64,000 nucleotides of DNA from Bacteroidales bacterium (GTDB lineage: Bacteria > Bacteroidota > Bacteroidia > Bacteroidales > UBA932), in contig JAFRSW010000004.1 of the NCBI GenBank assembly GCA_017427385.1, positions 62,001 to 126,000 on the forward strand, given 5' to 3'. Positions within the stretch are counted from its first letter, which is position 1, and each line of letters starts with the position of its first letter. The notes under the pieces were generated by a model. That model had not been told where the DNA came from. It ran no database searches and worked only from the letters and a program-made list of their open reading frames with translations. Positions 1 through 64,000 of this stretch are shown piece after piece. Position numbers and translations under genes: made by a program.

Positions 1-264
1 CACGATCAGATAGCCCGGAGTGGCCAGCACCTCCCAGAGCCGCGGGTTCACCACGAACAGGATCACGATAGCCAGCGCGAATGCCGTCAGGATCCACACG
101 AACTGCTTGCCGCTGCGCAGCGAAAATGCCAGCGGCGAGCCCATGTCGGGGGTATGGATGGAGGCATATACGTTCAGCCAGCCTATCAGGACCAGCACCA
201 GGTAGATGGCAACGAGCGTCCAATCCACCGAACTGCGAAAACCTCTGTCAGTTCCCTGCAACAT
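1..264 (-). CDS. rodA: Rod-shape peptidoglycan polymerase RodA, N-terminal part
   Basis: Only the first 88 codons are in the window; the gene runs off the left edge. The start is ATG at 264, inside the end of mrdA (17-base overlap), the usual mrdA-rodA arrangement. The visible protein has a short cytoplasmic lead (MLQGTDRGFRSSVDW), a first membrane helix ending in LVLVLIGWLNVYAS, a short loop, and a second helix (QFVWILTAFALAIVILFVV). This matches the start of the SEDS family, whose RodA members polymerise lipid II glycan strands together with PBP2 in the elongasome. Family and position fit; the catalytic loop lies outside the window. Confidence 0.9.
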   Translation of the reverse strand, partial: MLQGTDRGFRSSVDWTLVAIYLVLVLIGWLNVYASIHTPDMGSPLAFSLRSGKQFVWILTAFALAIVILFVVNPRLWEVLATPGYLIV

Positions 265-2080
265 TGAATGAAGCGTTTAACATGCGTTTCTCCAGCTCGG
301 GGCGCGTGGTTTCCCCAAGCAGGTATTTCTCTATCAGCAGCGATGCCAGCGGGCAGGCCCAGGAGCCTCCCCAACCGGCATTCTCTATGTATCCTACCAC
401 TGCGATCTTCGGGTTTTCCCGGGGTGCGAAGCAGATGAAGACGGAGTTATCCGCCCCATGAGGGTTCTGGGCGGTACCCGTCTTTCCGCAGATGTCCAGC
501 CCCGGCACGGCGGCCAGCCCGGCGGTTCCGCCTGCTCCCGGCGGGGCGTTCACGGCCATCCACATGCCCCCGATCACCTTCGAGAAGTGCGAGGTGTCCA
601 CCATGGTGTAGTGCCTCTCGCGGAAGCGCTCATCTATCTCCAGCCCCTCGGAATCCTTCACGATGTGGGGGATGTAGTAGTAGCCGCGGTTGGCCATTAT
701 GGCGGCCAGGTTCGCGATCTGCAGCGGCGTGGCGCCGATTTCTCCCTGGCCGATGGAAAGTGAAATCACGTTTGAGGTACGCCAGCGGCCGCGCCCGTAG
801 CGCTTGTCATACAACTTCGAAGTGGGGATGTTGCCGCCGAGTTCGGAAGGGAAGTCGCTGCCCAGCTTCTGCCCGAAGCCGAAACTCAGCACGTACTCCC
901 GCCACTTATCGAAAGCATCGTCCACCGAGTCGTACTTGTCGTTCTCCAGCAGGTTCTTCAGCACGTAGCAGAAATAGGCGTTACAGCTCATCATCACCGC
1001 CTCGTCCAGCCGCAGAGGGCTCCGGTGCCCATGGCAGCCCAGTTTCCGCGTCTTGGTATAGGCATAGCCGTGGCTGCATGGATACTGGTACCATGGCTGC
1101 AGCACGCCTTCCTGAAGGCCTATCAGGCCGTTCACGAGCTTGAAAACCGAGCCCGGAGGGTAGGATGCCTGCACGGTGCGGTTGAACATCGGCCTGCCCG
1201 GATCCGCCGCCAGCCGCGCGTAGTTCGCACCCATGTTCGAGAGCACATCCACGTCGATACCGGGGCTGGACACCATCGCCAAAATCTCCCCCGTGGCGGG
1301 CTCCAGAGCTATCAGACTGCCCTTCTTGCCCTTCATCAGCTCCTGCCCGTACTGTTGCAGGTGGGCATCGATGGTGGTGACTATGTTCTTCCCCGGAACA
1401 GCCTCCTTGTCGAACTCTCCGTCCTTGTAGGAATCCTGCACCTTATTGCGCGAGTCCCTCAGGAACACGTGGTAGCCCTTCTCGCCCCGAAGGTCCTTCT
1501 CGCGGGCGGCCTCGAGACCGGTCTTTCCGATGTAGTCTCCGCTCTTGTAGGCATCCGGTTCCTTCTGGATATCCCTCTCGTTCACTTCCGACACGTATCC
1601 CAGCAGGTTGCCTCCGGCGTTGAAGGGATACTCCCGCACGGTACGCACCTGCCCGCGGAAGCCCGGGAAATCGTAGGCCCGCTCCGCGAAGCGCATGTAT
1701 TTCTCCACGCTGATCTGCTTGGCGAACTGCAGGGTCTGCCAGCCTATGCGCGAACGGTATTTCTTGTAGTAGGCCATCTGCTCCCGTATCCAGAGGGTGT
1801 CCAGGTCCAGCGCCTGCGCCAGGGCAAGAGTGTCGAAAGCCTGCACTTCGCGGGGCGTGACCAGGATGTCGTAGCAGACGCGGTTGCCCACCAGCACCTC
1901 CCCGTTTCGGTCGTAGATGATGCCGCGGGGCGGATAGATGGTGTGGTATACCATGGAATTGTTGGCCGCATCCCGCTTGTAGCTGTCATCCACTATCTGT
2001 ATGGCGAAAAGCCTCACCAGCAGGATGAGGATGACGGCCCAGAGGCCGATGACCAGTTTGTCGCTGCGGCTTACCTCCAT
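248..2080 (-). CDS. mrdA: Penicillin-binding protein 2 (elongation transpeptidase)
   Basis: Monofunctional class B PBP of 610 residues, which cross-links peptidoglycan during side-wall growth with RodA and MreBCD. One N-terminal membrane helix (about 9-29) precedes the non-catalytic dimerisation domain containing PPRGIIYDRNG. The transpeptidase domain shows S311-V-F-K314 (SxxK, acyl-enzyme serine), the SxN motif in MMSCNAYF, and KTGTAQNPHG (KTG box). Length is normal for the family. The start overlaps mreD by 10 bases and the end overlaps rodA by 17, so the operon appears translationally coupled. Confidence 0.96.
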   Translation of the reverse strand: MEVSRSDKLVIGLWAVILILLVRLFAIQIVDDSYKRDAANNSMVYHTIYPPRGIIYDRNGEVLVGNRVCYDILVTPREVQAFDTLALAQALDLDTLWIREQMAYYKKYRSRIGWQTLQFAKQISVEKYMRFAERAYDFPGFRGQVRTVREYPFNAGGNLLGYVSEVNERDIQKEPDAYKSGDYIGKTGLEAAREKDLRGEKGYHVFLRDSRNKVQDSYKDGEFDKEAVPGKNIVTTIDAHLQQYGQELMKGKKGSLIALEPATGEILAMVSSPGIDVDVLSNMGANYARLAADPGRPMFNRTVQASYPPGSVFKLVNGLIGLQEGVLQPWYQYPCSHGYAYTKTRKLGCHGHRSPLRLDEAVMMSCNAYFCYVLKNLLENDKYDSVDDAFDKWREYVLSFGFGQKLGSDFPSELGGNIPTSKLYDKRYGRGRWRTSNVISLSIGQGEIGATPLQIANLAAIMANRGYYYIPHIVKDSEGLEIDERFRERHYTMVDTSHFSKVIGGMWMAVNAPPGAGGTAGLAAVPGLDICGKTGTAQNPHGADNSVFICFAPRENPKIAVVGYIENAGWGGSWACPLASLLIEKYLLGETTRPELEKRMLNASFNVAGN

Positions 2081-2589
2081 CTGTCGGCCTCCCTCGGAGC
2101 AAGCACTCCGGCAACATAATACGACACAGGAGTGCTCAGGGCAACGGAGAGAAGAGTCCGGAGCGCGATGAATCCGCCGGAGCGGGTGCCGGCGCAGTCT
2201 ACGGGAATGTAGATGAGGAAGAACAGGGTGGTGGCGAGCAGGATGGCCAGCAGCACCTTGGCGGGGCCCTGTTTATGTATGGAGATGTCTTCCTGGCGGG
2301 AGAGCAGTTCGGTGCCGAATACCAGGCGGATGAGGGCGTTGCGGACGAAAGCCACCGGCAGCAGGGCGCACGTCGTGAGCCCGAGCACGCCGTCCGTGAA
2401 GAAATCCACCATCAATCCTGTCACGAATGCCGTCAGCAGTACGCGGGGGGTGCTGTGCGTGATGGGCAGGCTCAGGATCATCACCGGCAGGAAACAGAGC
2501 ACCACATACTGCGACAGGTTCAGCAGCCCCAGGCAGATAACCTGGATGGCGAGGAGGATGATATATGTAAACACGTACCGCTGTCTCAT
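2071..2589 (-). CDS. mreD: Rod-shape determining protein MreD
   Basis: Small polytopic inner-membrane protein of 172 residues with about five hydrophobic helices (for example FTYIILLAIQVICLGLLNL and VLLAILLATTLFFLIYI). MreD proteins diverge strongly in sequence, so the call rests on topology and on its place between mreC and mrdA. It overlaps mreC by 4 bases and mrdA by 10. It would act with MreC to connect the MreB filament to PBP2/RodA. No catalytic role is known for the family. Confidence 0.9.
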   Translation of the reverse strand: MRQRYVFTYIILLAIQVICLGLLNLSQYVVLCFLPVMILSLPITHSTPRVLLTAFVTGLMVDFFTDGVLGLTTCALLPVAFVRNALIRLVFGTELLSRQEDISIHKQGPAKVLLAILLATTLFFLIYIPVDCAGTRSGGFIALRTLLSVALSTPVSYYVAGVLAPREADRWR

Positions 2590-3410
2590 CGCCCTGCCTC
2601 CTTTTCAAGATCTGCGATCTCCCCGCGGTCGAGGTTCTCGGTGATGATGACGTAGCGCAGCGCGGCAAAATCCTGGAAGAGCCCTACGCTCACCTCGTTG
2701 GTGCTGCCGTCCACCTGGCGTATGCGGCCGGTGGTTCCGATGGGGATGTCCGGAGGGAAGACGCTGGAATAGCCGCTCGTCCACACCGTATCCCCGGGTG
2801 CGATCTCGTAGTGCAGGGGGAGATTCTTCATCAGAGCTCCGTTACTGTGCTTTCCGTCCCATTCCAGAGGGGCCACGAGGCCTGTCTGGCCGATCCGGGC
2901 GCTGACGCTCATCTTCGTGTTCATCAGCGTGAGCCCATAGGAAAAGTGCTTGCCCACCGCGTTCACCACGCCCACCACACCGGTGGTGGTCACGATGCCC
3001 GTCTGGGGTTTAACCCCGTCCTCGGAGCCCTTGTTCAGCACTATGTAGTTGTGCTGGGAGTTGCGGCTGGCCTTCACGATGGTGGCGGGAATCATGCGGA
3101 AGTTCCCCACTTTGCCGTCGTAGAGATGGTTCTCGCGGTAAGAGAGGTCCCTTTCCCCGTTTTCCCACACTTCCTTTATGAGTTCCAGGTTCTTGGTGGC
3201 AAGGGCGCGGTTCTGCCCGTCGAGAGTGAAATAATTGCGGATCTTTTCGGCTGTTCCCCAGATGCCGGCATGCACTCGGTGCGACGCCCGGTTGATCCAG
3301 ATGTTCTGGAGGGAGGAAGTGCGGCTCAGCATAAGAACCGCGGCAATCTCCAGAAGCAAGAAGACTGCCGCGCTGATCACAAAGCCGAATCTCTTTCTCC
3401 CTTCGGCCAT
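2586..3410 (-). CDS. mreC: Rod-shape determining protein MreC
   Basis: 274 residues: a short cytoplasmic tail, one membrane helix (about 9-26, FVISAAVFLLLEIAAVLML), a coiled-coil-like stretch (about 55-90), then two beta-barrel segments with the typical MreC sequences IVLNKGSEDGVKPQTGIVT, GVVGVVN, VWTSGYSSVFPPDIPIG and VGLFQDFAALRYVIIT. MreC forms periplasmic filaments that activate PBP2. The gene begins 2 bases after the mreB stop and overlaps mreD by 4, as expected for an mre operon. Confidence 0.96.
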   Translation of the reverse strand: MAEGRKRFGFVISAAVFLLLEIAAVLMLSRTSSLQNIWINRASHRVHAGIWGTAEKIRNYFTLDGQNRALATKNLELIKEVWENGERDLSYRENHLYDGKVGNFRMIPATIVKASRNSQHNYIVLNKGSEDGVKPQTGIVTTTGVVGVVNAVGKHFSYGLTLMNTKMSVSARIGQTGLVAPLEWDGKHSNGALMKNLPLHYEIAPGDTVWTSGYSSVFPPDIPIGTTGRIRQVDGSTNEVSVGLFQDFAALRYVIITENLDRGEIADLEKEAGR

Positions 3411-3412
3411 GT

Positions 3413-4435
3413 CTATCGCATCAGGAAGGGATAGCTTTCGGTATTCTTGAGTGCCATGCAGGTGCCGCGTCCGACCGCGTGGAGCGGATCGTCAGCCACA
3501 TGGAAGGGGATGTTGACCTTGTCGGTCAGGCGCTTGTCGAGACCGCGCAGGAGCGCGCCGCCGCCGGAGAGGAAGATACCGTTCTCCACGATGTCGGAGT
3601 AGAGCTCCGGAGGAGTCAGCTCAAGCACGTGAAGGATGGAAGTTTCGATCTTGGCGATGGACTTGTCGAGGCAGTGTGCGATCTCGTCGTGGGTGATGGT
3701 GGCCTCCACGGGGTGGGCGGTCATCAGGTTCGGACCGCGCACGATGAAGGGTTCGGGTTTCTCGTCCAGGTCCGGAATAACGGCTCCGACCGCGATCTTG
3801 ATCTTCTCTGCGGTGATTTCACCGACCTTGATATTGTGCTGCTGGCGAAGGTAGTACTGGATGTCTGCCGTGAACACATCGCCCGCGGTGCGGATGCTGT
3901 CCTGGATCACCAGGCCGCCGAGGGAGATGACTGCGATCTCGGTGGTGCCGCCGCCGATATCTACCACCATGCTGCCTTTCGGCGCAAGCACCTCAAGGCC
4001 GATACCGAGGGCGGATGCCATAGGCTCATGGATGAGATATACGTCTCTGCCTCCGGCATGCTCGGTGGAGTCGCGCACGGCACGGATCTCGACTTCCGTC
4101 GATCCGGAAGGGATACCGACCACAACCTTCAGGTTGGGGGTGAACAGGCTGTGACGCTTGCTGTTCACCTGCTTGATGAACCCGCGGATCATCATCTCCG
4201 CAGCGTTGAAGTCTGCGATCACGCCGTCCCTCAGGGGGCGGATGGTCTTGATGCCGGGATTCGTGCGCTCCTGCATCAGCTTGGCCTGATGGCCGATGGC
4301 GATGCACTTGTTGGTGTTATTGTCGATGGCTACGATACTCGGTTCGTCCAGCACGATTTCGTCGTTCTGATAGATGACGGTGTTGGCTGTTCCGAGGTCG
4401 ATTGCCAGTTCCTGGTTCAAAAAAGAAAATGCCAT
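3413..4435 (-). CDS. mreB: Actin-like rod-shape protein MreB
   Basis: 340-residue bacterial actin that forms membrane-bound filaments directing wall synthesis. Visible nucleotide-binding signatures are LAIDLGTANTVIY (phosphate 1, about 10-22), VVDIGGGTTEIAVISLGG (phosphate 2) and GIFLSGGGALLRGLDKRL (adenosine motif). The N-terminal MAFSFLNQE could provide the amphipathic membrane anchor. It is the first gene of the minus-strand mre-mrd operon. A TATATTTG element at 4461-4468 on the minus strand lies 25 bases before the ATG. Length is normal. Confidence 0.97.
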   Translation of the reverse strand: MAFSFLNQELAIDLGTANTVIYQNDEIVLDEPSIVAIDNNTNKCIAIGHQAKLMQERTNPGIKTIRPLRDGVIADFNAAEMMIRGFIKQVNSKRHSLFTPNLKVVVGIPSGSTEVEIRAVRDSTEHAGGRDVYLIHEPMASALGIGLEVLAPKGSMVVDIGGGTTEIAVISLGGLVIQDSIRTAGDVFTADIQYYLRQQHNIKVGEITAEKIKIAVGAVIPDLDEKPEPFIVRGPNLMTAHPVEATITHDEIAHCLDKSIAKIETSILHVLELTPPELYSDIVENGIFLSGGGALLRGLDKRLTDKVNIPFHVADDPLHAVGRGTCMALKNTESYPFLMR

Positions 4436-4460
4436 TTTGATCTTGTTAGGTTTAGACTAA

Positions 4461-4468
4461 CAAATATA
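4461..4468 (-). promoter_or_regulatory. Predicted -7 promoter box for the mre operon
   Basis: Reads TATATTTG on the minus strand, an exact match to the Bacteroidota -7 consensus TAnnTTTG. It lies 25 bases before the mreB ATG and 11 bases from the opposing ispD box. No convincing TTTG -33 element was seen. Inference from motif and position only. Confidence 0.55.
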
Positions 4469-4479
4469 AGAATTTTAGT

Positions 4480-4487
4480 TAATTTTG
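4480..4487 (+). promoter_or_regulatory. Predicted -7 promoter box for ispD
   Basis: TAATTTTG, an exact TAnnTTTG match, 18 bases before the ispD ATG, so the 5' untranslated leader would be about 10 bases. It forms a divergent pair with the mreB box in the 70-base intergenic region. Confidence 0.5.
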
Positions 4488-4505
4488 CCATGAACTTTCA
4501 GCCTT

Positions 4506-5195
4506 ATGGAAAGAAAAAAGTATGTCATCTTCACCGCCGCCGGCAGCGGCACCAGGATGAAGGCCGCCGAGCCCAAGCAGTTCCTGCTTCTGGGCGGTCT
4601 ACCGGTACTCCACCGCAGCATTTTCGCCTTCGTGGATGCATGCCCGGACGTGAAGGTGGTCACCGTGCTGCCCAAGAACCAGATCGAGCACTGGAAAGAT
4701 CTGTGCATCAAGTATCCCCTGGACGTGCCCCAGATAATCGTAGAAGGGGGAATCACCCGTTTCCACAGCGTGCGCAACGCTTTGTCCAAGGTGCCAGACG
4801 GGGCCATAGTGGCGGTGCATGACGGGGTGCGCCCGATGGTGTCCGGGGAACTCATCCGCACCATGTTCAGCAAGATGAAGACCTGCCGCGGCCTAGTGCC
4901 CGTGGTGCCTGTTACCGACACCCTCAAGAGCCTGGTACGCAACGAGTCCGGCGAGATTGTCCCTACCGGAGATCCCGACCCCGACCGCAGTCGCGTATAC
5001 GGCGCGCAGACGCCGCAGATGTTCCTGTCCGAAGAGCTGAAGGCCGCATACGGACTCCCTTACGACACTTCCTATACCGATGACGCTTCAGTGGCGTCCA
5101 GATACGGAATTCCCCTCTCCTACATCGAAGGAGAGAGGAACAACATAAAACTTACCACCAGGGAGGATTACCTCTTCCTGGAGAATCTCCTGTAA
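4506..5195 (+). CDS. ispD: 2-C-methyl-D-erythritol 4-phosphate cytidylyltransferase
   Basis: 229 residues. IspD joins CTP and methylerythritol 4-phosphate to CDP-methylerythritol in the non-mevalonate isoprenoid pathway. The CTP-binding loop FTAAGSGTRMK is at residues 9-19, followed by the conserved PKQFLLLGG, VHDGVRPMVS, PVTDTLKS and GAQTPQMF segments and the C-terminal YTDDASV and EGERNNIKLTTREDY. Length and motif order are typical. It is a single gene between divergent mreB and convergent topA; its last 28 bases overlap the topA 3' end on the other strand. Confidence 0.96.
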   Translation: MERKKYVIFTAAGSGTRMKAAEPKQFLLLGGLPVLHRSIFAFVDACPDVKVVTVLPKNQIEHWKDLCIKYPLDVPQIIVEGGITRFHSVRNALSKVPDGAIVAVHDGVRPMVSGELIRTMFSKMKTCRGLVPVVPVTDTLKSLVRNESGEIVPTGDPDPDRSRVYGAQTPQMFLSEELKAAYGLPYDTSYTDDASVASRYGIPLSYIEGERNNIKLTTREDYLFLENLL

Positions 5196-7489
5196 CCTGT
5201 ATTGCCGCCCCCGGTAGGGCCTCCGGCGATGAATTCCCTGCACTGCTGCTCGGTGAGAGTTTCCACCTTGCATCCCTTTGGAATGCGGAAATTCTTGCCA
5301 TCGTGCTTGATGTAAGGCCCGTAACGGCCGTTGATGATGGCGATGTCCGTTCCAGGGAATTCCTTCAGGATGTTATTCTCGGGAGAGGCCTTTTTCTGTG
5401 CCTCGATAGCCACGATACAATCCTGAATGTCCACGGTGAGGGGATCGGTCTTCCTGGGGAGGGTGACGTTGAGGTCTCCGTATTTGATATAGGGGCCGAA
5501 CTTGCCCTTGGTGACTATGATGTCGGTGCCAAGATAGTTGCCCACTTTCCTCGGCAGGGCCAGAAGGGAAATCGCCTCTTCGAGGCTGATGCTCTCTATC
5601 AGCTGCCCCTTCTCCAGGCTGGCAAAGCGGCGGGTTTCACCTTCACCCTTCTGCACATAGGCTCCGAACTGGCCGTATTTGGCAATAACCTGCTGGCCAT
5701 CGGAGGGATCGATGCCGAGCACCCTCTCCACGTGGGTGTACTGCCCGTCGCTCATCTTGCTCTCCACCTGCGTGTGGAACGGGGGATAGATCTGGCTCAA
5801 GTAGGCCTTCCAGTCTTCCTTGCCCTCGGCGATCATGTCGAGATTGTTCTCCACCTCGGCGGTGTAGTTGTAGTCCATGATGTGGGGGAAGTTCTCCACA
5901 AGGTAGTCGGTGACCAGCAGGCCTACGTCCTGCGGAAGCAGCTTGCCCTTGTCTTCTCCCACGACTTCCTTCTTCTTCGAGGAGCTCAGTTCGGCTCCCT
6001 TCAGCTTGAAGTTCACCACATCCACCTTCACACCTTCCCTGTTGCCGGAGGCGATGTAGCCGCGGGTCTTGGTGAGGGTGGTGATTGTGGGGGCGTAGGT
6101 GGACGGACGGCCGATTCCAAGCTCTTCCAGCTTCTTCACAAGGGATGCCTCCGTGTAGCGTTGGGGGGCACGTGTGAACTTGCATTCGGCGTTTATCTCC
6201 TTGGCGTTCAGGGCGTCTCCTGTGCGGATGTCCGGCACGACGGTGAGCCCCGCCTCATCGGCTATGTCGTCATCGCTTCCCTCCATGTAGACCTTGAGGA
6301 AGCCGTCGAAAAGGATTTCGGATGCCTCTGCAGCATACTGTTCGGGGCGCTTGTCGGATGCGATGCGGATGGTCGTGTTCATCAGCCTGGCCTCGGCCAT
6401 CTGCGAAGCTACGGTGCGCTTCCAGATGAGGTTGTAGAGGGCCTTCTCCTGCGTCGAGCCGCTGACGTCGGAGTGCTCGATGTATGTAGGCCGGATGGCC
6501 TCGTGAGCTTCCTGTGCACCCTTGCTGCGTGTGTTGTACTGCCTGGGGTGGGAGTACTCCTCGCCGAAGTTGTCGAGGATGAACTTCTTGGCTGTGCCCA
6601 GCGCGAGCGAAGAAAGGTTCGTAGAGTCCGTTCTCATGTAGGTTATGAGACCCTTCTCGTACAGCGTCTGGGCCACGCGCATGGTGGTGCTGACGGGGAA
6701 GTGGAGCTTGCGGGAGGCCTCCTGCTGGAGGGTGGAGGTGGTGAAAGGCGGAGCCGGATAGCGGTTGCCTTCCGCCTTGTCCACGGCGGAGATGATGTAG
6801 TGTGCTCCGATGCTGTCCTGCAGGAACTTTTCTGCTTCTTCCGCGCTCTTGAACTTTGCCTCAAGCACGCCTTTGAGGGCGGCGCCGGCAGGATTGATGA
6901 AGCTTCCTTCTATTTTATAGAAAGGTTCAGGGTTGAAAGCCATGATCTCCCTCTCACGGTCTACCACGAGACGCAGCGCCACGCTCTGAACGCGGCCGGC
7001 GGAGAGCCCGCGGTTGATCTTTTTCCAAAGGATCGGGGATAGTTCGAAGCCTACCAGGCGGTCCAGCACTCGGCGGGCCTGCTGGGCATTCACCAGGTTC
7101 ATATCCACCTCGCGGGGATTGCCTATGGCGCGCAGGATGGCGTCCTTCGTGATCTCGTGGAAAGCAATGCGGCGGGTGTGGGCCTTGTCCAGACCGAGAG
7201 TCTCGCAGAGATGCCAGGAGATGGCTTCTCCCTCGCGGTCTTCATCGGAAGCCAGCCATACGACGCTGGCCTTTTTTGCAAGCCTTGTGAGTTCGGCTAC
7301 TACTCTCTTTTTATTGTCCGGGATGACATATTCCGGGGTGAACCCACCTTTGATATCTATGCTGAGCTGCTTTTCCTGCAGATCCCTGATGTGCCCTTCG
7401 CTGGCTTTCACCGTGAAACCATCGCCCAAAAACCGTTGGATTGTCCGGGCTTTGGTAGGTGATTCGACTATGACTAAATTACCCTCCAT
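5168..7489 (-). CDS. topA: DNA topoisomerase I (type IA)
   Basis: 773 residues from the ATG at 7489, which places NLVIVESPTKARTIQRFLG (start of the Toprim domain) at the N-terminus; an upstream in-frame extension adds only unconserved residues. The enzyme relaxes negative supercoils. Visible are SDEDREGEAI (Toprim acidic motif), GRVQSVALRLVV, and the active-site tyrosine context GLITYMRTDSTNLS. The C-terminus has repeats of the type GKFGPYIKYGDLN and GRYGPYIKHDGKNFRIPK instead of cysteine zinc ribbons, common in this phylum. The 3' end overlaps convergent ispD by 28 bases. Confidence 0.96.
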   Translation of the reverse strand: MEGNLVIVESPTKARTIQRFLGDGFTVKASEGHIRDLQEKQLSIDIKGGFTPEYVIPDNKKRVVAELTRLAKKASVVWLASDEDREGEAISWHLCETLGLDKAHTRRIAFHEITKDAILRAIGNPREVDMNLVNAQQARRVLDRLVGFELSPILWKKINRGLSAGRVQSVALRLVVDREREIMAFNPEPFYKIEGSFINPAGAALKGVLEAKFKSAEEAEKFLQDSIGAHYIISAVDKAEGNRYPAPPFTTSTLQQEASRKLHFPVSTTMRVAQTLYEKGLITYMRTDSTNLSSLALGTAKKFILDNFGEEYSHPRQYNTRSKGAQEAHEAIRPTYIEHSDVSGSTQEKALYNLIWKRTVASQMAEARLMNTTIRIASDKRPEQYAAEASEILFDGFLKVYMEGSDDDIADEAGLTVVPDIRTGDALNAKEINAECKFTRAPQRYTEASLVKKLEELGIGRPSTYAPTITTLTKTRGYIASGNREGVKVDVVNFKLKGAELSSSKKKEVVGEDKGKLLPQDVGLLVTDYLVENFPHIMDYNYTAEVENNLDMIAEGKEDWKAYLSQIYPPFHTQVESKMSDGQYTHVERVLGIDPSDGQQVIAKYGQFGAYVQKGEGETRRFASLEKGQLIESISLEEAISLLALPRKVGNYLGTDIIVTKGKFGPYIKYGDLNVTLPRKTDPLTVDIQDCIVAIEAQKKASPENNILKEFPGTDIAIINGRYGPYIKHDGKNFRIPKGCKVETLTEQQCREFIAGGPTGGGNTGYRRFSRKR

Positions 7490-7556
7490 AACGTTCAATT
7501 TTCTGCAAAGTAAAACACAAACTCGCACATTTTCAAAATTTGTCGGCAAAAAAAAT

Positions 7557-7564
7557 TAACTTTG
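7557..7564 (+). promoter_or_regulatory. Predicted -7 promoter box for the PBP1/ddl operon
   Basis: TAACTTTG, an exact TAnnTTTG match, 24 bases before the ATG of the class A PBP gene. A TTTG at 7539-7542 lies upstream but is closer than the usual -33 spacing. Confidence 0.5.
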
Positions 7565-7588
7565 TAATTCTAATCGAAGATTAAAAAA

Positions 7589-9931
7589 ATGGAAGACGCA
7601 ACCAAGAAAAAGATAGTAAAGTGGTTTTGGATCGTGGTGACGGCTCCGTTCGCGCTGTTGGCGTTTTTGCTGCTGCTCGTATGGATGTTCGCCAAGATCC
7701 CTTCTTTCGAGGAGCTTGAGCATCCGGACAGCAAACTCGCGACACAGGTGATCGCGGACGGCGGAGAGGTGCTCACCACCTTCCATATAGAGAACCGTAC
7801 TTTCGTCAGCTACGACGAGCTGTCTCCCAATCTGGTTGCGGCAACCATAGCCACCGAGGATGCCCGCTTCCGCAAGCATTCCGGCATCGATACCAAAGGC
7901 CTCATCCGCGTGGCGGTAAAGACCATCCTCATGCGGGACAGCAGCCAGGGCGGCGGCTCCACTATCACCCAGCAGCTAGCCAAGACGCTCTATCCCCGAA
8001 AGGAGGGTGTGGGCAAGATAGGTATGGTATGGATAAAGCTGAAGGAGTGGATTACCGCGGTGAAGTTGGAGCGCAACTATACCAAGGACGAAATCCTTGT
8101 GATGTATCTGAATTCCGTTTTCTTTGGCAGCAGCGCCTACGGCATCCGCTCGGCATCCGAGACCTTTTTCGATAAACTGCCCTCCGAGCTAACCGTAGAA
8201 GAGGCCGCAACCCTGGTGGGCATGGTCAACAAGCCCACGCGCTACAACCCTGTCATCAATCCGGAACGCGCTCTCGCCCGCCGTAACTTCGTTATCGGGC
8301 AGATGGCCAAGAACAAGTATATCACCAGGCACGACGCCGATTCCATCAAACAGGTGCCCATCAATCTGGTGTATCAGGTGCGGGACCACAATGCCGGCCT
8401 GGCGCCTTATTTCCGGGACATGCTCCGCCGCGATATGAATGCGGAGAAGCCCAAGCGCAGCAACTACCAGTATCCCGAGGATTACACCGCGGATTCCCTC
8501 CGCTGGCGCGATGACGAGTTCTATGGATGGCTCAACAAGAACAAGAAACCGGGTGGAGAGAAGTACAATCTCGATAAGGACGGTCTTCGCATCTACACTA
8601 CCATCAACTACCGCATGCAGCAGAATGCGGAGCAGGCCGTGGCCGAGCACCTCGGGAAGAACCTGCAGCCGGCTTTCGACAGAGAGAACAAGTGGAAGCG
8701 CAACGCTCCTTTTGCAGGGGATGTGGACAAGGCTACGCGTGACCGCTTGATGAGTAATGCGCGCCGTTGGAGCGACCGTTACCGCCTTCAGCACAAGGCC
8801 GGTGTGCCGGATGAGGAAATCCTTGCCGGTTTCGACAAACCGGTGAAGATGAGGGTTTTCGCCTGGAACAAGAAGGGCTACATCGACACGGTGATGACCC
8901 CGAACGACTCCATCCTCTGGTACAAGAGCGTGCTTCGTTGCGGCCTGGTAGCCATAGAGCCGGTTACCGGTCATCTCAAGGCATACATCGGCGGCCCCAA
9001 CTACCGCTATTTCAAATACGACAACGTAGGCCAGGGCAAGCGCCAGGTGGGTTCCACCATCAAGCCTTTCCTATACACCCTTGCCATGCAGGAGGGGATG
9101 TCGCCCTGCGACAAGGTCATCAACGTGCCCCAGTCTTTCATCGCCGGCGACGGCACCGACTGGACGCCCCGCTCCACCGATAAGGACGAGTGGATAGGTA
9201 AGACCGTTACCCTCAAGTGGGGTCTCACCCATTCATCCAACAACATATCCGCCTACCTGATGAAGCAGTTCGGCCCTCATGCGATGGCCGAGATGATGCA
9301 CAAAATGGGCGTCTACAGCCATCTGGACGAAGTCTATGCTCTCTGCGTGGGTGCTGCCGATATCTCCATCCAGGAGATGGTCGCCGCGTATAACGCCCTC
9401 CCTTCGAGGGGTGTATACATCACGCCGCTGTATGTAACCCGCATCGAGGACAGCCAGGGTAACGTCCTTTCCGAGTTCACCAACCGCAAGCGCGAAGCCA
9501 TTGGCGAAAATACCGCCTATCTGATGATTAACCTGATGGAAGGCGTTGTGAACCATGGCACCGGCGCCCGCCTGCGCTCCGCATACGGGCTGAAGGGTGA
9601 GATTGCCGGCAAGACCGGAACCACCAACGACAACTCCGATGGTTGGTTCATAGGCTACACACCCTCGATCACCTGCGGTGTCTGGGTGGGTGGCGAAGAC
9701 CGTCAGATCCACTTCAATTCCCTGGCGCTGGGTAGCGGTTCCAACATGGCCCTGCCCATCTGGGGTATCTGGATGAAGAAATGCCTGGCGGACGGGCTTT
9801 TCTCGGAGGCCGACCGTTTCATCGCGCCAGCGGCGGTCAACTTTAACCTGAACTGCACCGGCGGCGACATAGAGACCACCGAAGAGGGACAGGCGGAAAA
9901 CAAGAGCGAAGAAGATTACTATTTCGAATAA
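7589..9931 (+). CDS. Bifunctional class A penicillin-binding protein (PBP1A type)
   Basis: 780 residues with an N-terminal membrane anchor (about 11-35). The GT51 glycosyltransferase domain carries TEDARFRKHSGID with catalytic E90, GGSTITQQLAKTLYP and the KLKEW/KDEILVMYLNSVFFG region. The transpeptidase domain carries S489-T-I-K492 (SxxK), S549-S-N551 (SxN) and K675-T-G (KTG). It polymerises and cross-links peptidoglycan at the outer face of the inner membrane. The C-terminal tail is acidic (ETTEEGQAENKSEEDYYFE) with no extra domain. It ends 1 base before ddl, so both probably share a transcript supplying wall synthesis. Confidence 0.95.
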   Translation: MEDATKKKIVKWFWIVVTAPFALLAFLLLLVWMFAKIPSFEELEHPDSKLATQVIADGGEVLTTFHIENRTFVSYDELSPNLVAATIATEDARFRKHSGIDTKGLIRVAVKTILMRDSSQGGGSTITQQLAKTLYPRKEGVGKIGMVWIKLKEWITAVKLERNYTKDEILVMYLNSVFFGSSAYGIRSASETFFDKLPSELTVEEAATLVGMVNKPTRYNPVINPERALARRNFVIGQMAKNKYITRHDADSIKQVPINLVYQVRDHNAGLAPYFRDMLRRDMNAEKPKRSNYQYPEDYTADSLRWRDDEFYGWLNKNKKPGGEKYNLDKDGLRIYTTINYRMQQNAEQAVAEHLGKNLQPAFDRENKWKRNAPFAGDVDKATRDRLMSNARRWSDRYRLQHKAGVPDEEILAGFDKPVKMRVFAWNKKGYIDTVMTPNDSILWYKSVLRCGLVAIEPVTGHLKAYIGGPNYRYFKYDNVGQGKRQVGSTIKPFLYTLAMQEGMSPCDKVINVPQSFIAGDGTDWTPRSTDKDEWIGKTVTLKWGLTHSSNNISAYLMKQFGPHAMAEMMHKMGVYSHLDEVYALCVGAADISIQEMVAAYNALPSRGVYITPLYVTRIEDSQGNVLSEFTNRKREAIGENTAYLMINLMEGVVNHGTGARLRSAYGLKGEIAGKTGTTNDNSDGWFIGYTPSITCGVWVGGEDRQIHFNSLALGSGSNMALPIWGIWMKKCLADGLFSEADRFIAPAAVNFNLNCTGGDIETTEEGQAENKSEEDYYFE

Positions 9932-9932
9932 T

Positions 9933-10949
9933 ATGGGAAAGTACAAGACTATAGCCGTTATCTACGGAAGCGACTCTTCCGAGTGGGAGGTGGCATGCCG
10001 CAGCGGTGAGTTCACCGCCTCGCGCATCGATGGCGACCGTTACGATGTCTATGAGATTTTCGCCCGTTTCGGCAAGTGGCAGCTGGTGGCGTGCAAGAAG
10101 AAGGATGCCATGCGCATGCCTTTCCCTGAGGGGTCCCGTCCCGAGGTGGACAAGACAGATTTCAGCATTACGGTGCTTGGGGAGAAAGTCCGTTTCGACT
10201 ACGTGTACATCATGCAGCACGGCGCCCCAGGCGAAAGCGGCCAGCTCCAGGGCTATCTGGAGATGCTCGGAATTCCCTTCAGCACCTGCTCATCCGCGGT
10301 CAGCGCCATCGCTTTCGACAAGTACGCCTGCAAGAGCTACATCCGGGATCTCGGCATAGTGAAGTGCGCTCCCGACGCCTTCGTGCACAAGGGCGCCGAC
10401 CTGGAAGCGTTCTCCGCCCAGGTTGCGGCTTCGCTCAAATTCCCTGTGTTCGTGAAGCCTACCATAGGCGGATCCAGTTTCGGGGTGACGATGGTGAAGG
10501 ATCCCGCCGACGTGGCCACGGCCGTCGGCTATGCCTTCTCCGAAGGCCCCACCGTGCTCGTGGAGCAGGGAATTACCGGCCGTGAGTTCACCTGCGCGGC
10601 ATACCGCACATCCGGGAAGGTTCACACCCTGCCCATCATCGAAATCATCACGGAGAATGAGTATTTCGACTACGACGCCAAGTATAACGGCCACAGCCGC
10701 GAGGTGTGCCCCGCTGAGGCATCGGAGGATATCGTGAAGCTTGTGCAGTCCACCACGGCCCGCATCTACGAGAATCTCGACTGCTCCGGCCTGGTGCGAA
10801 TGGACTACATCTTCTCCGAGGATGGGCTGTACTTCCTTGAGGTCAACACCATCCCGGGTATGACCAGCGCATCCCTCGTCCCCAAGATGGTCCGCGCCGC
10901 CGGCATAGACATAACGGATTTCCTTTCGGACATCATCGAAAACGGATAA
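9933..10949 (+). CDS. ddl: D-alanine--D-alanine ligase
   Basis: 338-residue ATP-grasp enzyme making the D-Ala-D-Ala end of the peptidoglycan stem peptide. Family signatures are IMQHGAPGESGQLQGYLEML (early HG.xGE.G motif), GIPFSTCSSAVSAIAFDK, FPVFVKPTIGGSSFGVTMV (ATP-grasp lysine and glycine loop), VLVEQGITGREFTCAAY, and the C-terminal LVRMDYIFSEDGLYFLEVNTIPGMTSAS split into metal-binding E and N residues. The start ATG follows the PBP stop by 1 base. A strong terminator follows at 10965. Confidence 0.96.
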   Translation: MGKYKTIAVIYGSDSSEWEVACRSGEFTASRIDGDRYDVYEIFARFGKWQLVACKKKDAMRMPFPEGSRPEVDKTDFSITVLGEKVRFDYVYIMQHGAPGESGQLQGYLEMLGIPFSTCSSAVSAIAFDKYACKSYIRDLGIVKCAPDAFVHKGADLEAFSAQVAASLKFPVFVKPTIGGSSFGVTMVKDPADVATAVGYAFSEGPTVLVEQGITGREFTCAAYRTSGKVHTLPIIEIITENEYFDYDAKYNGHSREVCPAEASEDIVKLVQSTTARIYENLDCSGLVRMDYIFSEDGLYFLEVNTIPGMTSASLVPKMVRAAGIDITDFLSDIIENG

Positions 10950-10964
10950 AAGTTGAAAGAATCT

Positions 10965-10994
10965 GCCCACCGGAGTGTTTCGGTGGGCTTTTTT
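10965..10994 (+). terminator. Intrinsic terminator after ddl
   Basis: Perfect 8-base stem (GCCCACCG at 10965-10972 with CGGTGGGC at 10981-10988), an 8-base loop, then a T run at 10989-10993. It lies 15 bases after the ddl stop and closes the PBP1-ddl transcript. Confidence 0.88.
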
Positions 10995-11062
10995 ATCAAA
11001 TAAACGTTTAAAAACCGCTAAAACGGATAATAATCGCTCACTTTGCAAAAACGAATGTGGGT

Positions 11063-12229
11063 ATGAAAACGTTATCCGTAAAACTCTTTGCGCTGGCAGC
11101 GGTGCTGCTTTCCGCAATCGCCTGCAACCGGGGCGATGAACCGGCTGAAACCGACAGGAATGAAGGGCTGATGACCAAAAGGGACGTAGCAAGAATGCTG
11201 TCGTCCCTGCCGCTCGGGGACGATCAGCTAAATGAAGTGTACGATGCTGTGAATTCATCCACAGCCAACGGCTACGACGAAGAATACATGATGTCGGACC
11301 TGCTGACGTCTCCCGGTGCCGGTGTGGGGGACCACGGCTCTTCAACCAAGGCGTCTTCCTATCAAAAGCCAATACGCTCCATGATAGAGGATTATCTGGC
11401 TTCCCGTAATAGTCCGTCGACCAAGGCCGGTGCCGAGGATGTGCAGCGTTACCTTGATTATCTGCAGGATTCGGGCATGCAGATTTACTGGCCTTACTCC
11501 GAAAACTGGGACGGCAGCACTCTGCCTTTGATCACTTTCGACCCAGGCAATGGCGCTGAATCGAACTATGCCTACGTGGTTACATCCACAGGCAATGGTT
11601 ATGAGGTAGTGGATTCTGTGTTCGTGAACGAAAACGTGGCCAAAAACCGCCCGGTATGGGTGATCAACCAAAACGATGATTCAGACTGTGTTCCGCTGGA
11701 GTCATTCTTGAACACCAAATCCATCTGGGACTTTGACGATGAAGACGAGGATGCGGAGAGGTATAACCTTTATATAAAAGACTTTACCATGCTCCGCAAC
11801 TACGACAGCTGGCTGGCCGGTGCTTCCGAATTCCATTGCTGGTGCGGGGCTGTCAATGGATTCTATGCAACTACGGAAGAACAGCTGAAGAATTATCAGC
11901 CGGAAATAACCGATTTTGTGGTTGTGGTCAAGCGAAGCGAAGTGGGTAAGAAAAAGAGTTTCAGGGCTTTACTGGTGACCGATTTCTCGGATCAGCTGGA
12001 CAAGCTGGCCTTCCTGATAGTCGAGGATGACGGAGGCACGAGAACCAATTGGAAGTGCTCTGCGTCGGTGAAAATCAAATCCAAGACTTATGGCTTCGAT
12101 GTGGATATTCCCTATCACAGTTCAGACGATGTTGTGTGGCGAGGCCAGCTTGGCGCTACCTATTTCACCAAGGGCAAATCCATCGAAGGCCGCTTCGGTG
12201 ACGTGAAAATCACATTTGCTCTGGAGTGA
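11063..12229 (+). CDS. Secreted lipoprotein of unknown function
   Basis: The ATG at 11063 gives a short lipoprotein signal (MKTLSVKLFALAAVLLSAIAC, residues 1-21), followed by about 365 residues I do not recognise. An upstream GTG at 11057 would add only two residues. The mature N-terminal part is polar and low in order (residues 80-125 contain two TKA motifs); the C-terminal part has many beta-like segments (VVVVKRSEVGKKKSFRALLV, ASVKIKSKTYGFDVDIPYH). There is a local Cys pair in FHCWCGAV. The 3' end overlaps convergent U32 gene by 20 bases. It appears to be a single gene after the ddl terminator. Function unknown. Confidence 0.75.
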   Translation: MKTLSVKLFALAAVLLSAIACNRGDEPAETDRNEGLMTKRDVARMLSSLPLGDDQLNEVYDAVNSSTANGYDEEYMMSDLLTSPGAGVGDHGSSTKASSYQKPIRSMIEDYLASRNSPSTKAGAEDVQRYLDYLQDSGMQIYWPYSENWDGSTLPLITFDPGNGAESNYAYVVTSTGNGYEVVDSVFVNENVAKNRPVWVINQNDDSDCVPLESFLNTKSIWDFDDEDEDAERYNLYIKDFTMLRNYDSWLAGASEFHCWCGAVNGFYATTEEQLKNYQPEITDFVVVVKRSEVGKKKSFRALLVTDFSDQLDKLAFLIVEDDGGTRTNWKCSASVKIKSKTYGFDVDIPYHSSDDVVWRGQLGATYFTKGKSIEGRFGDVKITFALE

Positions 12230-13961
12230 CGCTCATTTCGCAGGCTTTGCAGTCGAAGTGAAGGGCGAGGCGCCTGCCGTTGTTCAGCAGATACAGAGGC
12301 CCGGTCGGTTTTGCTCCCTGCTTGTTCGGGCACATTCCCAACTCGTACTTTATGCAGTACTTGGACTTCATCAGATCCTGTGTGTCGTGAATGGTGTGGG
12401 CGGCGGATGCGCCCTCTGGAGAAGTCACCCTTCCGCCGGCCCCCGGAATCCTCATCGAATCCAGATCCTCCGCGATCAAACGGCGTATACTGTTGATGGT
12501 AGATGCGCTGAGCAGCGGCAAAGCGGCTCCCGGTGCATCTGAAACCACCGAATCCACATGGAAATGATAGTGAAGACTGCGCTTCCCAAGCTGCTCGCGA
12601 AGCATGGCTTCGGCCCTGTCCCGGTTCTCCGCCTTCTCGAGATCGGCCTTGAACGGGCTGGTGAACTCCCTTCCATCCTCCGAAACAGCCGTAACATCTA
12701 TGTTCCATTTTCCGTGCACGCGCACAGAAAGTGCCACGGAGACCTCTCTGTGGCTGGGGTTACGGTCGAGTTCCTTCTCGAAAGCGGTATCGATATTGCG
12801 GTACAGGGACAACCCTTCCCGCAGCCCGTCCATGGGCTTGCAAACAATTGTGTTACAAGAACATAAGTCTCCACGGAATCCCACAACTCCGTTCTTTCCC
12901 GCAAAGGCGAATCCGTCTCCGTTGTGCAGTTCCAGGCCCTTGGAAGCGGGTTTAAGCACGATTTCGGCATCCTTGCCATGCCTGCGGACGGAAATCACAG
13001 TCCCGATGAACTCTCCCATCGACTTCGGGGCGTCCATCGAAGACCATTGACCCCGTTTGCCGTCGAAAAACAGTTCGGTATATCCTCGGTTGAAAGTCTT
13101 CCACGGATCCGGGGCTACTCCGCCGTATACCTTTCCGAATGAGGCCCGGGTGTATTTATCCGGCTCTGCAGCCACCAGGGCATCCAGAGCCTCGGAGTAA
13201 TAGCGGGTGATATTACGCACATAAGAGGCGCTCTTCAGCCGCCCTTCTATCTTGAAGGACATGACGCCGGCCGCTGCCAGTTCCGGCAGACGGTCGTGCA
13301 GGTTGAAGTCTTTCAGCGACAGCAGGGCTTTGTTCCGCACCAGAACCTTTCCGGAATCATCCACGAGGTCGTACATCGAGCGGCATGCCTGAACGCACTC
13401 GCCCCTGTCGGCACTGCGCCCGTTCAGGTATTCGCTCAGGCGGCAATCCCCGCTGTAGCATACGCAGAGGGCCCCGTGCACGAAGCACTCCACCTCGCAC
13501 TCCACTGCCCGGCAAATCTCCTGTATGGTGCTAAGCGGCAGTTCCCGCTCCAGCACTATCCTGGCGCATCCGGCATCGGCGCAGCGCCTTGCGTCTTCCA
13601 CCGTTCGGATGGCGCATTGCGTGGAGGCATGGAGGGGCACTGTGATATCTTCCCAGCCGCAGATCCGCATGTCGCGGATGATGAATGCGTCCGCCCCGGC
13701 TTCCTGCTCGGCGAGCATCTGGCGGTGAACCTCCTCCAACTCGTCGTCCCGCAGGAGGATGTTTATGGTAACGAATACCTTCGCCCCGAACTTGTGTGCA
13801 TATTCGCACAGCCTGGCTATATCCTCTACCGTGTTCCAGGCGTCTTTCCTTGCCCCGAACTGCGGCCCGGCAATATATACGGCATCGGCACCGCAGTCTA
13901 TAGCAGCGATGCCGATGTCAGCATTCCTTGCCGGAGAAAGGAGTTCCAGGCAGGTTTTCAT
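12210..13961 (-). CDS. U32 family peptidase-like protein (RNA hydroxylase family)
   Basis: 583 residues. The N-terminal TIM-barrel part matches the U32 family: MKTCLELLSPARNADIGIAA, CGADAVYIAGPQFGAR, and the family signature around VECFVHGALCVCYSGDCRLS with nearby GRSADRGECVQACR. These cysteines are thought to hold an iron-sulfur cluster in RlhA/TrhP relatives, which hydroxylate 23S rRNA or tRNA uridines/cytidines using prephenate-derived chemistry. The C-terminal third is the extension found in longer members. Which RNA is modified cannot be read here. It lies 2 bases after the TPR gene stop, probably one transcript. Confidence 0.9.
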   Translation of the reverse strand: MKTCLELLSPARNADIGIAAIDCGADAVYIAGPQFGARKDAWNTVEDIARLCEYAHKFGAKVFVTINILLRDDELEEVHRQMLAEQEAGADAFIIRDMRICGWEDITVPLHASTQCAIRTVEDARRCADAGCARIVLERELPLSTIQEICRAVECEVECFVHGALCVCYSGDCRLSEYLNGRSADRGECVQACRSMYDLVDDSGKVLVRNKALLSLKDFNLHDRLPELAAAGVMSFKIEGRLKSASYVRNITRYYSEALDALVAAEPDKYTRASFGKVYGGVAPDPWKTFNRGYTELFFDGKRGQWSSMDAPKSMGEFIGTVISVRRHGKDAEIVLKPASKGLELHNGDGFAFAGKNGVVGFRGDLCSCNTIVCKPMDGLREGLSLYRNIDTAFEKELDRNPSHREVSVALSVRVHGKWNIDVTAVSEDGREFTSPFKADLEKAENRDRAEAMLREQLGKRSLHYHFHVDSVVSDAPGAALPLLSASTINSIRRLIAEDLDSMRIPGAGGRVTSPEGASAAHTIHDTQDLMKSKYCIKYELGMCPNKQGAKPTGPLYLLNNGRRLALHFDCKACEMSVTPEQM

Positions 13962-13963
13962 CC

Positions 13964-14908
13964 TTACTTGATGGCAGCGATCATTGCCTGCGCATTCTTC
14001 AGGTTGGCAGCGCTGATCTTGGTAGGATCGGCGATAGCCTTCTGGTAGTACTCCTTGGCCTTGGCGTTATCCTTCAGCTGCTGATAGGAAACTGCGATGC
14101 TGAAGAGGATGTCTCCGGAATTCTTTGCGGTAGGTGCAAGCTCGATGTACTTCTCGAAGTACTCGATGGCCTGCTTGGTCTTGCCACCGTTGGAGGCGGC
14201 AGTACCTGCGATCTGGTATGCCTTTGCGCTCTCGCCGTACTTGTTGGATTCGAGGGCTGCGGCGATGGCATCATCGTACTTCTTTGCCTTCAGGCTGGCG
14301 GCTGCATCCTGCTGATAGAGGTTGACGAGCTGCTTGCTGGCCTGCTTGTCCTGGCCGTTCTCGATAGCGGCCTTGAAGGCCTCGATGGCACCTTCCTTGT
14401 CGCCGGTGGCCTTAAGGGCTGCGCCGAGGCGCAGGCTGGCCATACCATTGGCTGCATCTTCTGCCAGAACTGCCTTGTAGGCCTCTACGGCTGCGGCATA
14501 GTCCTTATCGTTGAAGAAACCGTTGGCCTTCTGCATGAGCACCTGGGGGATGAGCACGGTAGCGTCGTCGGCAACATTGTCGACGCCGTACTTGGTCGCC
14601 ACCTCGATGGTCTCCTTCAGGCCGGTGACAGCCTTGTCATATTCGAGTTCATTCACTGCCTTCTTTGCAAGCGAGAACATCAATATAGGAATGGAGCTTT
14701 TGCAGTTGGCTACGATATCTGCCCCATCTTCACCAAGGGCCTCTGCCATTACGAGAGCCTCCTTGAAGCTCTGGAGAGCCATTTCAACGTTACCTGCTTC
14801 GTTTGCGGTAACACCATTGTTGAAAGTCTCCGTGGCAGTTGCCAGATCCTGTGCATAAGCGATACCTGCGAAAAGCATCGATGCTGCAATGATGATAAGC
14901 TTTTTCAT
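13964..14908 (-). CDS. Exported tetratricopeptide-repeat protein
   Basis: 314 residues from ATG 14908, chosen because it begins a clean signal peptide (MKKLIIIAASMLFAGIAYAQ); the frame is open further upstream without a signal. The mature protein is helical with TPR units, for example AVEAYKAVLAEDAANGMASL, GAIEAFKAAIENGQDKQA, AIEYFEKYIELAPTAKNSGD and AKEYYQKAIADPTKISAANL. Such proteins are periplasmic scaffolds; the partner is unknown. A TATTTTTG box at 14951-14958 on the minus strand lies 42 bases upstream. Confidence 0.88.
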   Translation of the reverse strand: MKKLIIIAASMLFAGIAYAQDLATATETFNNGVTANEAGNVEMALQSFKEALVMAEALGEDGADIVANCKSSIPILMFSLAKKAVNELEYDKAVTGLKETIEVATKYGVDNVADDATVLIPQVLMQKANGFFNDKDYAAAVEAYKAVLAEDAANGMASLRLGAALKATGDKEGAIEAFKAAIENGQDKQASKQLVNLYQQDAAASLKAKKYDDAIAAALESNKYGESAKAYQIAGTAASNGGKTKQAIEYFEKYIELAPTAKNSGDILFSIAVSYQQLKDNAKAKEYYQKAIADPTKISAANLKNAQAMIAAIK

Positions 14909-14950
14909 TTTCTTATAAGTTTGTTTTGGTTCAATCCTTGTTACAATTCG

Positions 14951-14958
14951 CAAAAATA
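14951..14958 (-). promoter_or_regulatory. Predicted -7 promoter box for the TPR/U32 operon
   Basis: TATTTTTG on the minus strand, an exact TAnnTTTG match, 42 bases before the TPR gene ATG. It stands back to back with the box at 14972-14979 for the M16-like gene, 13 bases apart, so two divergent polymerases would compete for the same DNA. Confidence 0.5.
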
Positions 14959-14971
14959 GTAATTTTTGTTG

Positions 14972-14979
14972 TATTTTTG
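14972..14979 (+). promoter_or_regulatory. Predicted -7 promoter box for the M16-like gene
   Basis: TATTTTTG, an exact TAnnTTTG match, 17 bases before the ATG at 14997. A GTG at 14979 overlaps this box and is therefore an unlikely start. Confidence 0.5.
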
Positions 14980-14996
14980 TGCCCGTCGGCTTTATT

Positions 14997-17543
14997 ATGA
15001 TAAAAGCGTTCAGACATACTTTCTTTATTTCAATTCTCCTGGCAGTTTCTGCCGGGATGTCTGCGCAGGACCTTCCCACCTTCAGTCAGCAGGCCGGCAT
15101 CACCAGCGGGCGCTTTGCCAACGGACTCTCCTACTACATCGTCCCAAATACATCTTCCAAAGGTTATGCCAACTTTGCACTCGTGCAGAAAGGCATTGAT
15201 AATCAAGAAGATGCGCGCTCGGCTCTGGGCTATGAATTCCTTGCCTCGAAGGGCGTAGGCTATACCAGGGACGGCTATATCTCATATGCCGGAGGCGCCG
15301 CAATCTTCAATTTTAAGGATGTGCCGACCTTCCAATCCGTTGCATTGGACTCCACCGTCATACTCATATTCAACCTCATCCAGAACTACAAGGGGGAGCA
15401 GGCCATCGTGGCCTGCGGAGATCTGGACGCTGCCCGCCTGAAGGACCGGCTCTACATGATGTCTCTGACGGTCAGCAAGCGTACGCCGGCCCAGGAGAAG
15501 GAGCCCTATATCTGGGCCCCGTCCGACCGCGCCCGCTTCATCCACTACAACAACGGGTGCCGGGAACTGGCGGAAATCCGTGTGGCCTACTCCACCTCCC
15601 GCACGCCCCAGAAGTACATGAGCACCCCTCAGCCTCTGGTGACCGAGATGTTCGCCCGCCAGCTGGGCTACATCGTACGCAAGCGCCTGGAGGCCCTTTT
15701 CGTAGAGAAGGATATACCGCTGGGCTACCTCCGCTTCAGCTACACCGATTCCGCCCACACCGATTCCGATGAGCAGTACTCCTTCGTGGCAGGGGTTAAT
15801 GAGAAAGACGTAGCCACCGCAACCAGCCTGATTTCCGGTGTGTTGGCGGACATCGACAAGAACGGGGTGTCCCCGGATGAGTTCCTGGATGCGAAGGCCC
15901 GTTTCCGCACCTGGGCGCAGAAGACTTCCAGCGCCCGCATCTCCAATGAGGAATATGTCGGCCTCTGCACTGCCAACTATCTCTACGGAGCCAGCATGGC
16001 CTCCAGGAAGGAGATAGACAAGTTCTTCAGCGGCCGCAGGATATCCCTCGAGCAGGATCTGTCGATGTTCAACCGCTTCGTGTCCGCCCTCATCGATCCT
16101 CGCCGAAACCTAACAGTGCGCTACGGCACACCATCGGATTCGCTGGACACGGAGGCCCTCCGGAAAATCTACCAGGACTTCTGGAAAAACACCCCTGCGG
16201 CTACGGCCTACCGTGTGAAATCCGCCGACTCTCTCTCGCTCTACTACCCGTTAGACAAGAAGATGAAGATCAAGACCGAGACCACAGATCCGCAGACCGG
16301 CGGCAGCGTCTGGGCATTCAACAACGGCATGAAGGTGGTGTTCAGGAAAACGCCAGATTCGCAGGTGCGCTATGCCTACATGGTTCGCGGCGGATACACC
16401 GAGGTGCCCGGCATCAAGGATGGTGAAAGTGCTTTCGTCGGGGATATGCTTGGCCTGTACGATGTGGGGGAGATGGATGGGATGCAGTTCCGCAACATGC
16501 TGGAAGCCAACGGCATAACCATGAACTGCCGCGTGGGAATAGCCGATATGTGCATCAGCGGCACCACACCGCAAGACAAGCTAAACCTGCTCTTCCGCTC
16601 GCTGCTCTCCGTCCAGAAACAGCGAAGCATCAACCCGAAGGCCTTCGACTATTACCGGCGCAGCGAGGCTCTCCGTCAGGAGGATTTCCGCTTCTCCGCC
16701 GACGGCATCAACGCAGTGACCGACAGCATCATGTGCCCGGACTTCTACTATCCGCTCACCAAGTCGGTCGGCAAGCTGACGGACGAACTGCCGCAGAAGG
16801 CCGAAAGCTACTTCACCGCTCAGTTCGCCAAGAGCCAGGACGGAGTGATATTCATAGAAGGGAACTTGAATCCTTACGACCTGCAGAAGTTCCTCTGCCG
16901 GGTTATGGGGAGTTTCCGCGGGAACAAGAGTTTCTCCGTACGCCCCAAAGTGGCCTACCAGATGCGTTCAGGCTGGTCTACCTACACGGTTGCCAAGGAC
17001 GACAGGGTGGTGGGGGATGGCTCCAGCTCCAACCTTGCCATGGCGGCCGAGCGTCCGTTCACGATGCAGAATTGGTGTGCCTTCCGCATCGCCGTAGAGC
17101 ATCTGCGCCGCGAACTCGTGAAGGACCTTGCTCCCATGGGGCAGTATTTCGAGATAGTCCCCGAACTGCGACTCCTGCCCGTCGAGCGCATTGCGGTATT
17201 CGTAAACTGCCGCCCCTGCCCGTCCGAGGGCCTTCCGGCCAATGTCGAGCCGGCCGATCCCATGGAGGTGATGAACCGTCTGCGTGAGGCCCTGGTGAGG
17301 ATATCCCGCACACCGCTTTCCGCATCCACCCTGAAGGGCCTGAAAGATGCCCTGGCCCAGGAGATGGCGGGCGAGCAGTCGGATTCGGACTATGTCATGG
17401 ACGCCTTCCTGCTGCGCAATTCCGAGGGCAAGGACGTGCTTTCCAACTACTCCACTTACCTTGGCAAGGTGACGGTGCAGGATGTGTCGGATGTGATCGC
17501 CGCCCTGGAGAACGGCAGCAAGGTAGAATATGTGATCAAATGA
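14997..17543 (+). CDS. M16 peptidase-like protein, apparently catalytically dead
   Basis: 848 residues from ATG 14997 with a signal peptide (MIKAFRHTFFISILLAVSAG then MSAQ). The start FANGLSYYIVPNTSSKGYANFALVQKG is that of bacterial pitrilysin-like (M16) proteins. Active members have HxxEH right after; here the region reads RSALGYEFLASKGVGYTRDG, with none of the zinc ligands. The second half (KVVFRKTPDSQVRYAYMVRG then GESAFVGDMLGLYDVGEMDG) also lacks the motif. The fold appears retained over the full length, so a structural or binding role, or a partner to an active M16 protein elsewhere, is more likely than proteolysis. It overlaps the next gene by 4 bases (ATGA). Confidence 0.85.
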   Translation: MIKAFRHTFFISILLAVSAGMSAQDLPTFSQQAGITSGRFANGLSYYIVPNTSSKGYANFALVQKGIDNQEDARSALGYEFLASKGVGYTRDGYISYAGGAAIFNFKDVPTFQSVALDSTVILIFNLIQNYKGEQAIVACGDLDAARLKDRLYMMSLTVSKRTPAQEKEPYIWAPSDRARFIHYNNGCRELAEIRVAYSTSRTPQKYMSTPQPLVTEMFARQLGYIVRKRLEALFVEKDIPLGYLRFSYTDSAHTDSDEQYSFVAGVNEKDVATATSLISGVLADIDKNGVSPDEFLDAKARFRTWAQKTSSARISNEEYVGLCTANYLYGASMASRKEIDKFFSGRRISLEQDLSMFNRFVSALIDPRRNLTVRYGTPSDSLDTEALRKIYQDFWKNTPAATAYRVKSADSLSLYYPLDKKMKIKTETTDPQTGGSVWAFNNGMKVVFRKTPDSQVRYAYMVRGGYTEVPGIKDGESAFVGDMLGLYDVGEMDGMQFRNMLEANGITMNCRVGIADMCISGTTPQDKLNLLFRSLLSVQKQRSINPKAFDYYRRSEALRQEDFRFSADGINAVTDSIMCPDFYYPLTKSVGKLTDELPQKAESYFTAQFAKSQDGVIFIEGNLNPYDLQKFLCRVMGSFRGNKSFSVRPKVAYQMRSGWSTYTVAKDDRVVGDGSSSNLAMAAERPFTMQNWCAFRIAVEHLRRELVKDLAPMGQYFEIVPELRLLPVERIAVFVNCRPCPSEGLPANVEPADPMEVMNRLREALVRISRTPLSASTLKGLKDALAQEMAGEQSDSDYVMDAFLLRNSEGKDVLSNYSTYLGKVTVQDVSDVIAALENGSKVEYVIK

Positions 17544-18127
17544 GACGGGAAGATTTCGGGACGATAATCCAGATTGGGGATGTGCTCGTGAGCGAGGATG
17601 TCGTTTGCGAGTTCTTCGCCTGCGACTATCCCGTCTGCAAGGGCGCCTGCTGTATCGTTGGCGACAGCGGGGCCCCGTTGGAAGAAGAGGAGATCCCTGC
17701 GCTGGAGCGCGATTATCCGTCTTTTTGCTCTATGATGTCCGATGCCGGCCGCACCGCTGCCGAGTCTTCCGGCTTCTTCGCGATCGACCGCGAGGGCGAC
17801 CTTGTCACGCCCCTTGTACCCGGCACCGAGGAGTGTGCCTATTGCCGCTTCGAGGGAGATAACTGCCTGTGTGCCATAGAGAAAGCGGAGCTGGCCAAAC
17901 CCATCTCCTGCGCTCTTTATCCTATCCGTGTAAAGAAGTTCAAGGGTGGCGGGATGGCGCTTAACCTGCACCGATGGGACATTTGCAAGTGCGCTTTCGA
18001 GCGCGGAAAGCGCGAAGGCATACGCGTGTATCAGTTCCTTCGCGAGCCCCTCATCCGCCGCTTCGGCCCCGAATTCTACGAGGCCCTCTCCGCCGCCGCG
18101 GAGCACGTCATAGCAGATCAGGGATAA
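17540..18127 (+). CDS. DUF3109 family cysteine-rich protein
   Basis: 195 residues with the cysteine pattern of DUF3109, a metal-binding family of unknown role: CEFFACDYPVCKGACCIVGD, ECAYCRFEGDNCLCAIE, KPISCALYPIRVKKFKGG and WDICKCAF. No signal peptide or membrane segment. The start ATG overlaps the M16-like stop (ATGA), implying coupled translation. Its last 20 bases overlap the convergent hemW-like gene. The family is widespread in Bacteroidota; iron-sulfur or zinc binding is inferred from the cysteines only. Confidence 0.88.
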   Translation: MRREDFGTIIQIGDVLVSEDVVCEFFACDYPVCKGACCIVGDSGAPLEEEEIPALERDYPSFCSMMSDAGRTAAESSGFFAIDREGDLVTPLVPGTEECAYCRFEGDNCLCAIEKAELAKPISCALYPIRVKKFKGGGMALNLHRWDICKCAFERGKREGIRVYQFLREPLIRRFGPEFYEALSAAAEHVIADQG

Positions 18128-19250
18128 TATCGTCGGCGATGAACCAGTCCCGTTCGGGAATGGGGCCGCGGTCCGTACGGGCCAGTAGCATAACTTCTTC
18201 TGTATGAATCTGTTCGGGAGTCAGGTCTTCTCCCTCAGCTGTCCATCCGCACAGCTTCTGGCTGTTCCAACTTCGCCTATTCCCTATCAACGAATGTGCT
18301 CCCGGTCCCAAACCAACATACGGATGCCTTGTCCAGTAGGCCGAATTGTGTATGGCTTCGTGCCCCGGCAGGGCCCAGTTTGAGATTTCGTAATGATGAT
18401 ATCCGGCCTCCGCCAGCCTCCGGCATAAGTAATCATACTGCGCCCGGCATGCCTCCTCATCCAATTCCTTCACCTCACCCCTTTCTATCATCCTCGCCAG
18501 CGCACTCCCTTCCTCTATGCTCAGCTGGTACGCCGATATATGTTCCGGCCGCCATCCTATCACCTCCTCCACCGTGCTCTCCAGAATCTCCATCGTCATC
18601 CCCGGCACCCCGGTTATCAGGTCGATGCTGACGTCGGGTTTATTGGTGGGAGTTAAATTCAACCGCTCATAAGAGCGGCGGCCGGGCCGGGCCTTTTCAG
18701 CAGAAAAGGCGGAAAGGCCATTAGGCCGCGGGGGTTCATAGGGGGTAGAACCCCCTAAAATAGAGTAGGCATGGCGGCACGCAGTGCTGTCATGCCTGCG
18801 GTTCATCCAACGAAGGATACCGTCATCCAGCGACTGTACTCCCATGCTTATACGGTTGACCCCCAGATCCAGCAAACCCCGGACGTACTCCGCACCCCTC
18901 TCGACGATATCCTCCGGATTCACCTCTATGGTAAACTCGGTGTAGCGGTGGATTCCTTCGCTTAGCTCGGAATGACAGGGAGTGGTGGAGTGTGTAGGCT
19001 GGTCGGGCAGCGTGGAAAGAATACGCTGCAGAATGGAAAGAGGAAGCACGCTGGGCGTACCTCCTCCTATGTATAAAGTATCCAGGTCAAGCGTCTGGTC
19101 GATTTCGCCGCGCCTCGCCTCAATCTCGGCGCAAACCCCATCCGCCCAACGGGCGATCGCCGCCTCATCCTTCCCCTTGCACGCAATCTCCGAATAGAAA
19201 TCGCAGTAGGTGCAGAAACTCCTGCAGAAGGGGACGTGGAGATAGATCAT
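18108..19250 (-). CDS. hemW: HemW-like radical SAM protein with in-frame repeat insertions
   Basis: 380 residues. The radical SAM cluster motif is C9xxxC13xxC16 in HVPFCRSFCTYCDF; LYIGGGTPSVLP, EVNPEDI, NRISMGVQSLDD, DLITGVPGMT, and the HemW signature HNSAYWTRHPYVGLGPGAHS follow. HemW proteins load haem rather than oxidise coproporphyrinogen. Two stretches look foreign: residues about 82-103 include the translation of a dispersed 28-base repeat, and about 165-205 are encoded by a hairpin-rich segment (18663-18755). The C-terminal wing domain is also shorter than usual, ending soon after EEVMLLARTDRG. Reading frame is intact, so activity is possible but uncertain. The start overlaps the upstream gene stop by 1 base (TAATG). 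Confidence 0.88.
   Translation of the reverse strand: MIYLHVPFCRSFCTYCDFYSEIACKGKDEAAIARWADGVCAEIEARRGEIDQTLDLDTLYIGGGTPSVLPLSILQRILSTLPDQPTHSTTPCHSELSEGIHRYTEFTIEVNPEDIVERGAEYVRGLLDLGVNRISMGVQSLDDGILRWMNRRHDSTACRHAYSILGGSTPYEPPRPNGLSAFSAEKARPGRRSYERLNLTPTNKPDVSIDLITGVPGMTMEILESTVEEVIGWRPEHISAYQLSIEEGSALARMIERGEVKELDEEACRAQYDYLCRRLAEAGYHHYEISNWALPGHEAIHNSAYWTRHPYVGLGPGAHSLIGNRRSWNSQKLCGWTAEGEDLTPEQIHTEEVMLLARTDRGPIPERDWFIADDIIPDLL
18663..18755. repeat. Hairpin-rich insertion inside the hemW-like gene
   Basis: Three perfect inverted repeats lie in succession: CCGCTC/GAGCGG with loop ATAA (18663-18678), GCCTTTTC/GAAAAGGC with loop AGCA (18691-18710), and GGGGGTTC/GAACCCCC with a 10-base loop (18730-18755); GGCC/GGCC (18716-18727) sits between the last two. 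They coincide with the roughly 40 residues that have no counterpart in the standard HemW layout between the helix ending in HAYSIL and the strand DVSIDLITG. The segment keeps the frame open. It resembles in behaviour, not in sequence, the reading-frame-invading palindromic elements of Rickettsia. Confidence 0.7.
18950..18977 (-). repeat. Dispersed 28-base repeat, copy in hemW (2 mismatches)
   Basis: On the minus strand this matches the repeat at 61749-61776 at 26 of 28 positions; core GTCATTCCGAG...GAAGGAATC. It is read here in the frame giving CHSELSEGI, within a stretch absent from typical HemW proteins. Confidence 0.75.
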
Positions 19251-20167
19251 TACCTAAGCATGGTCTCTGCCTTGCCCAGGCGGCCGCTGGCGGTGTACAC
19301 CTCGGCGGTGTAGATACCCTTCACGAACTCGCCGGTGTTGTTGACATAGATGCTCACGTCCACATCCTTGCCGTTGTAGTCGATTTCGCGGGATGCGGTG
19401 GCGGGCATGGCCTCTCCGTCAAGAGTGAAGCTGGCGCCGGAGCCGTCCATCAGCAGGATGCCCTCCGGATCCTTCACGCGCACGAAGATGCGCACGGGGC
19501 CGGTGGGGGCGAGGTCGTTCTCGGCGAGGGTGAGGTTGACAACCATTTGGGTGACGCGGCTGCTGCGGTCCATGACCTTGCCGGATGCACCGTATGCGAC
19601 GAGCGAGACGCTGCGGGCCTTGATGATGGAGCCGACCGCCACCTTCTCGGTGAGGGCGTTGACCTGCTCGTTAAGTTCGGCGTTGCGGGTGTTGACTTCC
19701 TGAACCTCCCTGCGGGCGTTGGACACCTGCACGGTGAGCTTCTTGTTGAGGGTGTTGAGGGAGTCTATCTGCTTCACATACCCGCGCATGATGCTGCGGA
19801 GCGTGCCGAGTTCCTTCTCGTATTGGCGCATTTTGGCGCGGTTGGTGGCCTCGGTTTTCTTGATGCGCTCCACGAGCTGGGCAACTTCCTCCTTGGAGGA
19901 GTCGAGTTGGGCGTTCACGGAGTCGTATTCGGTGGAGAGAGACTCGTAGTCGCCCTGCAGACTGATAATCTGCTCGGTGAGCTGCTGCTTGTCGATTTCG
20001 AGGTCTTCGACCAGTTTGTTCTTGCTGGACCAGACATATGCCAGAACTGCACCCAGGGCTATTGCGATGACTGCCAGGACCCACATCACGGGTTTCAGGC
20101 TGGTGCTGCGTTCTTTACGTTCGCGCTCTTCGCGCTCGATTCTCATCAACGGATCTTCTTTTTCCAT
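19250..20167 (-). CDS. Inner-membrane coiled-coil protein of unknown function
   Basis: 305 residues: a charged cytoplasmic lead (MEKEDPLMRIEREERERKER), one membrane helix (about 27-46, VMWVLAVIAIALGAVLAYVW), a long coiled coil (about 50-175, rich in E, Q, L, N heptads), then a C-terminal beta-rich domain (about 180-305; VGSIIKARSVSLVAYGASGK, VRIFVRVKDPEGILLMDG). The C-terminal domain would be periplasmic. It is common in Bacteroidota as a hypothetical protein. The stop overlaps the hemW-like start by 1 base, so both are probably co-translated. Function unknown. Confidence 0.8.
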   Translation of the reverse strand: MEKEDPLMRIEREERERKERSTSLKPVMWVLAVIAIALGAVLAYVWSSKNKLVEDLEIDKQQLTEQIISLQGDYESLSTEYDSVNAQLDSSKEEVAQLVERIKKTEATNRAKMRQYEKELGTLRSIMRGYVKQIDSLNTLNKKLTVQVSNARREVQEVNTRNAELNEQVNALTEKVAVGSIIKARSVSLVAYGASGKVMDRSSRVTQMVVNLTLAENDLAPTGPVRIFVRVKDPEGILLMDGSGASFTLDGEAMPATASREIDYNGKDVDVSIYVNNTGEFVKGIYTAEVYTASGRLGKAETMLR

Positions 20168-20186
20168 AGTAAAAATGCTTATCGTG

Positions 20187-20194
20187 CAAAAATA
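20187..20194 (-). promoter_or_regulatory. Predicted -7 promoter box for the coiled-coil/hemW operon
   Basis: TATTTTTG on the minus strand, an exact TAnnTTTG match, 19 bases before the ATG at 20167. It lies next to the divergent start of the small membrane protein gene. Confidence 0.5.
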
Positions 20195-20218
20195 ATGATT
20201 TTTCCGTATATTCGTGGT

Positions 20219-20680
20219 ATGAAATACCTTGTACGTGCTATCAAATACTTTGCCTATCTGGCGATATTCCTGTTTTTGGTCATTTTTCTGCTGTCGGTAT
20301 TCGGGGTGGTCGGCTCCTCGCTGGACGACATTTTCCGGGACGGCCTGCAGTCAGTCTGGAAGATCCTTGGCATAATGGCGGTATTTGCAATCATCTATCC
20401 CCGGCTGGGTTTCGGCACCCGCAATGCCCTTGTGCCCGGGGCGTACGAGGAGATCCGTTCGGGAGTCGTGGATGTCATGCACGACCGAGGGTATGTGCTG
20501 GAAGATGAGACCGGCGAAAATCTGAAATTCCGCCTCCGGTCGCCCGTGATGCGTCTTTTCCGCATGCTCGAATACCGCGTCACCCTCACCCGCACCGCCA
20601 CCGGCTTCGAGCTCGAAGGCCCCGTCAAGGACCTCGTCCGCATCGTCAGCGCCCTGGAATACCGTTTCAGAACGGAATAA
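20219..20680 (+). CDS. Small membrane protein of unknown function
   Basis: 153 residues from ATG 20219 (an in-frame ATG at 20195 would add eight residues). Two membrane helices (about 9-33, YFAYLAIFLFLVIFLLSVFG; about 46-62, WKILGIMAVFAIIYPRLGFG) are followed by a soluble domain of about 85 residues (YEEIRSGVVDVMHDRGYVLE, LRSPVMRLFRMLEYRVTLTR, ELEGPVKDLVRIVSALEYRF). I do not recognise a named family. A near-consensus box TATATTCG at 20207-20214 stands only 4 bases before the ATG. A long palindrome follows the stop. Confidence 0.75.
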   Translation: MKYLVRAIKYFAYLAIFLFLVIFLLSVFGVVGSSLDDIFRDGLQSVWKILGIMAVFAIIYPRLGFGTRNALVPGAYEEIRSGVVDVMHDRGYVLEDETGENLKFRLRSPVMRLFRMLEYRVTLTRTATGFELEGPVKDLVRIVSALEYRFRTE

Positions 20681-20704
20681 TGCCGTCACGGCTAGAAGCC
20701 TGAA

Positions 20705-20778
20705 TATCAAACAGTTATGCAAAAGCGTCTGGTGCATTTTCACCAGACGCTTTTGCATAACTCGCTGAAAATTAGGCA
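20705..20778. repeat. Dispersed palindromic element, copy 1
   Basis: A 22-base perfect inverted repeat (20713-20734 against 20741-20762; inner part CGTCTGGTG/CACCAGACG) with a 6-base loop. The flanks TATCA at the left and TGAAAATTAGGCA at the right are shared in similar form with the element at 49274-49346. It lies between convergent genes, 32 bases past the stop of the small membrane protein gene, and could act as a two-way terminator. There is no T run directly after the stem. Confidence 0.8.
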
Positions 20779-20794
20779 GATCGCCGGCGACGCA

Positions 20795-22576
20795 CTAAAC
20801 CGCCTCCGTCCGACGACGCAGCCAATCCGCATCGCTTTCGTCGAGATACGGCCGCAGGCGGTCGTAGACGAGGGCGTGATAGTCGTTCAGCCAGTCGCGT
20901 TCGGCGGGGGTGAGCATGTCGACGAGCAGAGGAGCGGTGTCGAAGGGACAGAGGGTCAGGGGCTCGAAACGGAGCCAGCTGCCGAAATCGTTCGACCCGG
21001 CGGAGACGCAAAGGAGAAGGTTTTCGTGCCGCACGCCGAACAGGCCTTCGCGGTAGATGCCGGGTTCGTCCGAAACCACCATTCCGGCCTCGAATCCAAC
21101 GCCGTTCAGGTTCTGCCGCACGTCCTGAGGCCCTTCGTGCACGCCGAGGAACCAGCCTACGCCGTGCCCGGTGCCGTGCCCGAAATTCCTCTGATGGCTC
21201 CATAGCGGTTTGCGGGCGAGGGCATCCAGCCTGCATCCGGGCGTACCCAGAGGGAAAACGGCGGAAGCCAATGAGATGTGCCCGCGCAGCACCAGGGTGT
21301 AATCCTCCATCTCCAGCCGTGTGCAGGGACCCAGGGCCCAGGTGCGGGTAATGTCGGTCGTGCCGTTCAGGTACTGCCCGCCGGAATCGCAGAGATACAG
21401 CCCGTGCGGCTCCAGCATAGGAGCACCGGACTTCGGAGTTATGTAGTGCGGCAGGGCCGCGGAAGGCCCGTATGCCGAGATGGTTTCGAAGCTGTCGCCC
21501 TGATATCCGGGGATCTCCGCGCGCAGCTGCCCGAGGTGCACGGCCGCATCCCATTCGCTGATCGCGCGGTCGTTCTGCATGCAGCGGTCCAGCCAGTGGA
21601 GGAAGCGCACCATCGCGATGCCGTCCTGCAGGTGGCAATCCCGGAAGCCGCCGATCTCGATAGGGTTCTTCACCGCCTTCCATGCCTGCACCGGGGAGGC
21701 TGTCTCCACCAGGCGCGAAGGCCCGATGAGGGAACTCAGGTGATAGTTGAGATCCGCCGCCGCAACGCTCCCGTCAATCTCGCTCATGGCAATCTCTATC
21801 TCCTCATAATAACGGAGGAAGATGCCGTCCTCACGCAGTTCTGCAAAGGTTTTCTCCGTACCTTCATCTTCCACGTCATCCTTCAGTACGAACCATTCCG
21901 CAGTCTCCGAACCCACCAGCAGGAAGGAAATTACCAGAGGGTTGTATTCTATGTCGGAAGCTCGCACGTTGAGCGTCCAGGCGATGTCGTCCAGGGAACT
22001 CAGCAACACATAATCCACGCCTTTCTCCGCTATCCAGTCCCGCAGGCGGCCGAGGCGTTCGATGCGGCTTTCGCCGGGATCCACGGTGAAAACGGGAGTC
22101 TGCGGGATGCCCGGGCGGTCGGCCCAGATGGCATCCAGAAGGTTAGGCACACTAACCAGATGGCAGGCGGCCCCGTCGGCGTTCAGCCCGGATTTTATCT
22201 CACGCGCAAAGCCTGCCCCTACGCAGAGACCGTCGAGCGCTATGTAAACCTCGCTCTCGCCGGAAAACTTCTGCCTGATCCATTCCGGGATGGGCACCTG
22301 CTCCGGCACCCTCATCTTGTGCAGTTCCACGCCGGTGCCCTCGAGTTGCTGCACGGCCTGGATGAAATAGCGGGTGTCGGTCCAGAGCCCGGCGTGATCC
22401 AGGGTGACAACCACATCGCCGGCCTCGCCAGTGAATCCGGTCAGCCACTGTACGCACTTCCAGCGCTCGGCGGGATACTCGCTGCCGTGGGGGTCGGACC
22501 CGGTGACAATCACCACATCCCATCCCCGGTTGCGCATCATCGCGCGCAGCTGCTCAATCCTGTCAGCGAATACCAT
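20795..22576 (-). CDS. Xaa-Pro aminopeptidase (M24B, three-domain type)
   Basis: 593 residues from ATG 22576 (MVFADRIEQLRAMMRNRGWD); upstream in-frame residues lie inside the preceding gene and look non-native. It removes N-terminal residues preceding proline. Two creatinase-like N-terminal domains (including WLTGFTGEAGDVVVTLDHAG and LWTDTRYFIQA) precede the metallopeptidase domain with ligands in CDSGGQYLNGTTDITRTW (two Asp), GHGTGHGVGWFLGVHEGPQD (His), and DEPGIYREGLFGVRHENLLL (two Glu). Length matches the long eukaryote-like form. No signal peptide, so cytoplasmic. The start overlaps the SGNH gene end by 14 bases. Confidence 0.94.
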   Translation of the reverse strand: MVFADRIEQLRAMMRNRGWDVVIVTGSDPHGSEYPAERWKCVQWLTGFTGEAGDVVVTLDHAGLWTDTRYFIQAVQQLEGTGVELHKMRVPEQVPIPEWIRQKFSGESEVYIALDGLCVGAGFAREIKSGLNADGAACHLVSVPNLLDAIWADRPGIPQTPVFTVDPGESRIERLGRLRDWIAEKGVDYVLLSSLDDIAWTLNVRASDIEYNPLVISFLLVGSETAEWFVLKDDVEDEGTEKTFAELREDGIFLRYYEEIEIAMSEIDGSVAAADLNYHLSSLIGPSRLVETASPVQAWKAVKNPIEIGGFRDCHLQDGIAMVRFLHWLDRCMQNDRAISEWDAAVHLGQLRAEIPGYQGDSFETISAYGPSAALPHYITPKSGAPMLEPHGLYLCDSGGQYLNGTTDITRTWALGPCTRLEMEDYTLVLRGHISLASAVFPLGTPGCRLDALARKPLWSHQRNFGHGTGHGVGWFLGVHEGPQDVRQNLNGVGFEAGMVVSDEPGIYREGLFGVRHENLLLCVSAGSNDFGSWLRFEPLTLCPFDTAPLLVDMLTPAERDWLNDYHALVYDRLRPYLDESDADWLRRRTEAV

Positions 22577-23672
22577 ATTTGCGGAGAATCTTGACGATGG
22601 GTTTCCGTATGGACTGCATCCAGAGGGTGTAGCCGTAGTTGTCCGGATGGATGCCGTCCACGGAGGCCTCATGGCTGGCCGGGCAGGCCTCGGGGAAGAT
22701 GAAATAGACATCCTTATACTTCTTGCGGCCCTCGGGAGTGGATTTAATTTCCTTGAAGATCTGGGCAGCCATGTCCATCTTGGCCTGCTCCTTCGAGTCT
22801 TCCTCGGTGTTGAAATTGCGCCTCTCGCGGTAGATGGTCTGCTGGAAAATCAGGGGTTTGCCCGGGTGGGCGGCTATCATCCTGTCGATGAAAGGCACCA
22901 GGCGCTCGCGGATCAGCTTGGCGGAAGGATTGGAGAAGGTGTCGAACACGAATGCTTCCGCATCCACATCAACCAGCACATTGCAGAAGTAGTCCTGGAG
23001 CATGCAGCGGCCGCTGCAACCGAGCGAAAGCAACTGCAGGCCGGTTGCCCTGGAGAACTGGGCCGGGTAGGTCATGCCCGCCCGGGAGGTGCTGGAGCCG
23101 TGGGTGAAACTGGATCCCCAGATGGCTATGCGATGGCGGAAGGGATTCTCTATCGCGGACAGGCTGGAGCCCTCTTCCACACCGATCTTTATGGAATACT
23201 CCTCGCTGAAGGTGGGGAAGTAGAGCAGGCACTCGTGCTCGCTGCCGTCCATCTCCTTGATGAGCGTCAGGGCCTTGGCCGGGTCCTTCCTGGGGCTCAC
23301 GCCCGAAGCAGCCCACAGCCACTTGCCGTCCTGGCGGATGTAGAGGTCGTATCCGCGTGCAGAGATTATGCTGGTGTTGGTGGGGTCGTCCATCTCGCCG
23401 TATTTGGTGAGGATGCTGATGCTGCGGGAGTTGGTCTTGAAGACGCAGCCCATGCCGGAAGTCTGCCGCACCATCTGGTTTTCCCGCTTGGTAAATCCCT
23501 TATACACAGTGGTATCCACGCGGTGATAGGGATTGGCGGTCTTGCCCGGCATCAGTTTGCCGATGATGGTAAGATCCGAAGCTTCGGTGTAGTCGTAATT
23601 CTGTGCGGAGGCCGCGGAAATGGCCGCAAATGCGGCTGCGAAGATGATTGCGAGAGAGATTATCTTTTTCAT
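22563..23672 (-). CDS. Secreted SGNH/GDSL hydrolase with GxDLY N-terminal domain
   Basis: 369 residues from ATG 23672, which starts a signal peptide (MKKIISLAIIFAAAFAAISA then ASAQ). The N-terminal beta domain contains the GYDLYIRQDGKWLWAASGV segment typical of the GxDLY domain (PF14607 type). The esterase domain has block I IAIWGSSFTHGSS (serine context), GCSGRCMLQDYF, FDTFSNPS and block V VDGIHPDNYGY with Asp/His. These proteins are periplasmic or secreted carbohydrate or lipid esterases; the substrate is unknown. It is upstream of and overlaps aminopeptidase P, and divergent from GH3. Confidence 0.88.
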   Translation of the reverse strand: MKKIISLAIIFAAAFAAISAASAQNYDYTEASDLTIIGKLMPGKTANPYHRVDTTVYKGFTKRENQMVRQTSGMGCVFKTNSRSISILTKYGEMDDPTNTSIISARGYDLYIRQDGKWLWAASGVSPRKDPAKALTLIKEMDGSEHECLLYFPTFSEEYSIKIGVEEGSSLSAIENPFRHRIAIWGSSFTHGSSTSRAGMTYPAQFSRATGLQLLSLGCSGRCMLQDYFCNVLVDVDAEAFVFDTFSNPSAKLIRERLVPFIDRMIAAHPGKPLIFQQTIYRERRNFNTEEDSKEQAKMDMAAQIFKEIKSTPEGRKKYKDVYFIFPEACPASHEASVDGIHPDNYGYTLWMQSIRKPIVKILRKYGIR

Positions 23673-23707
23673 ATCGTAAAGATAAAGATTCTTAACGAAA
23701 ATATCAT

Positions 23708-23715
23708 TACCTTTG
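23708..23715 (+). promoter_or_regulatory. Predicted -7 promoter box for GH3-dus-WbsX operon
   Basis: TACCTTTG, an exact TAnnTTTG match, 6 bases before the GH3 ATG at 23722. The expected transcript start would then be at or within a few bases of the start codon. Confidence 0.5.
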
Positions 23716-23721
23716 TTTATT

Positions 23722-25776
23722 ATGAAGAAGATTATCCTGTTTTTTGCATTCCTCACCATCGGAGTCGCCCTGTCCGCCGGCCCGCGCATCACGCAGGCCG
23801 ACAAGGACCGCGCTGCAAAGCTCGTATCCCAGATGACCGTCGATGAGAAGATCGAAATGATCTCCGGAAAAATCGATGCATTCCACACCTATGGCATCCC
23901 TCGCCTGGGTATCCCCGCCATACGCATGGCGGACGGCCCCCAGGGCGTGCGCAACGTGGACGGCAAGAACATCCAGAGCACCTTCTACCCCTGCGGAGTG
24001 TCCGCGGCAGCCAGCTGGAACCGCGATGCCGTGCATGAGATGGGAGCCGGAATCGGCTGTGCAGCCAAGGCGCACGGCGTGCAGATAATGCTGGGCCCGG
24101 GCGTCAACATCTACCGCTCAGCTCTATGCGGCCGCAACTTCGAGTATTATGGGGAGGATCCGTACCTCGCCAGCGAGACTGCCGCCAGCTTCATCGAGGG
24201 CATGCAGGATCAGGGCGTGATGTCCACCATCAAGCATTTCGCCCTAAACCAGCAGGAGTACGACCGCCACGGCACCAGCTCCAATGCAGATGAACGCACT
24301 ATCAACGAAATCTACTTCGCCACTTTCCGCAAGGCTGTGGAGAAGGCCGGTGTCGGTGCGGTGATGACCAGCTACAACCCCATAAACGGCACCCATGCCG
24401 CCGAAAACCCCTGGCTGGTGAAGGAGAATCTGCGCAAGTGGGGGCACGAAGGCATAGTGATGACAGACTGGACTTCCACCTATAACACTCTCGATTTCAT
24501 AAAGGGCGGAGTGGACCTGGAAATGCCCAGGAACTATGTCACCAATCCCAAAGCCGTCAAGGAACTGCTTGCGAACGGCGTCATATCCGAGGCTGACCTC
24601 GACGAGAAATGCCAGAACATTCTCCAGGCCTTGATTGCATTCGGATTCCTGGACAAGAACCTTGAGGCGGATCCTTCCGCAGAAGACAACGCACTCTCCC
24701 AGAAGCGCGCATACGAAATCGCCCTCGAGGGTCCGGTGCTTCTCAAGAATGAGAACGGCATCCTGCCCCTTAAGCCCGGCAAGAAGAACCTCATCGCGGT
24801 CATCGGTCCTAACGCAAACACGATTGTCTGCGGCGGAGGATCAGGATGGGTTAACCCCGAAGACGGCAAGGGCATCACCCTCGCCCAGGGCATGCTGAAC
24901 CTTGGAAAGAAATGGAATGTGAAGGTGCTGGAGACCCCCGATCCGGCGGTCCTGAAGAAAGCTGCAGCGGTGATTGTTTCCATCGGCTTCAACAAAAATA
25001 CCGAGTCCGAAGGCCGCGACAGGGAGTATTCCCTCGGCGATGAGCAGAACTCCCTTGTGCAGGAAGTTGCAGACTTGAATCCCAACGTGGTGGTGGTCGC
25101 CAATTCCGGCGGCGAGTTCGACATCACCCCTTGGGCAGATAAGGTAAAGGCAATCATACTCGACTGGTATCCCGGACAGGAGGGAGGTAATGCCATAGCT
25201 GCCATCCTCAGCGGAAAGGTCTCTCCTTCCGGGAGGCTTCCTTTTACTTTCTGGGGCGCTCTCGATGCCAATCCCGCCCAGAAGTGGTATCCCGCTCCGC
25301 CTCTGCATCCCAGGAAAAACAGGGACCGCTATCCCTTCACGACCTATGGCGAGGGCATTTTCCTCGGTTACCGCGGAGTGGAGCATTTCGGCGTGAAGCC
25401 CATGTTTGCATTCGGTTATGGCCTGACATACACCACTTTCGAGTATGTGGATGCCTCCGTGACCAGGTCGGGTGATGGTTTCGATGTGAGCTTTACCGTC
25501 CGTAATACGGGCAAGGCCGATGCGAAGGAGGTCGCCCAGGTGTACGTGGTTCCGGAGAATCCTTCCGTGATGCGTCCGGCCAGGGAACTGAAAGGCTACG
25601 ATAAGCTGCTGGTGCCCAAGGGGGCATCCCAGAAATACACCATCCACCTTGGCCCCGAGGCCTTCAGCTACTACGACGTGAAGACCCACGACTGGAAGCT
25701 CGACCCCGGGAAATACCGCATTCTCATAGGCGCATCCTCTCAGGATATTCGTCTGGAAGTCCCCGTAACCCTATGA
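23722..25776 (+). CDS. GH3 family beta-glycosidase, exported
   Basis: 684 residues with a signal peptide (MKKIILFFAFLTIGVALSAG). Start ATG 23722 is preferred to an in-frame TTG nine bases earlier that overlaps the promoter box. Domain order is the GH3 TIM barrel (RLGIPAIRMADGPQGVRN, STIKHFALNQQE, and GIVMTDWTST with the expected nucleophile D249), the C-terminal alpha/beta sandwich (GPVLLKNENGILPLKPGK, GRDREYSLGDEQ), and a fibronectin-III-like end (GKADAKEVAQVYVVPENPS, RELKGYDKLLV). Beta-glucosidase is likely but GH3 also includes xylosidases. It overlaps dus by 4 bases. Confidence 0.93.
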   Translation: MKKIILFFAFLTIGVALSAGPRITQADKDRAAKLVSQMTVDEKIEMISGKIDAFHTYGIPRLGIPAIRMADGPQGVRNVDGKNIQSTFYPCGVSAAASWNRDAVHEMGAGIGCAAKAHGVQIMLGPGVNIYRSALCGRNFEYYGEDPYLASETAASFIEGMQDQGVMSTIKHFALNQQEYDRHGTSSNADERTINEIYFATFRKAVEKAGVGAVMTSYNPINGTHAAENPWLVKENLRKWGHEGIVMTDWTSTYNTLDFIKGGVDLEMPRNYVTNPKAVKELLANGVISEADLDEKCQNILQALIAFGFLDKNLEADPSAEDNALSQKRAYEIALEGPVLLKNENGILPLKPGKKNLIAVIGPNANTIVCGGGSGWVNPEDGKGITLAQGMLNLGKKWNVKVLETPDPAVLKKAAAVIVSIGFNKNTESEGRDREYSLGDEQNSLVQEVADLNPNVVVVANSGGEFDITPWADKVKAIILDWYPGQEGGNAIAAILSGKVSPSGRLPFTFWGALDANPAQKWYPAPPLHPRKNRDRYPFTTYGEGIFLGYRGVEHFGVKPMFAFGYGLTYTTFEYVDASVTRSGDGFDVSFTVRNTGKADAKEVAQVYVVPENPSVMRPARELKGYDKLLVPKGASQKYTIHLGPEAFSYYDVKTHDWKLDPGKYRILIGASSQDIRLEVPVTL

Positions 25777-26774
25777 AAATAGGCCCCGTAGATTTGGGCG
25801 AAAAGCCCGTGCTGCTTGCCCCGATGGAGGATGTGACGGACGTATCGTTCCGCATCCTCTGCCGGGAGCAGGGGGCCGATATGGTCTACACCGAATTCAT
25901 CCCCTCGGACGGTCTCATCCGCGACGCCACCAAGGCTCTCGCCAAGATGAAAACCCTCGAGGAGGAGGCGCCGGTGGGCATACAGATCTACGGACACATC
26001 CCCGAATCTATGGTGGATGCCGCCAGGATGGCGGACAAGGCGGTGGAACTCGTGGGCGGCCACGGGGCGGACGTTATCGACATCAACTTCGGCTGCCCTG
26101 TAACCAAGATCGCAGGCCGCGGAGCCGGTTCCGGAATGATGCGCTATCCCGACAAGATGGTAGCCATCACCAAGGCCGTCGTCGAGGCCGTGGGCAAGCC
26201 GGTCACCGTGAAGACGCGCCTCGGCTGGGACGAGAACAGCAAGATTATCGTGGAGCTTGCCGAGCGCCTGCAAGATGTTGGAATACAGGCACTTACCATC
26301 CACGGCCGCACCCGCTGCCAGATGTACAAGGGGGCTGCGGACTGGACCCTCATCGGCGAGGTGAAGAACAATCCCCGCATGCATATTCCCATCATCGGAA
26401 ACGGCGACATCACCACCCCCCAGCAGGCCCGCGACGCCTTCGACCGCTATGGAGTGGATGGCATAATGATTGGCCGCGCCACCTTCGGGCATCCCTGGCT
26501 CTTCAGGGAGATCAAGCATTTCCTTGCCACCGGCGAAGAACTGCCCCCGCTTTCCATCCAGGAAAAAGTGGCCCTCGCCAAGCGGCAACTGACTCTTTCG
26601 CTTCAGTACAAGGGCGAGCCGCGCGGGATCTACGAGATGCGCAGGCATCTGTCCTGCTACTTCAAGGGCCTGCCGGACTTCAAGGAAACCCGCATGCGCA
26701 TGGTCACCACTCTGGATGTGGCGGAGTTGTCCGAGATTCTGGATGGAATAGCAATTCAATACAGAAATATATGA
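25773..26774 (+). CDS. tRNA-dihydrouridine synthase (DusB type)
   Basis: 333 residues. It reduces uridines in the tRNA D-loop using FMN. Signatures: LLAPMEDVTDVSFR (FMN loop), DINFGCPVTKIAGRGAGSGM with the catalytic Cys context, KPVTVKTRLGWDENS, TIHGRTRCQMYKG (substrate contact), and IPIIGNGDI plus GIMIGRATFGHPWLF. Length is typical of DusB. It is sandwiched between two secreted glycosidase-type genes with 4-base overlaps at both ends (ATGA), so it is presumably carried in their transcript. Confidence 0.94.
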   Translation: MKIGPVDLGEKPVLLAPMEDVTDVSFRILCREQGADMVYTEFIPSDGLIRDATKALAKMKTLEEEAPVGIQIYGHIPESMVDAARMADKAVELVGGHGADVIDINFGCPVTKIAGRGAGSGMMRYPDKMVAITKAVVEAVGKPVTVKTRLGWDENSKIIVELAERLQDVGIQALTIHGRTRCQMYKGAADWTLIGEVKNNPRMHIPIIGNGDITTPQQARDAFDRYGVDGIMIGRATFGHPWLFREIKHFLATGEELPPLSIQEKVALAKRQLTLSLQYKGEPRGIYEMRRHLSCYFKGLPDFKETRMRMVTTLDVAELSEILDGIAIQYRNI

Positions 26775-27943
26775 ATTGGTTAGCAGCCCTTCTTTTATCA
26801 GCACTATCAGTCGTTGCCGCCTGCATTTCAGGTAAGTACGATTATCATGTCTGCGCATACGTATGGCCGTCCTGTCACGACGATTCCCTTGCCCATAAGT
26901 GGCTCTGGGCCGATGGCGAAGGAGAGTGGGAAGTTATTAAAAAGGGCGATTCCCGCTTCGAAGGGCATTATCAGCCCAAACAGCCGCTCTGGGGGTATGA
27001 GTTGGATGATAATCCGCAGGTGGTGGAGAAATGGATAAAGACGGCTCTCAGATATGGTGTCAATACCTTTATCTACGACTGGTACTGGTACAATGCTCCC
27101 GACGGCTGGAGCGGCCCGTATCTGGAAGATGCGCTCGACAAAGGCTTTCTTGGCGCTCCGTCGAACCGGAAGATGAACTTCTATATCATGTACGCGAACC
27201 ACGATGTAAAGTACAGTTACTGGAACTACCATAAGTGGGGGGTAAACGCTGATTCCCTGCTGTTCAACCCACGGGTAGGTATGGAGGACTGGAAGAAGAT
27301 AGTCCATCGGGTGATAACGCAGTATTTCCATCTCCCCAATTACGTAAAGATAGAAGGTTGCCCGGTGTTTGCGATGTTCAATGCTGACATTTTCAAGCAA
27401 GGATTTGCTTCTGATGAAGAGGCTGCTGAGGCGATGGATTATTTCCGCGCCGAGGTGCGTAAAGCCGGTTTTCCAGGCTTGCACCTGCAACTGACTCCCG
27501 GCGGGGGAAGCGACCCGAGTGCAAAGAAACAGGAGCACATGCGTGAGAACATCGCCCTGCTGGGCATCAACAGCATCGCTTTCTATAATATGGGAGGATT
27601 CGACTGCGATTACGAAAAGCACAACGGGAATGCCGTGCGCATGCGCGAAGCCACCGATGCTGCCTACGACATCCCGCTGTTCCCCACGGTCTCAATCGGT
27701 TGGGACGACACGCCCCGCTTCCCGGCGAAAGGCGAAAAGCATGTAACCCGATTCAACCATAGTCCCGAGGTCTTTGGCCGATACCTCCGGATTGCGAAGG
27801 ATTATGCCGATGCTCACCGGGACACCCAGCCGCCGTTCGTGATGATCAACGCCTGGAACGAATGGGTGGAGGGCAGTTACCTCCTTCCCGACAAAGTGAC
27901 GGGATTCGGATATCTGGAAGCGGTCGGGAAGCTTTTCAAATAA
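26771..27943 (+). CDS. GH99-like/WbsX family lipoprotein
   Basis: 390 residues with a lipoprotein signal (MNWLAALLLSALSVVAAC, Cys18). The rest fits the WbsX/GH99-like family (PF14307 type): YHVCAYVWPSCHDD, FEGHYQPKQPLWGYELDDNP, YGVNTFIYDWYWYNAPDG, KIEGCPVFAMFNAD, and NAWNEWVEGSYLLPD near the end. Family members occur in glycan synthesis and glycan breakdown loci; here export and the GH3 neighbour favour breakdown. Enzyme activity is not established from sequence. It ends 3 bases from the convergent regulator gene. Confidence 0.85.
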   Translation: MNWLAALLLSALSVVAACISGKYDYHVCAYVWPSCHDDSLAHKWLWADGEGEWEVIKKGDSRFEGHYQPKQPLWGYELDDNPQVVEKWIKTALRYGVNTFIYDWYWYNAPDGWSGPYLEDALDKGFLGAPSNRKMNFYIMYANHDVKYSYWNYHKWGVNADSLLFNPRVGMEDWKKIVHRVITQYFHLPNYVKIEGCPVFAMFNADIFKQGFASDEEAAEAMDYFRAEVRKAGFPGLHLQLTPGGGSDPSAKKQEHMRENIALLGINSIAFYNMGGFDCDYEKHNGNAVRMREATDAAYDIPLFPTVSIGWDDTPRFPAKGEKHVTRFNHSPEVFGRYLRIAKDYADAHRDTQPPFVMINAWNEWVEGSYLLPDKVTGFGYLEAVGKLFK

Positions 27944-27946
27944 TCG

Positions 27947-29455
27947 TCATAACCCGGCGATAATCGAGTCGAATGAGGCATTCGTATGCAAGGAATGCTT
28001 CTGCAGGTTGCTGTGATACACATACACCGTATCCACCGACATATTCAAAATCCGGGCGATTCTTTTTCGTTTGGATATCCCCATTCTTATCAGGGCGAGG
28101 ATGCGAAGTTCTGTTGATAGTGTGCCGGAGGATGGTTCGGTGAGGTGATAACCCTCTTGCATATTCGCATTTACCTTATCTACGAAATCCGGAAAAATGG
28201 CAAGGAAGGTAGAGTCGAACTCCTGAAGGAGCGAATTAAATTCGCCGGCGGCGAAAGATGGCTTGCGCAACAGCGCCCTCACGGCTTCCAACCCCTCGTC
28301 TTTCATCGTTCCGCGTAGTGTGGAACGATATTCGTCAACCTTATTGAGATAATCCACACAAGACTCCATGTAGTGGGCCAGGAATTTGTCTTTGATGTTA
28401 GAAACTTCCTGCAGTTTCTTTTTGGAGGAGGATAACCTGTTGGATTGCCTTGCGATGAAAACCAGCAATATCACGGAAATGACAAGCAGCAAAGTAACGG
28501 CAATCATTGCAATCAGATTCGCCCTTCTTTTTTGTGCTTCCTGCGAGAGCATGGTATTAAGTATTACGAATTCGGAATCCAGAAGATACTGATAGCGTTT
28601 AGTCCAGTTGGATGCCTTGGCATCCGCAAGAGCGATGCGCATATAATGCTCCGCACGGCGAATGTCCCCCGTTTCAAACAGTAATCTGGATAGTTGCAGC
28701 AGCGACTCGTAATTCTTTCCGGACACATACATATCGTATTCGGCGCTTTTCGAGTAGTACTTGATTGCCTGATCCGTGTTTTTGTTAAAGGCATGGAGAC
28801 GGGCCAGGTAATAGTAGAGCACCGCTGTGTCTCTCTGTGAATGACAGACGCTTTTCGATATATTGCGGATGGCTTCCGCGTATTGTCCGTTTCTGCGCAA
28901 ATCGACATCATGGTTGAAAATCGCACCGGAATTGGTGCTGTCTGTCTGCCACCACAAGTTTACCACATCCTTGAATTTCTCTCTTTGCCCGACATCTCTG
29001 TAAACTTGGTATGATGATCTGCAGAACGCAATTATGATTTCAGTGTCGGCGGATTTGATAAAGGGCAGGTCGTATTCGTCGAGTACCTGTAATGCTTTTT
29101 GAAGCGAGTCCAGCCTGTAGAGGGTCTGTACGTAACGGGCGTCTGTGATGATTTGATGGCGAAGGTCCTGTCCCTGCAGCCTTTGCATTTCATGTATATA
29201 GTATTCACAGGAATCAACGTCATGAATATAATAGGTGTTTTCCAATGCATATGCTGCTTCCCACTTCGCCGAGTCGTTTTTTGCCCTGTCGTATTCTTCC
29301 CTCAAAAGGCCTTGCCGGAGTTCGAATTGTTTGTCGTACAGGGCCTGTTTTTCTATGGCTTCATCGAGGGCTAGAAAAACTTCGTGTTCAGCGGGGCAAC
29401 AGGCATAAATAAAGACGCCGATAATGCATATACAGAGAAAAGAAGACTTTTTCAT
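27947..29455 (-). CDS. DUF6377-type membrane-bound TPR regulator
   Basis: 502 residues. The N-terminus is signal-like and could be lipidated (MKKSSFLCICIIGVFIYACC). Residues 25-300 are helical TPR-type repeats, presumably periplasmic. One membrane helix is at about 313-335 (NLIAMIAVTLLLVISVILLV), then a cytoplasmic coiled coil and the C-terminal domain ending in LRILALIRMGISKRKRIARI and LNMSVDTVYVYHSNLQKHSL, a LuxR-like helix-turn-helix pattern. This architecture matches DUF6377 regulators found beside susCD operons. It is divergent from susC, so it probably controls the locus by sensing a periplasmic glycan. A TACTTTTG box lies 4 bases before the ATG. Confidence 0.88.
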   Translation of the reverse strand: MKKSSFLCICIIGVFIYACCPAEHEVFLALDEAIEKQALYDKQFELRQGLLREEYDRAKNDSAKWEAAYALENTYYIHDVDSCEYYIHEMQRLQGQDLRHQIITDARYVQTLYRLDSLQKALQVLDEYDLPFIKSADTEIIIAFCRSSYQVYRDVGQREKFKDVVNLWWQTDSTNSGAIFNHDVDLRRNGQYAEAIRNISKSVCHSQRDTAVLYYYLARLHAFNKNTDQAIKYYSKSAEYDMYVSGKNYESLLQLSRLLFETGDIRRAEHYMRIALADAKASNWTKRYQYLLDSEFVILNTMLSQEAQKRRANLIAMIAVTLLLVISVILLVFIARQSNRLSSSKKKLQEVSNIKDKFLAHYMESCVDYLNKVDEYRSTLRGTMKDEGLEAVRALLRKPSFAAGEFNSLLQEFDSTFLAIFPDFVDKVNANMQEGYHLTEPSSGTLSTELRILALIRMGISKRKRIARILNMSVDTVYVYHSNLQKHSLHTNASFDSIIAGL

Positions 29456-29459
29456 GGCG

Positions 29460-29467
29460 CAAAAGTA
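29460..29467 (-). promoter_or_regulatory. Predicted -7 promoter box for the DUF6377 regulator
   Basis: TACTTTTG on the minus strand, an exact TAnnTTTG match, with only 4 bases (CGCC) before the ATG. The transcript may begin at the start codon. Confidence 0.5.
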
Positions 29468-29600
29468 AGAAATTAATCTTATATTTCAAAACGACTTGCA
29501 AATATACAATAGATTGAAAATCAGGTAAATATGTTACAGAAATCGCTTATAGAAACCTTATTTTCCCGGGAAGGTGTGTTCAACGAGTGCCCTTTATGGA

Positions 29601-29608
29601 TAATTTTG
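29601..29608 (+). promoter_or_regulatory. Predicted -7 promoter box for the susCD operon
   Basis: TAATTTTG, an exact TAnnTTTG match, giving a leader of about 55-60 bases before susC. The remaining part of the 218-base intergenic region (29456-29673) is AT-rich and has no other recognised site apart from the small hairpin at 29628. Confidence 0.55.
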
Positions 29609-29627
29609 TATCGAGCCTGTGTTATAC

Positions 29628-29642
29628 TGTGGTGCAACCACA
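29628..29642 (+). promoter_or_regulatory. Small hairpin in the susC leader
   Basis: Perfect inverted repeat TGTGGT/ACCACA with loop GCA, about 31 bases before the susC ATG. It could affect translation or be an operator half-site pair for the DUF6377 regulator; neither is shown. Confidence 0.3.
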
Positions 29643-29673
29643 ATGTGATTAATAACTACATAACCATATTGCC

Positions 29674-32600
29674 ATGAGACATGTTTTCAAAGTAGTGCTG
29701 GTTGTCCTTTTATCTTTATCGTGCGTGAGCGCGTTGGGACAGAAAATCAGCGTATCGGGAAGAGTAACCGATGCCTCGACCGGTGAGCCGGTTCCGGGTG
29801 CGGTGCTTTTCGTGCGTGGAGAAAGCGGCGGAGCGGCAACGGATAATCAGGGCGTTTATTCCTTCTCTGTCGACGCCAATGCCACCCTGATCTGCTCCTG
29901 CATCGGGTATTCTGAGACCGAACAGGCGGTGGGCGGCCGTACGACAGTCGATTTTGCACTTGCCCTTGATGCGGAAATGCTGGAGGAAACGGTCGTCGTC
30001 GGTTACGGCACCCTTAAAAAATCCCAACTTGTAGGCAGTGTCGAGCAGATTTCCGGAGAAGCTCTGGAGGATCGTGTCAATGCCAACGTCTCCCGTGCTC
30101 TTCAGGGACAGGTTCCGGGATTGAACATCTTCCAGGTTGATGGCAAACCCACCCATGGCGGCAATATCTACATCCGTGGAGGTGCCACCAGTTACACAAT
30201 GAAGAAAAACATGAACTCCAGCACAATATCTTCCTATTCCATCGGACAGGGAGGCAGCGCGTTGGTGCTGATTGACGGCGTGGAAGGGGAACTCTCTTCG
30301 GTGAATCCGGATGACGTGGAGTCGGTTTCAGTCCTCAAGGATGCGTCTTCTTCTGCAATCTATGGTTCGAGGGCCGCTTACGGCGTTATCCTCGTGACCA
30401 CCAAGAATGCCAAAAACGAAAAGATCACCATCAACTACAATGGTGCCTGGTCGCTCAACCGCAGGACAGTGATGTGGGAAGACAATGTCATCACAGACGG
30501 TCTGGAATATACCAGGACCTTCTATGATTTCTGGGTTGGGCGCACGGAAACCCCTACGGCGGCGGGCGCACTCCCGACAAAGATAAACACTTTCAATATC
30601 CCGTCCAATTATCTTGAGCTGTTCGAAGCCCGCAGAGATGCAGGCAATACGGATATCTACGACATGAACGGCAAGAACTATCTGTATTTTGCCAGTGAAA
30701 ACTGGCTGGCCAAGTTCTACAAGCGTGCCAATACTACCCAGACCCATTCGATGAGCATCAACGGCTCCTCGAAGAAGATGTCCTACTCCCTATCCGGCCG
30801 GTACTACACCCAGGACGGCATATACAAGATAGGGAACGAAGACTACAACCAATATAATATAAGGTCTAAAGTGGTGCTCCACGCTAAGGACTGGCTCACG
30901 GTCGACAACAATACCTACCTACACCATTTCGACTATAGCCAGCCGATCTTTTCCAAGAACAACTCTTCCGTGGGAAGCCAGTTGTGGCAGATCGGCATGC
31001 TCGGACTTCCCGTGATGCCTACGAACAATGAAGACGGAACCTACACCATAGGCGCCGCCGCTTCCGGCTATGAGGCATTCGTGGAAGGAAATTCAGCTCA
31101 GGAAACAAAATCGATGTCCGTAACCACCACCACCGGCGTCACGGTGGAACCGGTGAAGGATGTATTCAAGATACGCGGAGACATCTCCTATAAATTCGTG
31201 GCCCGTCACACCCAGCGATACGTCGCCCCCACCAGCCAGAGTATCCAGCCCGGAGTGGTGACTTATTATGTGACTGAAGCCGATTCCTACAAGCGCGAGT
31301 ACAACTATGAAACCAATCATCTCTCGGCCAACGTAGTGGGCACCTGGACCCCGAAATTGGGGGAGGCTCACAGACTCAACGTGGTCGGTGGATGGAACCT
31401 CGAAGACCATCGCTACGACACCGAAACCATACTCCGCATGGGGATGATGTATCCCGGCATGACAAGTTTCGAGATGTTCGACGGCACGGAGGTAACTCTC
31501 CAGCAGTACGATAGCAATTGGCGCACCGTGGGCGGTTTCGCACGTGCGAACTACACCTATCTTGGCAGATACATCCTCGAAGGATCCCTCCGATATGACG
31601 CCAATTCGCGTTTCCCTGTCAAGCAGAGGGGCGGATGGTTCCCTTCCGCATCGGCCGGATGGCGAGTGTCCGAAGAGCCCTGGATGAAGCCTGTCAAGGG
31701 TACGGTAGATAACCTGAAGATACGTGCAAACTGGGGTTCGCTCGGCAACGGAGGCATCAGTCCTTACACTTTCATGGAGACGATGGCGGTGGGAAAGACC
31801 AGCGTAATCTTCGACGTAGGATTCGTTACCGTGGCTGGGCAGCCTGCGATAGTGCCCGACAGCCTTACCTGGGAGAGGATTACGACCTGGGACCTCGGTC
31901 TGGACCTGGACATGTTCAGCAACCGTCTCTCATTCTCCGGCGACTATTATGTCCGTTACACCAACGACATGTATTCTTCCGGTCCGGAAATCCCTGCAAT
32001 CCTCGGTGCCGCCACGCCTAAAGGCAACTACGGCCAGCTCACCACCAAGGGTTGGGAAACCACACTCTCCTGGCGGGATTCCTTCAAGGTTGCCGGAAGG
32101 GACCTGGCCTACTCCATCAAGGGCAGCCTCTGGGACAGCCGCACATGGGTGACGCAATTCTACAACGAAAGCCACAATATATTCGACTTTTACGAGGGTA
32201 AGGAACTGGGCGAGTTGTGGGGCTTCCGCACGGACGGCCTGTTCATGAGCAATGAAGAGGCGGCCGCATGGTATCCGGACAGATATCACAACCTGCTGAC
32301 CTCCACAACCCCCTATGCAGGAGATATCAGATTCCTGGATCTTGACGGCAACAAGGAAATCACCGCCGGCGCCGGCACGCTTGAAGATCATGGCGACCTG
32401 GATCGCATAGGCAACATCATGCCGCGTTATCAATACGGCCTGAATATAGACTTGAAGTGGAACGGCCTCGGCCTCGGCCTGTTCTTCCAGGGAATCGGCC
32501 ATCGCGACTGGTATCCTTCAGAAGGCTCTGGTTTCTTCTGGGGAGGATACGCCCGCGCATACGATTACGCCCTTAAGGACCAGCTGGACAGGGTAATCCT

Positions 32601-33003
32601 CGACAAGAGCACGGAAAACTGGACAGTCACCAACCCCGGAGCCTACTGGCCCCGCCGGCTATATGCGGCCGCGAATGCCGGCAGTGGTCTTGGAACGATG
32701 AATTCCTACAACGACTACTTCCTCCAGAATGCCGCCTATCTGAGGCTAAAGAACCTTACGCTGGACTACACTTTCCCGAAGAAACTTACAGAGAAAGTGA
32801 ATATAGAAAAGCTCCGCATTTATTTCTCCGGAGAAAACCTGCTGACATTCTCCCCCATCTACAAGCATACCTCCATGTTTGATCCCGAAGTGATCGGCAA
32901 GGGAGATACCGACTTCGGCGGCCAGACTTCCACTACCGCGGGCGACGGGTACAGCTACCCCATGCTCAAGACTTTCACCTTCGGCATTAATCTTACTTTC
33001 TAA
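29674..33003 (+). CDS. SusC/RagA-type TonB-dependent receptor
   Basis: 1109 residues. Signal peptide (about 1-22, ending SALGQ), a carboxypeptidase-regulatory-like beta domain (ISVSGRVTDASTGEPVPGAV to FALALDAE), TonB-box region EETVVVGYGTLKKSQLVGSV, plug domain with RALQGQVPGLNI, LVLIDGVEGELSSVNPDDVE and SVLKDASSSAIYGSRAAYGV, then a long outer-membrane barrel ending in LKTFTFGINLTF with terminal Phe. It imports oligosaccharides with the SusD lid encoded 11 bases downstream. Full length and intact. First gene of the locus; expected to be controlled by the divergent DUF6377 protein. Confidence 0.97.
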   Translation: MRHVFKVVLVVLLSLSCVSALGQKISVSGRVTDASTGEPVPGAVLFVRGESGGAATDNQGVYSFSVDANATLICSCIGYSETEQAVGGRTTVDFALALDAEMLEETVVVGYGTLKKSQLVGSVEQISGEALEDRVNANVSRALQGQVPGLNIFQVDGKPTHGGNIYIRGGATSYTMKKNMNSSTISSYSIGQGGSALVLIDGVEGELSSVNPDDVESVSVLKDASSSAIYGSRAAYGVILVTTKNAKNEKITINYNGAWSLNRRTVMWEDNVITDGLEYTRTFYDFWVGRTETPTAAGALPTKINTFNIPSNYLELFEARRDAGNTDIYDMNGKNYLYFASENWLAKFYKRANTTQTHSMSINGSSKKMSYSLSGRYYTQDGIYKIGNEDYNQYNIRSKVVLHAKDWLTVDNNTYLHHFDYSQPIFSKNNSSVGSQLWQIGMLGLPVMPTNNEDGTYTIGAAASGYEAFVEGNSAQETKSMSVTTTTGVTVEPVKDVFKIRGDISYKFVARHTQRYVAPTSQSIQPGVVTYYVTEADSYKREYNYETNHLSANVVGTWTPKLGEAHRLNVVGGWNLEDHRYDTETILRMGMMYPGMTSFEMFDGTEVTLQQYDSNWRTVGGFARANYTYLGRYILEGSLRYDANSRFPVKQRGGWFPSASAGWRVSEEPWMKPVKGTVDNLKIRANWGSLGNGGISPYTFMETMAVGKTSVIFDVGFVTVAGQPAIVPDSLTWERITTWDLGLDLDMFSNRLSFSGDYYVRYTNDMYSSGPEIPAILGAATPKGNYGQLTTKGWETTLSWRDSFKVAGRDLAYSIKGSLWDSRTWVTQFYNESHNIFDFYEGKELGELWGFRTDGLFMSNEEAAAWYPDRYHNLLTSTTPYAGDIRFLDLDGNKEITAGAGTLEDHGDLDRIGNIMPRYQYGLNIDLKWNGLGLGLFFQGIGHRDWYPSEGSGFFWGGYARAYDYALKDQLDRVILDKSTENWTVTNPGAYWPRRLYAAANAGSGLGTMNSYNDYFLQNAAYLRLKNLTLDYTFPKKLTEKVNIEKLRIYFSGENLLTFSPIYKHTSMFDPEVIGKGDTDFGGQTSTTAGDGYSYPMLKTFTFGINLTF

Positions 33004-33014
33004 ACTACAGGACG

Positions 33015-34832
33015 ATGAAAAAACATATAATAATCATATTTGCAGCGCTTATCGCCTGCTCCTGCAGTGAATGGCTCGAGAGGACTCCTGCCAACAAATT
33101 CGCAGCCGAGACCTTCTTCGCATCTGAGTCCGACCTTGAATTATATGCGAACGGCCTGATCAATTCCGCCCTGCCGGGTGCTTCCGATATGGCTCTCGGC
33201 AGCGACCGTTACACCGATTTCTGCGGCACACGGCAATCCTATGACTTCTTCTGGGGCACATTTACCGCCGCCCAGGCGACCAACTGGAACTCCAGCACCT
33301 GGAGCTTCAACCGCCGTGTGGCGTATATGATAGAGAATATGCCGCGTTGCAAGAACAATGTTTCCTCCGAAATCTACAACCATTACGAAGGTGTGGCCCG
33401 CTTCTGGCGCACGTGGATAACACTCAAGCGCATGAAGGTCTTCGGCGATATCTATTTCATCGATAAGGTCATCCAGCCTTCCGATTCCCTTATACTCTAC
33501 GGCCCGCGCCAGGACAGGGAATACATCTGGCACAGGATGAAGGAAGACCTTGAGTTCGCCTGCGAAAACTGCCTCACTTCCGGCCAGGGCATCAACTCCG
33601 CCGGCAGGGTGTACGTGAACAAATATGTGGCCCTGGCTTTTGCATCGCACGCATTCCTCTTCGAAGGCACATACCGGAAGTACCACAGCGTCAATCCTTC
33701 CACGGGCAAGCCCTGGAACGGGGAATATGAAAGCGCAAACGAATTGCTCTCCCTCGCGGAAAAGTATGCCAAGGAACTTATAGACACAAAGGCGTTCTCG
33801 CTGAACAGCGATTACCGTTCGTTGTTTGTTTCCGCCACCCTTCCCACCGATGAGGTGATATGGGGATGCACTTATTCCAGCGAACTGAGCACGAACCATG
33901 GTGTCACCTACAAGTACTGCTCCACCACCTCCTCTCTCAGCTATTCTCCTACCAAGGAATATGTGAGGATGTTCCTGAAGACCGATGGCAAGCCTGCAGA
34001 AGAGGCGGTGAGCGTGACCAAGGAATTCATTGGCCGCGACAAGCGCCTCGCCGCAACCGTGCTTTCCCCCGGCCAGACCTGGAAACGCCTGAACGGCAGC
34101 AATGAGGAACTACCTCCGAACTGGACCTGGACCTGTGCGGGATATGAGTGGATCAAGTGGGTTCAGCTGGAAGAAGAACCTATGAGTGCGGATAACAAGT
34201 CCTATAACTCCATCCCCATTATCCGTTATGCGGAGGTGCTGCTGAACTATGCCGAAGCTGCCGCGGAACTGGGGCACATGACCCAGACCATCTGGGACCA
34301 GACGATAGGGGCCCTGCGCACCAGGGCAGGAGTCGCCAGCATTTATCCCGGCAGTGCAGGATATGTGGCCGATACATGGCTCCGCAACTACTACACCCTG
34401 GATGTCAAGCATCCTTCCACCCTCACCGACATACAACTGGAGATTCGCCGCGAAAGGGCCACGGAACTCACTCTTGAGGGCCAGAGTCGTTATGACGACC
34501 TGATGCGCTGGTGCCTCGGGGACCTTATCGAGCGCCGCTACAACCACCAGGGATGGAGGGGTATCTATATAACGCCCGAAGAGGCGGCGTCAGGATTCAC
34601 CTGGGCCGGCAAGACATATACGGTGTCTTCCGCCAAGGCCTCGAATGAAACCAATTATAAGATTTCCGGCACTGCCAACAGCAACTGGAGCCTGTCCAAC
34701 GGCACTTACGGCTATCTTATCTACAACTACAAGCTTGTTTGGGATGATATGATGTACACCCATCCGATTCCCCTTTCTGCTCTGAATGTAAATCCCAACC
34801 TCGGCCAGAACGAAGGTTGGCAGTGGATGTAA
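33015..34832 (+). CDS. SusD/RagB-type glycan-binding lipoprotein
   Basis: 605 residues with a short lipoprotein signal (MKKHIIIIFAALIACSC; lipidation at Cys15 or Cys17). SWLERTP-like opening (SEWLERTPANKFAAETFFAS) and LELYANGL are typical, as are the helical TPR units and the C-terminal signatures PIIRYAEVLLNYAEAAAELG, ALRTRAGVASIYP, EIRRERATELTLEGQSRYDD and HPIPLSALNVNPNLGQNEGW. It forms the lid of the SusC transporter at the cell surface. Complete. Confidence 0.97.
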   Translation: MKKHIIIIFAALIACSCSEWLERTPANKFAAETFFASESDLELYANGLINSALPGASDMALGSDRYTDFCGTRQSYDFFWGTFTAAQATNWNSSTWSFNRRVAYMIENMPRCKNNVSSEIYNHYEGVARFWRTWITLKRMKVFGDIYFIDKVIQPSDSLILYGPRQDREYIWHRMKEDLEFACENCLTSGQGINSAGRVYVNKYVALAFASHAFLFEGTYRKYHSVNPSTGKPWNGEYESANELLSLAEKYAKELIDTKAFSLNSDYRSLFVSATLPTDEVIWGCTYSSELSTNHGVTYKYCSTTSSLSYSPTKEYVRMFLKTDGKPAEEAVSVTKEFIGRDKRLAATVLSPGQTWKRLNGSNEELPPNWTWTCAGYEWIKWVQLEEEPMSADNKSYNSIPIIRYAEVLLNYAEAAAELGHMTQTIWDQTIGALRTRAGVASIYPGSAGYVADTWLRNYYTLDVKHPSTLTDIQLEIRRERATELTLEGQSRYDDLMRWCLGDLIERRYNHQGWRGIYITPEEAASGFTWAGKTYTVSSAKASNETNYKISGTANSNWSLSNGTYGYLIYNYKLVWDDMMYTHPIPLSALNVNPNLGQNEGWQWM

Positions 34833-34850
34833 TATAAATAGTCATATACT

Positions 34851-36482
34851 ATGAAAAAGAATTTATTGCGTTTGATCGTTGCAGTTTCTGCGCTGGGTTT
34901 CCTGGCTGCGGGCTGTGAAAAAGATCCGAAAAATGAAGGCAAGGAGGACCAGTTCATCAACGTCAGCCCCGATAAAATCGAGGCCGGCTTTGAAGAAAAA
35001 GTCACAGAAATCACTGTCGAGTCCAACTGCTCATGGACTATCTCCAAGACGGATTCCGAAGGTACGGCCGTAGACTGGGTTAAGTGCGACAAGACCACCG
35101 GAAAAGACAATACCACCTTCAATGTGAAGGTTTTCAAGAACGAAACCGCATCCGCCCGCAGGGCCACCGTAACCCTTGCAAGCGGCGATACCAAAGCCTT
35201 TATCGACGTCTCGCAGGGAGCCAATCCTAATCCGGAAAAACCCGATGACCCCGTTATCCCGGATGATCCTCAGCCCGGCACGGATCCGGAGCCTTACGGA
35301 GATGTTGTCAAACTTGCTTTCGACTTTACCCAGACTCCTTTCGACGGCTGGCCTACAGCCTCAAACTATGATCATACGGAAGGCGGAATCAACTGTGTTT
35401 ATCCGCTTGGAGGAAGGGACTACACCTTTGTGCTGGCCGATTGCGGTGGTGCTGCCAAGGCACAGATGTACTGGGCCGTTGACGGTACCCCACGCCTCGC
35501 TTTCGGCGCCCAGTACCGCTACCTCGGCCTTCCCGCCATTGATGGATATATCCTCTGCTCGGTCGCATGCACCAGCGTTCTGTTGAATGACGCGTCAGCG
35601 TCCATGGCGCCGAAGATGGCCATTACAAACAAGATTGCCGCTTCAGCCGCAGATGCCAAGGCCATAACGGACGACTCTGCGGATATAGTCGCCGGAGGAA
35701 AATTCCAGACATGGACAGCGGGTGGTGGCGGCACCTATACTTATAATCTGACAGGTCTGGCGGTCAACACCGTATATTACATATATGCGCTGGTGAAAGG
35801 AGCGGTTTCCACTCTTGAACTGACTTACTACAAAGAAGGAACGACCCCTCCCGCCCCGGATCCCGGAACCGATCCCGGCACCGACCCTGATCCCGGCACT
35901 GACCCTGATCCCGGAACTGATCCTGACCCCGGCACGGATCCCTATCAGCCGTCTGCCGATGCCATCGCCCTGAGTTTCGACTTTACGGTCACGCCTCTGG
36001 AGGGTTGGCCTACGGAGGCTAAAGGATATGACACATCAACCGGAAAAGAGTGCGTCTATCCTCTGGAAGGAAAAGATTACTCTTTCCTTCTTGCCGACTG
36101 CGGAGGTGCTGCCAATGCCAACATGTTCTGGAATCCCGGCCCTCCCGCATTCCTCTCGTTCAATGCTCAATACCGTTATCTTGGACTTCCCACAGTGGAA
36201 GGACTCAGGCTCAAGAGGGTTTACTGCGAAAACGTGTATCTTTCGACCCAGGTTCCCAAGTTCTACATAACCAACAAGGTCGCAGCATCAGCAAACGACG
36301 CGAAAGCGATCACCAATGATTCCGATGATGTCGTGGATGGCGGAGAGTTCCAAACCTGGGACGCTGCCGGCGGTGGAAAGTACACATACACCCTTAGCGG
36401 TACGGAACTTAATACCAGATACTACATCTATGCGCAGGTAAAGGGCGCCGTTTCCAAACTTGTACTCACCTATGACAAATAG
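34851..36482 (+). CDS. Surface lipoprotein: BACON domain plus two copies of unassigned domain X
   Basis: 543 residues. Lipoprotein signal with Cys22 (ALGFLAAGC). Residues about 36-123 look like a BACON domain (INVSPDKIEAGF, ESNCSWTISK, RRATVTLASGDTKAFIDVSQ). Then come two copies of a domain I cannot name, about 150-327 and 371-542, separated by a Pro/Asp/Gly/Thr repeat linker (about 335-366, PGTDPD units). Each copy has FDF, GWPT, CVYPL.G.DY(T/S)F, LADCGGA, QYRYLGLP and an end LELTY/LVLTY. Position after SusD is that of a surface glycan-binding protein, so a carbohydrate-binding role for domain X is inferred. The 3' end overlaps the next gene by 11 bases. Confidence 0.85.
   Translation: MKKNLLRLIVAVSALGFLAAGCEKDPKNEGKEDQFINVSPDKIEAGFEEKVTEITVESNCSWTISKTDSEGTAVDWVKCDKTTGKDNTTFNVKVFKNETASARRATVTLASGDTKAFIDVSQGANPNPEKPDDPVIPDDPQPGTDPEPYGDVVKLAFDFTQTPFDGWPTASNYDHTEGGINCVYPLGGRDYTFVLADCGGAAKAQMYWAVDGTPRLAFGAQYRYLGLPAIDGYILCSVACTSVLLNDASASMAPKMAITNKIAASAADAKAITDDSADIVAGGKFQTWTAGGGGTYTYNLTGLAVNTVYYIYALVKGAVSTLELTYYKEGTTPPAPDPGTDPGTDPDPGTDPDPGTDPDPGTDPYQPSADAIALSFDFTVTPLEGWPTEAKGYDTSTGKECVYPLEGKDYSFLLADCGGAANANMFWNPGPPAFLSFNAQYRYLGLPTVEGLRLKRVYCENVYLSTQVPKFYITNKVAASANDAKAITNDSDDVVDGGEFQTWDAAGGGKYTYTLSGTELNTRYYIYAQVKGAVSKLVLTYDK
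35858..35942 (+). repeat. Short tandem repeat encoding a Pro-Gly-Thr-Asp linker
   Basis: Degenerate 12/18-base units encoding DPGTDP and DPGTDPDPGT repeats, about 28 residues, joining the two domain X copies. Units differ at third codon positions, so it is maintained as protein rather than as DNA sequence. Copy number could vary between strains. Confidence 0.8.
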
Positions 36483-37677
36483 GCTATCAATAATCCTTGT
36501 TGCTATCGCAGGGGCCCTTCTGGGCTCCTGCGGAGAGAAGGACACACCGCCGGTTGCAGAATCCCTTGCCGTCGAGCCCTCGGAAATCAATGCCGTCAAG
36601 GACATTGCAAGCTACAAGATCGATATCGTTTCCAACACATCGTGGACGGCATCTTTTGCAGGAGAATCCGGAGAAGAGGCTACCTGGGGAGTTCTTAACC
36701 GCACTTCCGGCACGGGGGACGCGAGCCTGACGTTGCGTCTTTACGAAAATAAATACAAGAGCAGCCGGGCAGCAACCCTGAACGTGAAAACAAAGGGTGG
36801 ACTGTCTGCGAGCATAGCGGTCACGCAGGAAGGAGACTCCGGCTCCCAGCAGGAGCAGGCCACCATAAAACTGCGGGCAGGCACATATAACATGCGCGGA
36901 AGCTGGCTGACGGAGAGCGACGCCAACAACTCATGGGAAAACCGCAAAACGCGCATGCAGCAGTCGCTGCAGGAATGCGCTTTCGACATATTTGGCATGC
37001 AGGAGGTTGGGACCGCCCAGCAATCCTGGCTCAATTCCACCTTTGCCGACACCTGGACATTCAAATTCTTCAGCCCTTATTCCCAGAATGGCAGCGGTGA
37101 CAGGGGACAGGGAATCGCCTGGAGGACGGACTCCTTCACCATGAGCAACTGGCACTATTTCTGGCTTGGGAGCGACCACGGCACGATGAGCACCAATGAT
37201 ACCGGTACTAACGGAAGTTTCAAGCGTGGCGGATGCTGCTGCGTGCTCACGCATAAAGCCAGCGGAGTGAAGCTATTCTTCATGAACACTCACGGATGCA
37301 TGAATGCCGATAAGAGAGAAGAGTATGCCGCACAGTATGAGCAGATGGAGAAACTTTACAATGTGGACGGCCTTCCCTCCTTCTTTGTCGGAGACATGAA
37401 TTCCTCGGAGTCCTCGGAATTGGGTTCTCCCTACATGGTTTATACTTCTTATTGGAAAGACTCCTTCAATGAAGCGCCGGCAAACAGGAAATCCGGCAGC
37501 ACCAATACGTTCAACGGCTATTCTTCAACTAGCGGAAAGAGCCGCATAGACATGATATTCTTCCGCGGAGGAAACCCCATATCGATCGAAACATATGCGT
37601 GCAAGAACACGCTTTACGGAGGGTTGTACGCCTCCGACCACTTCCCCGTGTATGCAGATGTATCGATCACAAACTGA
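36472..37677 (+). CDS. EEP-fold phosphoesterase-like lipoprotein with BACON domain (EEP1)
   Basis: 401 residues from ATG 36472, chosen because it begins the lipoprotein signal (MTNRLSIILVAIAGALLGSC, Cys20); it overlaps the previous stop by 11 bases. A BACON-like domain (about 30-121) is followed by an endonuclease/exonuclease/phosphatase domain (about 135-400) with AGTYNMR (N140), MQEVG (Glu178), NTHG (His274), VGDMN (Asp308, Asn310), SRIDMIFF and SDHFPVY (Asp389, His390). All metal and catalytic positions of the fold are present. The family cleaves phosphodiesters or phosphomonoesters; substrate here unknown. Export to the surface points to a phosphorylated glycan, lipid or nucleic acid. Confidence 0.87.
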   Translation: MTNRLSIILVAIAGALLGSCGEKDTPPVAESLAVEPSEINAVKDIASYKIDIVSNTSWTASFAGESGEEATWGVLNRTSGTGDASLTLRLYENKYKSSRAATLNVKTKGGLSASIAVTQEGDSGSQQEQATIKLRAGTYNMRGSWLTESDANNSWENRKTRMQQSLQECAFDIFGMQEVGTAQQSWLNSTFADTWTFKFFSPYSQNGSGDRGQGIAWRTDSFTMSNWHYFWLGSDHGTMSTNDTGTNGSFKRGGCCCVLTHKASGVKLFFMNTHGCMNADKREEYAAQYEQMEKLYNVDGLPSFFVGDMNSSESSELGSPYMVYTSYWKDSFNEAPANRKSGSTNTFNGYSSTSGKSRIDMIFFRGGNPISIETYACKNTLYGGLYASDHFPVYADVSITN

Positions 37678-37683
37678 TTTATA

Positions 37684-39039
37684 ATGAAAAAAAGCTTTAT
37701 AATAGCACTTGCGTCGCTTGCCTGCGCGTCTGTAATACAGGCAAAAGATATAGACCTCAAGAAGTACGGAGCAAAGGCCGATGGCAAGACCAAGGTTACC
37801 AAAGTGCTTCAGAAGGCCATTGATGAGGTTTCAAATGCCGGTGGCGGAAAGGTTGTCCTCTCTGGAGGGACCTTCCTCGTGACCCCCTTCGAGATTAAAA
37901 GCGGGGTGGAACTGGTCATCGACGCCGATGCCGTCCTCCTGGCTTCGCCCGATCTCGCAGATTATCCGGAACGCACCGATGTGCGGCATTATGATTCCGA
38001 GGCGATGCCACGCTTCAGGAACGTTTCCCTGATTTATGCCGATGAGGCCGAGAACATAGCCATCACCGGCCGCGGCGTAATCGACTGCAACGGAACATGT
38101 TTCACCAAACCGAAGGAAGGAGACAATTGGACGGGCTGGCACTTTGTCCGCACCGTGCCGCGCAAACAATCCCTCCCCAGGGTGGTATTCTTTGCCGGAT
38201 GCAAGAATGTGAGGATTACCGATGTGACCATGCGCAACCAGCCTGCCGGATGGAGTTATTGGATTCACGACTGCGATTATGTCCATTTCGACCGCTGCAA
38301 CATCCTTGCAGACGTCCGCTATCCCAACAACGACGGCATTCACCTGAACTGCTCGCGCGATGTTACGGTGTCCAACTGCATCATAGAATCCGGCGATGAT
38401 TCTATCATCATCCGCGCCAACAGCCGTTCCCTAAAGGAGGATAAGGCCTGCGAACGTGTGACCATCACCAACTGCGTACTTCGCAGCTGGTCGGCGGCAA
38501 TTCGCCTCGGATGGACAAACGATGGGATAATACGCGACTGCTTGCTTTCCAATCTGGTTATTTATGACTCTTCGAAAGGGGTGAGCATAGATCTGCCGGA
38601 ATACACGGCTCGAAACCCTCAGGATGCATCTAACGACTATGGCAGGGAAGCTACCCTGATTGAGAATATCCACTTCTCCAACATCCGCATGGATAAGGTA
38701 TTCTACCCCGTTTACGGCCGGGTTCATGAAAATCCGGAGGTCCTTGCTGCGGCTATCCGCAATCTTCGCTTTACCGACATGCAGGTGGAATCTATGTATA
38801 TGCCTTATCTGCAGGGCAGGAAAGACTGTCCTTTCCAGGATATTCTTTTCAGCAACTGCCGGTTTACGCGTCTTACCCAGGCAGATATGCCTGATGTGAA
38901 CCGACATGGTCCCGTGCCGAAGAAAATGCCCGAAATGTTTGTACATGTGGAGAGAGTCAACTTCGAGAATTGTTCATTCACCTTTACCGGCGACTTCAAT
39001 TTCAAGAACAATTACGATTGGACTGCAGCGGACAGATAA
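37684..39039 (+). CDS. GH28-like beta-helix glycosidase, exported
   Basis: 451 residues with a signal peptide (MKKSFIIALASLACASVIQA). The opening DIDLKKYGAKADGKTKVTKV and AGGGKVVLSGGTFLVTPFEI are those of GH28/pectate-lyase-superfamily right-handed beta helices. NNDGIHLNCSRDVT (N-x-D) and IESGDDSIIIRAN (Asp-Asp) match two GH28 motifs. The usual GHG segment and RxK pair are not apparent; the corresponding region reads RSWSAAIRLGWTNDG. It may thus be a divergent member acting on uronate or rhamnose-containing chains. It is 6 bases after EEP1 and 4 bases before EEP2. Confidence 0.83.
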   Translation: MKKSFIIALASLACASVIQAKDIDLKKYGAKADGKTKVTKVLQKAIDEVSNAGGGKVVLSGGTFLVTPFEIKSGVELVIDADAVLLASPDLADYPERTDVRHYDSEAMPRFRNVSLIYADEAENIAITGRGVIDCNGTCFTKPKEGDNWTGWHFVRTVPRKQSLPRVVFFAGCKNVRITDVTMRNQPAGWSYWIHDCDYVHFDRCNILADVRYPNNDGIHLNCSRDVTVSNCIIESGDDSIIIRANSRSLKEDKACERVTITNCVLRSWSAAIRLGWTNDGIIRDCLLSNLVIYDSSKGVSIDLPEYTARNPQDASNDYGREATLIENIHFSNIRMDKVFYPVYGRVHENPEVLAAAIRNLRFTDMQVESMYMPYLQGRKDCPFQDILFSNCRFTRLTQADMPDVNRHGPVPKKMPEMFVHVERVNFENCSFTFTGDFNFKNNYDWTAADR

Positions 39040-39043
39040 TGCC

Positions 39044-39940
39044 ATGGTTATGCGAAAGATATTCTTTATGATGGCCGCCACCATGGCAACTCTCTTTCTC
39101 GCCTGTGCAATTTGTCCGGCGAAGAAGCCGGCACAGCTCCGTGTCGGTTCATATAACCTGCGTCGTGCTCCGCTGGATGCGAAAAGCCCGGACAATAACT
39201 GGCAGGCCCGTGAGCCGAGGGTAATCCAGTCCATCCTGGCCTGCAAATTCGATATATGCGGCTTGCAGGAAGTGGATTCTAAGGAGCAGGAAAGTGTTCC
39301 CCGTCTGCTCGCTGAAAACGGGGCGGATTATGATTGCTATTTCTTCGGCCCTTATGCGGAAGATGGCCATGGCACCAAGGCACACGGCGTAATCTGGCGC
39401 AAAGATCGTTTCGCCCTCGTGGGAGAACCCCATTATTTCTGGACATCCAATCCTCCGGAGAAAAGACAAATTAACGACGGAGGTAAGTTCATGAGGGGTG
39501 GTTTTTGCCTGACGCTGAGGGAGGTGAAAGGTCGCCGCTATTATTTCGTGATGGTGACGCACGCTCCTCTCAACAAGCAGGACCATGCCGCCGGTGCCCA
39601 TATCTTCATCGATATGGAAAAGAAATACAATCCGAAAGGGTATCCCTCTTTTTTCGTTGGTGATTTCAATGCCAGGGAAAGCGACGACGCTTCGGCCACC
39701 TATAGGACTTGGTGGACGGATTCTTTTCACGCCTTCGATGCCAACCCCGAATTTCGCACCGGCCCTCAAGGCACATTCAATGGTTGGAAACCGGAACCGC
39801 TCCCAACCAACCGCATAGATTTCATTTACTACAAGGGAAAAGGAGTGACGCCGCTTCGTTATGTTTGCGACGACACCCTTTACGGCGGGCTCGTAGCCTC
39901 CGACCATTTCCCCATATACGTAGATTTCAGAATCAAATAG
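39044..39940 (+). CDS. EEP-fold phosphoesterase-like lipoprotein (EEP2)
   Basis: 298 residues from ATG 39044 (a second ATG at 39050 is also possible). Signal with lipobox near LFLAC (Cys21). The EEP domain follows directly without a BACON domain: LRVGSYNLRR, CGLQEVD (catalytic Glu), MVTHAPL, FFVGDFNARESDDA, NRIDFIYYKGKGVTP, LVASDHFPIYVDF. Motif set complete. Sequence similarity to EEP1 and EEP3 is clear (NNW..RE.RV.QSI, YFW, RGG). Same transcript as GH28 (4-base gap). Confidence 0.87.
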   Translation: MVMRKIFFMMAATMATLFLACAICPAKKPAQLRVGSYNLRRAPLDAKSPDNNWQAREPRVIQSILACKFDICGLQEVDSKEQESVPRLLAENGADYDCYFFGPYAEDGHGTKAHGVIWRKDRFALVGEPHYFWTSNPPEKRQINDGGKFMRGGFCLTLREVKGRRYYFVMVTHAPLNKQDHAAGAHIFIDMEKKYNPKGYPSFFVGDFNARESDDASATYRTWWTDSFHAFDANPEFRTGPQGTFNGWKPEPLPTNRIDFIYYKGKGVTPLRYVCDDTLYGGLVASDHFPIYVDFRIK

Positions 39941-39951
39941 CATAAAACACT

Positions 39952-40089
39952 ATGAAAACAAAAGAGTATCTGCCACCGGCAGTTCAAGTTTTATCCATGA
40001 AGACAGAAGGTCTTGTGTGTACCAGTGACATCATCCTTTCTACGGTAGCCACCGAAGAATGGGATGTAGTTGATTTATCCACCCTTTAA
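39952..40089 (+). CDS. 45-residue peptide preceding a fimbrillin-like gene (peptide 1)
   Basis: ATG 39952 to TAA 40089, 45 residues, beginning MKTKEYLPPAVQVLSMKTEG and continuing LVCTSDIILSTVATEEWDVV to the end DLSTL. No signal peptide. It is clearly related to the peptide at 41542-41679: same length, a shared pattern Y.xP...VL..k.EG(L/I)VC.S, and an acidic Trp-containing tail (EEWDVVDL versus EDWDEVNL). The stop TAA shares its last A with an ATG of the fimbrillin-like frame. Such short frames are often left out of annotations. Function unknown; a peptide precursor or an assembly partner of the following lipoprotein is conceivable. Confidence 0.75.
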   Translation: MKTKEYLPPAVQVLSMKTEGLVCTSDIILSTVATEEWDVVDLSTL

Positions 40090-40100
40090 TGCAGACGATT

Positions 40101-41525
40101 ATGAAAAGGAACAGATTATTCATATTTGTTGCAGCCGTCGCAGCGATGGCTGCCTGCACGAAAACGGCCGATCCGGAGAATGCTTCCAACGAATATATAG
40201 TCGATGGTGTGCGTACCGTGGTTTTCAAGGCTGTGATGGGAGGTGTCGCCACGCCGGATTCAAAAGCCGTACTTGATCTTAACGACAAGAGCAAACCGCA
40301 GACTTTCTGGGAAAATGACGATGAAATTACCGTCTATACCTCCGCCGATTATTCGGGGTCTGTTGCAATGTCCATGCGTGGTTATGAATTCAGTACGGAC
40401 CTGGTCTCCAATTCCACCTCCGCCACATTTACTTACACGGGGGATGGCTGCACCAGCGGAGACTATCTTGCCATTTATCCCGCTGCAAACGAGAACAGGG
40501 CGATCAATTATACTCCCACTGATGGGGCGTATAGGATGGCGGCTGTCGATGTGCCTACAAATCAGACTCTTGTGGCAGGCAGTTTCGATAAGAGCGCTGC
40601 TGTCATGACCGCCTATGCTCCTGCGGGATCCAGCACCTTGAACTTCAAGAATGCGACCGCCCTCATCAAGTTCCAGGTGGCTGATGCGGATATCAAGGGC
40701 GGTAGCATAGTCGCAGACGGTGCCGACCGTATCTCCGGAAGATTCCGTGCCGATGTCAGCACGGCATCTCCCTACGAACCGGTACTGTCAGAGTATAGCG
40801 CCACGGGCGTGGTTGAACAGAACTATGTGAACTTCACCCTCGACGGCGGCGCATCTCTTTCTGTTGGAACGGATTACTATGTGGCTGTACGCCCTACCGA
40901 CCTTACAGACGGTTTCAAGGTTTACTTGAATGGATATCTGGTGAAAACTATCAGCAAATCCGCTTGCGCCTCCTTTGCAAGGAATAAGGTTTACAATCTG
41001 GGCACATTGACAAAGGCCGGTGCCGAGGAAATGGTCTTGCCTTTTGATTTTTCCGGCACTCCGCCCACGGTGGACCCTGCATGGCCTACTACATACGGAT
41101 ACACACATGTTGATGGCGGTATTGAACGGGTATATCCGCTGTATGGAACGAATTACTCTTTCTGCCTTGCCGATTGTGGCGGAGCGGGCAAAGCAAATGT
41201 TTGTTGGTACAGTACGGGGCTCTTATTCAACGCGTCACAGCGTTATTTCGGCCTCCCCGCAATTCCGGGATACAAACTGACCAAGATAGACTGCTACAAA
41301 AAAAGTGGCGGCCTCACAGCAAAATTTGAAATAGTGGAAAGCATAGTTGGCAACACTTCGGACGCTCCTGCTGATATTGTGACAGGTGGGGAGGCGCAGG
41401 TATTCAACGAGAATGGCAAATGGTTCACTTACGAATTGTCCGGGACGGCGGCCAACACCAGATACTATATCTATTGCATGGTGAAAGGGACTATTGCCGC
41501 CATCACGCTAACCTACGAACAGTAA
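40101..41525 (+). CDS. Fimbrillin-like lipoprotein with C-terminal domain X (protein B)
   Basis: 474 residues from ATG 40101, which begins the lipoprotein signal MKRNRLFIFVAAVAAMAAC (Cys19); an ATG at 40089 overlapping the peptide 1 stop would add four residues. Residues about 35-305 fit the Mfa-like fimbrillin pattern (VVFKAVMG, FWENDDEITVYT, YEFSTDLVS, ATFTYTGDG, LAIYPA, YRMAAVDVPTNQTLVAGSF, LNFKNATALIKFQV, YYVAVRPTDL, NKVYNLGTL). Residues 311-473 are one domain X (FDF, AWPT, VYPLYGTNYSFCLADCGGAG, RYFGLPAIPGYKL, ITLTYEQ). It may be a surface adhesin or binding subunit rather than a polymerising pilin. Confidence 0.82.
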   Translation: MKRNRLFIFVAAVAAMAACTKTADPENASNEYIVDGVRTVVFKAVMGGVATPDSKAVLDLNDKSKPQTFWENDDEITVYTSADYSGSVAMSMRGYEFSTDLVSNSTSATFTYTGDGCTSGDYLAIYPAANENRAINYTPTDGAYRMAAVDVPTNQTLVAGSFDKSAAVMTAYAPAGSSTLNFKNATALIKFQVADADIKGGSIVADGADRISGRFRADVSTASPYEPVLSEYSATGVVEQNYVNFTLDGGASLSVGTDYYVAVRPTDLTDGFKVYLNGYLVKTISKSACASFARNKVYNLGTLTKAGAEEMVLPFDFSGTPPTVDPAWPTTYGYTHVDGGIERVYPLYGTNYSFCLADCGGAGKANVCWYSTGLLFNASQRYFGLPAIPGYKLTKIDCYKKSGGLTAKFEIVESIVGNTSDAPADIVTGGEAQVFNENGKWFTYELSGTAANTRYYIYCMVKGTIAAITLTYEQ

Positions 41526-41541
41526 CGACAACAATATAATC

Positions 41542-41679
41542 ATGAAAGAAATAAAAAGCAATATGTCCGGTGTGGAATACACCGCTCCGCAGGCCGAAGT
41601 CCTGGTCTTGAAATACGAAGGCATAGTATGCGCAAGCAAAAAATCTTCTTTTGAAGATTGGGACGAAGTAAACCTATAA
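41542..41679 (+). CDS. 45-residue peptide preceding a fimbrillin-like gene (peptide 2)
   Basis: ATG 41542 to TAA 41679, 45 residues, beginning MKEIKSNMSGVEYTAPQAEV and containing LVLKYEGIVCASKKSSFEDW then DEVNL. Paralogue of peptide 1 (39952-40089): identical length, same order of features (aromatic/Pro start, VL, EG-V-C-S core with one Cys, Trp-Asp acidic end). It sits 16 bases after protein B and 11 bases before protein C. No signal peptide or membrane segment. Function unknown. Confidence 0.75.
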   Translation: MKEIKSNMSGVEYTAPQAEVLVLKYEGIVCASKKSSFEDWDEVNL

Positions 41680-41690
41680 TGTGAACAGAC

Positions 41691-43133
41691 ATGAAAACAA
41701 GAAGATATATACTTTTTGCAATGGCGGCACTTGCATTCGCCTCATGCGAAAAAGCCATTGAAAAGACCGCGGAAAACGAACCCTCCGGCGAAATCAGCAC
41801 GATTACTTTCAGTGCCACCATGGACGGTAAGGCGCCTGACTCCAAGGCCGTCATCGGCACGAATCCGGAAACCGGAAAACCACTGAATTTCTGGGTAGAC
41901 GGGGATGAGATTACCGTTTATTCGCAAGGGAAAGGTGATTCGGGGACTCAATCCGGATTCACATTCTCTACAACCCTTGTGGCAAATGCTTCATCAGCTG
42001 ATTTTACCTACACCGGAGACGGATGGGTTGACGGAACTGCATATATGGCAATCTATCCTGCTACGGGTAGCAGGGCAGTCAACTTCACTGCACAAGAAAC
42101 GGTTGCTGCAAGTGGCGAGTATTTCTACAGAATGGCTGCCGTTGATGTCCCCTACTCCCAAACACTGGTTGCAAACAGTTTTGACCGCAATGCTATGGTA
42201 GCGACAGCTTACAGTACCGACAATACCTTCGCCTTCAAAAGCGCCGTGGCGCTTCTTAAATTCCAGGTGTCGGGCACAGATGTGGTTTCCGGAACTATAG
42301 TAAGTGGAAATGATGAGTCTATTTCAGGGCGTTTCCGTGCGGACCTGAGTGCTACATCCCCTTACGAGCCGGTCTTGTATTCATATCAACCGACGTGGGA
42401 GCATAATTTCATCTATTTTACAATCGATGACAGTACTCCACTTTCTACCGGGACAAATTATTATGTGGCGGTCCGTCCCACAACTCTTTCCAGTGGTTTC
42501 AAAATCTATCTGAACGGCAAATTAGTCAAGACCTTCACCCCTACGGAACTGGTACGTAACAAGATTTATAATCTCGGCACCCTGTCCGTTCCTGTAAGCA
42601 CCACAGAAATGGCATTGGGCTTCAATTTCGGGAGGACCGCACTTACGGGATGGCCTACGGTAAAGGATGACGCTACAAAATCTGAAGGGGGGAAAACATG
42701 TACTTTCCCTCTTTATGGCGCAAGTTATTCTTTTTTGCTTGCGGATCCTACAGGGGCAAGCGGAGCAAATATATGGTGGAACTCCGGCATCGGCATTCAG
42801 TTTAATGCGGCACAACGTTATCTGGGTCTTCCGGCTATCGAGAACTGGAAACTCAGCCATGTGACGGTAGTGCATAAAGATGCAGTTACTAAAAAATCAA
42901 TTATTTATGGTATTGTAAGCAATAGGACAAACGCCAGCACCCCTCCAACCTCTGTCAGCTCTCCTGAAACTGTTGAGGCAGAAGCTACGACGGTTACCAC
43001 GACAAGAGGTAATCATATCTCTTGTGACTTCGCAATTCCCTCCCCTGTTGCCAATACGCAGTACTATGTATATCGTTCGGGAGCAGGTGCCAGTTACGTC
43101 CCTATGGTCCTTCTTACCTACGTCCCCGAGTGA
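41691..43133 (+). CDS. Fimbrillin-like lipoprotein with C-terminal domain X (protein C)
   Basis: 480 residues; lipoprotein signal MKTRRYILFAMAALAFASC (Cys19). Paralogue of protein B over the full length: fimbrillin-like part (STITFSATMDG, FWVDGDEITVYS, FTFSTTLVAN, ADFTYTGDGW, YMAIYPATGS, YRMAAVDVPYSQTLVANSF, LLKFQVSG, ISGRFRADLSATSPYEPVLY, YYVAVRPTTL, NKIYNLGTLSV), then domain X (about 307-478: FNFGRTALTGWPT, CTFPLYGASYSFLLADPTGA, AAQRYLGLPAIENWKLSHV, MVLLTYVPE). The second Cys of domain X is replaced by Pro. The TGA stop at 43131 lies at the natural end of the domain, and the next frame continues in phase. Confidence 0.82.
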   Translation: MKTRRYILFAMAALAFASCEKAIEKTAENEPSGEISTITFSATMDGKAPDSKAVIGTNPETGKPLNFWVDGDEITVYSQGKGDSGTQSGFTFSTTLVANASSADFTYTGDGWVDGTAYMAIYPATGSRAVNFTAQETVAASGEYFYRMAAVDVPYSQTLVANSFDRNAMVATAYSTDNTFAFKSAVALLKFQVSGTDVVSGTIVSGNDESISGRFRADLSATSPYEPVLYSYQPTWEHNFIYFTIDDSTPLSTGTNYYVAVRPTTLSSGFKIYLNGKLVKTFTPTELVRNKIYNLGTLSVPVSTTEMALGFNFGRTALTGWPTVKDDATKSEGGKTCTFPLYGASYSFLLADPTGASGANIWWNSGIGIQFNAAQRYLGLPAIENWKLSHVTVVHKDAVTKKSIIYGIVSNRTNASTPPTSVSSPETVEAEATTVTTTRGNHISCDFAIPSPVANTQYYVYRSGAGASYVPMVLLTYVPE

Positions 43134-43154
43134 AGGGCAGTTTACGATGATGTC

Positions 43155-43937
43155 TTGCGCGTTGGGACGTACAATGTGCGTGTAAGCAAAGACGACGAAG
43201 ACGATCCGCAGAACAACTGGGAAAACCGGAAGACCCGCGTAGTGCAGTCCATCCGGGACAACGACTTCGACTTCTTCGGCCTCAACGAATGCAGCAGCGG
43301 AATCCAGACCTATCTGAGCACGCAGCTTGCCGACACCTACGCCTTCCAGTTCTTCAGCCCCTACTCCCAGGACGGGGCTGGAGACAAGGCTCAGGGGCTG
43401 GCGTATAAAAAGGATGATTTCACCCTGACGGACTGGCACTATTTCTGGCTCTCCGATACGCCTGGTACGATGGTTACCAATGATGGCACTATGAATCGCG
43501 GTGGGTGCTGCGGAGTGCTGACCAAAGGAGGGAAGAGCATTTTCGTGATGGTCACCCATGGGGCTTTGGATGCCGATGTGAGGGCGGATTACGCTCATGT
43601 ATATGAAGATATGGAGAAACTTTACAACACTTCCGGATATCCTTCAGTTTTCGTCGGCGACATGAACGCCCGCCCGGCCGATGATGCATCCGTGGCGTAC
43701 AGGACATACTGGACTGATGCTTATGACGGGGCCGGTCCCTCCGGCAGGCTGGGCCCTTTTGCGACCTACAATGCTTTCGACCTAAGCCGTAACATGTACT
43801 CCAACGCCAGCCGGATAGATTATATTTATTACCGGGGAGGGATTACTCCGCTGAATTACGTGTGCAACGGAATACTTTACGGTGGATACTATGCTTCGGA
43901 CCATCTTCCATTGTATTCAGATATGAAAATAGATTGA
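43155..43937 (+). CDS. EEP-fold phosphoesterase-like protein without signal peptide (EEP3)
   Basis: 260 residues if started at TTG 43155; no in-frame ATG precedes the domain. The EEP domain is complete: LRVGTYNVRV, FFGLNECSSG (Glu), MVTHGALDAD, SVFVGDMNARPADDA, SRIDYIYYRGGITP, YYASDHLPLYSDM. Unlike EEP1 and EEP2 it has no signal peptide. The frame is open back to the TGA that ends protein C (43131-43133), in the same phase, with only 7 codons between. It could be a 5'-truncated gene, a product of stop-codon reinitiation, or the second half of a fused protein. The conserved core suggests recent or continuing selection. Confidence 0.7.
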   Translation: MRVGTYNVRVSKDDEDDPQNNWENRKTRVVQSIRDNDFDFFGLNECSSGIQTYLSTQLADTYAFQFFSPYSQDGAGDKAQGLAYKKDDFTLTDWHYFWLSDTPGTMVTNDGTMNRGGCCGVLTKGGKSIFVMVTHGALDADVRADYAHVYEDMEKLYNTSGYPSVFVGDMNARPADDASVAYRTYWTDAYDGAGPSGRLGPFATYNAFDLSRNMYSNASRIDYIYYRGGITPLNYVCNGILYGGYYASDHLPLYSDMKID

Positions 43938-43943
43938 TACGGA

Positions 43944-45176
43944 ATGAAACGATACTATAAATGGGAGGTCCTGCTGTTGCTCTGGATGGCATATCTGCTG
44001 AACCAGGGCGACAGGCAGGTGTTCAACACGGTGCTGCCCGCAATCAGGGATGCACTCAACCTCACGGACACCTCGGTCGGCTTAATCGCCACCATCTTCA
44101 ACCTGTTCTATGCCATTATGGTGCCTATAGGCGGATGGGCGGGCGACCGCTTCTCCCGCAAGTGGGTTACAACCATCAGTATTCTGTTCTGGAGCGTCGC
44201 AACCATGTTCACTGGACTCGCTACGAGTTTCATGTGGCTGGTGGTGCTGCGCAGCGTTGCCACGGGCGGAGGTGAGGCCTTCTTCGGCCCGGCGAACTAT
44301 TCGCTGCTGGGCCAATACCATACGGATACCCGCGCACGTGCGATGTCCATCCACCAGACGGCATATTACGTCGGAGTCATCCTTGCTGGCTGGCTCGCCG
44401 GGCTCATCGCCGACCGCCTCGGCTGGAAATACTCCTTCATCATCTTCGGCGCCGCCGGCATCATCTGGGGAATCCTTATGATCCTGCGCCTGCGCGACTA
44501 CCCGTCCACATCCGTCGAAGAGGCGGAAGTGCGGGATCGAAAACCCGCCTTTTTCGACGGCTTCCGCACCGTCTTCACAACCCCCACCGCCCTCATGCTC
44601 ACCATCGGCTTCAGCGGCCTCATCTTCGTAATCACGGGCTACATGACCTGGGTCCCCGCCTATCTGCAGGAGGAATTCGGGCAGAGCCAGGCAGCCGCGG
44701 GCTTCAACTCCATGTTCTGGACCTACGTTGCCGCCTTCATCGGTGTGCTGCTTGCCGGCACGCTTTCGGATAAGCTGGCCTCCCGCAGCCACAAGGTGCG
44801 CATGCAACTCCAGGCGGCGGGGCTCCTGGGCGGAGCGGTATTTCTATTTCTGATGGGAGGCCATCCCGCCCTGTGGGTGCTTTATGTCAGCTTTGCCGGA
44901 TGGGGCTTCTTCCGGGCATTCTTTGATGCCAACACCTATTCTGTGTTGTACGACGTTACCCCCGAACGCCTGCATGCATCCTGCTCCAGTGCAATGATAA
45001 TGACCGGATTTGCTGTCGGGGCACTGGCGCCCGTAATCCTGGGCGCCCTGAAAGAAAGCATGGGCAGCCTCAGCGCCACCTTCCCCATACTGGCGGTAAT
45101 CTGGGTGGTGTGCAGTGTGCTGATGTTCATAGTTGCGCGAACCAGTTATCAAAAAGATTATAACAAGAATCACTGA
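43944..45176 (+). CDS. Major facilitator superfamily transporter
   Basis: 410 residues, about 12 hydrophobic helices. MFS signatures: GGWAGDRFSRKWVTT in the loop after helix 2 and GTLSDKLASRSHK in the equivalent loop of the second half. The opening WEVLLLLWMAYLLNQGDRQV and the GGGEAFFGPANYSLLGQYHT segment resemble sugar-acid/anion-type members (ACS or similar). Within this locus it is the likely inner-membrane importer for the released sugar or sugar acid. The start follows EEP3 by 6 bases; the stop is 1 base before the isomerase-like gene. Confidence 0.88.
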   Translation: MKRYYKWEVLLLLWMAYLLNQGDRQVFNTVLPAIRDALNLTDTSVGLIATIFNLFYAIMVPIGGWAGDRFSRKWVTTISILFWSVATMFTGLATSFMWLVVLRSVATGGGEAFFGPANYSLLGQYHTDTRARAMSIHQTAYYVGVILAGWLAGLIADRLGWKYSFIIFGAAGIIWGILMILRLRDYPSTSVEEAEVRDRKPAFFDGFRTVFTTPTALMLTIGFSGLIFVITGYMTWVPAYLQEEFGQSQAAAGFNSMFWTYVAAFIGVLLAGTLSDKLASRSHKVRMQLQAAGLLGGAVFLFLMGGHPALWVLYVSFAGWGFFRAFFDANTYSVLYDVTPERLHASCSSAMIMTGFAVGALAPVILGALKESMGSLSATFPILAVIWVVCSVLMFIVARTSYQKDYNKNH

Positions 45177-45177
45177 T

Positions 45178-46638
45178 ATGGATAAGTTACTTAAAACCTC
45201 TAAACCCAAAGCAGGACTGCTGCTGATTGCCAGCCCCCGCTTTAAGAATCTTTCCGGTCCGAAGCGCGGCACCTACGGCGAGCGCAAGGACAAGGCCGTC
45301 AAGGAAATAAAGGCTACCATGGATTTCCTCGACCTGGTGGATCCGGGGATCGTCTATGAAAGGGAAGATGCGGAACGCGCCATGAACCTCTTCTATAACG
45401 AAAAGGTTGATTTCGTATATGCCGAGTTCCTCAGCTGGAGCGAGGATTTCGCATGGATTCGCTTCCTTCGCGACTGCCCTGAAATCCCTATAATCTTCTG
45501 CAACGTGGCAAAGCCCAAAATGACTTTCGAGACCACCCTGGACGAGGATGACTTCGTGGATTACCTCTGTGCCGGCACCCTTGTGGGCTCCCTCGAAGGT
45601 TCCGGAAGCGTTGCCCGCACCGGACGAAAGAATGTGAAGGCCGTTCTCGGCACCCGCGAGGAAATAACTGAGAAACTCCGTGTGTTCGCCACTGCAGCAA
45701 AGACCAGAAGTGTGCTGCGCCGCTCCAACGTGGGGCTGATGGCCAATATGAACGAGGCCATGTGGAGCACATATATCGACAACTATGATCTCTTCACCAA
45801 GATAGGCCCCGAGATTCACTATCTGCCCTACAGCGACTACGGCACGGAGATAGAGAATCTTACCGAGGAGGAAGTGAAGGCATACGCCGACGAACTTACA
45901 TCTAAATACAAGATGATGCCGGATGTTGAGTACGACAAATTCATCGGCTGCGTCAAGGCAACCCTGGCCATTAAGAAGATGGCGGAAAAGAACGACATCG
46001 ACTGCTATGTCTACAACGATATCGACCAGGCTACATTCCGCACTGCCGGCTGCCGTGCGGGCTTCTATCCGCAGTGGTTCAACGAGAACGTGAGTGTGCT
46101 GGTGCCGGAGGCAGACATAGGCGCAGGGCTCATCACCTACATCCTCAAACTCATGAGCGGAAAGAACGTCAACTTCGTCGAGCCTTTCCATATAGAAGAT
46201 GATTTCGGCACCTTCGCTGGCGGCCATGCCGGCCCCAACGACCATAACGACCCTGCCTGGCAGGACAATGTGATAATCTCCCGGGACGTCCGCTTTGCAA
46301 AGACATCCTGGAAATATGCCGGCGCCCCCTTCGCCTGGTACCGTTTCAGCCCCGGCATGAAGACCGTGGCGGGCCTTTACGAAGAGGATGGCAGGTACAA
46401 ATTGATTACCTTCATGGCGGAAAGCCTCTCTGAGAAGGATACTCCGCAGAGCAGCAAGAAACACCTGCTGGCCACATACAGCCACACCATCTTCCGTCCC
46501 GAGACCCCTGTCAAGGAACTCTTCGAGAAGATACTGCGCATCGGCGCCACACAGCATTATGCCATCGTTGACGGTGACTGGCGTGCTCAACTGGAAGCAT
46601 TTGCAGATATTATGGGATTTGAATACTACGCGCTATGA
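45178..46638 (+). CDS. L-arabinose/L-fucose isomerase-like protein
   Basis: 486 residues from ATG 45178. The arrangement of acidic and histidine residues follows the arabinose/fucose isomerase fold: VPEADIGAGLITYIL and NFVEPFHIEDD (two Glu metal ligands), FAGGHAGPNDH (His) and TQHYAIVDGDWRAQ (His). Earlier parts (RSVLRRSNVGLMANMNEAMW, CVKATLAIKKMAEKNDIDC) also fit. It should interconvert an aldose and a ketose in the cytoplasm; which sugar cannot be read. It overlaps the next gene by 4 bases. Confidence 0.82.
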   Translation: MDKLLKTSKPKAGLLLIASPRFKNLSGPKRGTYGERKDKAVKEIKATMDFLDLVDPGIVYEREDAERAMNLFYNEKVDFVYAEFLSWSEDFAWIRFLRDCPEIPIIFCNVAKPKMTFETTLDEDDFVDYLCAGTLVGSLEGSGSVARTGRKNVKAVLGTREEITEKLRVFATAAKTRSVLRRSNVGLMANMNEAMWSTYIDNYDLFTKIGPEIHYLPYSDYGTEIENLTEEEVKAYADELTSKYKMMPDVEYDKFIGCVKATLAIKKMAEKNDIDCYVYNDIDQATFRTAGCRAGFYPQWFNENVSVLVPEADIGAGLITYILKLMSGKNVNFVEPFHIEDDFGTFAGGHAGPNDHNDPAWQDNVIISRDVRFAKTSWKYAGAPFAWYRFSPGMKTVAGLYEEDGRYKLITFMAESLSEKDTPQSSKKHLLATYSHTIFRPETPVKELFEKILRIGATQHYAIVDGDWRAQLEAFADIMGFEYYAL

Positions 46639-48506
46639 GTTTCATGTACAACCCGTTCCCCTTCGACGACCCCAAAGCCGTCAACAGGCCAGAACTCTCG
46701 AATAAGACAAAAGAATCAGTTGTTTCCGGAGGCACTCCCGCAGTTGCAAAGAAGTTTGCCGCTGCCATTGCAGACAAGGCCCGCAAGGATAGTATAATCA
46801 TAGGTCTTGACGGTTACACCACAGCCAAATGGGACCTTTTCCTGAACCTTCTCGGCCGCGAATGCGACCTGCTCGGGCTGGAATTCGAAATGCTGGATTT
46901 TGATGCCGCAGTGCTCAAAAGCGGTCCTGAAATAGACGCCATCATCGACCCCATGCTTATCTGGGATACCAAGATAGATCCGACTCTTTTATATGGCAAG
47001 GTGTATCATGGCGGATACAATGGCCTTTTCGATCCTGCAAAGGCGGATGCATTCTTGAAGGGGCTGCCCGCAAAGAAAGCCCCCGGCAAGGTGGTCGCAG
47101 TCTTCGGATACGGTTCTCTGGTTAAAGGCTTCCGGGAGCATTATGACGTAAAGTGCTGGTTTGACATTACCCCCCAGAAATCCATGCTCCGCATCCGTGC
47201 CGGGGAATATGCCAACCTGGGAAAAGACCGTACAGGCATCATCAACCGCACCATACGGCGCTGCTACTACTGCGACTTCGAAAATGCGGTTCAACTGCGT
47301 AAGAGCCTGTTCGCATCCGGCGACCTTGACTGGTATTTCCTGGATAATGACCGGGCGAAGCTCCAGATGATGCCGTACGAAGCATTTTCGGATATCTGCG
47401 CCCAACTCGTCAAGTATCCTTTCCGCGCCAAGCCCTGCTACCTCGAAGGTGTCTGGGGCGGAACCTATATGAAGAAACTCCGGGGTCTTCCGGAAAAGAT
47501 GCGCAACGCTGCCTGGGTCTTCGACTTCATCCCCATGGAAGTGAGCGTAATGGTGGAAGCCGGGAGCGAGATCCTTGACATCAACTACTGCTCATTCGTC
47601 CACAAAGAAGGCGTAAACCTCATGGGAGCGGAATGTGTACGCAAATACAAGGGCTATTTCCCCATCCGCTTCAACTGGGATGACTCCTATCATTCCACCG
47701 GCAATATGAGCATACAGTGCCACAGCGGCGGCAAGTTCAACGTGGAGAACTACAATGAGTTCGGTCGCCAGGACGAGAGTTACTACGTGGTGATCACCGG
47801 CCACGAGGCCAAGACCTTCATCGGTTTCCGTGACGATGCCGATATTCCAGCTTTCTTCAAAGAAATCGAGGCCGCTGACACCGAGCACAAGCCCTGCGAC
47901 TATATGAAGTACGTTAGCTACGAAGAGAGCAAGCCCGGTCTTCAGGTGATGCTGCCCGCAGGCACCATCCATTCCAGCGGACGCAACCAGGTCATCCTGG
48001 AGATTGGATCCCTTACCATAGGCTCATATACATATAAGATGTACGACTACCTGCGCCTGGACTTCGACGGCAAGCAGCGCCCTATCCATACTCATCTGGG
48101 AGAACTGAATGTCCGCCAGGACCGCCGCCATAGCGTCATCCACGACCCTTCAAGCCCCGAATACATTGTTCAGGAGCCCCGCCTTGATTGCGAAGGGGAT
48201 GGTTGGAAGGAATATATCCTCGGCGAGAATCCGCAGATGTACATTTCCCTACGCCGGCTCGAGTTCGAAAAGGCGTGTGAGCAGGACACCCGTGGCGAGA
48301 AGTTCCATGTGCTTACCCTCGTGGACGGAGAGCATGTCCGTATCCGCAGTGTAGAGCATCCTGAAAGGTACTTCGACCTTGATTTCATGGAGATTGCCTG
48401 CGTGCCCGCAAGCATGGGCAAATATATGATTGAAAACCTGGGCAAGGAGCCCATCCGCGTCCATAAGACCTGCCTGCGTGATGGCTACCAAAACGATCCT
48501 GCTTGA
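46635..48506 (+). CDS. Large phosphomannose-isomerase-like cupin protein
   Basis: 623 residues. The C-terminal half fits type I phosphomannose isomerase-like cupins: NMSIQCHSGGKFNVENYNEF, LMLPAGT-type VMLPAGTIHSSGRNQVILEI (metal His region), and IHTHLGELNVRQDRR. The N-terminal 270 residues are unusual: IIIGLDGYTTAKWDLFLNLL resembles a nucleoside-kinase-like core without a proper P-loop, and VAVFGYGSLVKGFREHYDVK suggests a second nucleotide-like fold. Such long forms occur in Bacteroidota sugar loci. Likely a sugar or sugar-phosphate isomerase working with the neighbouring isomerase and ROK protein. It overlaps the ROK gene by 26 bases. Confidence 0.72.
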   Translation: MSFMYNPFPFDDPKAVNRPELSNKTKESVVSGGTPAVAKKFAAAIADKARKDSIIIGLDGYTTAKWDLFLNLLGRECDLLGLEFEMLDFDAAVLKSGPEIDAIIDPMLIWDTKIDPTLLYGKVYHGGYNGLFDPAKADAFLKGLPAKKAPGKVVAVFGYGSLVKGFREHYDVKCWFDITPQKSMLRIRAGEYANLGKDRTGIINRTIRRCYYCDFENAVQLRKSLFASGDLDWYFLDNDRAKLQMMPYEAFSDICAQLVKYPFRAKPCYLEGVWGGTYMKKLRGLPEKMRNAAWVFDFIPMEVSVMVEAGSEILDINYCSFVHKEGVNLMGAECVRKYKGYFPIRFNWDDSYHSTGNMSIQCHSGGKFNVENYNEFGRQDESYYVVITGHEAKTFIGFRDDADIPAFFKEIEAADTEHKPCDYMKYVSYEESKPGLQVMLPAGTIHSSGRNQVILEIGSLTIGSYTYKMYDYLRLDFDGKQRPIHTHLGELNVRQDRRHSVIHDPSSPEYIVQEPRLDCEGDGWKEYILGENPQMYISLRRLEFEKACEQDTRGEKFHVLTLVDGEHVRIRSVEHPERYFDLDFMEIACVPASMGKYMIENLGKEPIRVHKTCLRDGYQNDPA

Positions 48507-49272
48507 CGTAGGAGGCACTTTTATCAAGTGCTCCGACGGTCGGACCGTGCCAATTGATTCCGATGGCTCCCGCGAGCAAATCGCGGGGGCTCTTTGCGAA
48601 GCGGTAGGGGATGCTTCAGATGTGGCTGTGGCCATCCCCGGGCCGTTTGATTATGCAAACGGGATATTCTTGATGAAGCATAAGTTCGCCTCCGTTTATG
48701 GCGAACGCTTCGCGGATCTGGTGGCGGCGGACTCCGACCAGCCTTCCTTCCGCTTCATCCACGACGTAATTGCCATGCTCTTGGGAGAAGTGCATTCCGG
48801 GGCCGGACGCGGCTATTCGCGAGTGGCGCTTGTGACTCTCGGGACTGGACTGGGATTCGCCATCAGCATCGACGGCAAACCTCTTCTGAATGAAATGGGA
48901 TCGCCGCTGGTGCCCATCTGGAACATTCCTTATCGCGACGGCATCCTCGAAGACTATGCCTCCAAGCGCGGTTTCCTCCGCGGTTTCCCGGAAGGCCTGA
49001 CGGTCAAAGATCTGGCGGGAAATCCTGTCGCTGCAGATGCCGCGCAGCGCTTTGCGGAGGTCGGCGGCATTTTGGCTGAGACCCTTGCGCCCATCCTCGC
49101 GGAATACGGCATCGAATGCCTGCTTTTCGGCGGGCAGATATCCCGTTCCTACCATCTGTTCGGCCCCGCCCTTGAAGCCGGCCTCACGTCTACCGCGGCA
49201 CCATCCCTGCGGCACGTCGGCCCGGTGTCGGACATCGGCAACGCCACCTTTAATGGTTTGCGTTACCTTTGA
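48481..49272 (+). CDS. ROK-family sugar kinase-like protein
   Basis: 263 residues from ATG 48481 (MATKTILLDVGGTFIKCSDG), which places the phosphate-1 loop at the N-terminus; upstream in-frame residues lie within the preceding gene. Further motifs: VAVAIPGPFDYANGIF (phosphate/sugar contact), IHDVIAMLLGE (catalytic Asp context), VALVTLGTGLGFAISIDG (phosphate-2), LLFGGQISRSYHLF (adenosine). It is shorter than typical ROK kinases and lacks the CxCGxxGCxE zinc motif. Probable hexose or pentose kinase completing the catabolic set. A palindromic repeat follows its stop. Confidence 0.8.
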   Translation: MATKTILLDVGGTFIKCSDGRTVPIDSDGSREQIAGALCEAVGDASDVAVAIPGPFDYANGIFLMKHKFASVYGERFADLVAADSDQPSFRFIHDVIAMLLGEVHSGAGRGYSRVALVTLGTGLGFAISIDGKPLLNEMGSPLVPIWNIPYRDGILEDYASKRGFLRGFPEGLTVKDLAGNPVAADAAQRFAEVGGILAETLAPILAEYGIECLLFGGQISRSYHLFGPALEAGLTSTAAPSLRHVGPVSDIGNATFNGLRYL

Positions 49273-49273
49273 T

Positions 49274-49346
49274 TATCAGTAAGTTATCCAAAATCGTCTG
49301 GTAAAAATGAACCAGACGACTTTGCGTAAGTAATTGAAATTCAGCA
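49274..49346. repeat. Dispersed palindromic element, copy 2
   Basis: Core CGTCTGGT/ACCAGACG (49295-49302 and 49311-49318) with an imperfect outer stem (8 of 11 pairs: 49284-49294 with 49319-49329). Flanks begin TATCAGTAAGTTAT and end TGAAATTCAGCA, matching the element at 20705-20778 in order and spacing. It occupies the gap between the ROK gene and the GH-A hydrolase and probably ends or attenuates the main operon transcript. Confidence 0.78.
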
Positions 49347-49359
49347 CACCAAGTTTTCT

Positions 49360-50769
49360 ATGAATAAAAGGTTATTACTCCGAACATTGCCATTCTTGAT
49401 GATATACTTTTTGTCCGGTGCGCAGGAACTGAAGAAATCCGTTACCTGGGAGAATCTCCGGGCACATCCGGCACCATTGCCGGTGGCAGGGGAACTAAAC
49501 GCCGTGCGATCGTTGCTTGACGCGCCTTCCTGCTGGAGCGTTGGAGTGGAAACAATGGACCGGGATTACGCAGATTTTGAACAGTTCAAGCAGTATGTAG
49601 GAGAAACCGGCGTCGGGTACGGTCGTCTTCAGAGTGGCTGGGCTAAGACGGAACAAAAGAAGGGGAAATATGATTTCCGCTGGCTGGATGCCCATGTGGA
49701 CGGGCTTTTGGCCGAAGGGGTTCATCCGTGGATGTGCCTTTGCTACGGCAATCCTGTTTACTCCAAACACGGGCATGACCTGAATGCCAAACTCTTTCCG
49801 GACGGCCCGATTATGAATGCCTGGCTGCGTTATGTCAAGGCATGCGTGGCCCGCTATAAAGGGAAAGTGACTATGTGGGAAGTTTGGAACGAACCGGACG
49901 GTCGCAAAAACCTTGATTCGTATGCCCTTTATGCAAACCTTTTCGTACGCACTGCCCAAGCCATACGCGAAGAGGATCCGGGGGCGAAAATAGCCGCGTT
50001 CGGCAGCTGCTCTCCGGACCGGGAATATATACGACAGGCGATGGAACTGATAGCAGCTCAGGACGGAATCAAGTATATTGATTATATAACCTTCCACGCA
50101 TATTGGCCTCTTCCAGAAAGTATAATACCTGCCATAAAAAAACTCCGTGAGGATATTGACAAGTATTCCCCGTCCATCAAACTGCTGCAGGGAGAGACCG
50201 GTTGCCCCGGGCAACTGGAATACGGCCATGCCATGCGCAACATAGAGTGGAATGAATATAGCCAGGCAAAATGGGATTTGCGGCAGGCTTTGGCTCATTG
50301 GGGACTGGGCATTCCCTATTCGTTCTTTACCATGGTGGATTTGAATTACGGATGGATGCTGCAGTCCTTCGGCCTGATTCGGATGAACGGGAACAAAGAG
50401 CCGGTATATAAACGTCCCAAGTTCTATGCCGTACAGCATGTTACGAGCGTGTTCTCTTCGGATCTTGAACCGAAGGAGGGAGTGAAGGTGGAATGTGCCG
50501 GCACGAGAGAGGTAACCTGCATAGGTGTCGGTCGCAAAGGCGAAGCCGTGGGATGCCTGCTCTGGCTGTCAGGTGCCCGTCCTTCGGATACTCTGGACAG
50601 ATTGTGTATGGATGTCAGGCTGAAGGGATTGAATCTCAAGGACCCTGTCTATGTAGATCTGCTCACAGGTTATATCCACGAAATATCGGCCTTGAAGACA
50701 ACTGACGGATTCAAGGACCTCCCACTCTGGGACAGCCCCGTCCTTATCATTGAACGCAACGCTATCTGA
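49360..50769 (+). CDS. Clan GH-A glycoside hydrolase (GH39-like), exported
   Basis: 469 residues with a hydrophobic signal (RLLLRTLPFLMIYFLSGAQ). TIM-barrel motifs of clan GH-A: VGYGRLQSGWAKTEQKKGKY, FRWLDAHVDGLLAEGVHPWM, VTMWEVWNEPDGRKNL (acid/base Glu of WNEP), DYITFHAYWPLP, and IKLLQGETGCPG (nucleophile Glu). A C-terminal beta segment follows (VECAGTREVTCIGVGRKGEA). GH39 (xylosidase/iduronidase-like) is the closest fit, but other GH-A families are possible. It lies at the end of the sugar locus, after the palindrome. Confidence 0.82.
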   Translation: MNKRLLLRTLPFLMIYFLSGAQELKKSVTWENLRAHPAPLPVAGELNAVRSLLDAPSCWSVGVETMDRDYADFEQFKQYVGETGVGYGRLQSGWAKTEQKKGKYDFRWLDAHVDGLLAEGVHPWMCLCYGNPVYSKHGHDLNAKLFPDGPIMNAWLRYVKACVARYKGKVTMWEVWNEPDGRKNLDSYALYANLFVRTAQAIREEDPGAKIAAFGSCSPDREYIRQAMELIAAQDGIKYIDYITFHAYWPLPESIIPAIKKLREDIDKYSPSIKLLQGETGCPGQLEYGHAMRNIEWNEYSQAKWDLRQALAHWGLGIPYSFFTMVDLNYGWMLQSFGLIRMNGNKEPVYKRPKFYAVQHVTSVFSSDLEPKEGVKVECAGTREVTCIGVGRKGEAVGCLLWLSGARPSDTLDRLCMDVRLKGLNLKDPVYVDLLTGYIHEISALKTTDGFKDLPLWDSPVLIIERNAI

Positions 50770-50781
50770 TTTATTGTTCTG

Positions 50782-50961
50782 ATGAAACGAATTGTATCCC
50801 CATATTTCTGGTAATCATTGGGATGATGGCTTGCCGTCACAATGTAATCAGCTATCAGGAAGCTGAAGGGTATAAGCTTGTATGCCAAACCAAAGGCCCC
50901 ACGCTGGATGCCTACGAAGACTGGAGGCTCCCTGCCGGGGAGCGCGGTTTAGCCCGTGTCG
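50782..50961 (+). pseudogene. Remnant of a lipoprotein gene with a frameshift
   Basis: ATG 50782 opens MKRIVSPYFW then stops at TAA. Removing one base near position 50807 would continue the frame as a lipoprotein signal (FLVIIGMMAC then RHNVISYQEAEGYKLVC). The downstream frame stays open into the antisense of the aldo/keto reductase 3' end, so the gene body is missing. I read this as the decayed 5' end of a lipoprotein gene. No other feature is seen in 50770-50961. Confidence 0.4.
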
Positions 50962-51792
50962 TTAGAAGGTTGCGGTGTCGGGATGCGACCCTACGCGCGT
51001 TTCCGGAAGGCCGGCTATTGCGGTCATCTCTTCAGCATTCAGAGTGAAATCAAGGAAATTGAGATTCTCTCGGATGCGCTCGGTGTGAACTGATTTTACC
51101 AACGGCAGCACTCCGTTCTGAACGCAGAACCGCAGCAGCACGTGGGCGACGCTTTTACCGTGGGCGGCGGCGATTCCGGCAAGCGTCGCATCTTCCAGCA
51201 GGCGTCCCCTTCCCAGCGGGCTCCATGCTTCCACCAGTATTCCTTGCTCCTTGCAGAGCGCAACCGTCTCTTCTTGAAGCAGTCCCGGATGGTATTCAAT
51301 CTGGTCCACCGCCGGGGCGATATTTGCCGCCGCAAGGATTGGCGCCATGTGTGAAGGATAGAAATTGCTCAGACCTATGTTGCGTACAAGCCCCTCGTCC
51401 ACCAGGCGTTCCATAGCGCTCCAGGTATCCAGATTGATGCCGGTGGCTTTGCTGCCGAACTGGAGCTCGTTGGCAGGCCAGTGGATCAGGTAGAGATCCA
51501 GATAATCCATTCCAAGGTCCTGCAGGCTCTTTTCGCAGGCACGAAGAGTGTTGTCGTAGCCGCGTTCGGTGTTCCAGAGTTTGCTGGTTATGAACAACTC
51601 TCCGCGGGGCTTCCCCGCCTGCCTTACACCCTCTCCTACAGAGCGTTCATTGCCATAGACGGCCGCAGTGTCTATGTGGGTATAACCAGCGAGAATCGCC
51701 TCGCGGACCGCATCCACGCAAACGTCCCCGTCAGGGGTCTTGAAAGTGCCGAATCCCGGGCAAGGGATGGCATAACCGTTATTTAACTCCAT
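50962..51792 (-). CDS. Aldo/keto reductase
   Basis: 276 residues, an (alpha/beta)8 NADPH-dependent oxidoreductase. The catalytic tetrad is visible: D41 and Y46 in HIDTAAVYGNE, K71 in FITSKLWN, H104 in LYLIHWPANE. The cofactor region LPLVKSVHTERIRENLNFLD is standard. Closest in style to 2,5-diketo-gluconate reductase/prostaglandin F synthase-type bacterial AKRs; substrate not predictable. It starts 2 bases after the AAA ATPase stop, so the two may share a transcript. Confidence 0.93.
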   Translation of the reverse strand: MELNNGYAIPCPGFGTFKTPDGDVCVDAVREAILAGYTHIDTAAVYGNERSVGEGVRQAGKPRGELFITSKLWNTERGYDNTLRACEKSLQDLGMDYLDLYLIHWPANELQFGSKATGINLDTWSAMERLVDEGLVRNIGLSNFYPSHMAPILAAANIAPAVDQIEYHPGLLQEETVALCKEQGILVEAWSPLGRGRLLEDATLAGIAAAHGKSVAHVLLRFCVQNGVLPLVKSVHTERIRENLNFLDFTLNAEEMTAIAGLPETRVGSHPDTATF

Positions 51793-51794
51793 AA

Positions 51795-52922
51795 TTATAA
51801 TTTTTTAAGCCAGTCCCGGAAGATTAAATCTGTTATTTGTTTCTTATTCCCGTTATCCGATATATAATTTCCTTTTTTTAATGCGATGGCAGCGGTTTGC
51901 GATGAACTGGCTCCGCCTAACCCATACTTTTGAAGGAATGCCTGCGAAGTTACCATTGCCCCTTCCTTGTCTTCTCTGGCTATAGCCAACAACAGTTGTT
52001 TTTGTTTCGACGAGAAACGGGAAAACAGTTCTTGATAGGAAAACGCCTGTTGGGCTATGATGGCTTCGTATATGCTATCAAAAGCTTCTATAGATATGGT
52101 TCCCCCCTTATCTGTCTGTGCATAAGCCTCATTCATCATCAACTGATTGTACCAGGTGACGCCATCAAAATAATCGTAGCATTTCTCAATTAACGCCTCC
52201 TCGATATCTCTTTCACCAGAATGGAACATTTTCAATGCAAAATCCTTATACACATCCCGGTCGATCACATTTATAGTCATCATTACTGCACTATTGTAAA
52301 ATGGTTTGTCTGGTGATTTAAAAATATTGTTCATCGAATGCCCAATGCTCCCAGTGAAAAGAAATACGATGTTCTTGCACTTTTGAAATGCTGTTCGAAG
52401 GTATGCCTCCGCATTCTTTTCCTGGAAATCACGTATTTTTTGAAACTCATCAATTGCAACTATAGAGGGTTTCTTCATGCCGTCAATTATAGATAATATC
52501 TCTTCCAGAGTTTTCTCGGGTTGGACAATGTCCCCCATCCCTATCGAAAGGGAGTACGTTGATGTTAACTCGTTGTACGCGATTTTTGGTTGAACAGATT
52601 TGAGCCCTCTTAAAATTTTGTCTTGTATGCCTGGTGCCTTGGAATTGGAGAATACCTCTTTTGCAAACAAGGAAGTCATTTCCTTAAGACTTCCGGCCGG
52701 GTAAATATCCACAAGAAAAGTGTTAAAGGCGTTTTTTATCTCATCTTGTTCGAAGCAATGGCGAATAAGCCCGGTTTTGCCCAAACGTCGCTTTGCGAAT
52801 AGTGCAACATTCCTTCCGTTCAGAATGTGCTTACATAGTTGTGTGGTCTCGTTTTCCCTGTCGCAGAAATACTGTTTAGGGACAAAAGGAGTGAGAATAA
52901 ACGGATTACGAGTATTTTTCAT
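51795..52922 (-). CDS. AAA/STAND-type ATPase (archaeal ATPase family), AT-rich
   Basis: 375 residues. Walker A variant AKRRLGKTGLI (GKT at 48-50), Walker B SIVAIDEFQK (D158, E159), a sensor-like FLFTGSIGHSMNNIF, and a C-terminal winged-helix-like part (YQELFSRFSSKQKQLLLAIA, QAFLQKYGLGGASSSQTAAI). This is the PF01637-type family common as mobile, variable genes in Bacteroidota. It is visibly richer in A/T than its neighbours (for example AAA/TTT codons throughout), consistent with acquisition from elsewhere. Role unknown; some relatives are linked to defence or mobile elements, but no partner gene is seen here. Confidence 0.85.
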   Translation of the reverse strand: MKNTRNPFILTPFVPKQYFCDRENETTQLCKHILNGRNVALFAKRRLGKTGLIRHCFEQDEIKNAFNTFLVDIYPAGSLKEMTSLFAKEVFSNSKAPGIQDKILRGLKSVQPKIAYNELTSTYSLSIGMGDIVQPEKTLEEILSIIDGMKKPSIVAIDEFQKIRDFQEKNAEAYLRTAFQKCKNIVFLFTGSIGHSMNNIFKSPDKPFYNSAVMMTINVIDRDVYKDFALKMFHSGERDIEEALIEKCYDYFDGVTWYNQLMMNEAYAQTDKGGTISIEAFDSIYEAIIAQQAFSYQELFSRFSSKQKQLLLAIAREDKEGAMVTSQAFLQKYGLGGASSSQTAAIALKKGNYISDNGNKKQITDLIFRDWLKKL

Positions 52923-52946
52923 AATAATACGCTATTTAACGTTATG

Positions 52947-52954
52947 CAAATTTA
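52947..52954 (-). promoter_or_regulatory. Predicted -7 promoter box for the AAA ATPase gene
   Basis: TAAATTTG on the minus strand, an exact TAnnTTTG match, 24 bases before the ATG at 52922, in an AT-rich intergenic stretch. Confidence 0.5.
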
Positions 52955-53019
52955 CATAATTATTTAAAATCTTCAAAACCACAACTAAAAAAGGCAATAC
53001 AAATAATCAAAAAAAACGT

Positions 53020-53027
53020 TATCTTTG
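53020..53027 (+). promoter_or_regulatory. Predicted -7 promoter box for lpxK
   Basis: TATCTTTG, an exact TAnnTTTG match. It overlaps the TTG at 53025 that would otherwise extend the lpxK frame, which supports the ATG at 53055 as start (27 bases downstream). Confidence 0.55.
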
Positions 53028-53054
53028 ACTGATATACCGTCTGATAAGAACCAA

Positions 53055-54059
53055 ATGCTGATACAGCGTCTTATACTTAAGCGCGCCGCCAAAGCCTGGC
53101 GGAAGGCTTCCGGTGCCGCTGTTCCCACCATCTGCGTGGGCAATATCACCGTGGGCGGCACCGGAAAGACCCCGCATACGGAGATGATACTGCGCATGCT
53201 GCAGGACAGCGACCGTTGGGAGAACACTGATTTGGCGGTGCTCTCGCGCGGCTACAAACGCAAGAGCAAAGGGTTCCAGCTGGTGCAGACGGACAGCACC
53301 GCCGCATTTAGCGGGGATGAACCCCTGCAGATCAAGCGCAAGTTCCCGGCCGTCACGGTTGCGGTGGACAAGAACCGGGTGGAAGGATGCGCCAGGCTGG
53401 TTGAGGCCGGAGCCGGCATCATCGTCTTGGATGACGCATTTCAGTACAAGAAACTTCACGCCAGCCTGAACATGGTGCTGGTAGATTGGAAACGTCCCAT
53501 CTTCGAGGATAAACTTCTCCCTTTCGGCCGGCTCCGCGACCTTCCTTCCCGCATACACGACGCCGACCTGGTGATAGTGACCAAATGCCCCCACGAATTT
53601 GATCCGGAAGACAGGGATGAATGGAGGGAGAAGTTGCAACTCGCTGCTGACAAACCCTTGTATTTCACCACTTTGGATTACGATGTCCCGGTTCCTGTTT
53701 TTCCTGAGGAGGCAGATATGCGCTATACCTATTCCAAGACCGCTATCCTGTTTACCGGCATTGCGGACGATAGCCAGTTGAAGGCACATTTGAGCGATAC
53801 ATACAAGATAGTCGAGGTGCTCAAGTTCCCCGACCATCACGCCTACTCTAAGGTGGATATGTGGCAGATTGCCGCAGCGGTGCGCAAATATCCCACAGCC
53901 GCACTCCTGACAACAGAAAAGGACGCTGCCCGCGTGCTCGACTGCAAGAAGATAGATGATATCCTCCGGGGGCGCTTGTTTGCCGTGCCGGTCAAAGTTG
54001 CCTTCGTGGAAGAAGCAGACAAGGAATCTTTGGATGAAAAACTGGTGAACCTCGTATAA
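53055..54059 (+). CDS. lpxK: Tetraacyldisaccharide 4'-kinase
   Basis: 334 residues from ATG 53055. LpxK phosphorylates the 4' position of the lipid A precursor at the inner membrane, so the organism makes lipid A. P-loop VGNITVGGTGKTP at residues 28-40; LSRGYKRKSKGFQLV, SGDEPLQIKRKFPAVTVAVD, NRVEGC, and VLDDAFQYKKL (family motif DDAFQ) are all present, as is LLPFGRLRDLPSRIHDADLV. The N-terminal membrane helix is short in this start choice. It is the first gene of a plus-strand run with the acetylesterase (11-base gap). Confidence 0.95.
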   Translation: MLIQRLILKRAAKAWRKASGAAVPTICVGNITVGGTGKTPHTEMILRMLQDSDRWENTDLAVLSRGYKRKSKGFQLVQTDSTAAFSGDEPLQIKRKFPAVTVAVDKNRVEGCARLVEAGAGIIVLDDAFQYKKLHASLNMVLVDWKRPIFEDKLLPFGRLRDLPSRIHDADLVIVTKCPHEFDPEDRDEWREKLQLAADKPLYFTTLDYDVPVPVFPEEADMRYTYSKTAILFTGIADDSQLKAHLSDTYKIVEVLKFPDHHAYSKVDMWQIAAAVRKYPTAALLTTEKDAARVLDCKKIDDILRGRLFAVPVKVAFVEEADKESLDEKLVNLV

Positions 54060-54070
54060 GATATGCTCCG

Positions 54071-54856
54071 ATGAAGAAGATTGTATTCTTGTTACTCCTA
54101 CTGAACGTATGTTTGGCTTGTGATAGAAAAAAATACGATATCTATCTCCTTATTGGACAGTCGAATATGGCCGGGCGGGGAGAAGTGTTGCCGGAAGATT
54201 TCACCCCGATCACGGGAGTTTATCTGCTGAATTCCAACGGAGACATAGTGCAAGCAAGTGCACCGCTGAACCAGTACTCCACCATCCGCAAGAAAATGTC
54301 CATGCAGGGTTACAGCCTCGGTCTTTCCTTCGCAGAGACCATGCATTGCCAAAACGGTCGTCCGGTGCTGCTGGTTGTGAACGCTCGTGGTGGATCTCGT
54401 CTGGAGCAGTGGGAAAAGGGCAGCGGCGGATATCTTTTCAGCAAAAATGACGGGGACGATGAAGCCCTCTGGGGAACTGAGATGCCATCTTTTTACGATG
54501 AAGCTATCCGCCGGACCTTGCAGGCATGTAAATACGGAAAACTAAAGGCGATTCTATGGCATCAGGGTGAGAGTGATTACATCCCAGGCAGGGCGGAGAC
54601 CTACACAGAACGCTTCTCCGGATTTGTTGCAAACCTGCGCTCAGCCCTTGGGAGAGTGCCCATAGTTGTCGGGGAAGTCAACTACGCCTACAAAGGTGCA
54701 TCAATAATCAACCCCATACTTCGGCTGACTGCGGAGCAAATCCCGGACTGCATCTGTGTGAGTGCAGAAGGATGCCCTGCGAAAGCCGATAGCACACATT
54801 TCAACCGCGCAGGCTGCATCTTGCTTGGCCAGCGCTATGCCGAAGCCCTGTATTGA
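54071..54856 (+). CDS. Carbohydrate acetylesterase (SASA/DUF303 type), lipoprotein
   Basis: 261 residues; short lipoprotein signal MKKIVFLLLLLNVCLAC (Cys17). SGNH-fold blocks of the sialate O-acetylesterase-like family (PF03629): YLLIGQSNMAGRG (nucleophile Ser), VVNARGGSRLEQW, ILWHQGESDYIPG, and ADSTHFNRAGCILLG (Asp and His). It removes acetyl groups from exported sugars, probably hemicellulose-type; exact substrate unknown. It sits between lpxK and GH3 (12-base gap), suggesting co-use with GH3. Confidence 0.9.
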   Translation: MKKIVFLLLLLNVCLACDRKKYDIYLLIGQSNMAGRGEVLPEDFTPITGVYLLNSNGDIVQASAPLNQYSTIRKKMSMQGYSLGLSFAETMHCQNGRPVLLVVNARGGSRLEQWEKGSGGYLFSKNDGDDEALWGTEMPSFYDEAIRRTLQACKYGKLKAILWHQGESDYIPGRAETYTERFSGFVANLRSALGRVPIVVGEVNYAYKGASIINPILRLTAEQIPDCICVSAEGCPAKADSTHFNRAGCILLGQRYAEALY

Positions 54857-54868
54857 TAAGTCTAGAAT

Positions 54869-57649
54869 ATGAAAACAATCCGCATATTCCTGATTTCAGC
54901 TGCTATCCTGTCAGTTTCCGTGCCGTTGCATGCAGCCACCGCTTCAAAAAAAAACGTAAAAGCGAATAAAATCTACCACAAAGGCTGGATAGACTTCAAC
55001 AAGAACGGCATCAAGGATGTTTATGAGGATCCGCGGGCTCCGCTGGATGCCCGCATCGAAGACCTTTTGGGGCAGATGACGCTTGAAGAGAAGACCTGCC
55101 AGATGGCGACTCTTTACGGCTACCGCCGGGTGCTGCAGGACCAACTGCCCACCCCGGAGTGGAAAAACAAAATATGGAAAGACGGCATCGGTGCCATCGA
55201 CGAGCACCTTAACTCTTTTGTTGGATGGGGAACACCACCCAGCACGGAAAGCCCCTATATCTGGCCGGCATCCAAACACGGCTGGGCTCTGAACGAGGTA
55301 CAGCGTTTCTTTGTCGAGGAAACCCGCCTCGGCATCCCCACCGACTTCACCAACGAGGGAATACGCGGGGTGGAATCCTACAAAGCTACCAACTTCCCCA
55401 CTCAGTTGGGACTGGGACACACGTGGGACCGCAATCTTATCCGGCAGGTGGGATACATTACTGGCCGGGAAGGACGGCTGATGGGCTACACAAATGTGTA
55501 TGCCCCTATTCTCGATGTCGGACGCGACCAGCGCTGGGGCCGCTACGAAGAGATTTACGGCGAAGATCCCTATCTGGTTGCCGAGCTTGGCATCCAGATG
55601 GTGCGCGGCCTCCAGACCGACTACCAGGTGGCCTCCACGGCCAAGCATTATGCCATCTATTCCAACGGCAAAGGCGCCCGCGAAGGAATGGCCAGGTGCG
55701 ACCCCCACGAAACCCCGCATGAAGTGGAAAACATTCACATGTATCCCTGGAAAGAGGTGATCCGTCGGGGCGGGCTGCTGGGTGCCATGAGCTCCTACAA
55801 CGATTACGACGGCGAGCCAATTCAGGGCAGCAAATACTGGCTCTACGATCGCTTACGCGGGGATTTCGGCTTCCGCGGATATGTGGTATCCGACTCCGAT
55901 GCTGTGGAATATCTTCATCTCAAGCATCACACATCCGCCGATATGAAGGAGTCGGTGCGTCAGAGCGTTGAGGCGGGCCTGAACATACGCTGCACCTTCC
56001 GCAGCCCGGACAGTTACATCCTTCCCATCCGTGAACTCGTGAACGAAGGCGCGCTGTCCATCGAGACCGTGGACGAGCGCGTGCGTGACATACTACGCGT
56101 AAAGTTTATGGTAGGCCTGTTTGATCATCCCTACACCAGCGAGGCGGATATGAAGGAGGCCGACAGGGTAGTGAACGGGACGGAAAACAACGAGGTGGCT
56201 CTGCGCGCTTCCCTGGAGTCGCTGGTGTTGCTCAAAAACGACGGTCTGCTGCCGTTGGATGTCGGGAAACTCCATAAAGTTGCCGTGCTTGGTCCGAATG
56301 CTAATGAAGATGGCTACGCCCATGTGCACTACGGCCCGCAGGCCACCGAATCCGTGACTGTTTATGAGGGACTGCGCAAAGCCCTCGAGGGTAAGGCGGA
56401 AGTGGTTTATGCGAAGGGCTGTGACCATGTGGATTCGCAGTGGCCGGATTCTGAAATATATGGATATGTGCCCACAGATGAGGAATCTGCCGGAATCGCC
56501 GAGGCTGTCCGTACTGCCAGGGATGCCGATGTGGCGGTGGTCGTGGTTGGGGGCAATCTTCGTACTTGCGGAGAGAACCGTTCCCGCACCAGCCTCGACC
56601 TTCCTCCCGTGCAGGAACTCCTGCTCAAGGAAGTGCACAAGGCAGGGATACCGCTTGTCGTGGTAATGATAAACGGCCGGCCCCTCAGCGTGAACTGGGC
56701 CGACCGCAACGCGAACGCCATCCTCGAAGCCTGGTATCCCGGAGCTCACGGGGGAACCGCCGTTGCTCAGGTGCTGCTGGGCGAATACAATCCAGGCGGC
56801 AAACTTACCGTCACCTTCCCTCGAACCGTCGGGCAGATTCCGTTCAATTTCCCCTTTAAGCCCAATTCTCAGGTGGACGGATATGTCGGGGTTGGACCGG
56901 AAGGCAAGAAAACTCGTGCTGCAGGGGCTCTGTACGACTTTGGCTACGGGCTCAGTTATACGACATTCGAATATTCCGACATGCAACTGTCGTCATCCCG
57001 CATAATGCCGGGCGACAGCCTCACAGTGTCCTGCGTAATCAAGAACACCGGTTCCCGCAAGGGAGATGAGATTGCCCAGTTATATATCCATGACCTTGTG
57101 AGTTCCATTACGGTTTACGACAGGATGCTTCGTGGATTCGAGCGGATTACCCTGGAGCCTGGAGAAAGCAGGAAAGTGGAGTTTAAACTCGGCCCGGAAG
57201 ACTTTACCATGCTCGACAGGAATCTTAAGCCGGTAATCGAGCCGGGGCTCTTTGAAATTTACATCGGGGCTTCTTCCGTGGACCTCAGACTGGGGGACAT
57301 GCTTACCATGCAGGACCCTGCCGATCCGCTCAAGACGTTCAGCACGGGTAATGCCGCTCTTGCCGGAGTGCTCCCCATAACGCTTAACGCAGGTGAGGAG
57401 GTAACCTTCAGCCTTAAACCGAACGTGGCTTTCAAGAAGTTCGATCTGCAGTGGAGGATGGATACCAATTGCAAATACAAGGTGCAGCTGAACCTCGGCG
57501 GAGGCCAGTTCCAGACTCTGTTGGAGATGAGCGCAACCGGCGGTTCACAGAAACCACGTTTCAGCGGAGACTATAAAGCCAGCGACCTCCGGATCCTGGT
57601 GACCGAAGGCCGCGGTACGATTACAGACTTTGACTGTCTGGCGCTGTAG
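54869..57649 (+). CDS. Large GH3 family glycosidase, exported
   Basis: 926 residues with a signal peptide (MKTIRIFLISAAILSVSVPL then HAA). GH3 barrel: IEDLLGQMTLEEKTCQMATL, RLGIPTDFTNEGIRGVES, AKHYAIYSNGKGA, and GYVVSDSDAVE with expected nucleophile D342. The second sandwich has LVLLKNDGLLPLD, GENRSRTSLDLPP and EAWYPGAHGGTAVAQVLLGE; a fibronectin-III-like domain ends near residue 805 (YIGASSVDLRLGD). About 120 further residues form a C-terminal beta extension (EVTFSLKPNVAFKKFDLQWR), similar to small binding modules. Beta-glucosidase or xylosidase; not separable by eye. It ends 5 bases from convergent frr. Confidence 0.94.
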   Translation: MKTIRIFLISAAILSVSVPLHAATASKKNVKANKIYHKGWIDFNKNGIKDVYEDPRAPLDARIEDLLGQMTLEEKTCQMATLYGYRRVLQDQLPTPEWKNKIWKDGIGAIDEHLNSFVGWGTPPSTESPYIWPASKHGWALNEVQRFFVEETRLGIPTDFTNEGIRGVESYKATNFPTQLGLGHTWDRNLIRQVGYITGREGRLMGYTNVYAPILDVGRDQRWGRYEEIYGEDPYLVAELGIQMVRGLQTDYQVASTAKHYAIYSNGKGAREGMARCDPHETPHEVENIHMYPWKEVIRRGGLLGAMSSYNDYDGEPIQGSKYWLYDRLRGDFGFRGYVVSDSDAVEYLHLKHHTSADMKESVRQSVEAGLNIRCTFRSPDSYILPIRELVNEGALSIETVDERVRDILRVKFMVGLFDHPYTSEADMKEADRVVNGTENNEVALRASLESLVLLKNDGLLPLDVGKLHKVAVLGPNANEDGYAHVHYGPQATESVTVYEGLRKALEGKAEVVYAKGCDHVDSQWPDSEIYGYVPTDEESAGIAEAVRTARDADVAVVVVGGNLRTCGENRSRTSLDLPPVQELLLKEVHKAGIPLVVVMINGRPLSVNWADRNANAILEAWYPGAHGGTAVAQVLLGEYNPGGKLTVTFPRTVGQIPFNFPFKPNSQVDGYVGVGPEGKKTRAAGALYDFGYGLSYTTFEYSDMQLSSSRIMPGDSLTVSCVIKNTGSRKGDEIAQLYIHDLVSSITVYDRMLRGFERITLEPGESRKVEFKLGPEDFTMLDRNLKPVIEPGLFEIYIGASSVDLRLGDMLTMQDPADPLKTFSTGNAALAGVLPITLNAGEEVTFSLKPNVAFKKFDLQWRMDTNCKYKVQLNLGGGQFQTLLEMSATGGSQKPRFSGDYKASDLRILVTEGRGTITDFDCLAL

Positions 57650-57654
57650 AGCCT

Positions 57655-58224
57655 CTACACTGTAAGGATTTCCTTTTCCTTGGCTGCTACGATCTCGTCG
57701 ACGTTCTTCACGAACTTGTCGGTGACTTTCTGCACCTCGCCTTCGCCTTCCTTCTCGGTATCCTCGCTCATGCCCTCGTTCTTCTGGGCTTTCTTGAGGA
57801 GTTCCATCGCATCGCGGCGGGCGTTGCGCACCACCACCTTGGCCTGCTCGCCGGCGGCCTTGGCCTTCTTGACAAGGTCTTTGCGGCGCTCTTCGGTGAG
57901 GGCGGGCACCACGCAGCGGATTATCTCACCGTTGTTCTGGGGGGTGAACCCGAGGTTGGCGTCGAGGATGGCCTTCTCGATTACGGGAATCATATTGCGC
58001 TCCCAGGGCTGGATGGCCAGGGTGCGGGCGTCGGGAGTGGTGACGGATGCAACCTGCATCAGCGGGGTGGGGGTGCCGTAGTAGCTGACAGTCACGCCGT
58101 TGAAGATGGCGGGGCTGGCCTTGCCTACGCGGTAGGTCTTGAGGTCTTCTTCAAGGAAGAGAACGGCTTCCTGCATTTTTTCTTCAGCGCCGTTCAGGAT
58201 TTCTTTTGCTCTGTCGGTTAACAT
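57655..58224 (-). CDS. frr: Ribosome recycling factor
   Basis: 189 residues, standard length. It splits post-termination ribosomes with EF-G. Signatures: LEEDLKTYRVGKASPAIFNG, YYGTPTPLMQVASVTTPDAR, IQPWERNMIPVIEKAILDAN, LGFTPQNNGEIIRCVVPALT, TEERRKDLVKKAKAAGEQAK and VVRNARRDAMELLKKAQKN. It follows pyrH by 85 bases that contain two repeat types, an otherwise classical pyrH-frr pairing. Confidence 0.97.
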   Translation of the reverse strand: MLTDRAKEILNGAEEKMQEAVLFLEEDLKTYRVGKASPAIFNGVTVSYYGTPTPLMQVASVTTPDARTLAIQPWERNMIPVIEKAILDANLGFTPQNNGEIIRCVVPALTEERRKDLVKKAKAAGEQAKVVVRNARRDAMELLKKAQKNEGMSEDTEKEGEGEVQKVTDKFVKNVDEIVAAKEKEILTV

Positions 58225-58247
58225 ATCTTTTGTTGTTTTATTCAGTT

Positions 58248-58275
58248 AGATTCCTTCGCTTCGCTCGGAATGACA
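58248..58275 (-). repeat. Dispersed 28-base repeat, intergenic copy
   Basis: Exact reverse complement of the repeat at 61749-61776 (core GTCATTCCGAGCGAAGCGA). It lies between pyrH and frr, transcribed in their mRNA. A weak ATTCC/GGAAT stem is possible. Confidence 0.85.
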
Positions 58276-58280
58276 GTTTT

Positions 58281-58313
58281 GCATGAGTTATGCATGAGTT
58301 ATGCATGAGTTAT
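58281..58313 (+). repeat. 11-base tandem repeat at the pyrH 3' end
   Basis: Three perfect consecutive copies of GCATGAGTTAT (58281-58291, 58292-58302, 58303-58313) followed by a partial GCATG. The pyrH stop codon (58310-58312) lies in the last copy, so changes in copy number would not alter the protein much. ATGCAT palindromes recur at each junction. Confidence 0.85.
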
Positions 58314-59014
58314 GCATGCACTACAGTGCCGATCTTTTCGCCCTGGAGCACCCGGAGCAGGCCGCCGGGGGCGTTGATGTCGAACACCACGATGGGCACA
58401 GGACCCTGCTCGCAGAGGGCGAAAGCGGTCTGGTCCATCACTTTCAAATGGCGTACCAGAGCCTCCTGGAAGGTGAGTTCATCGTACTTGACTGCGGTGG
58501 GATCCTTTTCGGGATCGGCGGTGTAGACGCCGTCTACGCGGGTGCCTTTCAGCACTGCGTCCGCGCCGATTTCGAGGGCGCGCAGGGCTGCTCCGGTGTC
58601 GGTGGAGAAATAGGGGTTGCCGGTTCCTCCCGATATCAGCGCCACGCCACCTTTTTCCAGCACTTCGACAGCATTGTCGCGGGTGTAAAGCTGTGCGAGC
58701 GGGGCCATCTGTGTGGCGGTAAACACTTCTGCCTTGATGCCTTCGGAACGCAGAGCGCTGCACAGGGCGAGGGAGTTGATCACCGTGGCGAGCATGCCCA
58801 TGCGGTCTCCGGTCACGCGGTCGTAGCCTTTGCCCATGCCCTGGATGCCGCGGAAGATGTTGCCGCCGCCGTTCACTATGGCTATCTGGTATCCGGCTCT
58901 GACGGCCGTGGCTATCTCTTTTGCGAATTTGGAAAGGCTCGCTTCGTCGAGGCCTTTTCCGGCAGGGCCGCCGAGGCTCTCGCCGCTGAGTTTAAGGAGA
59001 ACTCTTTTGTACAT
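58310..59014 (-). CDS. pyrH: UMP kinase
   Basis: 234 residues from ATG 59014 (MYKRVLLKLSGESLGGPAGK); the frame is open upstream but the conserved start is here. It phosphorylates UMP in pyrimidine synthesis. Signatures: QIAIVNGGGNIFRG, YDRVTGDRMGMLATVINSLA, VALISGGTGNPYFSTDTGAA, LRALEIGADAVLKGTRVDGV, YTADPEKDPTAVKYDELTFQ, and the C-terminal PIVVFDINAPGGLLRVLQGE. Normal length. The stop lies in an 11-base tandem repeat. A TATTTTTG box lies 26 bases upstream. Confidence 0.97.
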   Translation of the reverse strand: MYKRVLLKLSGESLGGPAGKGLDEASLSKFAKEIATAVRAGYQIAIVNGGGNIFRGIQGMGKGYDRVTGDRMGMLATVINSLALCSALRSEGIKAEVFTATQMAPLAQLYTRDNAVEVLEKGGVALISGGTGNPYFSTDTGAALRALEIGADAVLKGTRVDGVYTADPEKDPTAVKYDELTFQEALVRHLKVMDQTAFALCEQGPVPIVVFDINAPGGLLRVLQGEKIGTVVHA

Positions 59015-59040
59015 TAGCTTTACTGTTTGTTTGCGGGAAA

Positions 59041-59048
59041 CAAAAATA
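59041..59048 (-). promoter_or_regulatory. Predicted -7 promoter box for pyrH-frr
   Basis: TATTTTTG on the minus strand, an exact TAnnTTTG match, 26 bases before the pyrH ATG; divergent from the sdhC box 32 bases away. Confidence 0.52.
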
Positions 59049-59080
59049 TCGGAAAATTCGCAAACTTGCAAGAAATGCAG

Positions 59081-59088
59081 TATATTTG
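59081..59088 (+). promoter_or_regulatory. Predicted -7 promoter box for sdhC
   Basis: TATATTTG, an exact TAnnTTTG match, 23 bases before the ATG at 59112. Confidence 0.55.
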
Positions 59089-59111
59089 CAGACCAAATAG
59101 TACCAAATCAG

Positions 59112-59804
59112 ATGTTTATTTTCAATTCATCCATCGGAAAGAAATTCATACAGTCCATCAGCGGCGCTTTCCTCATCCTGTTCCTGCTTCTGCACGGCAC
59201 CATCAACTTCTTCTCGGTGATCGATACCTTCACCGGCAAGTTCGGCGCACCCGACGGGCTCTTCCAGCTCGGTTGCGACTTCATGGCCCTCCCCATCGTC
59301 ACCATCATGGTGCCGGTGCTCGCACTGGGATTCGTGGTGCATGTCGGATACGGCTGCTGGCTCACGTTCCAGAACCTCGCCGCCCGCGGAGGAATCAAGC
59401 GCTATGAGGTTTCCAGCAAGGCTGCCACCGACAGCTGGAGCGCACGCAATATGTTTGTCCTCGGAATCCTCATCCTCGGTGCCCTCGGGCTCCACCTTAT
59501 GGATTTCTGGGCACACATGCAGCTTCAGGAATTCATGGGCAACGAAGCCGAGAATCCTTACACGCTGCTCACTACCACCTTCGGCCCCTGGTGGCTTACC
59601 GCCCTGTACCTGCTTTGGTTCGTGGCCGTATGGTTCCATCTCTGCCACGGATTCTGGAGCATGTTCCAGACCATAGGCTGGAGCGGACAGAAGTGGATGA
59701 AGCGCCTCAAGGTCATCGGAATAATCGTCGCGACGCTCATATTCCTGATCTTCGCAGCGGTTGCCGTGAATGCATTTATCCAGGCTAATTTCCTGATGGC
59801 ATAG
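59112..59804 (+). CDS. sdhC: Succinate dehydrogenase/fumarate reductase cytochrome b subunit
   Basis: 230 residues from ATG 59112 (MFIFNSSIGKKFIQSISGAF). Five membrane helices: LILFLLLHGTINFFSVI, MALPIVTIMVPVLALGFVVH, MFVLGILILGALGLHLMDFW, WWLTALYLLWFVAVWFHLCH and VIGIIVATLIFLIFAAVAVN. Conserved His residues (HGTINF, VVHVGYG, LHLMDFW, WFHLCHGFW) fit di-haem ligation as in the B-type (five-helix) enzyme. The catalytic flavoprotein and iron-sulfur genes do not follow; the next gene is rplM. Confidence 0.92.
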   Translation: MFIFNSSIGKKFIQSISGAFLILFLLLHGTINFFSVIDTFTGKFGAPDGLFQLGCDFMALPIVTIMVPVLALGFVVHVGYGCWLTFQNLAARGGIKRYEVSSKAATDSWSARNMFVLGILILGALGLHLMDFWAHMQLQEFMGNEAENPYTLLTTTFGPWWLTALYLLWFVAVWFHLCHGFWSMFQTIGWSGQKWMKRLKVIGIIVATLIFLIFAAVAVNAFIQANFLMA

Positions 59805-59834
59805 GCGGTATTTTGATTTTATCAAATATTTTTC

Positions 59835-59842
59835 TAACTTTG
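59835..59842 (+). promoter_or_regulatory. Predicted -7 promoter box for rplM-rpsI
   Basis: TAACTTTG, an exact TAnnTTTG match, 60 bases before the rplM start, leaving a leader of about 50-55 bases that includes a hairpin. Confidence 0.58.
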
Positions 59843-59846
59843 CGGC

Positions 59847-59862
59847 CCCTTATTTTTAAGGG
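59847..59862 (+). promoter_or_regulatory. Hairpin in the rplM leader
   Basis: Perfect stem CCCTTA/TAAGGG with loop TTTT right at the expected 5' end of the rplM transcript. Ribosomal protein operons often use leader structures for autoregulation; that this is one is inferred from place and shape only. Confidence 0.4.
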
Positions 59863-59902
59863 ATCGCAATTTTTTTAAGTATAACTATTAAAGATCAAGA
59901 CA

Positions 59903-60355
59903 GTGGACACACTAAGTTACAAGACAGTCTCGCTTAACAAAGCAACTGTAGACAAGCAGTGGGTTGTCATTGACGCGACGGATCTCGCTCTTGGTCGTCT
60001 TGCATCCAGGGTTGCTCTTGTCCTCCGCGGCAAGACCAAGCCCGGCTTCACTCCCAACGTGGACTGCGGTGACAATGTCATCGTCATCAACGCAGAGAAA
60101 GTCGCCCTCACCGGCAAGAAGATGACCGACCGCGTTTACACCCGTTACACGGGCTATCCGGGCGGACAGCGCTTCACCACTCCCAAGGAGATCCTCGCAA
60201 AGAGGCCCGAGGAGCTTGTGAGGAGAGCAGTAAAGGGTATGCTCCCCAAGACCCGTCTTGGCGATAAGATCCTCCACAACCTGCACATCTATGCAGGCCC
60301 CGAGCATCCTCACCAGGCACAGAACCCTAAAACAATCAAGTTGAACGAAATCTAA
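59903..60355 (+). CDS. rplM: 50S ribosomal protein L13
   Basis: 150 residues, initiated at GTG 59903 (MDTLSYKTVSLNKATVDKQW). L13 signatures: VVIDATDLALGRLASRVALV, LRGKTKPGFTPNVDCGDNVI, VINAEKVALTGKKMTDRVYT, YTGYPGGQRFTTPKEILAKR, AVKGMLPKTRLGDKILHNLH, IYAGPEHPHQAQNPK. No upstream in-frame ATG fits. Pairs with rpsI 9 bases downstream, the standard L13-S9 operon. Confidence 0.97.
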   Translation: MDTLSYKTVSLNKATVDKQWVVIDATDLALGRLASRVALVLRGKTKPGFTPNVDCGDNVIVINAEKVALTGKKMTDRVYTRYTGYPGGQRFTTPKEILAKRPEELVRRAVKGMLPKTRLGDKILHNLHIYAGPEHPHQAQNPKTIKLNEI

Positions 60356-60364
60356 AAGTCGCAA

Positions 60365-60754
60365 ATGGAACAGACACACGCCCTTGGAAGACGTAAAGCA
60401 GCTGTAGCTCGCGTTTATCTGGCAGCAGGTGCTGGCAACGTAACCGTCAACGACCGTCCCCTGGAGAACTTCTTCCCTCAGGACAGCCTGCGTTACATTG
60501 TCAACCAGCCGTTTGCAGTGACCGAAACCGAAGGCAAGTTCGACGTTAAGGTTAACGTCGTCGGCGGTGGCACCAAAGGCCAGGCCGAAGCCATCCGTCT
60601 CGGTATTGCACGCGCCCTCTGCGAGATCGACAAGGAAGCATATCGTCCGGCTCTCAAGGCAGCAGGTTTCCTCACCCGCGATGCTCGCGAGGTAGAGCGC
60701 AAGAAACCCGGCCAGCCCGGAGCACGTCGCCGCTTCCAGTTTAGCAAGCGTTAA
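60365..60754 (+). CDS. rpsI: 30S ribosomal protein S9
   Basis: 129 residues. [20 protein letters not shown] at the start, [60 protein letters not shown], and the C-terminal [20 protein letters not shown] then QFSKR, whose tail reaches the P-site. Complete. Co-transcribed with rplM. Confidence 0.97.
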
Positions 60755-60915
60755 TATTATCGCTGTTTTACTTTCGCACAGATGCTGTTTAAACCCTCCC
60801 AGGATAGTTGCAGCACTGCGGAAAAGGCCGGGGACCGGCAAGGCCGCTACCCTGTCCTTGAAGAAAAGAGGCCCGCACAGCGGGAAAAACAAAACAAAAA
60901 AAGAAACAAAACAAA
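60755..60915 (+). other. rpsB-tsf leader region
   Basis: 161 bases between rpsI and rpsB. It has a near-consensus -7 box TACTTTCG at 60769-60776 and a small hairpin CCCGC/GCGGG (about 60869-60881), followed by an A-rich stretch (AAAACAAAACAAAAAAAG) before the ATG. A GC-rich segment in the middle (GGCCGGGGACCGGCAAGGCC) can fold in several ways. A ribosomal S2 autoregulatory leader is plausible. No protein-coding frame with support is seen. Confidence 0.4.
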
Positions 60916-61794
60916 ATGTCACGTACAAATTTCCAAGAACTGCTTGATGCAGGCGTTCACTTCGGACATCTCGCCCGCAAGTGGAACCCTAAAATGGCTC
61001 CGTACATCTTCGATCAGAAGAACGGCATCCATATCATCGACCTGCACAAGACCGTCGTCAAGATAGACGAGGCGGCAGAGGAGATGAAGATCCTGGCCAA
61101 GAGCGGCCGCAAGATCCTCTTCGTTGCCACCAAGAAACAGGCCAAGGATATCGTATCCGAGAAGGCCGCAGCCGTCGGCATGCCCTATGTAACCGAGCGT
61201 TGGGCCGGCGGTATGCTTACCAACTTCCCCACCATCCGCAAAGCCGTCAAGAAGATGAGCACCATCGACAAGATGAAAGAGGATGGCACCTTCGAGAAGC
61301 TCGCAAAGCGTGAGCGTCTCCAGATCGACCGCCAGCGCGCTAAGCTCGAGATCAACCTCGGCTCCATCCGCGACATGAGCCGCCTCCCCGCCGCTCTCTT
61401 CGTGGTCGACATCCAGAAAGAGGCCAACGCCGTCAAGGAAGCCAATCGTCTGAATATCCCGGTATTCGCAATGGTTGATACTTGTTGCGATCCCACCCCC
61501 GTTGATTATGTGATTCCGGCGAACGACGATGCAGCAAAGAGCGTGGAATGCGTTCTCACCGCTCTTTGCGCAGCTATCCAGGAAGGTCTCGACGAGCGCA
61601 AGCTCGAAAAGGACAAGGAAGTTGAGGCAGCTCCCGCAGAGGAAGCCGCAGCTCCCAAGGCCGAAAAGACCCTGCGCAGCCGCCGCACCAAGAAGGCTGA
61701 GGCCGCTCCCGCAGAAGAGGCAGCTGCTCCTGCAGCAGAGCCCGCTCCTGTCATTCCGAGCGAAGCGAAGGAATCTGAAGTTGAACAAAACTAA
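60916..61794 (+). CDS. rpsB: 30S ribosomal protein S2, with repeat-derived C-terminal tail
   Basis: 292 residues. Conserved S2 body: FQELLDAGVHFGHLARKWNP, KMAPYIFDQKNGIHIIDLHK, ILFVATKKQAKDIVSEKAAA, ERWAGGMLTNFPTIRKAVKK, MSRLPAALFVVDIQKEANAV, FAMVDTCCDPTPVDYVIPAN. After about residue 225 comes a low-complexity Ala/Glu/Lys tail (two AAPAEEAAAP-like units), ending with VIPSEAKES encoded by a dispersed 28-base repeat (61749-61776). The tail is longer than in most S2 proteins. It is followed 12 bases later by tsf, the usual order. Confidence 0.96.
   Translation: MSRTNFQELLDAGVHFGHLARKWNPKMAPYIFDQKNGIHIIDLHKTVVKIDEAAEEMKILAKSGRKILFVATKKQAKDIVSEKAAAVGMPYVTERWAGGMLTNFPTIRKAVKKMSTIDKMKEDGTFEKLAKRERLQIDRQRAKLEINLGSIRDMSRLPAALFVVDIQKEANAVKEANRLNIPVFAMVDTCCDPTPVDYVIPANDDAAKSVECVLTALCAAIQEGLDERKLEKDKEVEAAPAEEAAAPKAEKTLRSRRTKKAEAAPAEEAAAPAAEPAPVIPSEAKESEVEQN
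61749..61776 (+). repeat. Dispersed 28-base repeat inside the rpsB 3' end
   Basis: Core GTCATTCCGAGCGAAGCGA followed by AGGAATC. Exact copy of 58248-58275 (opposite strand) and 26/28 match to 18950-18977. Here it is translated as VIPSEAKES just before the rpsB stop. All three forward frames are free of stop codons. Confidence 0.85.
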
Positions 61795-61806
61795 TCCCTC
61801 AAAGTT

Positions 61807-62805
61807 ATGGCAAACATTACCGCAGCAGACGTAATGAAATTACGTAAGATGACCTCCGCCGGCATGATGGATTGCAAGAAGGCTCTCGAAGAGGCTGAAG
61901 GCGATTTCCAGAAGGCTGCCGACATCATCCGTGAAAAGGGTAAGCTCGTAGCTGCCAAGCGTGCAGACCGCGAGACTTCCGAAGGCGCAGTGAAGGCCCG
62001 CATCCAGGGTGGCAAGGGTATCCTTGTATGCCTGGGCTGCGAGACCGACTTCGTTTCCCGTAACTCCGACTTCCAGGGCCTCGCCGACGCCATCGCCGAC
62101 GTGGCTATCGCCAAGTTCCCCGCCGACAAGGAAGCTCTCCTCGCATGCGAGCTGCCCGACGGAACAACCGTAGAGAAGGCTATCGAGATCCAGACCGGCA
62201 AGTCCGGCGAGAAGACCGTCATCGCCTACTACGCACCCGTCGAGGCTCCCTTCGTGGCCCAGTACATCCACACTCTCACCGGCAAACTCGGTGCACTCGT
62301 GGGATTCAACAAGGAAGTTCCCGCCGACCTCGCAAAGGGTGTCGTCATGCAGGTTGCTTCCATGAGCCCCGTTGCTATTTCCGAGGCTGACTGCCCCAAG
62401 GAGGTCGTGGAGAACGAGCTCAAGGTCGCCGTTGAGAAGACCAAGGAAGAGCAGGTTCAGAAGGCCGTCGAGGCCGCTCTGAAGAAGGCCGGTATCAATC
62501 CCGCCCTTGTGAACTCCGAGGAGCACATCGAGAGCAACATCGCAAAGAAGTGGCTCACCGCCGAGCAGGCCGACCAGGCTCGCGAGATCATCAAGACCGT
62601 CGGCGCCGAGAAGGCTGCCAACCTGAACGAGCAGATGATCCAGAACATCGCGAAGGGCCGTCTTGCCAAGTTCTTCAAGGAGAACACCCTCGAGGCTCAG
62701 GAATATCAGATGGGAGATGGCAAACAGTCCGTCAAGGAAGCCATCGCCGCCGTCGATAAGGAAGCCAAGGTGGTTGTCTTCAAGAAGTTCAACCTCAACG
62801 ACTAA
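61807..62805 (+). CDS. tsf: Elongation factor Ts
   Basis: 332 residues. Exchanges GDP for GTP on EF-Tu. N-terminal UBA-like part (ADVMKLRKMTSAGMMDCKKA, LEEAEGDFQKAADIIREKGK), then RETSEGAVKARIQGGKGILV, CLGCETDFVSRNSDFQGLAD (the EF-Tu contact TDFV), the coiled-coil-dimer region, and the C-terminal LAKFFKENTLEAQEYQMGDG. Slightly longer than the E. coli protein, as usual in this phylum. A terminator follows. Confidence 0.97.
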   Translation: MANITAADVMKLRKMTSAGMMDCKKALEEAEGDFQKAADIIREKGKLVAAKRADRETSEGAVKARIQGGKGILVCLGCETDFVSRNSDFQGLADAIADVAIAKFPADKEALLACELPDGTTVEKAIEIQTGKSGEKTVIAYYAPVEAPFVAQYIHTLTGKLGALVGFNKEVPADLAKGVVMQVASMSPVAISEADCPKEVVENELKVAVEKTKEEQVQKAVEAALKKAGINPALVNSEEHIESNIAKKWLTAEQADQAREIIKTVGAEKAANLNEQMIQNIAKGRLAKFFKENTLEAQEYQMGDGKQSVKEAIAAVDKEAKVVVFKKFNLND

Positions 62806-62835
62806 ACGTCATTTCCGGGCAACCGGGAATCCTGA

Positions 62836-62868
62836 AGAGGCTGGCTCTCAAGGGCCGGCCTCTTTTAT
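62836..62868 (+). terminator. Intrinsic terminator after tsf
   Basis: 10-base stem (62836-62845 with 62854-62863; AGAGGCTGGC against GCCGGCCTCT, one T-G pair), an 8-base loop and a T-rich tail (TTTTATTT) ending the rpsB-tsf transcript. Confidence 0.87.
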
Positions 62869-62880
62869 TTATATTATTTG

Positions 62881-62888
62881 TATCTTTG
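62881..62888 (+). promoter_or_regulatory. Predicted -7 promoter box for the SGNH lipoprotein gene
   Basis: TATCTTTG, an exact TAnnTTTG match, 29 bases before the ATG at 62918 and just after the tsf terminator. Confidence 0.55.
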
Positions 62889-62917
62889 CACTACCAACAC
62901 TAAAACTTCTGATAGAA

Positions 62918-64000
62918 ATGAGACGATGCATTTTCTCTCTGATTCTGTCGGCTGCTGCGCTGTTCGCCCTGGTCTCCTGTGGAGAAAAGGGGCCTGAAGG
63001 CGGATCGACAGACGTTCAGGTAGAGCTCAGATCCGGCATCACCGCACCCAATGCGGCTGGAGACGAGGTTTACGACTTTCTCAAAGCAGGAAACGTCGGG
63101 TTCGCGACCAACGCCGGAGACCGCGGCGAGGTGGCAATGTCGCTCAAGTCGCAGGCGCTGGGCGGCAAATGCGAGGTAATGAGGGCCGCCACCAAGCTCT
63201 GGTGCTACAGCGGCGGCGCAAGCGGTGAAGTCCAGACTTTCTCGGTGCCGAGCGTATCCGCCGGCCTGGACGGCATGGTATTCTGCACCGAAACCATCAG
63301 CCTGGAGGGCGACGAGCCCTGCTCGGGCGCCATCAGGCCCCTCACCTCGGGTGTGGTTCTGGAACTGATGGATTCCCATGGGAAGTGGACCGGCAAGGCC
63401 GTGAGTTCGGTCACGATGAAGGCCTCCGCCGGCAAGTCCCTGGCGGGAGATATCACCCTCTGCCTGAAGGAATCCCGCGTGGGAGAGCTCAAGAATGCAT
63501 CCGACACCATATCGTTCACCTGCACCGAAAGCACGAAGGTGGGTACCGCGAGCCTGTCCGCCGTGGTGCTGCCCTGCGCTTTCACCGGCAGCATCGACAT
63601 AGTGGCCGACGGTTTTACCGCCACCCTCACCATAGACCAGCCGCTGTATCTGCAGGCGGGCTATGTCAAGCATATCCAGGTGGATATGGCTATGGCGGAG
63701 GTCGAGGCCGAAGTGATCAAGCACTTCCCCTACCGCCTCGCCATCATGGGAGACTCCATCTCCACCTTCGACGGCATAATCCCTGCGAGCCACCGTCCTT
63801 ACTATCCTACTACGAACGCCGTATGTGCGGACGTGGATGACTGGAAGAAGACCTACTGGGGCCACCTGATCAACGATTACTGGCACTGCGAACTGGATGT
63901 CAACACGTCCTGGAGCGGCAGTTGCGTCGCCGATGGGGATCCGGCCAACAACCGCACCCCGTTCGTGAAGCGCATGGACCAGTTCAAGAATCCGGATACC
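62918..64000 (+). CDS. SGNH hydrolase-type lipoprotein, 3' end outside the window
   Basis: 361 codons visible, no stop before the right edge. Lipoprotein signal MRRCIFSLILSAAALFALVS then Cys21. Residues about 30-255 form a beta-rich N-terminal region (fimbrillin-like in style: VAMSLKSQALGGKCEV, SGVVLELMDSHGKWTG, ATLTIDQPLYLQAGYVKHIQ). At about 273 the SGNH block I begins (YRLAIMGDSISTFDG, nucleophile Ser), with an Asn/Gly-rich part WSGSCVADGDPANNRTPF later. The Asp-His block lies outside. Probably a surface esterase; substrate unknown. Confidence 0.82.
   Translation, partial: MRRCIFSLILSAAALFALVSCGEKGPEGGSTDVQVELRSGITAPNAAGDEVYDFLKAGNVGFATNAGDRGEVAMSLKSQALGGKCEVMRAATKLWCYSGGASGEVQTFSVPSVSAGLDGMVFCTETISLEGDEPCSGAIRPLTSGVVLELMDSHGKWTGKAVSSVTMKASAGKSLAGDITLCLKESRVGELKNASDTISFTCTESTKVGTASLSAVVLPCAFTGSIDIVADGFTATLTIDQPLYLQAGYVKHIQVDMAMAEVEAEVIKHFPYRLAIMGDSISTFDGIIPASHRPYYPTTNAVCADVDDWKKTYWGHLINDYWHCELDVNTSWSGSCVADGDPANNRTPFVKRMDQFKNPDT

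What the first reader, a model, noticed from the sequence alone, without database searches (positions are those of the whole stretch)
34851..43133. Unassigned domain X in four copies across three lipoproteins of the locus
A domain of about 165 residues occurs twice in the BACON lipoprotein (residues about 150-327 and 371-542) and once at the C-terminus of each fimbrillin-like lipoprotein (40101-41525, 41691-43133). Shared elements in order: F(D/N)F, a WPT turn, (V/F)YPL or TFPL before a (D/N/S)Y(T/S)F strand, LAD(C/P).GA, a W two to seven residues later, (Q/A)xRY(L/F)GLP, and a closing L.LTY-type strand. I cannot match this to a named family. Its use as a repeated module on surface lipoproteins next to SusCD suggests glycan binding. 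This is the strongest candidate here for something undescribed.
Basis: partly seen in the sequence, partly recalled or inferred. Interest (0 to 1): 0.75.

Follow-up and report, generated by a model that had tools for sequence, protein, structure and literature searches.

The report
Surface domain ending at leaky stop
A protein module that matches no family in the libraries searched occurs four times in a sugar-uptake gene cluster of an unnamed Bacteroidales bacterium, and in one copy it ends at a UGA stop codon that ribosomes probably read through to add an enzyme domain.

Summary
Four copies of a ~165-residue domain X lie in three lipoproteins beside SusCD (BLASTP E 3e-19 to 7e-71). No Pfam, NCBIfam or PDB match reaches significance over X. 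X is concentrated in one Bacteroidales genus: 63 of 400 genus genomes match; in an order sample of 294, three genomes of other genera do. Structure prediction was off; fold and glycan binding are untested.

The larger finding is at the end of copy C. Its gene stops at TGA (43131-43133), and the same frame continues as a leaderless EEP hydrolase domain (43134-43937). All 10 such joints found, in 9 genomes, are TGA followed by A. Codons behind the stop are under protein-level selection; one genome has no ATG/GTG/TTG before the EEP domain.

An unrelated nuclease (Endonuclease_NS) also follows in-frame TGAs in this genus: 25 of 30 loci read, 24 of them with a downstream hairpin showing compensatory changes. 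The window's own genome has one directly after a fifth X. Programmed UGA readthrough is the best explanation; no experiment shows it.

The parts
29674..33003 (+). SusC-like TonB-dependent transporter
   Evidence: ORF; homologues head the locus in relatives; name recalled from sequence, no family search run
33015..34832 (+). SusD-like lipoprotein
   Evidence: ORF; same place in relatives; name recalled, no family search run
34851..36482 (+). Gene A: lipoprotein BACON-X-X, ends TAG
   Evidence: Pfam BACON E 1.4e-5; two X; stop read
35304..35831 (+). domain X copy A1
   Evidence: profile match 204 bits
35961..36476 (+). domain X copy A2
   Evidence: profile match 204 bits
36472..37677 (+). BACON-EEP lipoprotein (EEP1), own leader
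   Evidence: Pfam Exo_endo_phos E 1.5e-10; BACON below cut-off, E 0.0022; start read
37684..39039 (+). GH28-like glycoside hydrolase
   Evidence: Pfam E 1.9e-19
39044..39940 (+). EEP protein (EEP2), own leader by eye
   Evidence: Pfam Exo_endo_phos E 5.4e-11; start read
40089..41525 (+). Gene B: fimbrillin-like lipoprotein with C-terminal X, ends TAA, no in-frame EEP behind
41028..41519 (+). domain X copy B
   Evidence: profile match 183 bits
41691..43133 (+). Gene C: fimbrillin-like lipoprotein with C-terminal X, ends TGA
42606..43124 (+). domain X copy C
   Evidence: profile match 133 bits
43131..43133 (+). in-frame TGA, next bases AGG: proposed readthrough codon
   Evidence: 10 of 10 homologous joints are TGA followed by A and a purine
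43134..43937 (+). leaderless EEP hydrolase domain (EEP3) in the frame of gene C
   Evidence: Pfam Exo_endo_phos E 6.7e-9 on 43155-43934; frame read; one clade with 9 other post-TGA EEPs
43944..45176 (+). MFS transporter of the same cluster
   Evidence: Pfam MFS_1 E 6.3e-56; follows EEP3 in L059, L068 and L069 too

Best explanation
X is a ~165-residue, probably beta-sandwich, module of secreted lipoproteins, found mainly in one Bacteroidales genus, and probably a ligand-binding module (both inferred). In gene C, X is the last domain of the short product. Part of the ribosomes read the UGA at 43131-43133, perhaps with a near-cognate tRNA such as tRNA-Trp helped by the A that follows (inferred), and continue into the EEP domain. 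The result is a mixture of lipoproteins: Fim-X and Fim-X-EEP, with the hydrolase exported on the Fim-X leader. In the same genus a second nuclease family sits behind an in-frame UGA too, mostly with a hairpin six nucleotides behind it. Shown by sequence: the conserved TGA, the shared frame, selection on the codons behind it, the missing leader, start codons missing in some genomes, and the hairpin's compensatory changes in the second family. Inferred: that readthrough happens, its rate, the residue inserted, the substrate, and glycan binding by X.
For: (1) All 10 X-EEP3 joints found, in 9 genomes, have exactly one stop, TGA. (2) Of 65 genes ending in X, the 10 with leaderless EEP behind are all TGA-A; of the other 55, 9 end in TGA, 4 of them TGA-A (Fisher p 5e-7 and 6e-9; rows are not independent). 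(3) In the 7 joints of equal spacing, post-stop codons 2-6 have pS 0.75 and pN 0.11 (codons 1-5: 0.71, 0.16), like the EEP (0.63, 0.12) and the end of X (0.55, 0.13). (4) The TGA-to-EEP spacer has three lengths, 18, 24 and 27 nt, all multiples of 3. (5) L076 has no ATG/GTG/TTG in the first 32 codons behind the TGA; L069 and L079 have none before codon 8, inside the first EEP strand. (6) The 10 post-TGA EEPs form one clade (100/98); the other 41 EEP rows have N-terminal sequence in front, mostly with a leader visible by eye. (7) Endonuclease_NS: 25 of 30 loci have TGA at the same joint, none TAA or TAG there, 5 have no stop; the hairpin covaries. (8) UGA followed by A is reported as prone to tRNA-Trp misreading in E. 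coli (PMC5289835, passage).
Against: No ribosome profiling, proteomics or reporter data. The EEP3 joints have no conserved RNA structure and the window joint no match to the hairpin model, so the second family supports the window case by analogy. The 10 EEP3 joints are one clade, so the TGA may go back to one event. 9 of 10 joints have an ATG, GTG or TTG within 8 codons of the TGA, 5 of them (GTG or TTG) just before R-V-G (read by eye). 4 of 55 other X genes end in TGA-A without EEP behind. The low synonymous divergence of the hairpin (0.06) holds for a 9-locus subgroup in which nonsynonymous divergence is also low (0.02); over all 27 rows it is 0.46 against 0.63-0.71. Two hairpin sites (G032, G287) lead into closed frames.
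Confidence: 0.66

Rival explanations
1. Termination and reinitiation: Fim-X ends at the TGA and the EEP domain is translated as a separate, leaderless cytosolic protein from a start just behind it.
For: Genes of the cluster are tightly packed or overlap. 9 of 10 joints have an ATG, GTG or TTG within 8 codons of the TGA: TTG codon 8 in the window, ATG codon 4 in L063, GTG codons 5-8 elsewhere; 5 of 10 have one just before R-V-G (by eye). Termination-reinitiation is known in bacteria (PMC6728339, search listing with start of abstract only).
Against: None of ATG/GTG/TTG before codon 33 in L076 and none before codon 8 in L069 and L079 (rarer start codons not considered). The codons in front of the candidate starts are under protein selection and spacer lengths keep the frame. 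Other EEPs of these loci have N-terminal sequence in front, mostly a visible leader. A leaderless Endonuclease_NS in the cytoplasm would be expected to harm the cell (inference).
Confidence: 0.15
2. The TGA (with its hairpin in the nuclease family) marks a cassette border or recombination site; the downstream module is silent until recombined.
For: In the Endonuclease_NS loci the upstream domain varies while TGA, linker and nuclease stay; a hairpin-forming inverted repeat can be a DNA-level site; in the 9-locus subgroup the hairpin stretch is nearly identical at all codon positions.
Against: The frame is open from the joint to the nuclease motif in all 25 loci with TGA; fusions without a stop exist; in the EEP3 family the upstream partner is Fim-X in all 10 cases and there is no conserved hairpin.
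Confidence: 0.1
3. Selenocysteine insertion or a dedicated UGA-reading tRNA.
For: The codon is UGA and a hairpin follows it in the nuclease family.
Against: 0 of 9 genomes have a tRNA-Sec over Rfam's cut-off; 5 of 14 control genomes do. The 41 tRNA matches of G023 (97% complete, with both kinds of joint) were all read by ARAGORN and none has anticodon UCA. TGA also ends ordinary genes here: 48 of 135 long ORFs, the 10 joints included.
Confidence: 0.03
4. Gene split, pseudogene or assembly error: the TGA is a nonsense change and EEP3 a remnant.
For: A single stop between two domains; the named relatives are metagenome-assembled.
Against: Same codon at the same joint in 10 places of 9 genomes; EEP3 keeps its motifs in the window (N-V-R, N-E-C, G-D-M-N, S-D-H-L-P) and pN/pS is about 0.19 over codons 7-60.
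Confidence: 0.04

Closest known systems
Programmed UGA readthrough of viruses (phage Q-beta coat/A1; alphaviruses with a downstream hairpin) (recalled)
   Same: Leaky UGA in frame gives a minority C-terminally extended protein; in the nuclease family a hairpin lies a few nucleotides behind the UGA.
   Different: Here chromosomal bacterial lipoprotein genes, an enzyme domain as the extension, two unrelated enzyme families; no expression data.
CS3 pilus genes of E. coli, amber codon bypass (Jalajakumari 1989; seen only as a reference entry in PMC1914089)
   Same: A stop codon bypassed in a bacterial surface-structure gene.
   Different: Amber, not UGA. Further details not seen.
Bacterial selenoprotein UGA with SECIS hairpin (recalled)
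   Same: UGA with a hairpin right behind it.
   Different: No tRNA-Sec over cut-off; the codon lies between two domains.
BACON domain and SusE/SusF-type surface glycan-binding proteins (recalled)
   Same: Gene A lies right after SusD and has a BACON domain.
   Different: X has no significant sequence relation to any Pfam or PDB entry.
Mfa_like_1 / fimbrillins (PF13149)
   Same: 3 of 27 N-terminal parts touch the model, E 1.3e-4 at best.
   Different: Genes B and C themselves have no such hit.

Membership tests
Any named Pfam/NCBIfam domain (for X) | profile match above the curated cut-off over X | tested here: not met
   best: Invasin_D3 at the end of X1, E 0.0011, 19.9 bits against cut-off 33; 22 isolated copies: best E 0.0069. 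NCBIfam: only sub-threshold stretches in gene A (19.4 bits against 1459)
Known structure (for X) | significant sequence-profile match to a PDB chain | tested here: not met
   best E 0.43 with 22 rows, 0.21 with 66 rows
Known fold (for X) | predicted structure matching a known fold | not testable with these tools
   Structure prediction switched off
Carbohydrate-binding module | measured binding to a glycan | not testable with these tools
   only context: after SusD, with BACON
Programmed stop-codon readthrough | same stop codon at the same place in homologues of several species | tested here: met
   TGA in 10 of 10 EEP3 joints; in 25 of 30 Endonuclease_NS loci, no stop in the other 5
Programmed stop-codon readthrough | protein-level selection immediately behind the stop, frame kept | tested here: met
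   pN/pS 0.15-0.25 for post-stop codons in 7 of the 10 EEP3 joints; spacers 18, 24, 27 nt over all 10
Programmed stop-codon readthrough | homologues aligned across the stop | tested here: inconclusive
   Endonuclease_NS: 5 loci without a stop, one (L221) alike on both sides of the joint of L212 by eye; EEP3: no version without the stop was found
Programmed stop-codon readthrough | stimulatory RNA element or leaky context | tested here: inconclusive
   hairpin in 24 of 25 Endonuclease_NS joints; EEP3 has only the UGA-A context and no conserved structure
Programmed stop-codon readthrough | fusion protein observed | not testable with these tools
   no expression data
Selenoprotein | tRNA-Sec in the genome | tested here: not met
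   0 of 9 genomes over cut-off; 5 of 14 controls over it
EEP superfamily (EEP3) | Pfam Exo_endo_phos match above cut-off | tested here: met
   36.3 bits, cut-off 24.5
DNA/RNA non-specific endonuclease (second family) | Pfam PF01223 match above cut-off | tested here: met
   154 and 131 bits for L053, L056; 109.5 and 120.2 bits for L242 (own genome) and L244; cut-off 23; the other loci were judged by the R-G-H motif only

The most novel reading that the evidence does not exclude
One Bacteroidales genus has a recurrent, selenocysteine-independent UGA-readthrough device in its chromosome: surface lipoproteins ending in X or other modules carry an optional hydrolase or nuclease behind a UGA, in one family with a covarying hairpin after a six-nucleotide spacer, so that the ratio of binder to enzyme on the cell surface is set, and perhaps regulated, at translation.
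Probability: 0.5. Interest if true: 0.9.

Novelty: new variant of a known kind. Interest (0 to 1): 0.8.

Why it matters
Conserved stop-codon readthrough other than selenocysteine and pyrrolysine is hardly known in prokaryotic genes: a screen of 328 complete prokaryotic genomes reported almost no novel candidates (PMC1914089, passages), and that paper notes that families whose members are all interrupted will be annotated as two genes. A later study argues that in-frame stops in bacterial genes are widespread (PMC7918605, passages). Here two unrelated enzymes of one genus show the pattern, one with a covarying hairpin. If true, apparent 'leaderless nucleases' of this genus are parts of surface proteins, and a simple reporter can test it. 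X itself is a domain with no family name in the libraries searched and a testable ligand question.

Tried and rejected
Structure prediction of X: switched off, so no fold search either. Profile searches of X against the PDB: nothing significant. X against a second jelly-roll-like stretch of the mosaic proteins: only one sequence was collected, hhalign probability 0.4%, no conclusion. Plasmid collection: no X. Selenocysteine: disfavoured; the sub-threshold matches of the own genome that were laid out (8 of 9) are ordinary tRNAs. A suppressor tRNA with UCA: not among the 41 tRNA matches of G023. The own genome's tRNA-Trp (CCA) looks ordinary by eye, with a G-U top pair in the anticodon stem. RNA structure behind the EEP3 TGA: none conserved; z-scores +1.5 to -2.2 in the 8 of 10 sites folded. 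Literature for EEP enzymes in PULs: 3 papers held the terms, none on point from the listing. Stops that the tool reported and I then read: G267's TGA and TAA lie in front of an EEP with its own leader, not behind X; the TAA of G172 and G165 and the TAG of G269 are the nuclease's own end; G347's TGA likewise; G418's EEP has no X in front. In one search one row, L220 with TAA, is a chance R-G-H in another frame and was dropped. L243 and L247 are hairpin sites with closed frames.
Full report
WHAT WAS CHECKED. BLASTP among them gives 31-59% identity and E-values of 2.6e-19 to 7.2e-71. The 4-row alignment has 41 invariant columns, among them W-P-T, L-A-D, R-Y and G-L-P, and L-T-Y. No Pfam or NCBIfam model covers X above its cut-off. 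The nearest is Invasin_D3 over the last ~50 residues (E 0.0011 in gene A; 6 of 22 copies at E up to 1, best 0.0069). Profiles of 22 and 66 rows find nothing significant in the PDB (best E 0.43 and 0.21).

DISTRIBUTION OF X. With the 4-row profile, 63 of 400 genomes of the window's genus match at E <= 1e-3; the weakest of these, at E about 1e-4, match only part of the profile. In an order sample of 294 genomes 4 match at 1e-5 with the 66-row profile: the own genome and 3 of other genera. Six named loci were found, all titled Bacteroidales; three titles name goat or water-buffalo rumen or omasum. In the window and 47 loci an iterated profile finds 90 matches, 86 after two duplicate loci are dropped. 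Architectures: BACON-X-X, BACON-X, lipoprotein-X (fimbrillin-like, weakly supported: 3 of 27 touch Mfa_like_1), lipoprotein-X-DUF4886 without a stop in L060, and probably L071, cut at its start, and 897-1586-residue proteins with OB-fold, BACON, Big or Fn3 parts, X at the end or inside.

THE LOCUS. Relatives show at least two layouts. In the window's layout, SusC and SusD are followed by a BACON-X gene and BACON-EEP1: 16 other loci have these two genes next to each other and L064 has a Fim-X gene between them. In the other layout (for instance L059, L067, L068, L069) an X protein, mostly with a BACON protein before it, precedes SusC. Further members, not all in every locus, are a TPR regulator with DUF6377 on the other strand, GH28 or a ~1000-residue EEP protein (DUF6259-EEP where tested, L067), Fim-X genes, EEP3, MFS, an isomerase-like protein and a ROK protein.

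THE JOINT BEHIND COPY C. In the window, gene C ends at TGA 43131-43133, and the same frame continues without another stop through an EEP domain to 43937. Nine further joints of the same kind lie in eight other genomes: L063 twice, L059, L067, L068, L069, L076, L079, L080. A read-through profile searched over 398 family and 399 genus genomes (overlapping samples) gives, among matches that include the main part of X and EEP, these ten and no others, each with exactly one TGA; one is cut by a contig end. Shorter matches that begin near or behind the joint are other EEP proteins where I read them (window EEP1; G267 and G418); the rest were not read one by one. In all ten joints the base behind TGA is A and the next a purine, although the encoded residue varies (R, K, S, N).

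WHY THE EEP FRAME SEEMS TO BE TRANSLATED THROUGH THE STOP. In the seven joints with equal spacing, codons 2-6 behind the stop have pS 0.75 and pN 0.11, codons 1-5 0.71 and 0.16; EEP codons 7-60 have 0.63 and 0.12, the end of X 0.55 and 0.13 (three of ten joints left out because their spacers differ). Spacers to the first EEP strand are 18, 24 or 27 nt. L076 has no ATG, GTG or TTG in the first 32 codons; L069 and L079 have none before codon 8, inside the first strand. On the other side, 9 of 10 joints have such a codon within the first 8, and 5 of 10 have GTG or TTG just before R-V-G, so reinitiation is not excluded everywhere. The ten post-TGA EEPs form one clade (100/98) among 51 EEP rows; the other 41 have N-terminal sequence in front of the EEP. 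That class was set by position; leaders were judged by eye where the printed residues show them, and no signal-peptide program was run. The 27 lipoprotein-X genes printed all start with a lipoprotein-type leader by eye. So EEP3 alone would lack an export leader, while a readthrough product would have one.

STOP USAGE. Of 65 genes that end in X, the 10 with EEP3 behind them are all TGA-A; the other 55 end in TAA 35, TAG 11, TGA 9, of which 4 TGA-A. Fisher's p is 5e-7 for TGA and 6e-9 for TGA-A, but the ten are one clade, so these are not independent trials. In the window and the eight other loci, 135 long ORFs end in TAA 53, TGA 48, TAG 34, the ten joints included.

A SECOND, UNRELATED NUCLEASE. 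Two other TGA-ending X genes (L053, L056) are followed in frame by a glycine-rich linker, an Fn3-like part and Endonuclease_NS (154 and 131 bits). A read-through profile over 400 genus genomes lists 40 places with exactly one TGA before the list is cut, 2 with one TAA and 1 with one TAG. Read afterwards, those TAA and TAG codons and the TGA of G347 are the nuclease's own end, not the joint; the joints of G269 and G023 are TGA, and G172, G165:C18 and G347 show no stop there. Of the 30 loci laid out, 25 have TGA directly before the linker, none TAA or TAG, and 5 no stop (4 with a leader visible; the frame of L230 runs off the locus). The upstream domain varies. L221, without a stop, is alike by eye on both sides of the joint of L212. 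In 17 genomes of other genera 12 matches are listed, in 10 genomes, none with a stop inside, though most start behind the joint.

THE HAIRPIN. In 20 of the 25 TGA joints a stem of 7-8 pairs begins after a six-nucleotide spacer (seven in L227). RNAalifold finds the same 7-bp stem unprompted. Pair counts: 99.2% of cells pair; 9 cells in 2 pairs change on both sides; covariation 0.236 against 0.092 in shuffles (0 of 500 as high); 22 of 500 shuffles reach the 2 changed pairs and 16 of 500 the pair types; sliding the partner drops pairing to 38-63%. Four further joints share a different hairpin whose three compensated pairs all come from one row, L217 (9 of 500 shuffles as high). L213 has neither. 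In a nine-locus subgroup pS is 0.064 in the hairpin codons against 0.49 and 0.59 in the Fn3 and nuclease parts, but pN is low there too (0.016), and over all 27 rows pS is 0.46 against 0.63 and 0.71, so recent shared descent of the stretch may explain part of it. A covariance model, with a capped first look of 150 candidates a genome, finds 13 sites at E < 1e-3 in 20 genomes. Seven are training sites. Of six others, four open into the nuclease (G000:C8, G396:C23, G359:C21, G379:C22) and two close after 4 and 35 codons. The G000 site is in the window's own genome, directly behind its fifth X copy. The window joint has no such hairpin and the EEP3 joints no conserved structure. The two families share the TGA and the architecture, not the hairpin.

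MECHANISM. The best reading is leaky UGA decoding. UGA is the stop most often read through, and UGA followed by A is particularly prone to misreading by tRNA-Trp in E. coli (PMC5289835, passages, which cites Engelberg-Kulka 1981). No tRNA-Sec reaches the cut-off in nine genomes, and the 41 tRNA matches of the 97% complete G023, which has both kinds of joint, include no UCA anticodon. Rate, inserted residue and regulation are unknown. Function is inferred: a surface binder, part of which carries a hydrolase. The EEP substrate is unknown; nucleic acid and a phosphorylated glycan are both possible.

NOVELTY. A 2007 screen of 328 complete genomes reported almost no novel candidates and warned that operon neighbours with spacing divisible by three mimic readthrough (PMC1914089, passages). 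A 2021 study argues that in-frame stops are widespread in bacterial genes (PMC7918605, passages). My searches (listings, with passages of five papers read: PMC5289835, PMC13092985, PMC1914089, PMC8211752, PMC7918605) showed nothing on this genus or these enzymes; they cover open-licence PMC papers only. No tool named the genus; 'Cryptobacteroides' was my guess.

Noticed in passing
G000:C8:34004-34048 (L084:8004-8048; L242): In the window's own genome a 1586-residue protein with a lipoprotein-type leader by eye, ending in a fifth X, is followed by TGA, the hairpin, Fn3-like repeats and Endonuclease_NS in frame.
   Followed up: yes
L204-L233: In-frame TGA before Endonuclease_NS recurs across the genus with varying upstream domains (25 of 30 loci read); it may deserve its own study.
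   Followed up: partly
L060:11467-13839; L071:1-1650: Lipoprotein-X joined without a stop to a DUF4886 domain, a natural example of X followed by another domain in one protein (L071 is cut at its start).
   Followed up: no
L243, L247: Two TGA-hairpin sites whose frames close after 4 and 35 codons, apparently remnants of the module.
   Followed up: partly
window 46635-48503: 623-residue protein of the cluster with no Pfam match; a homologue, whole or cut, lies in L059, L067, L068 and L069.
   Followed up: no
window 26771-27940: WbsX-type (PF14307) protein beside the cluster, upstream of the DUF6377 regulator.
   Followed up: no
L067:5965-8958: 998-residue protein joining DUF6259 and an EEP domain; EEP proteins of about 1000 residues stand at a like place in nine other loci.
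   Followed up: no
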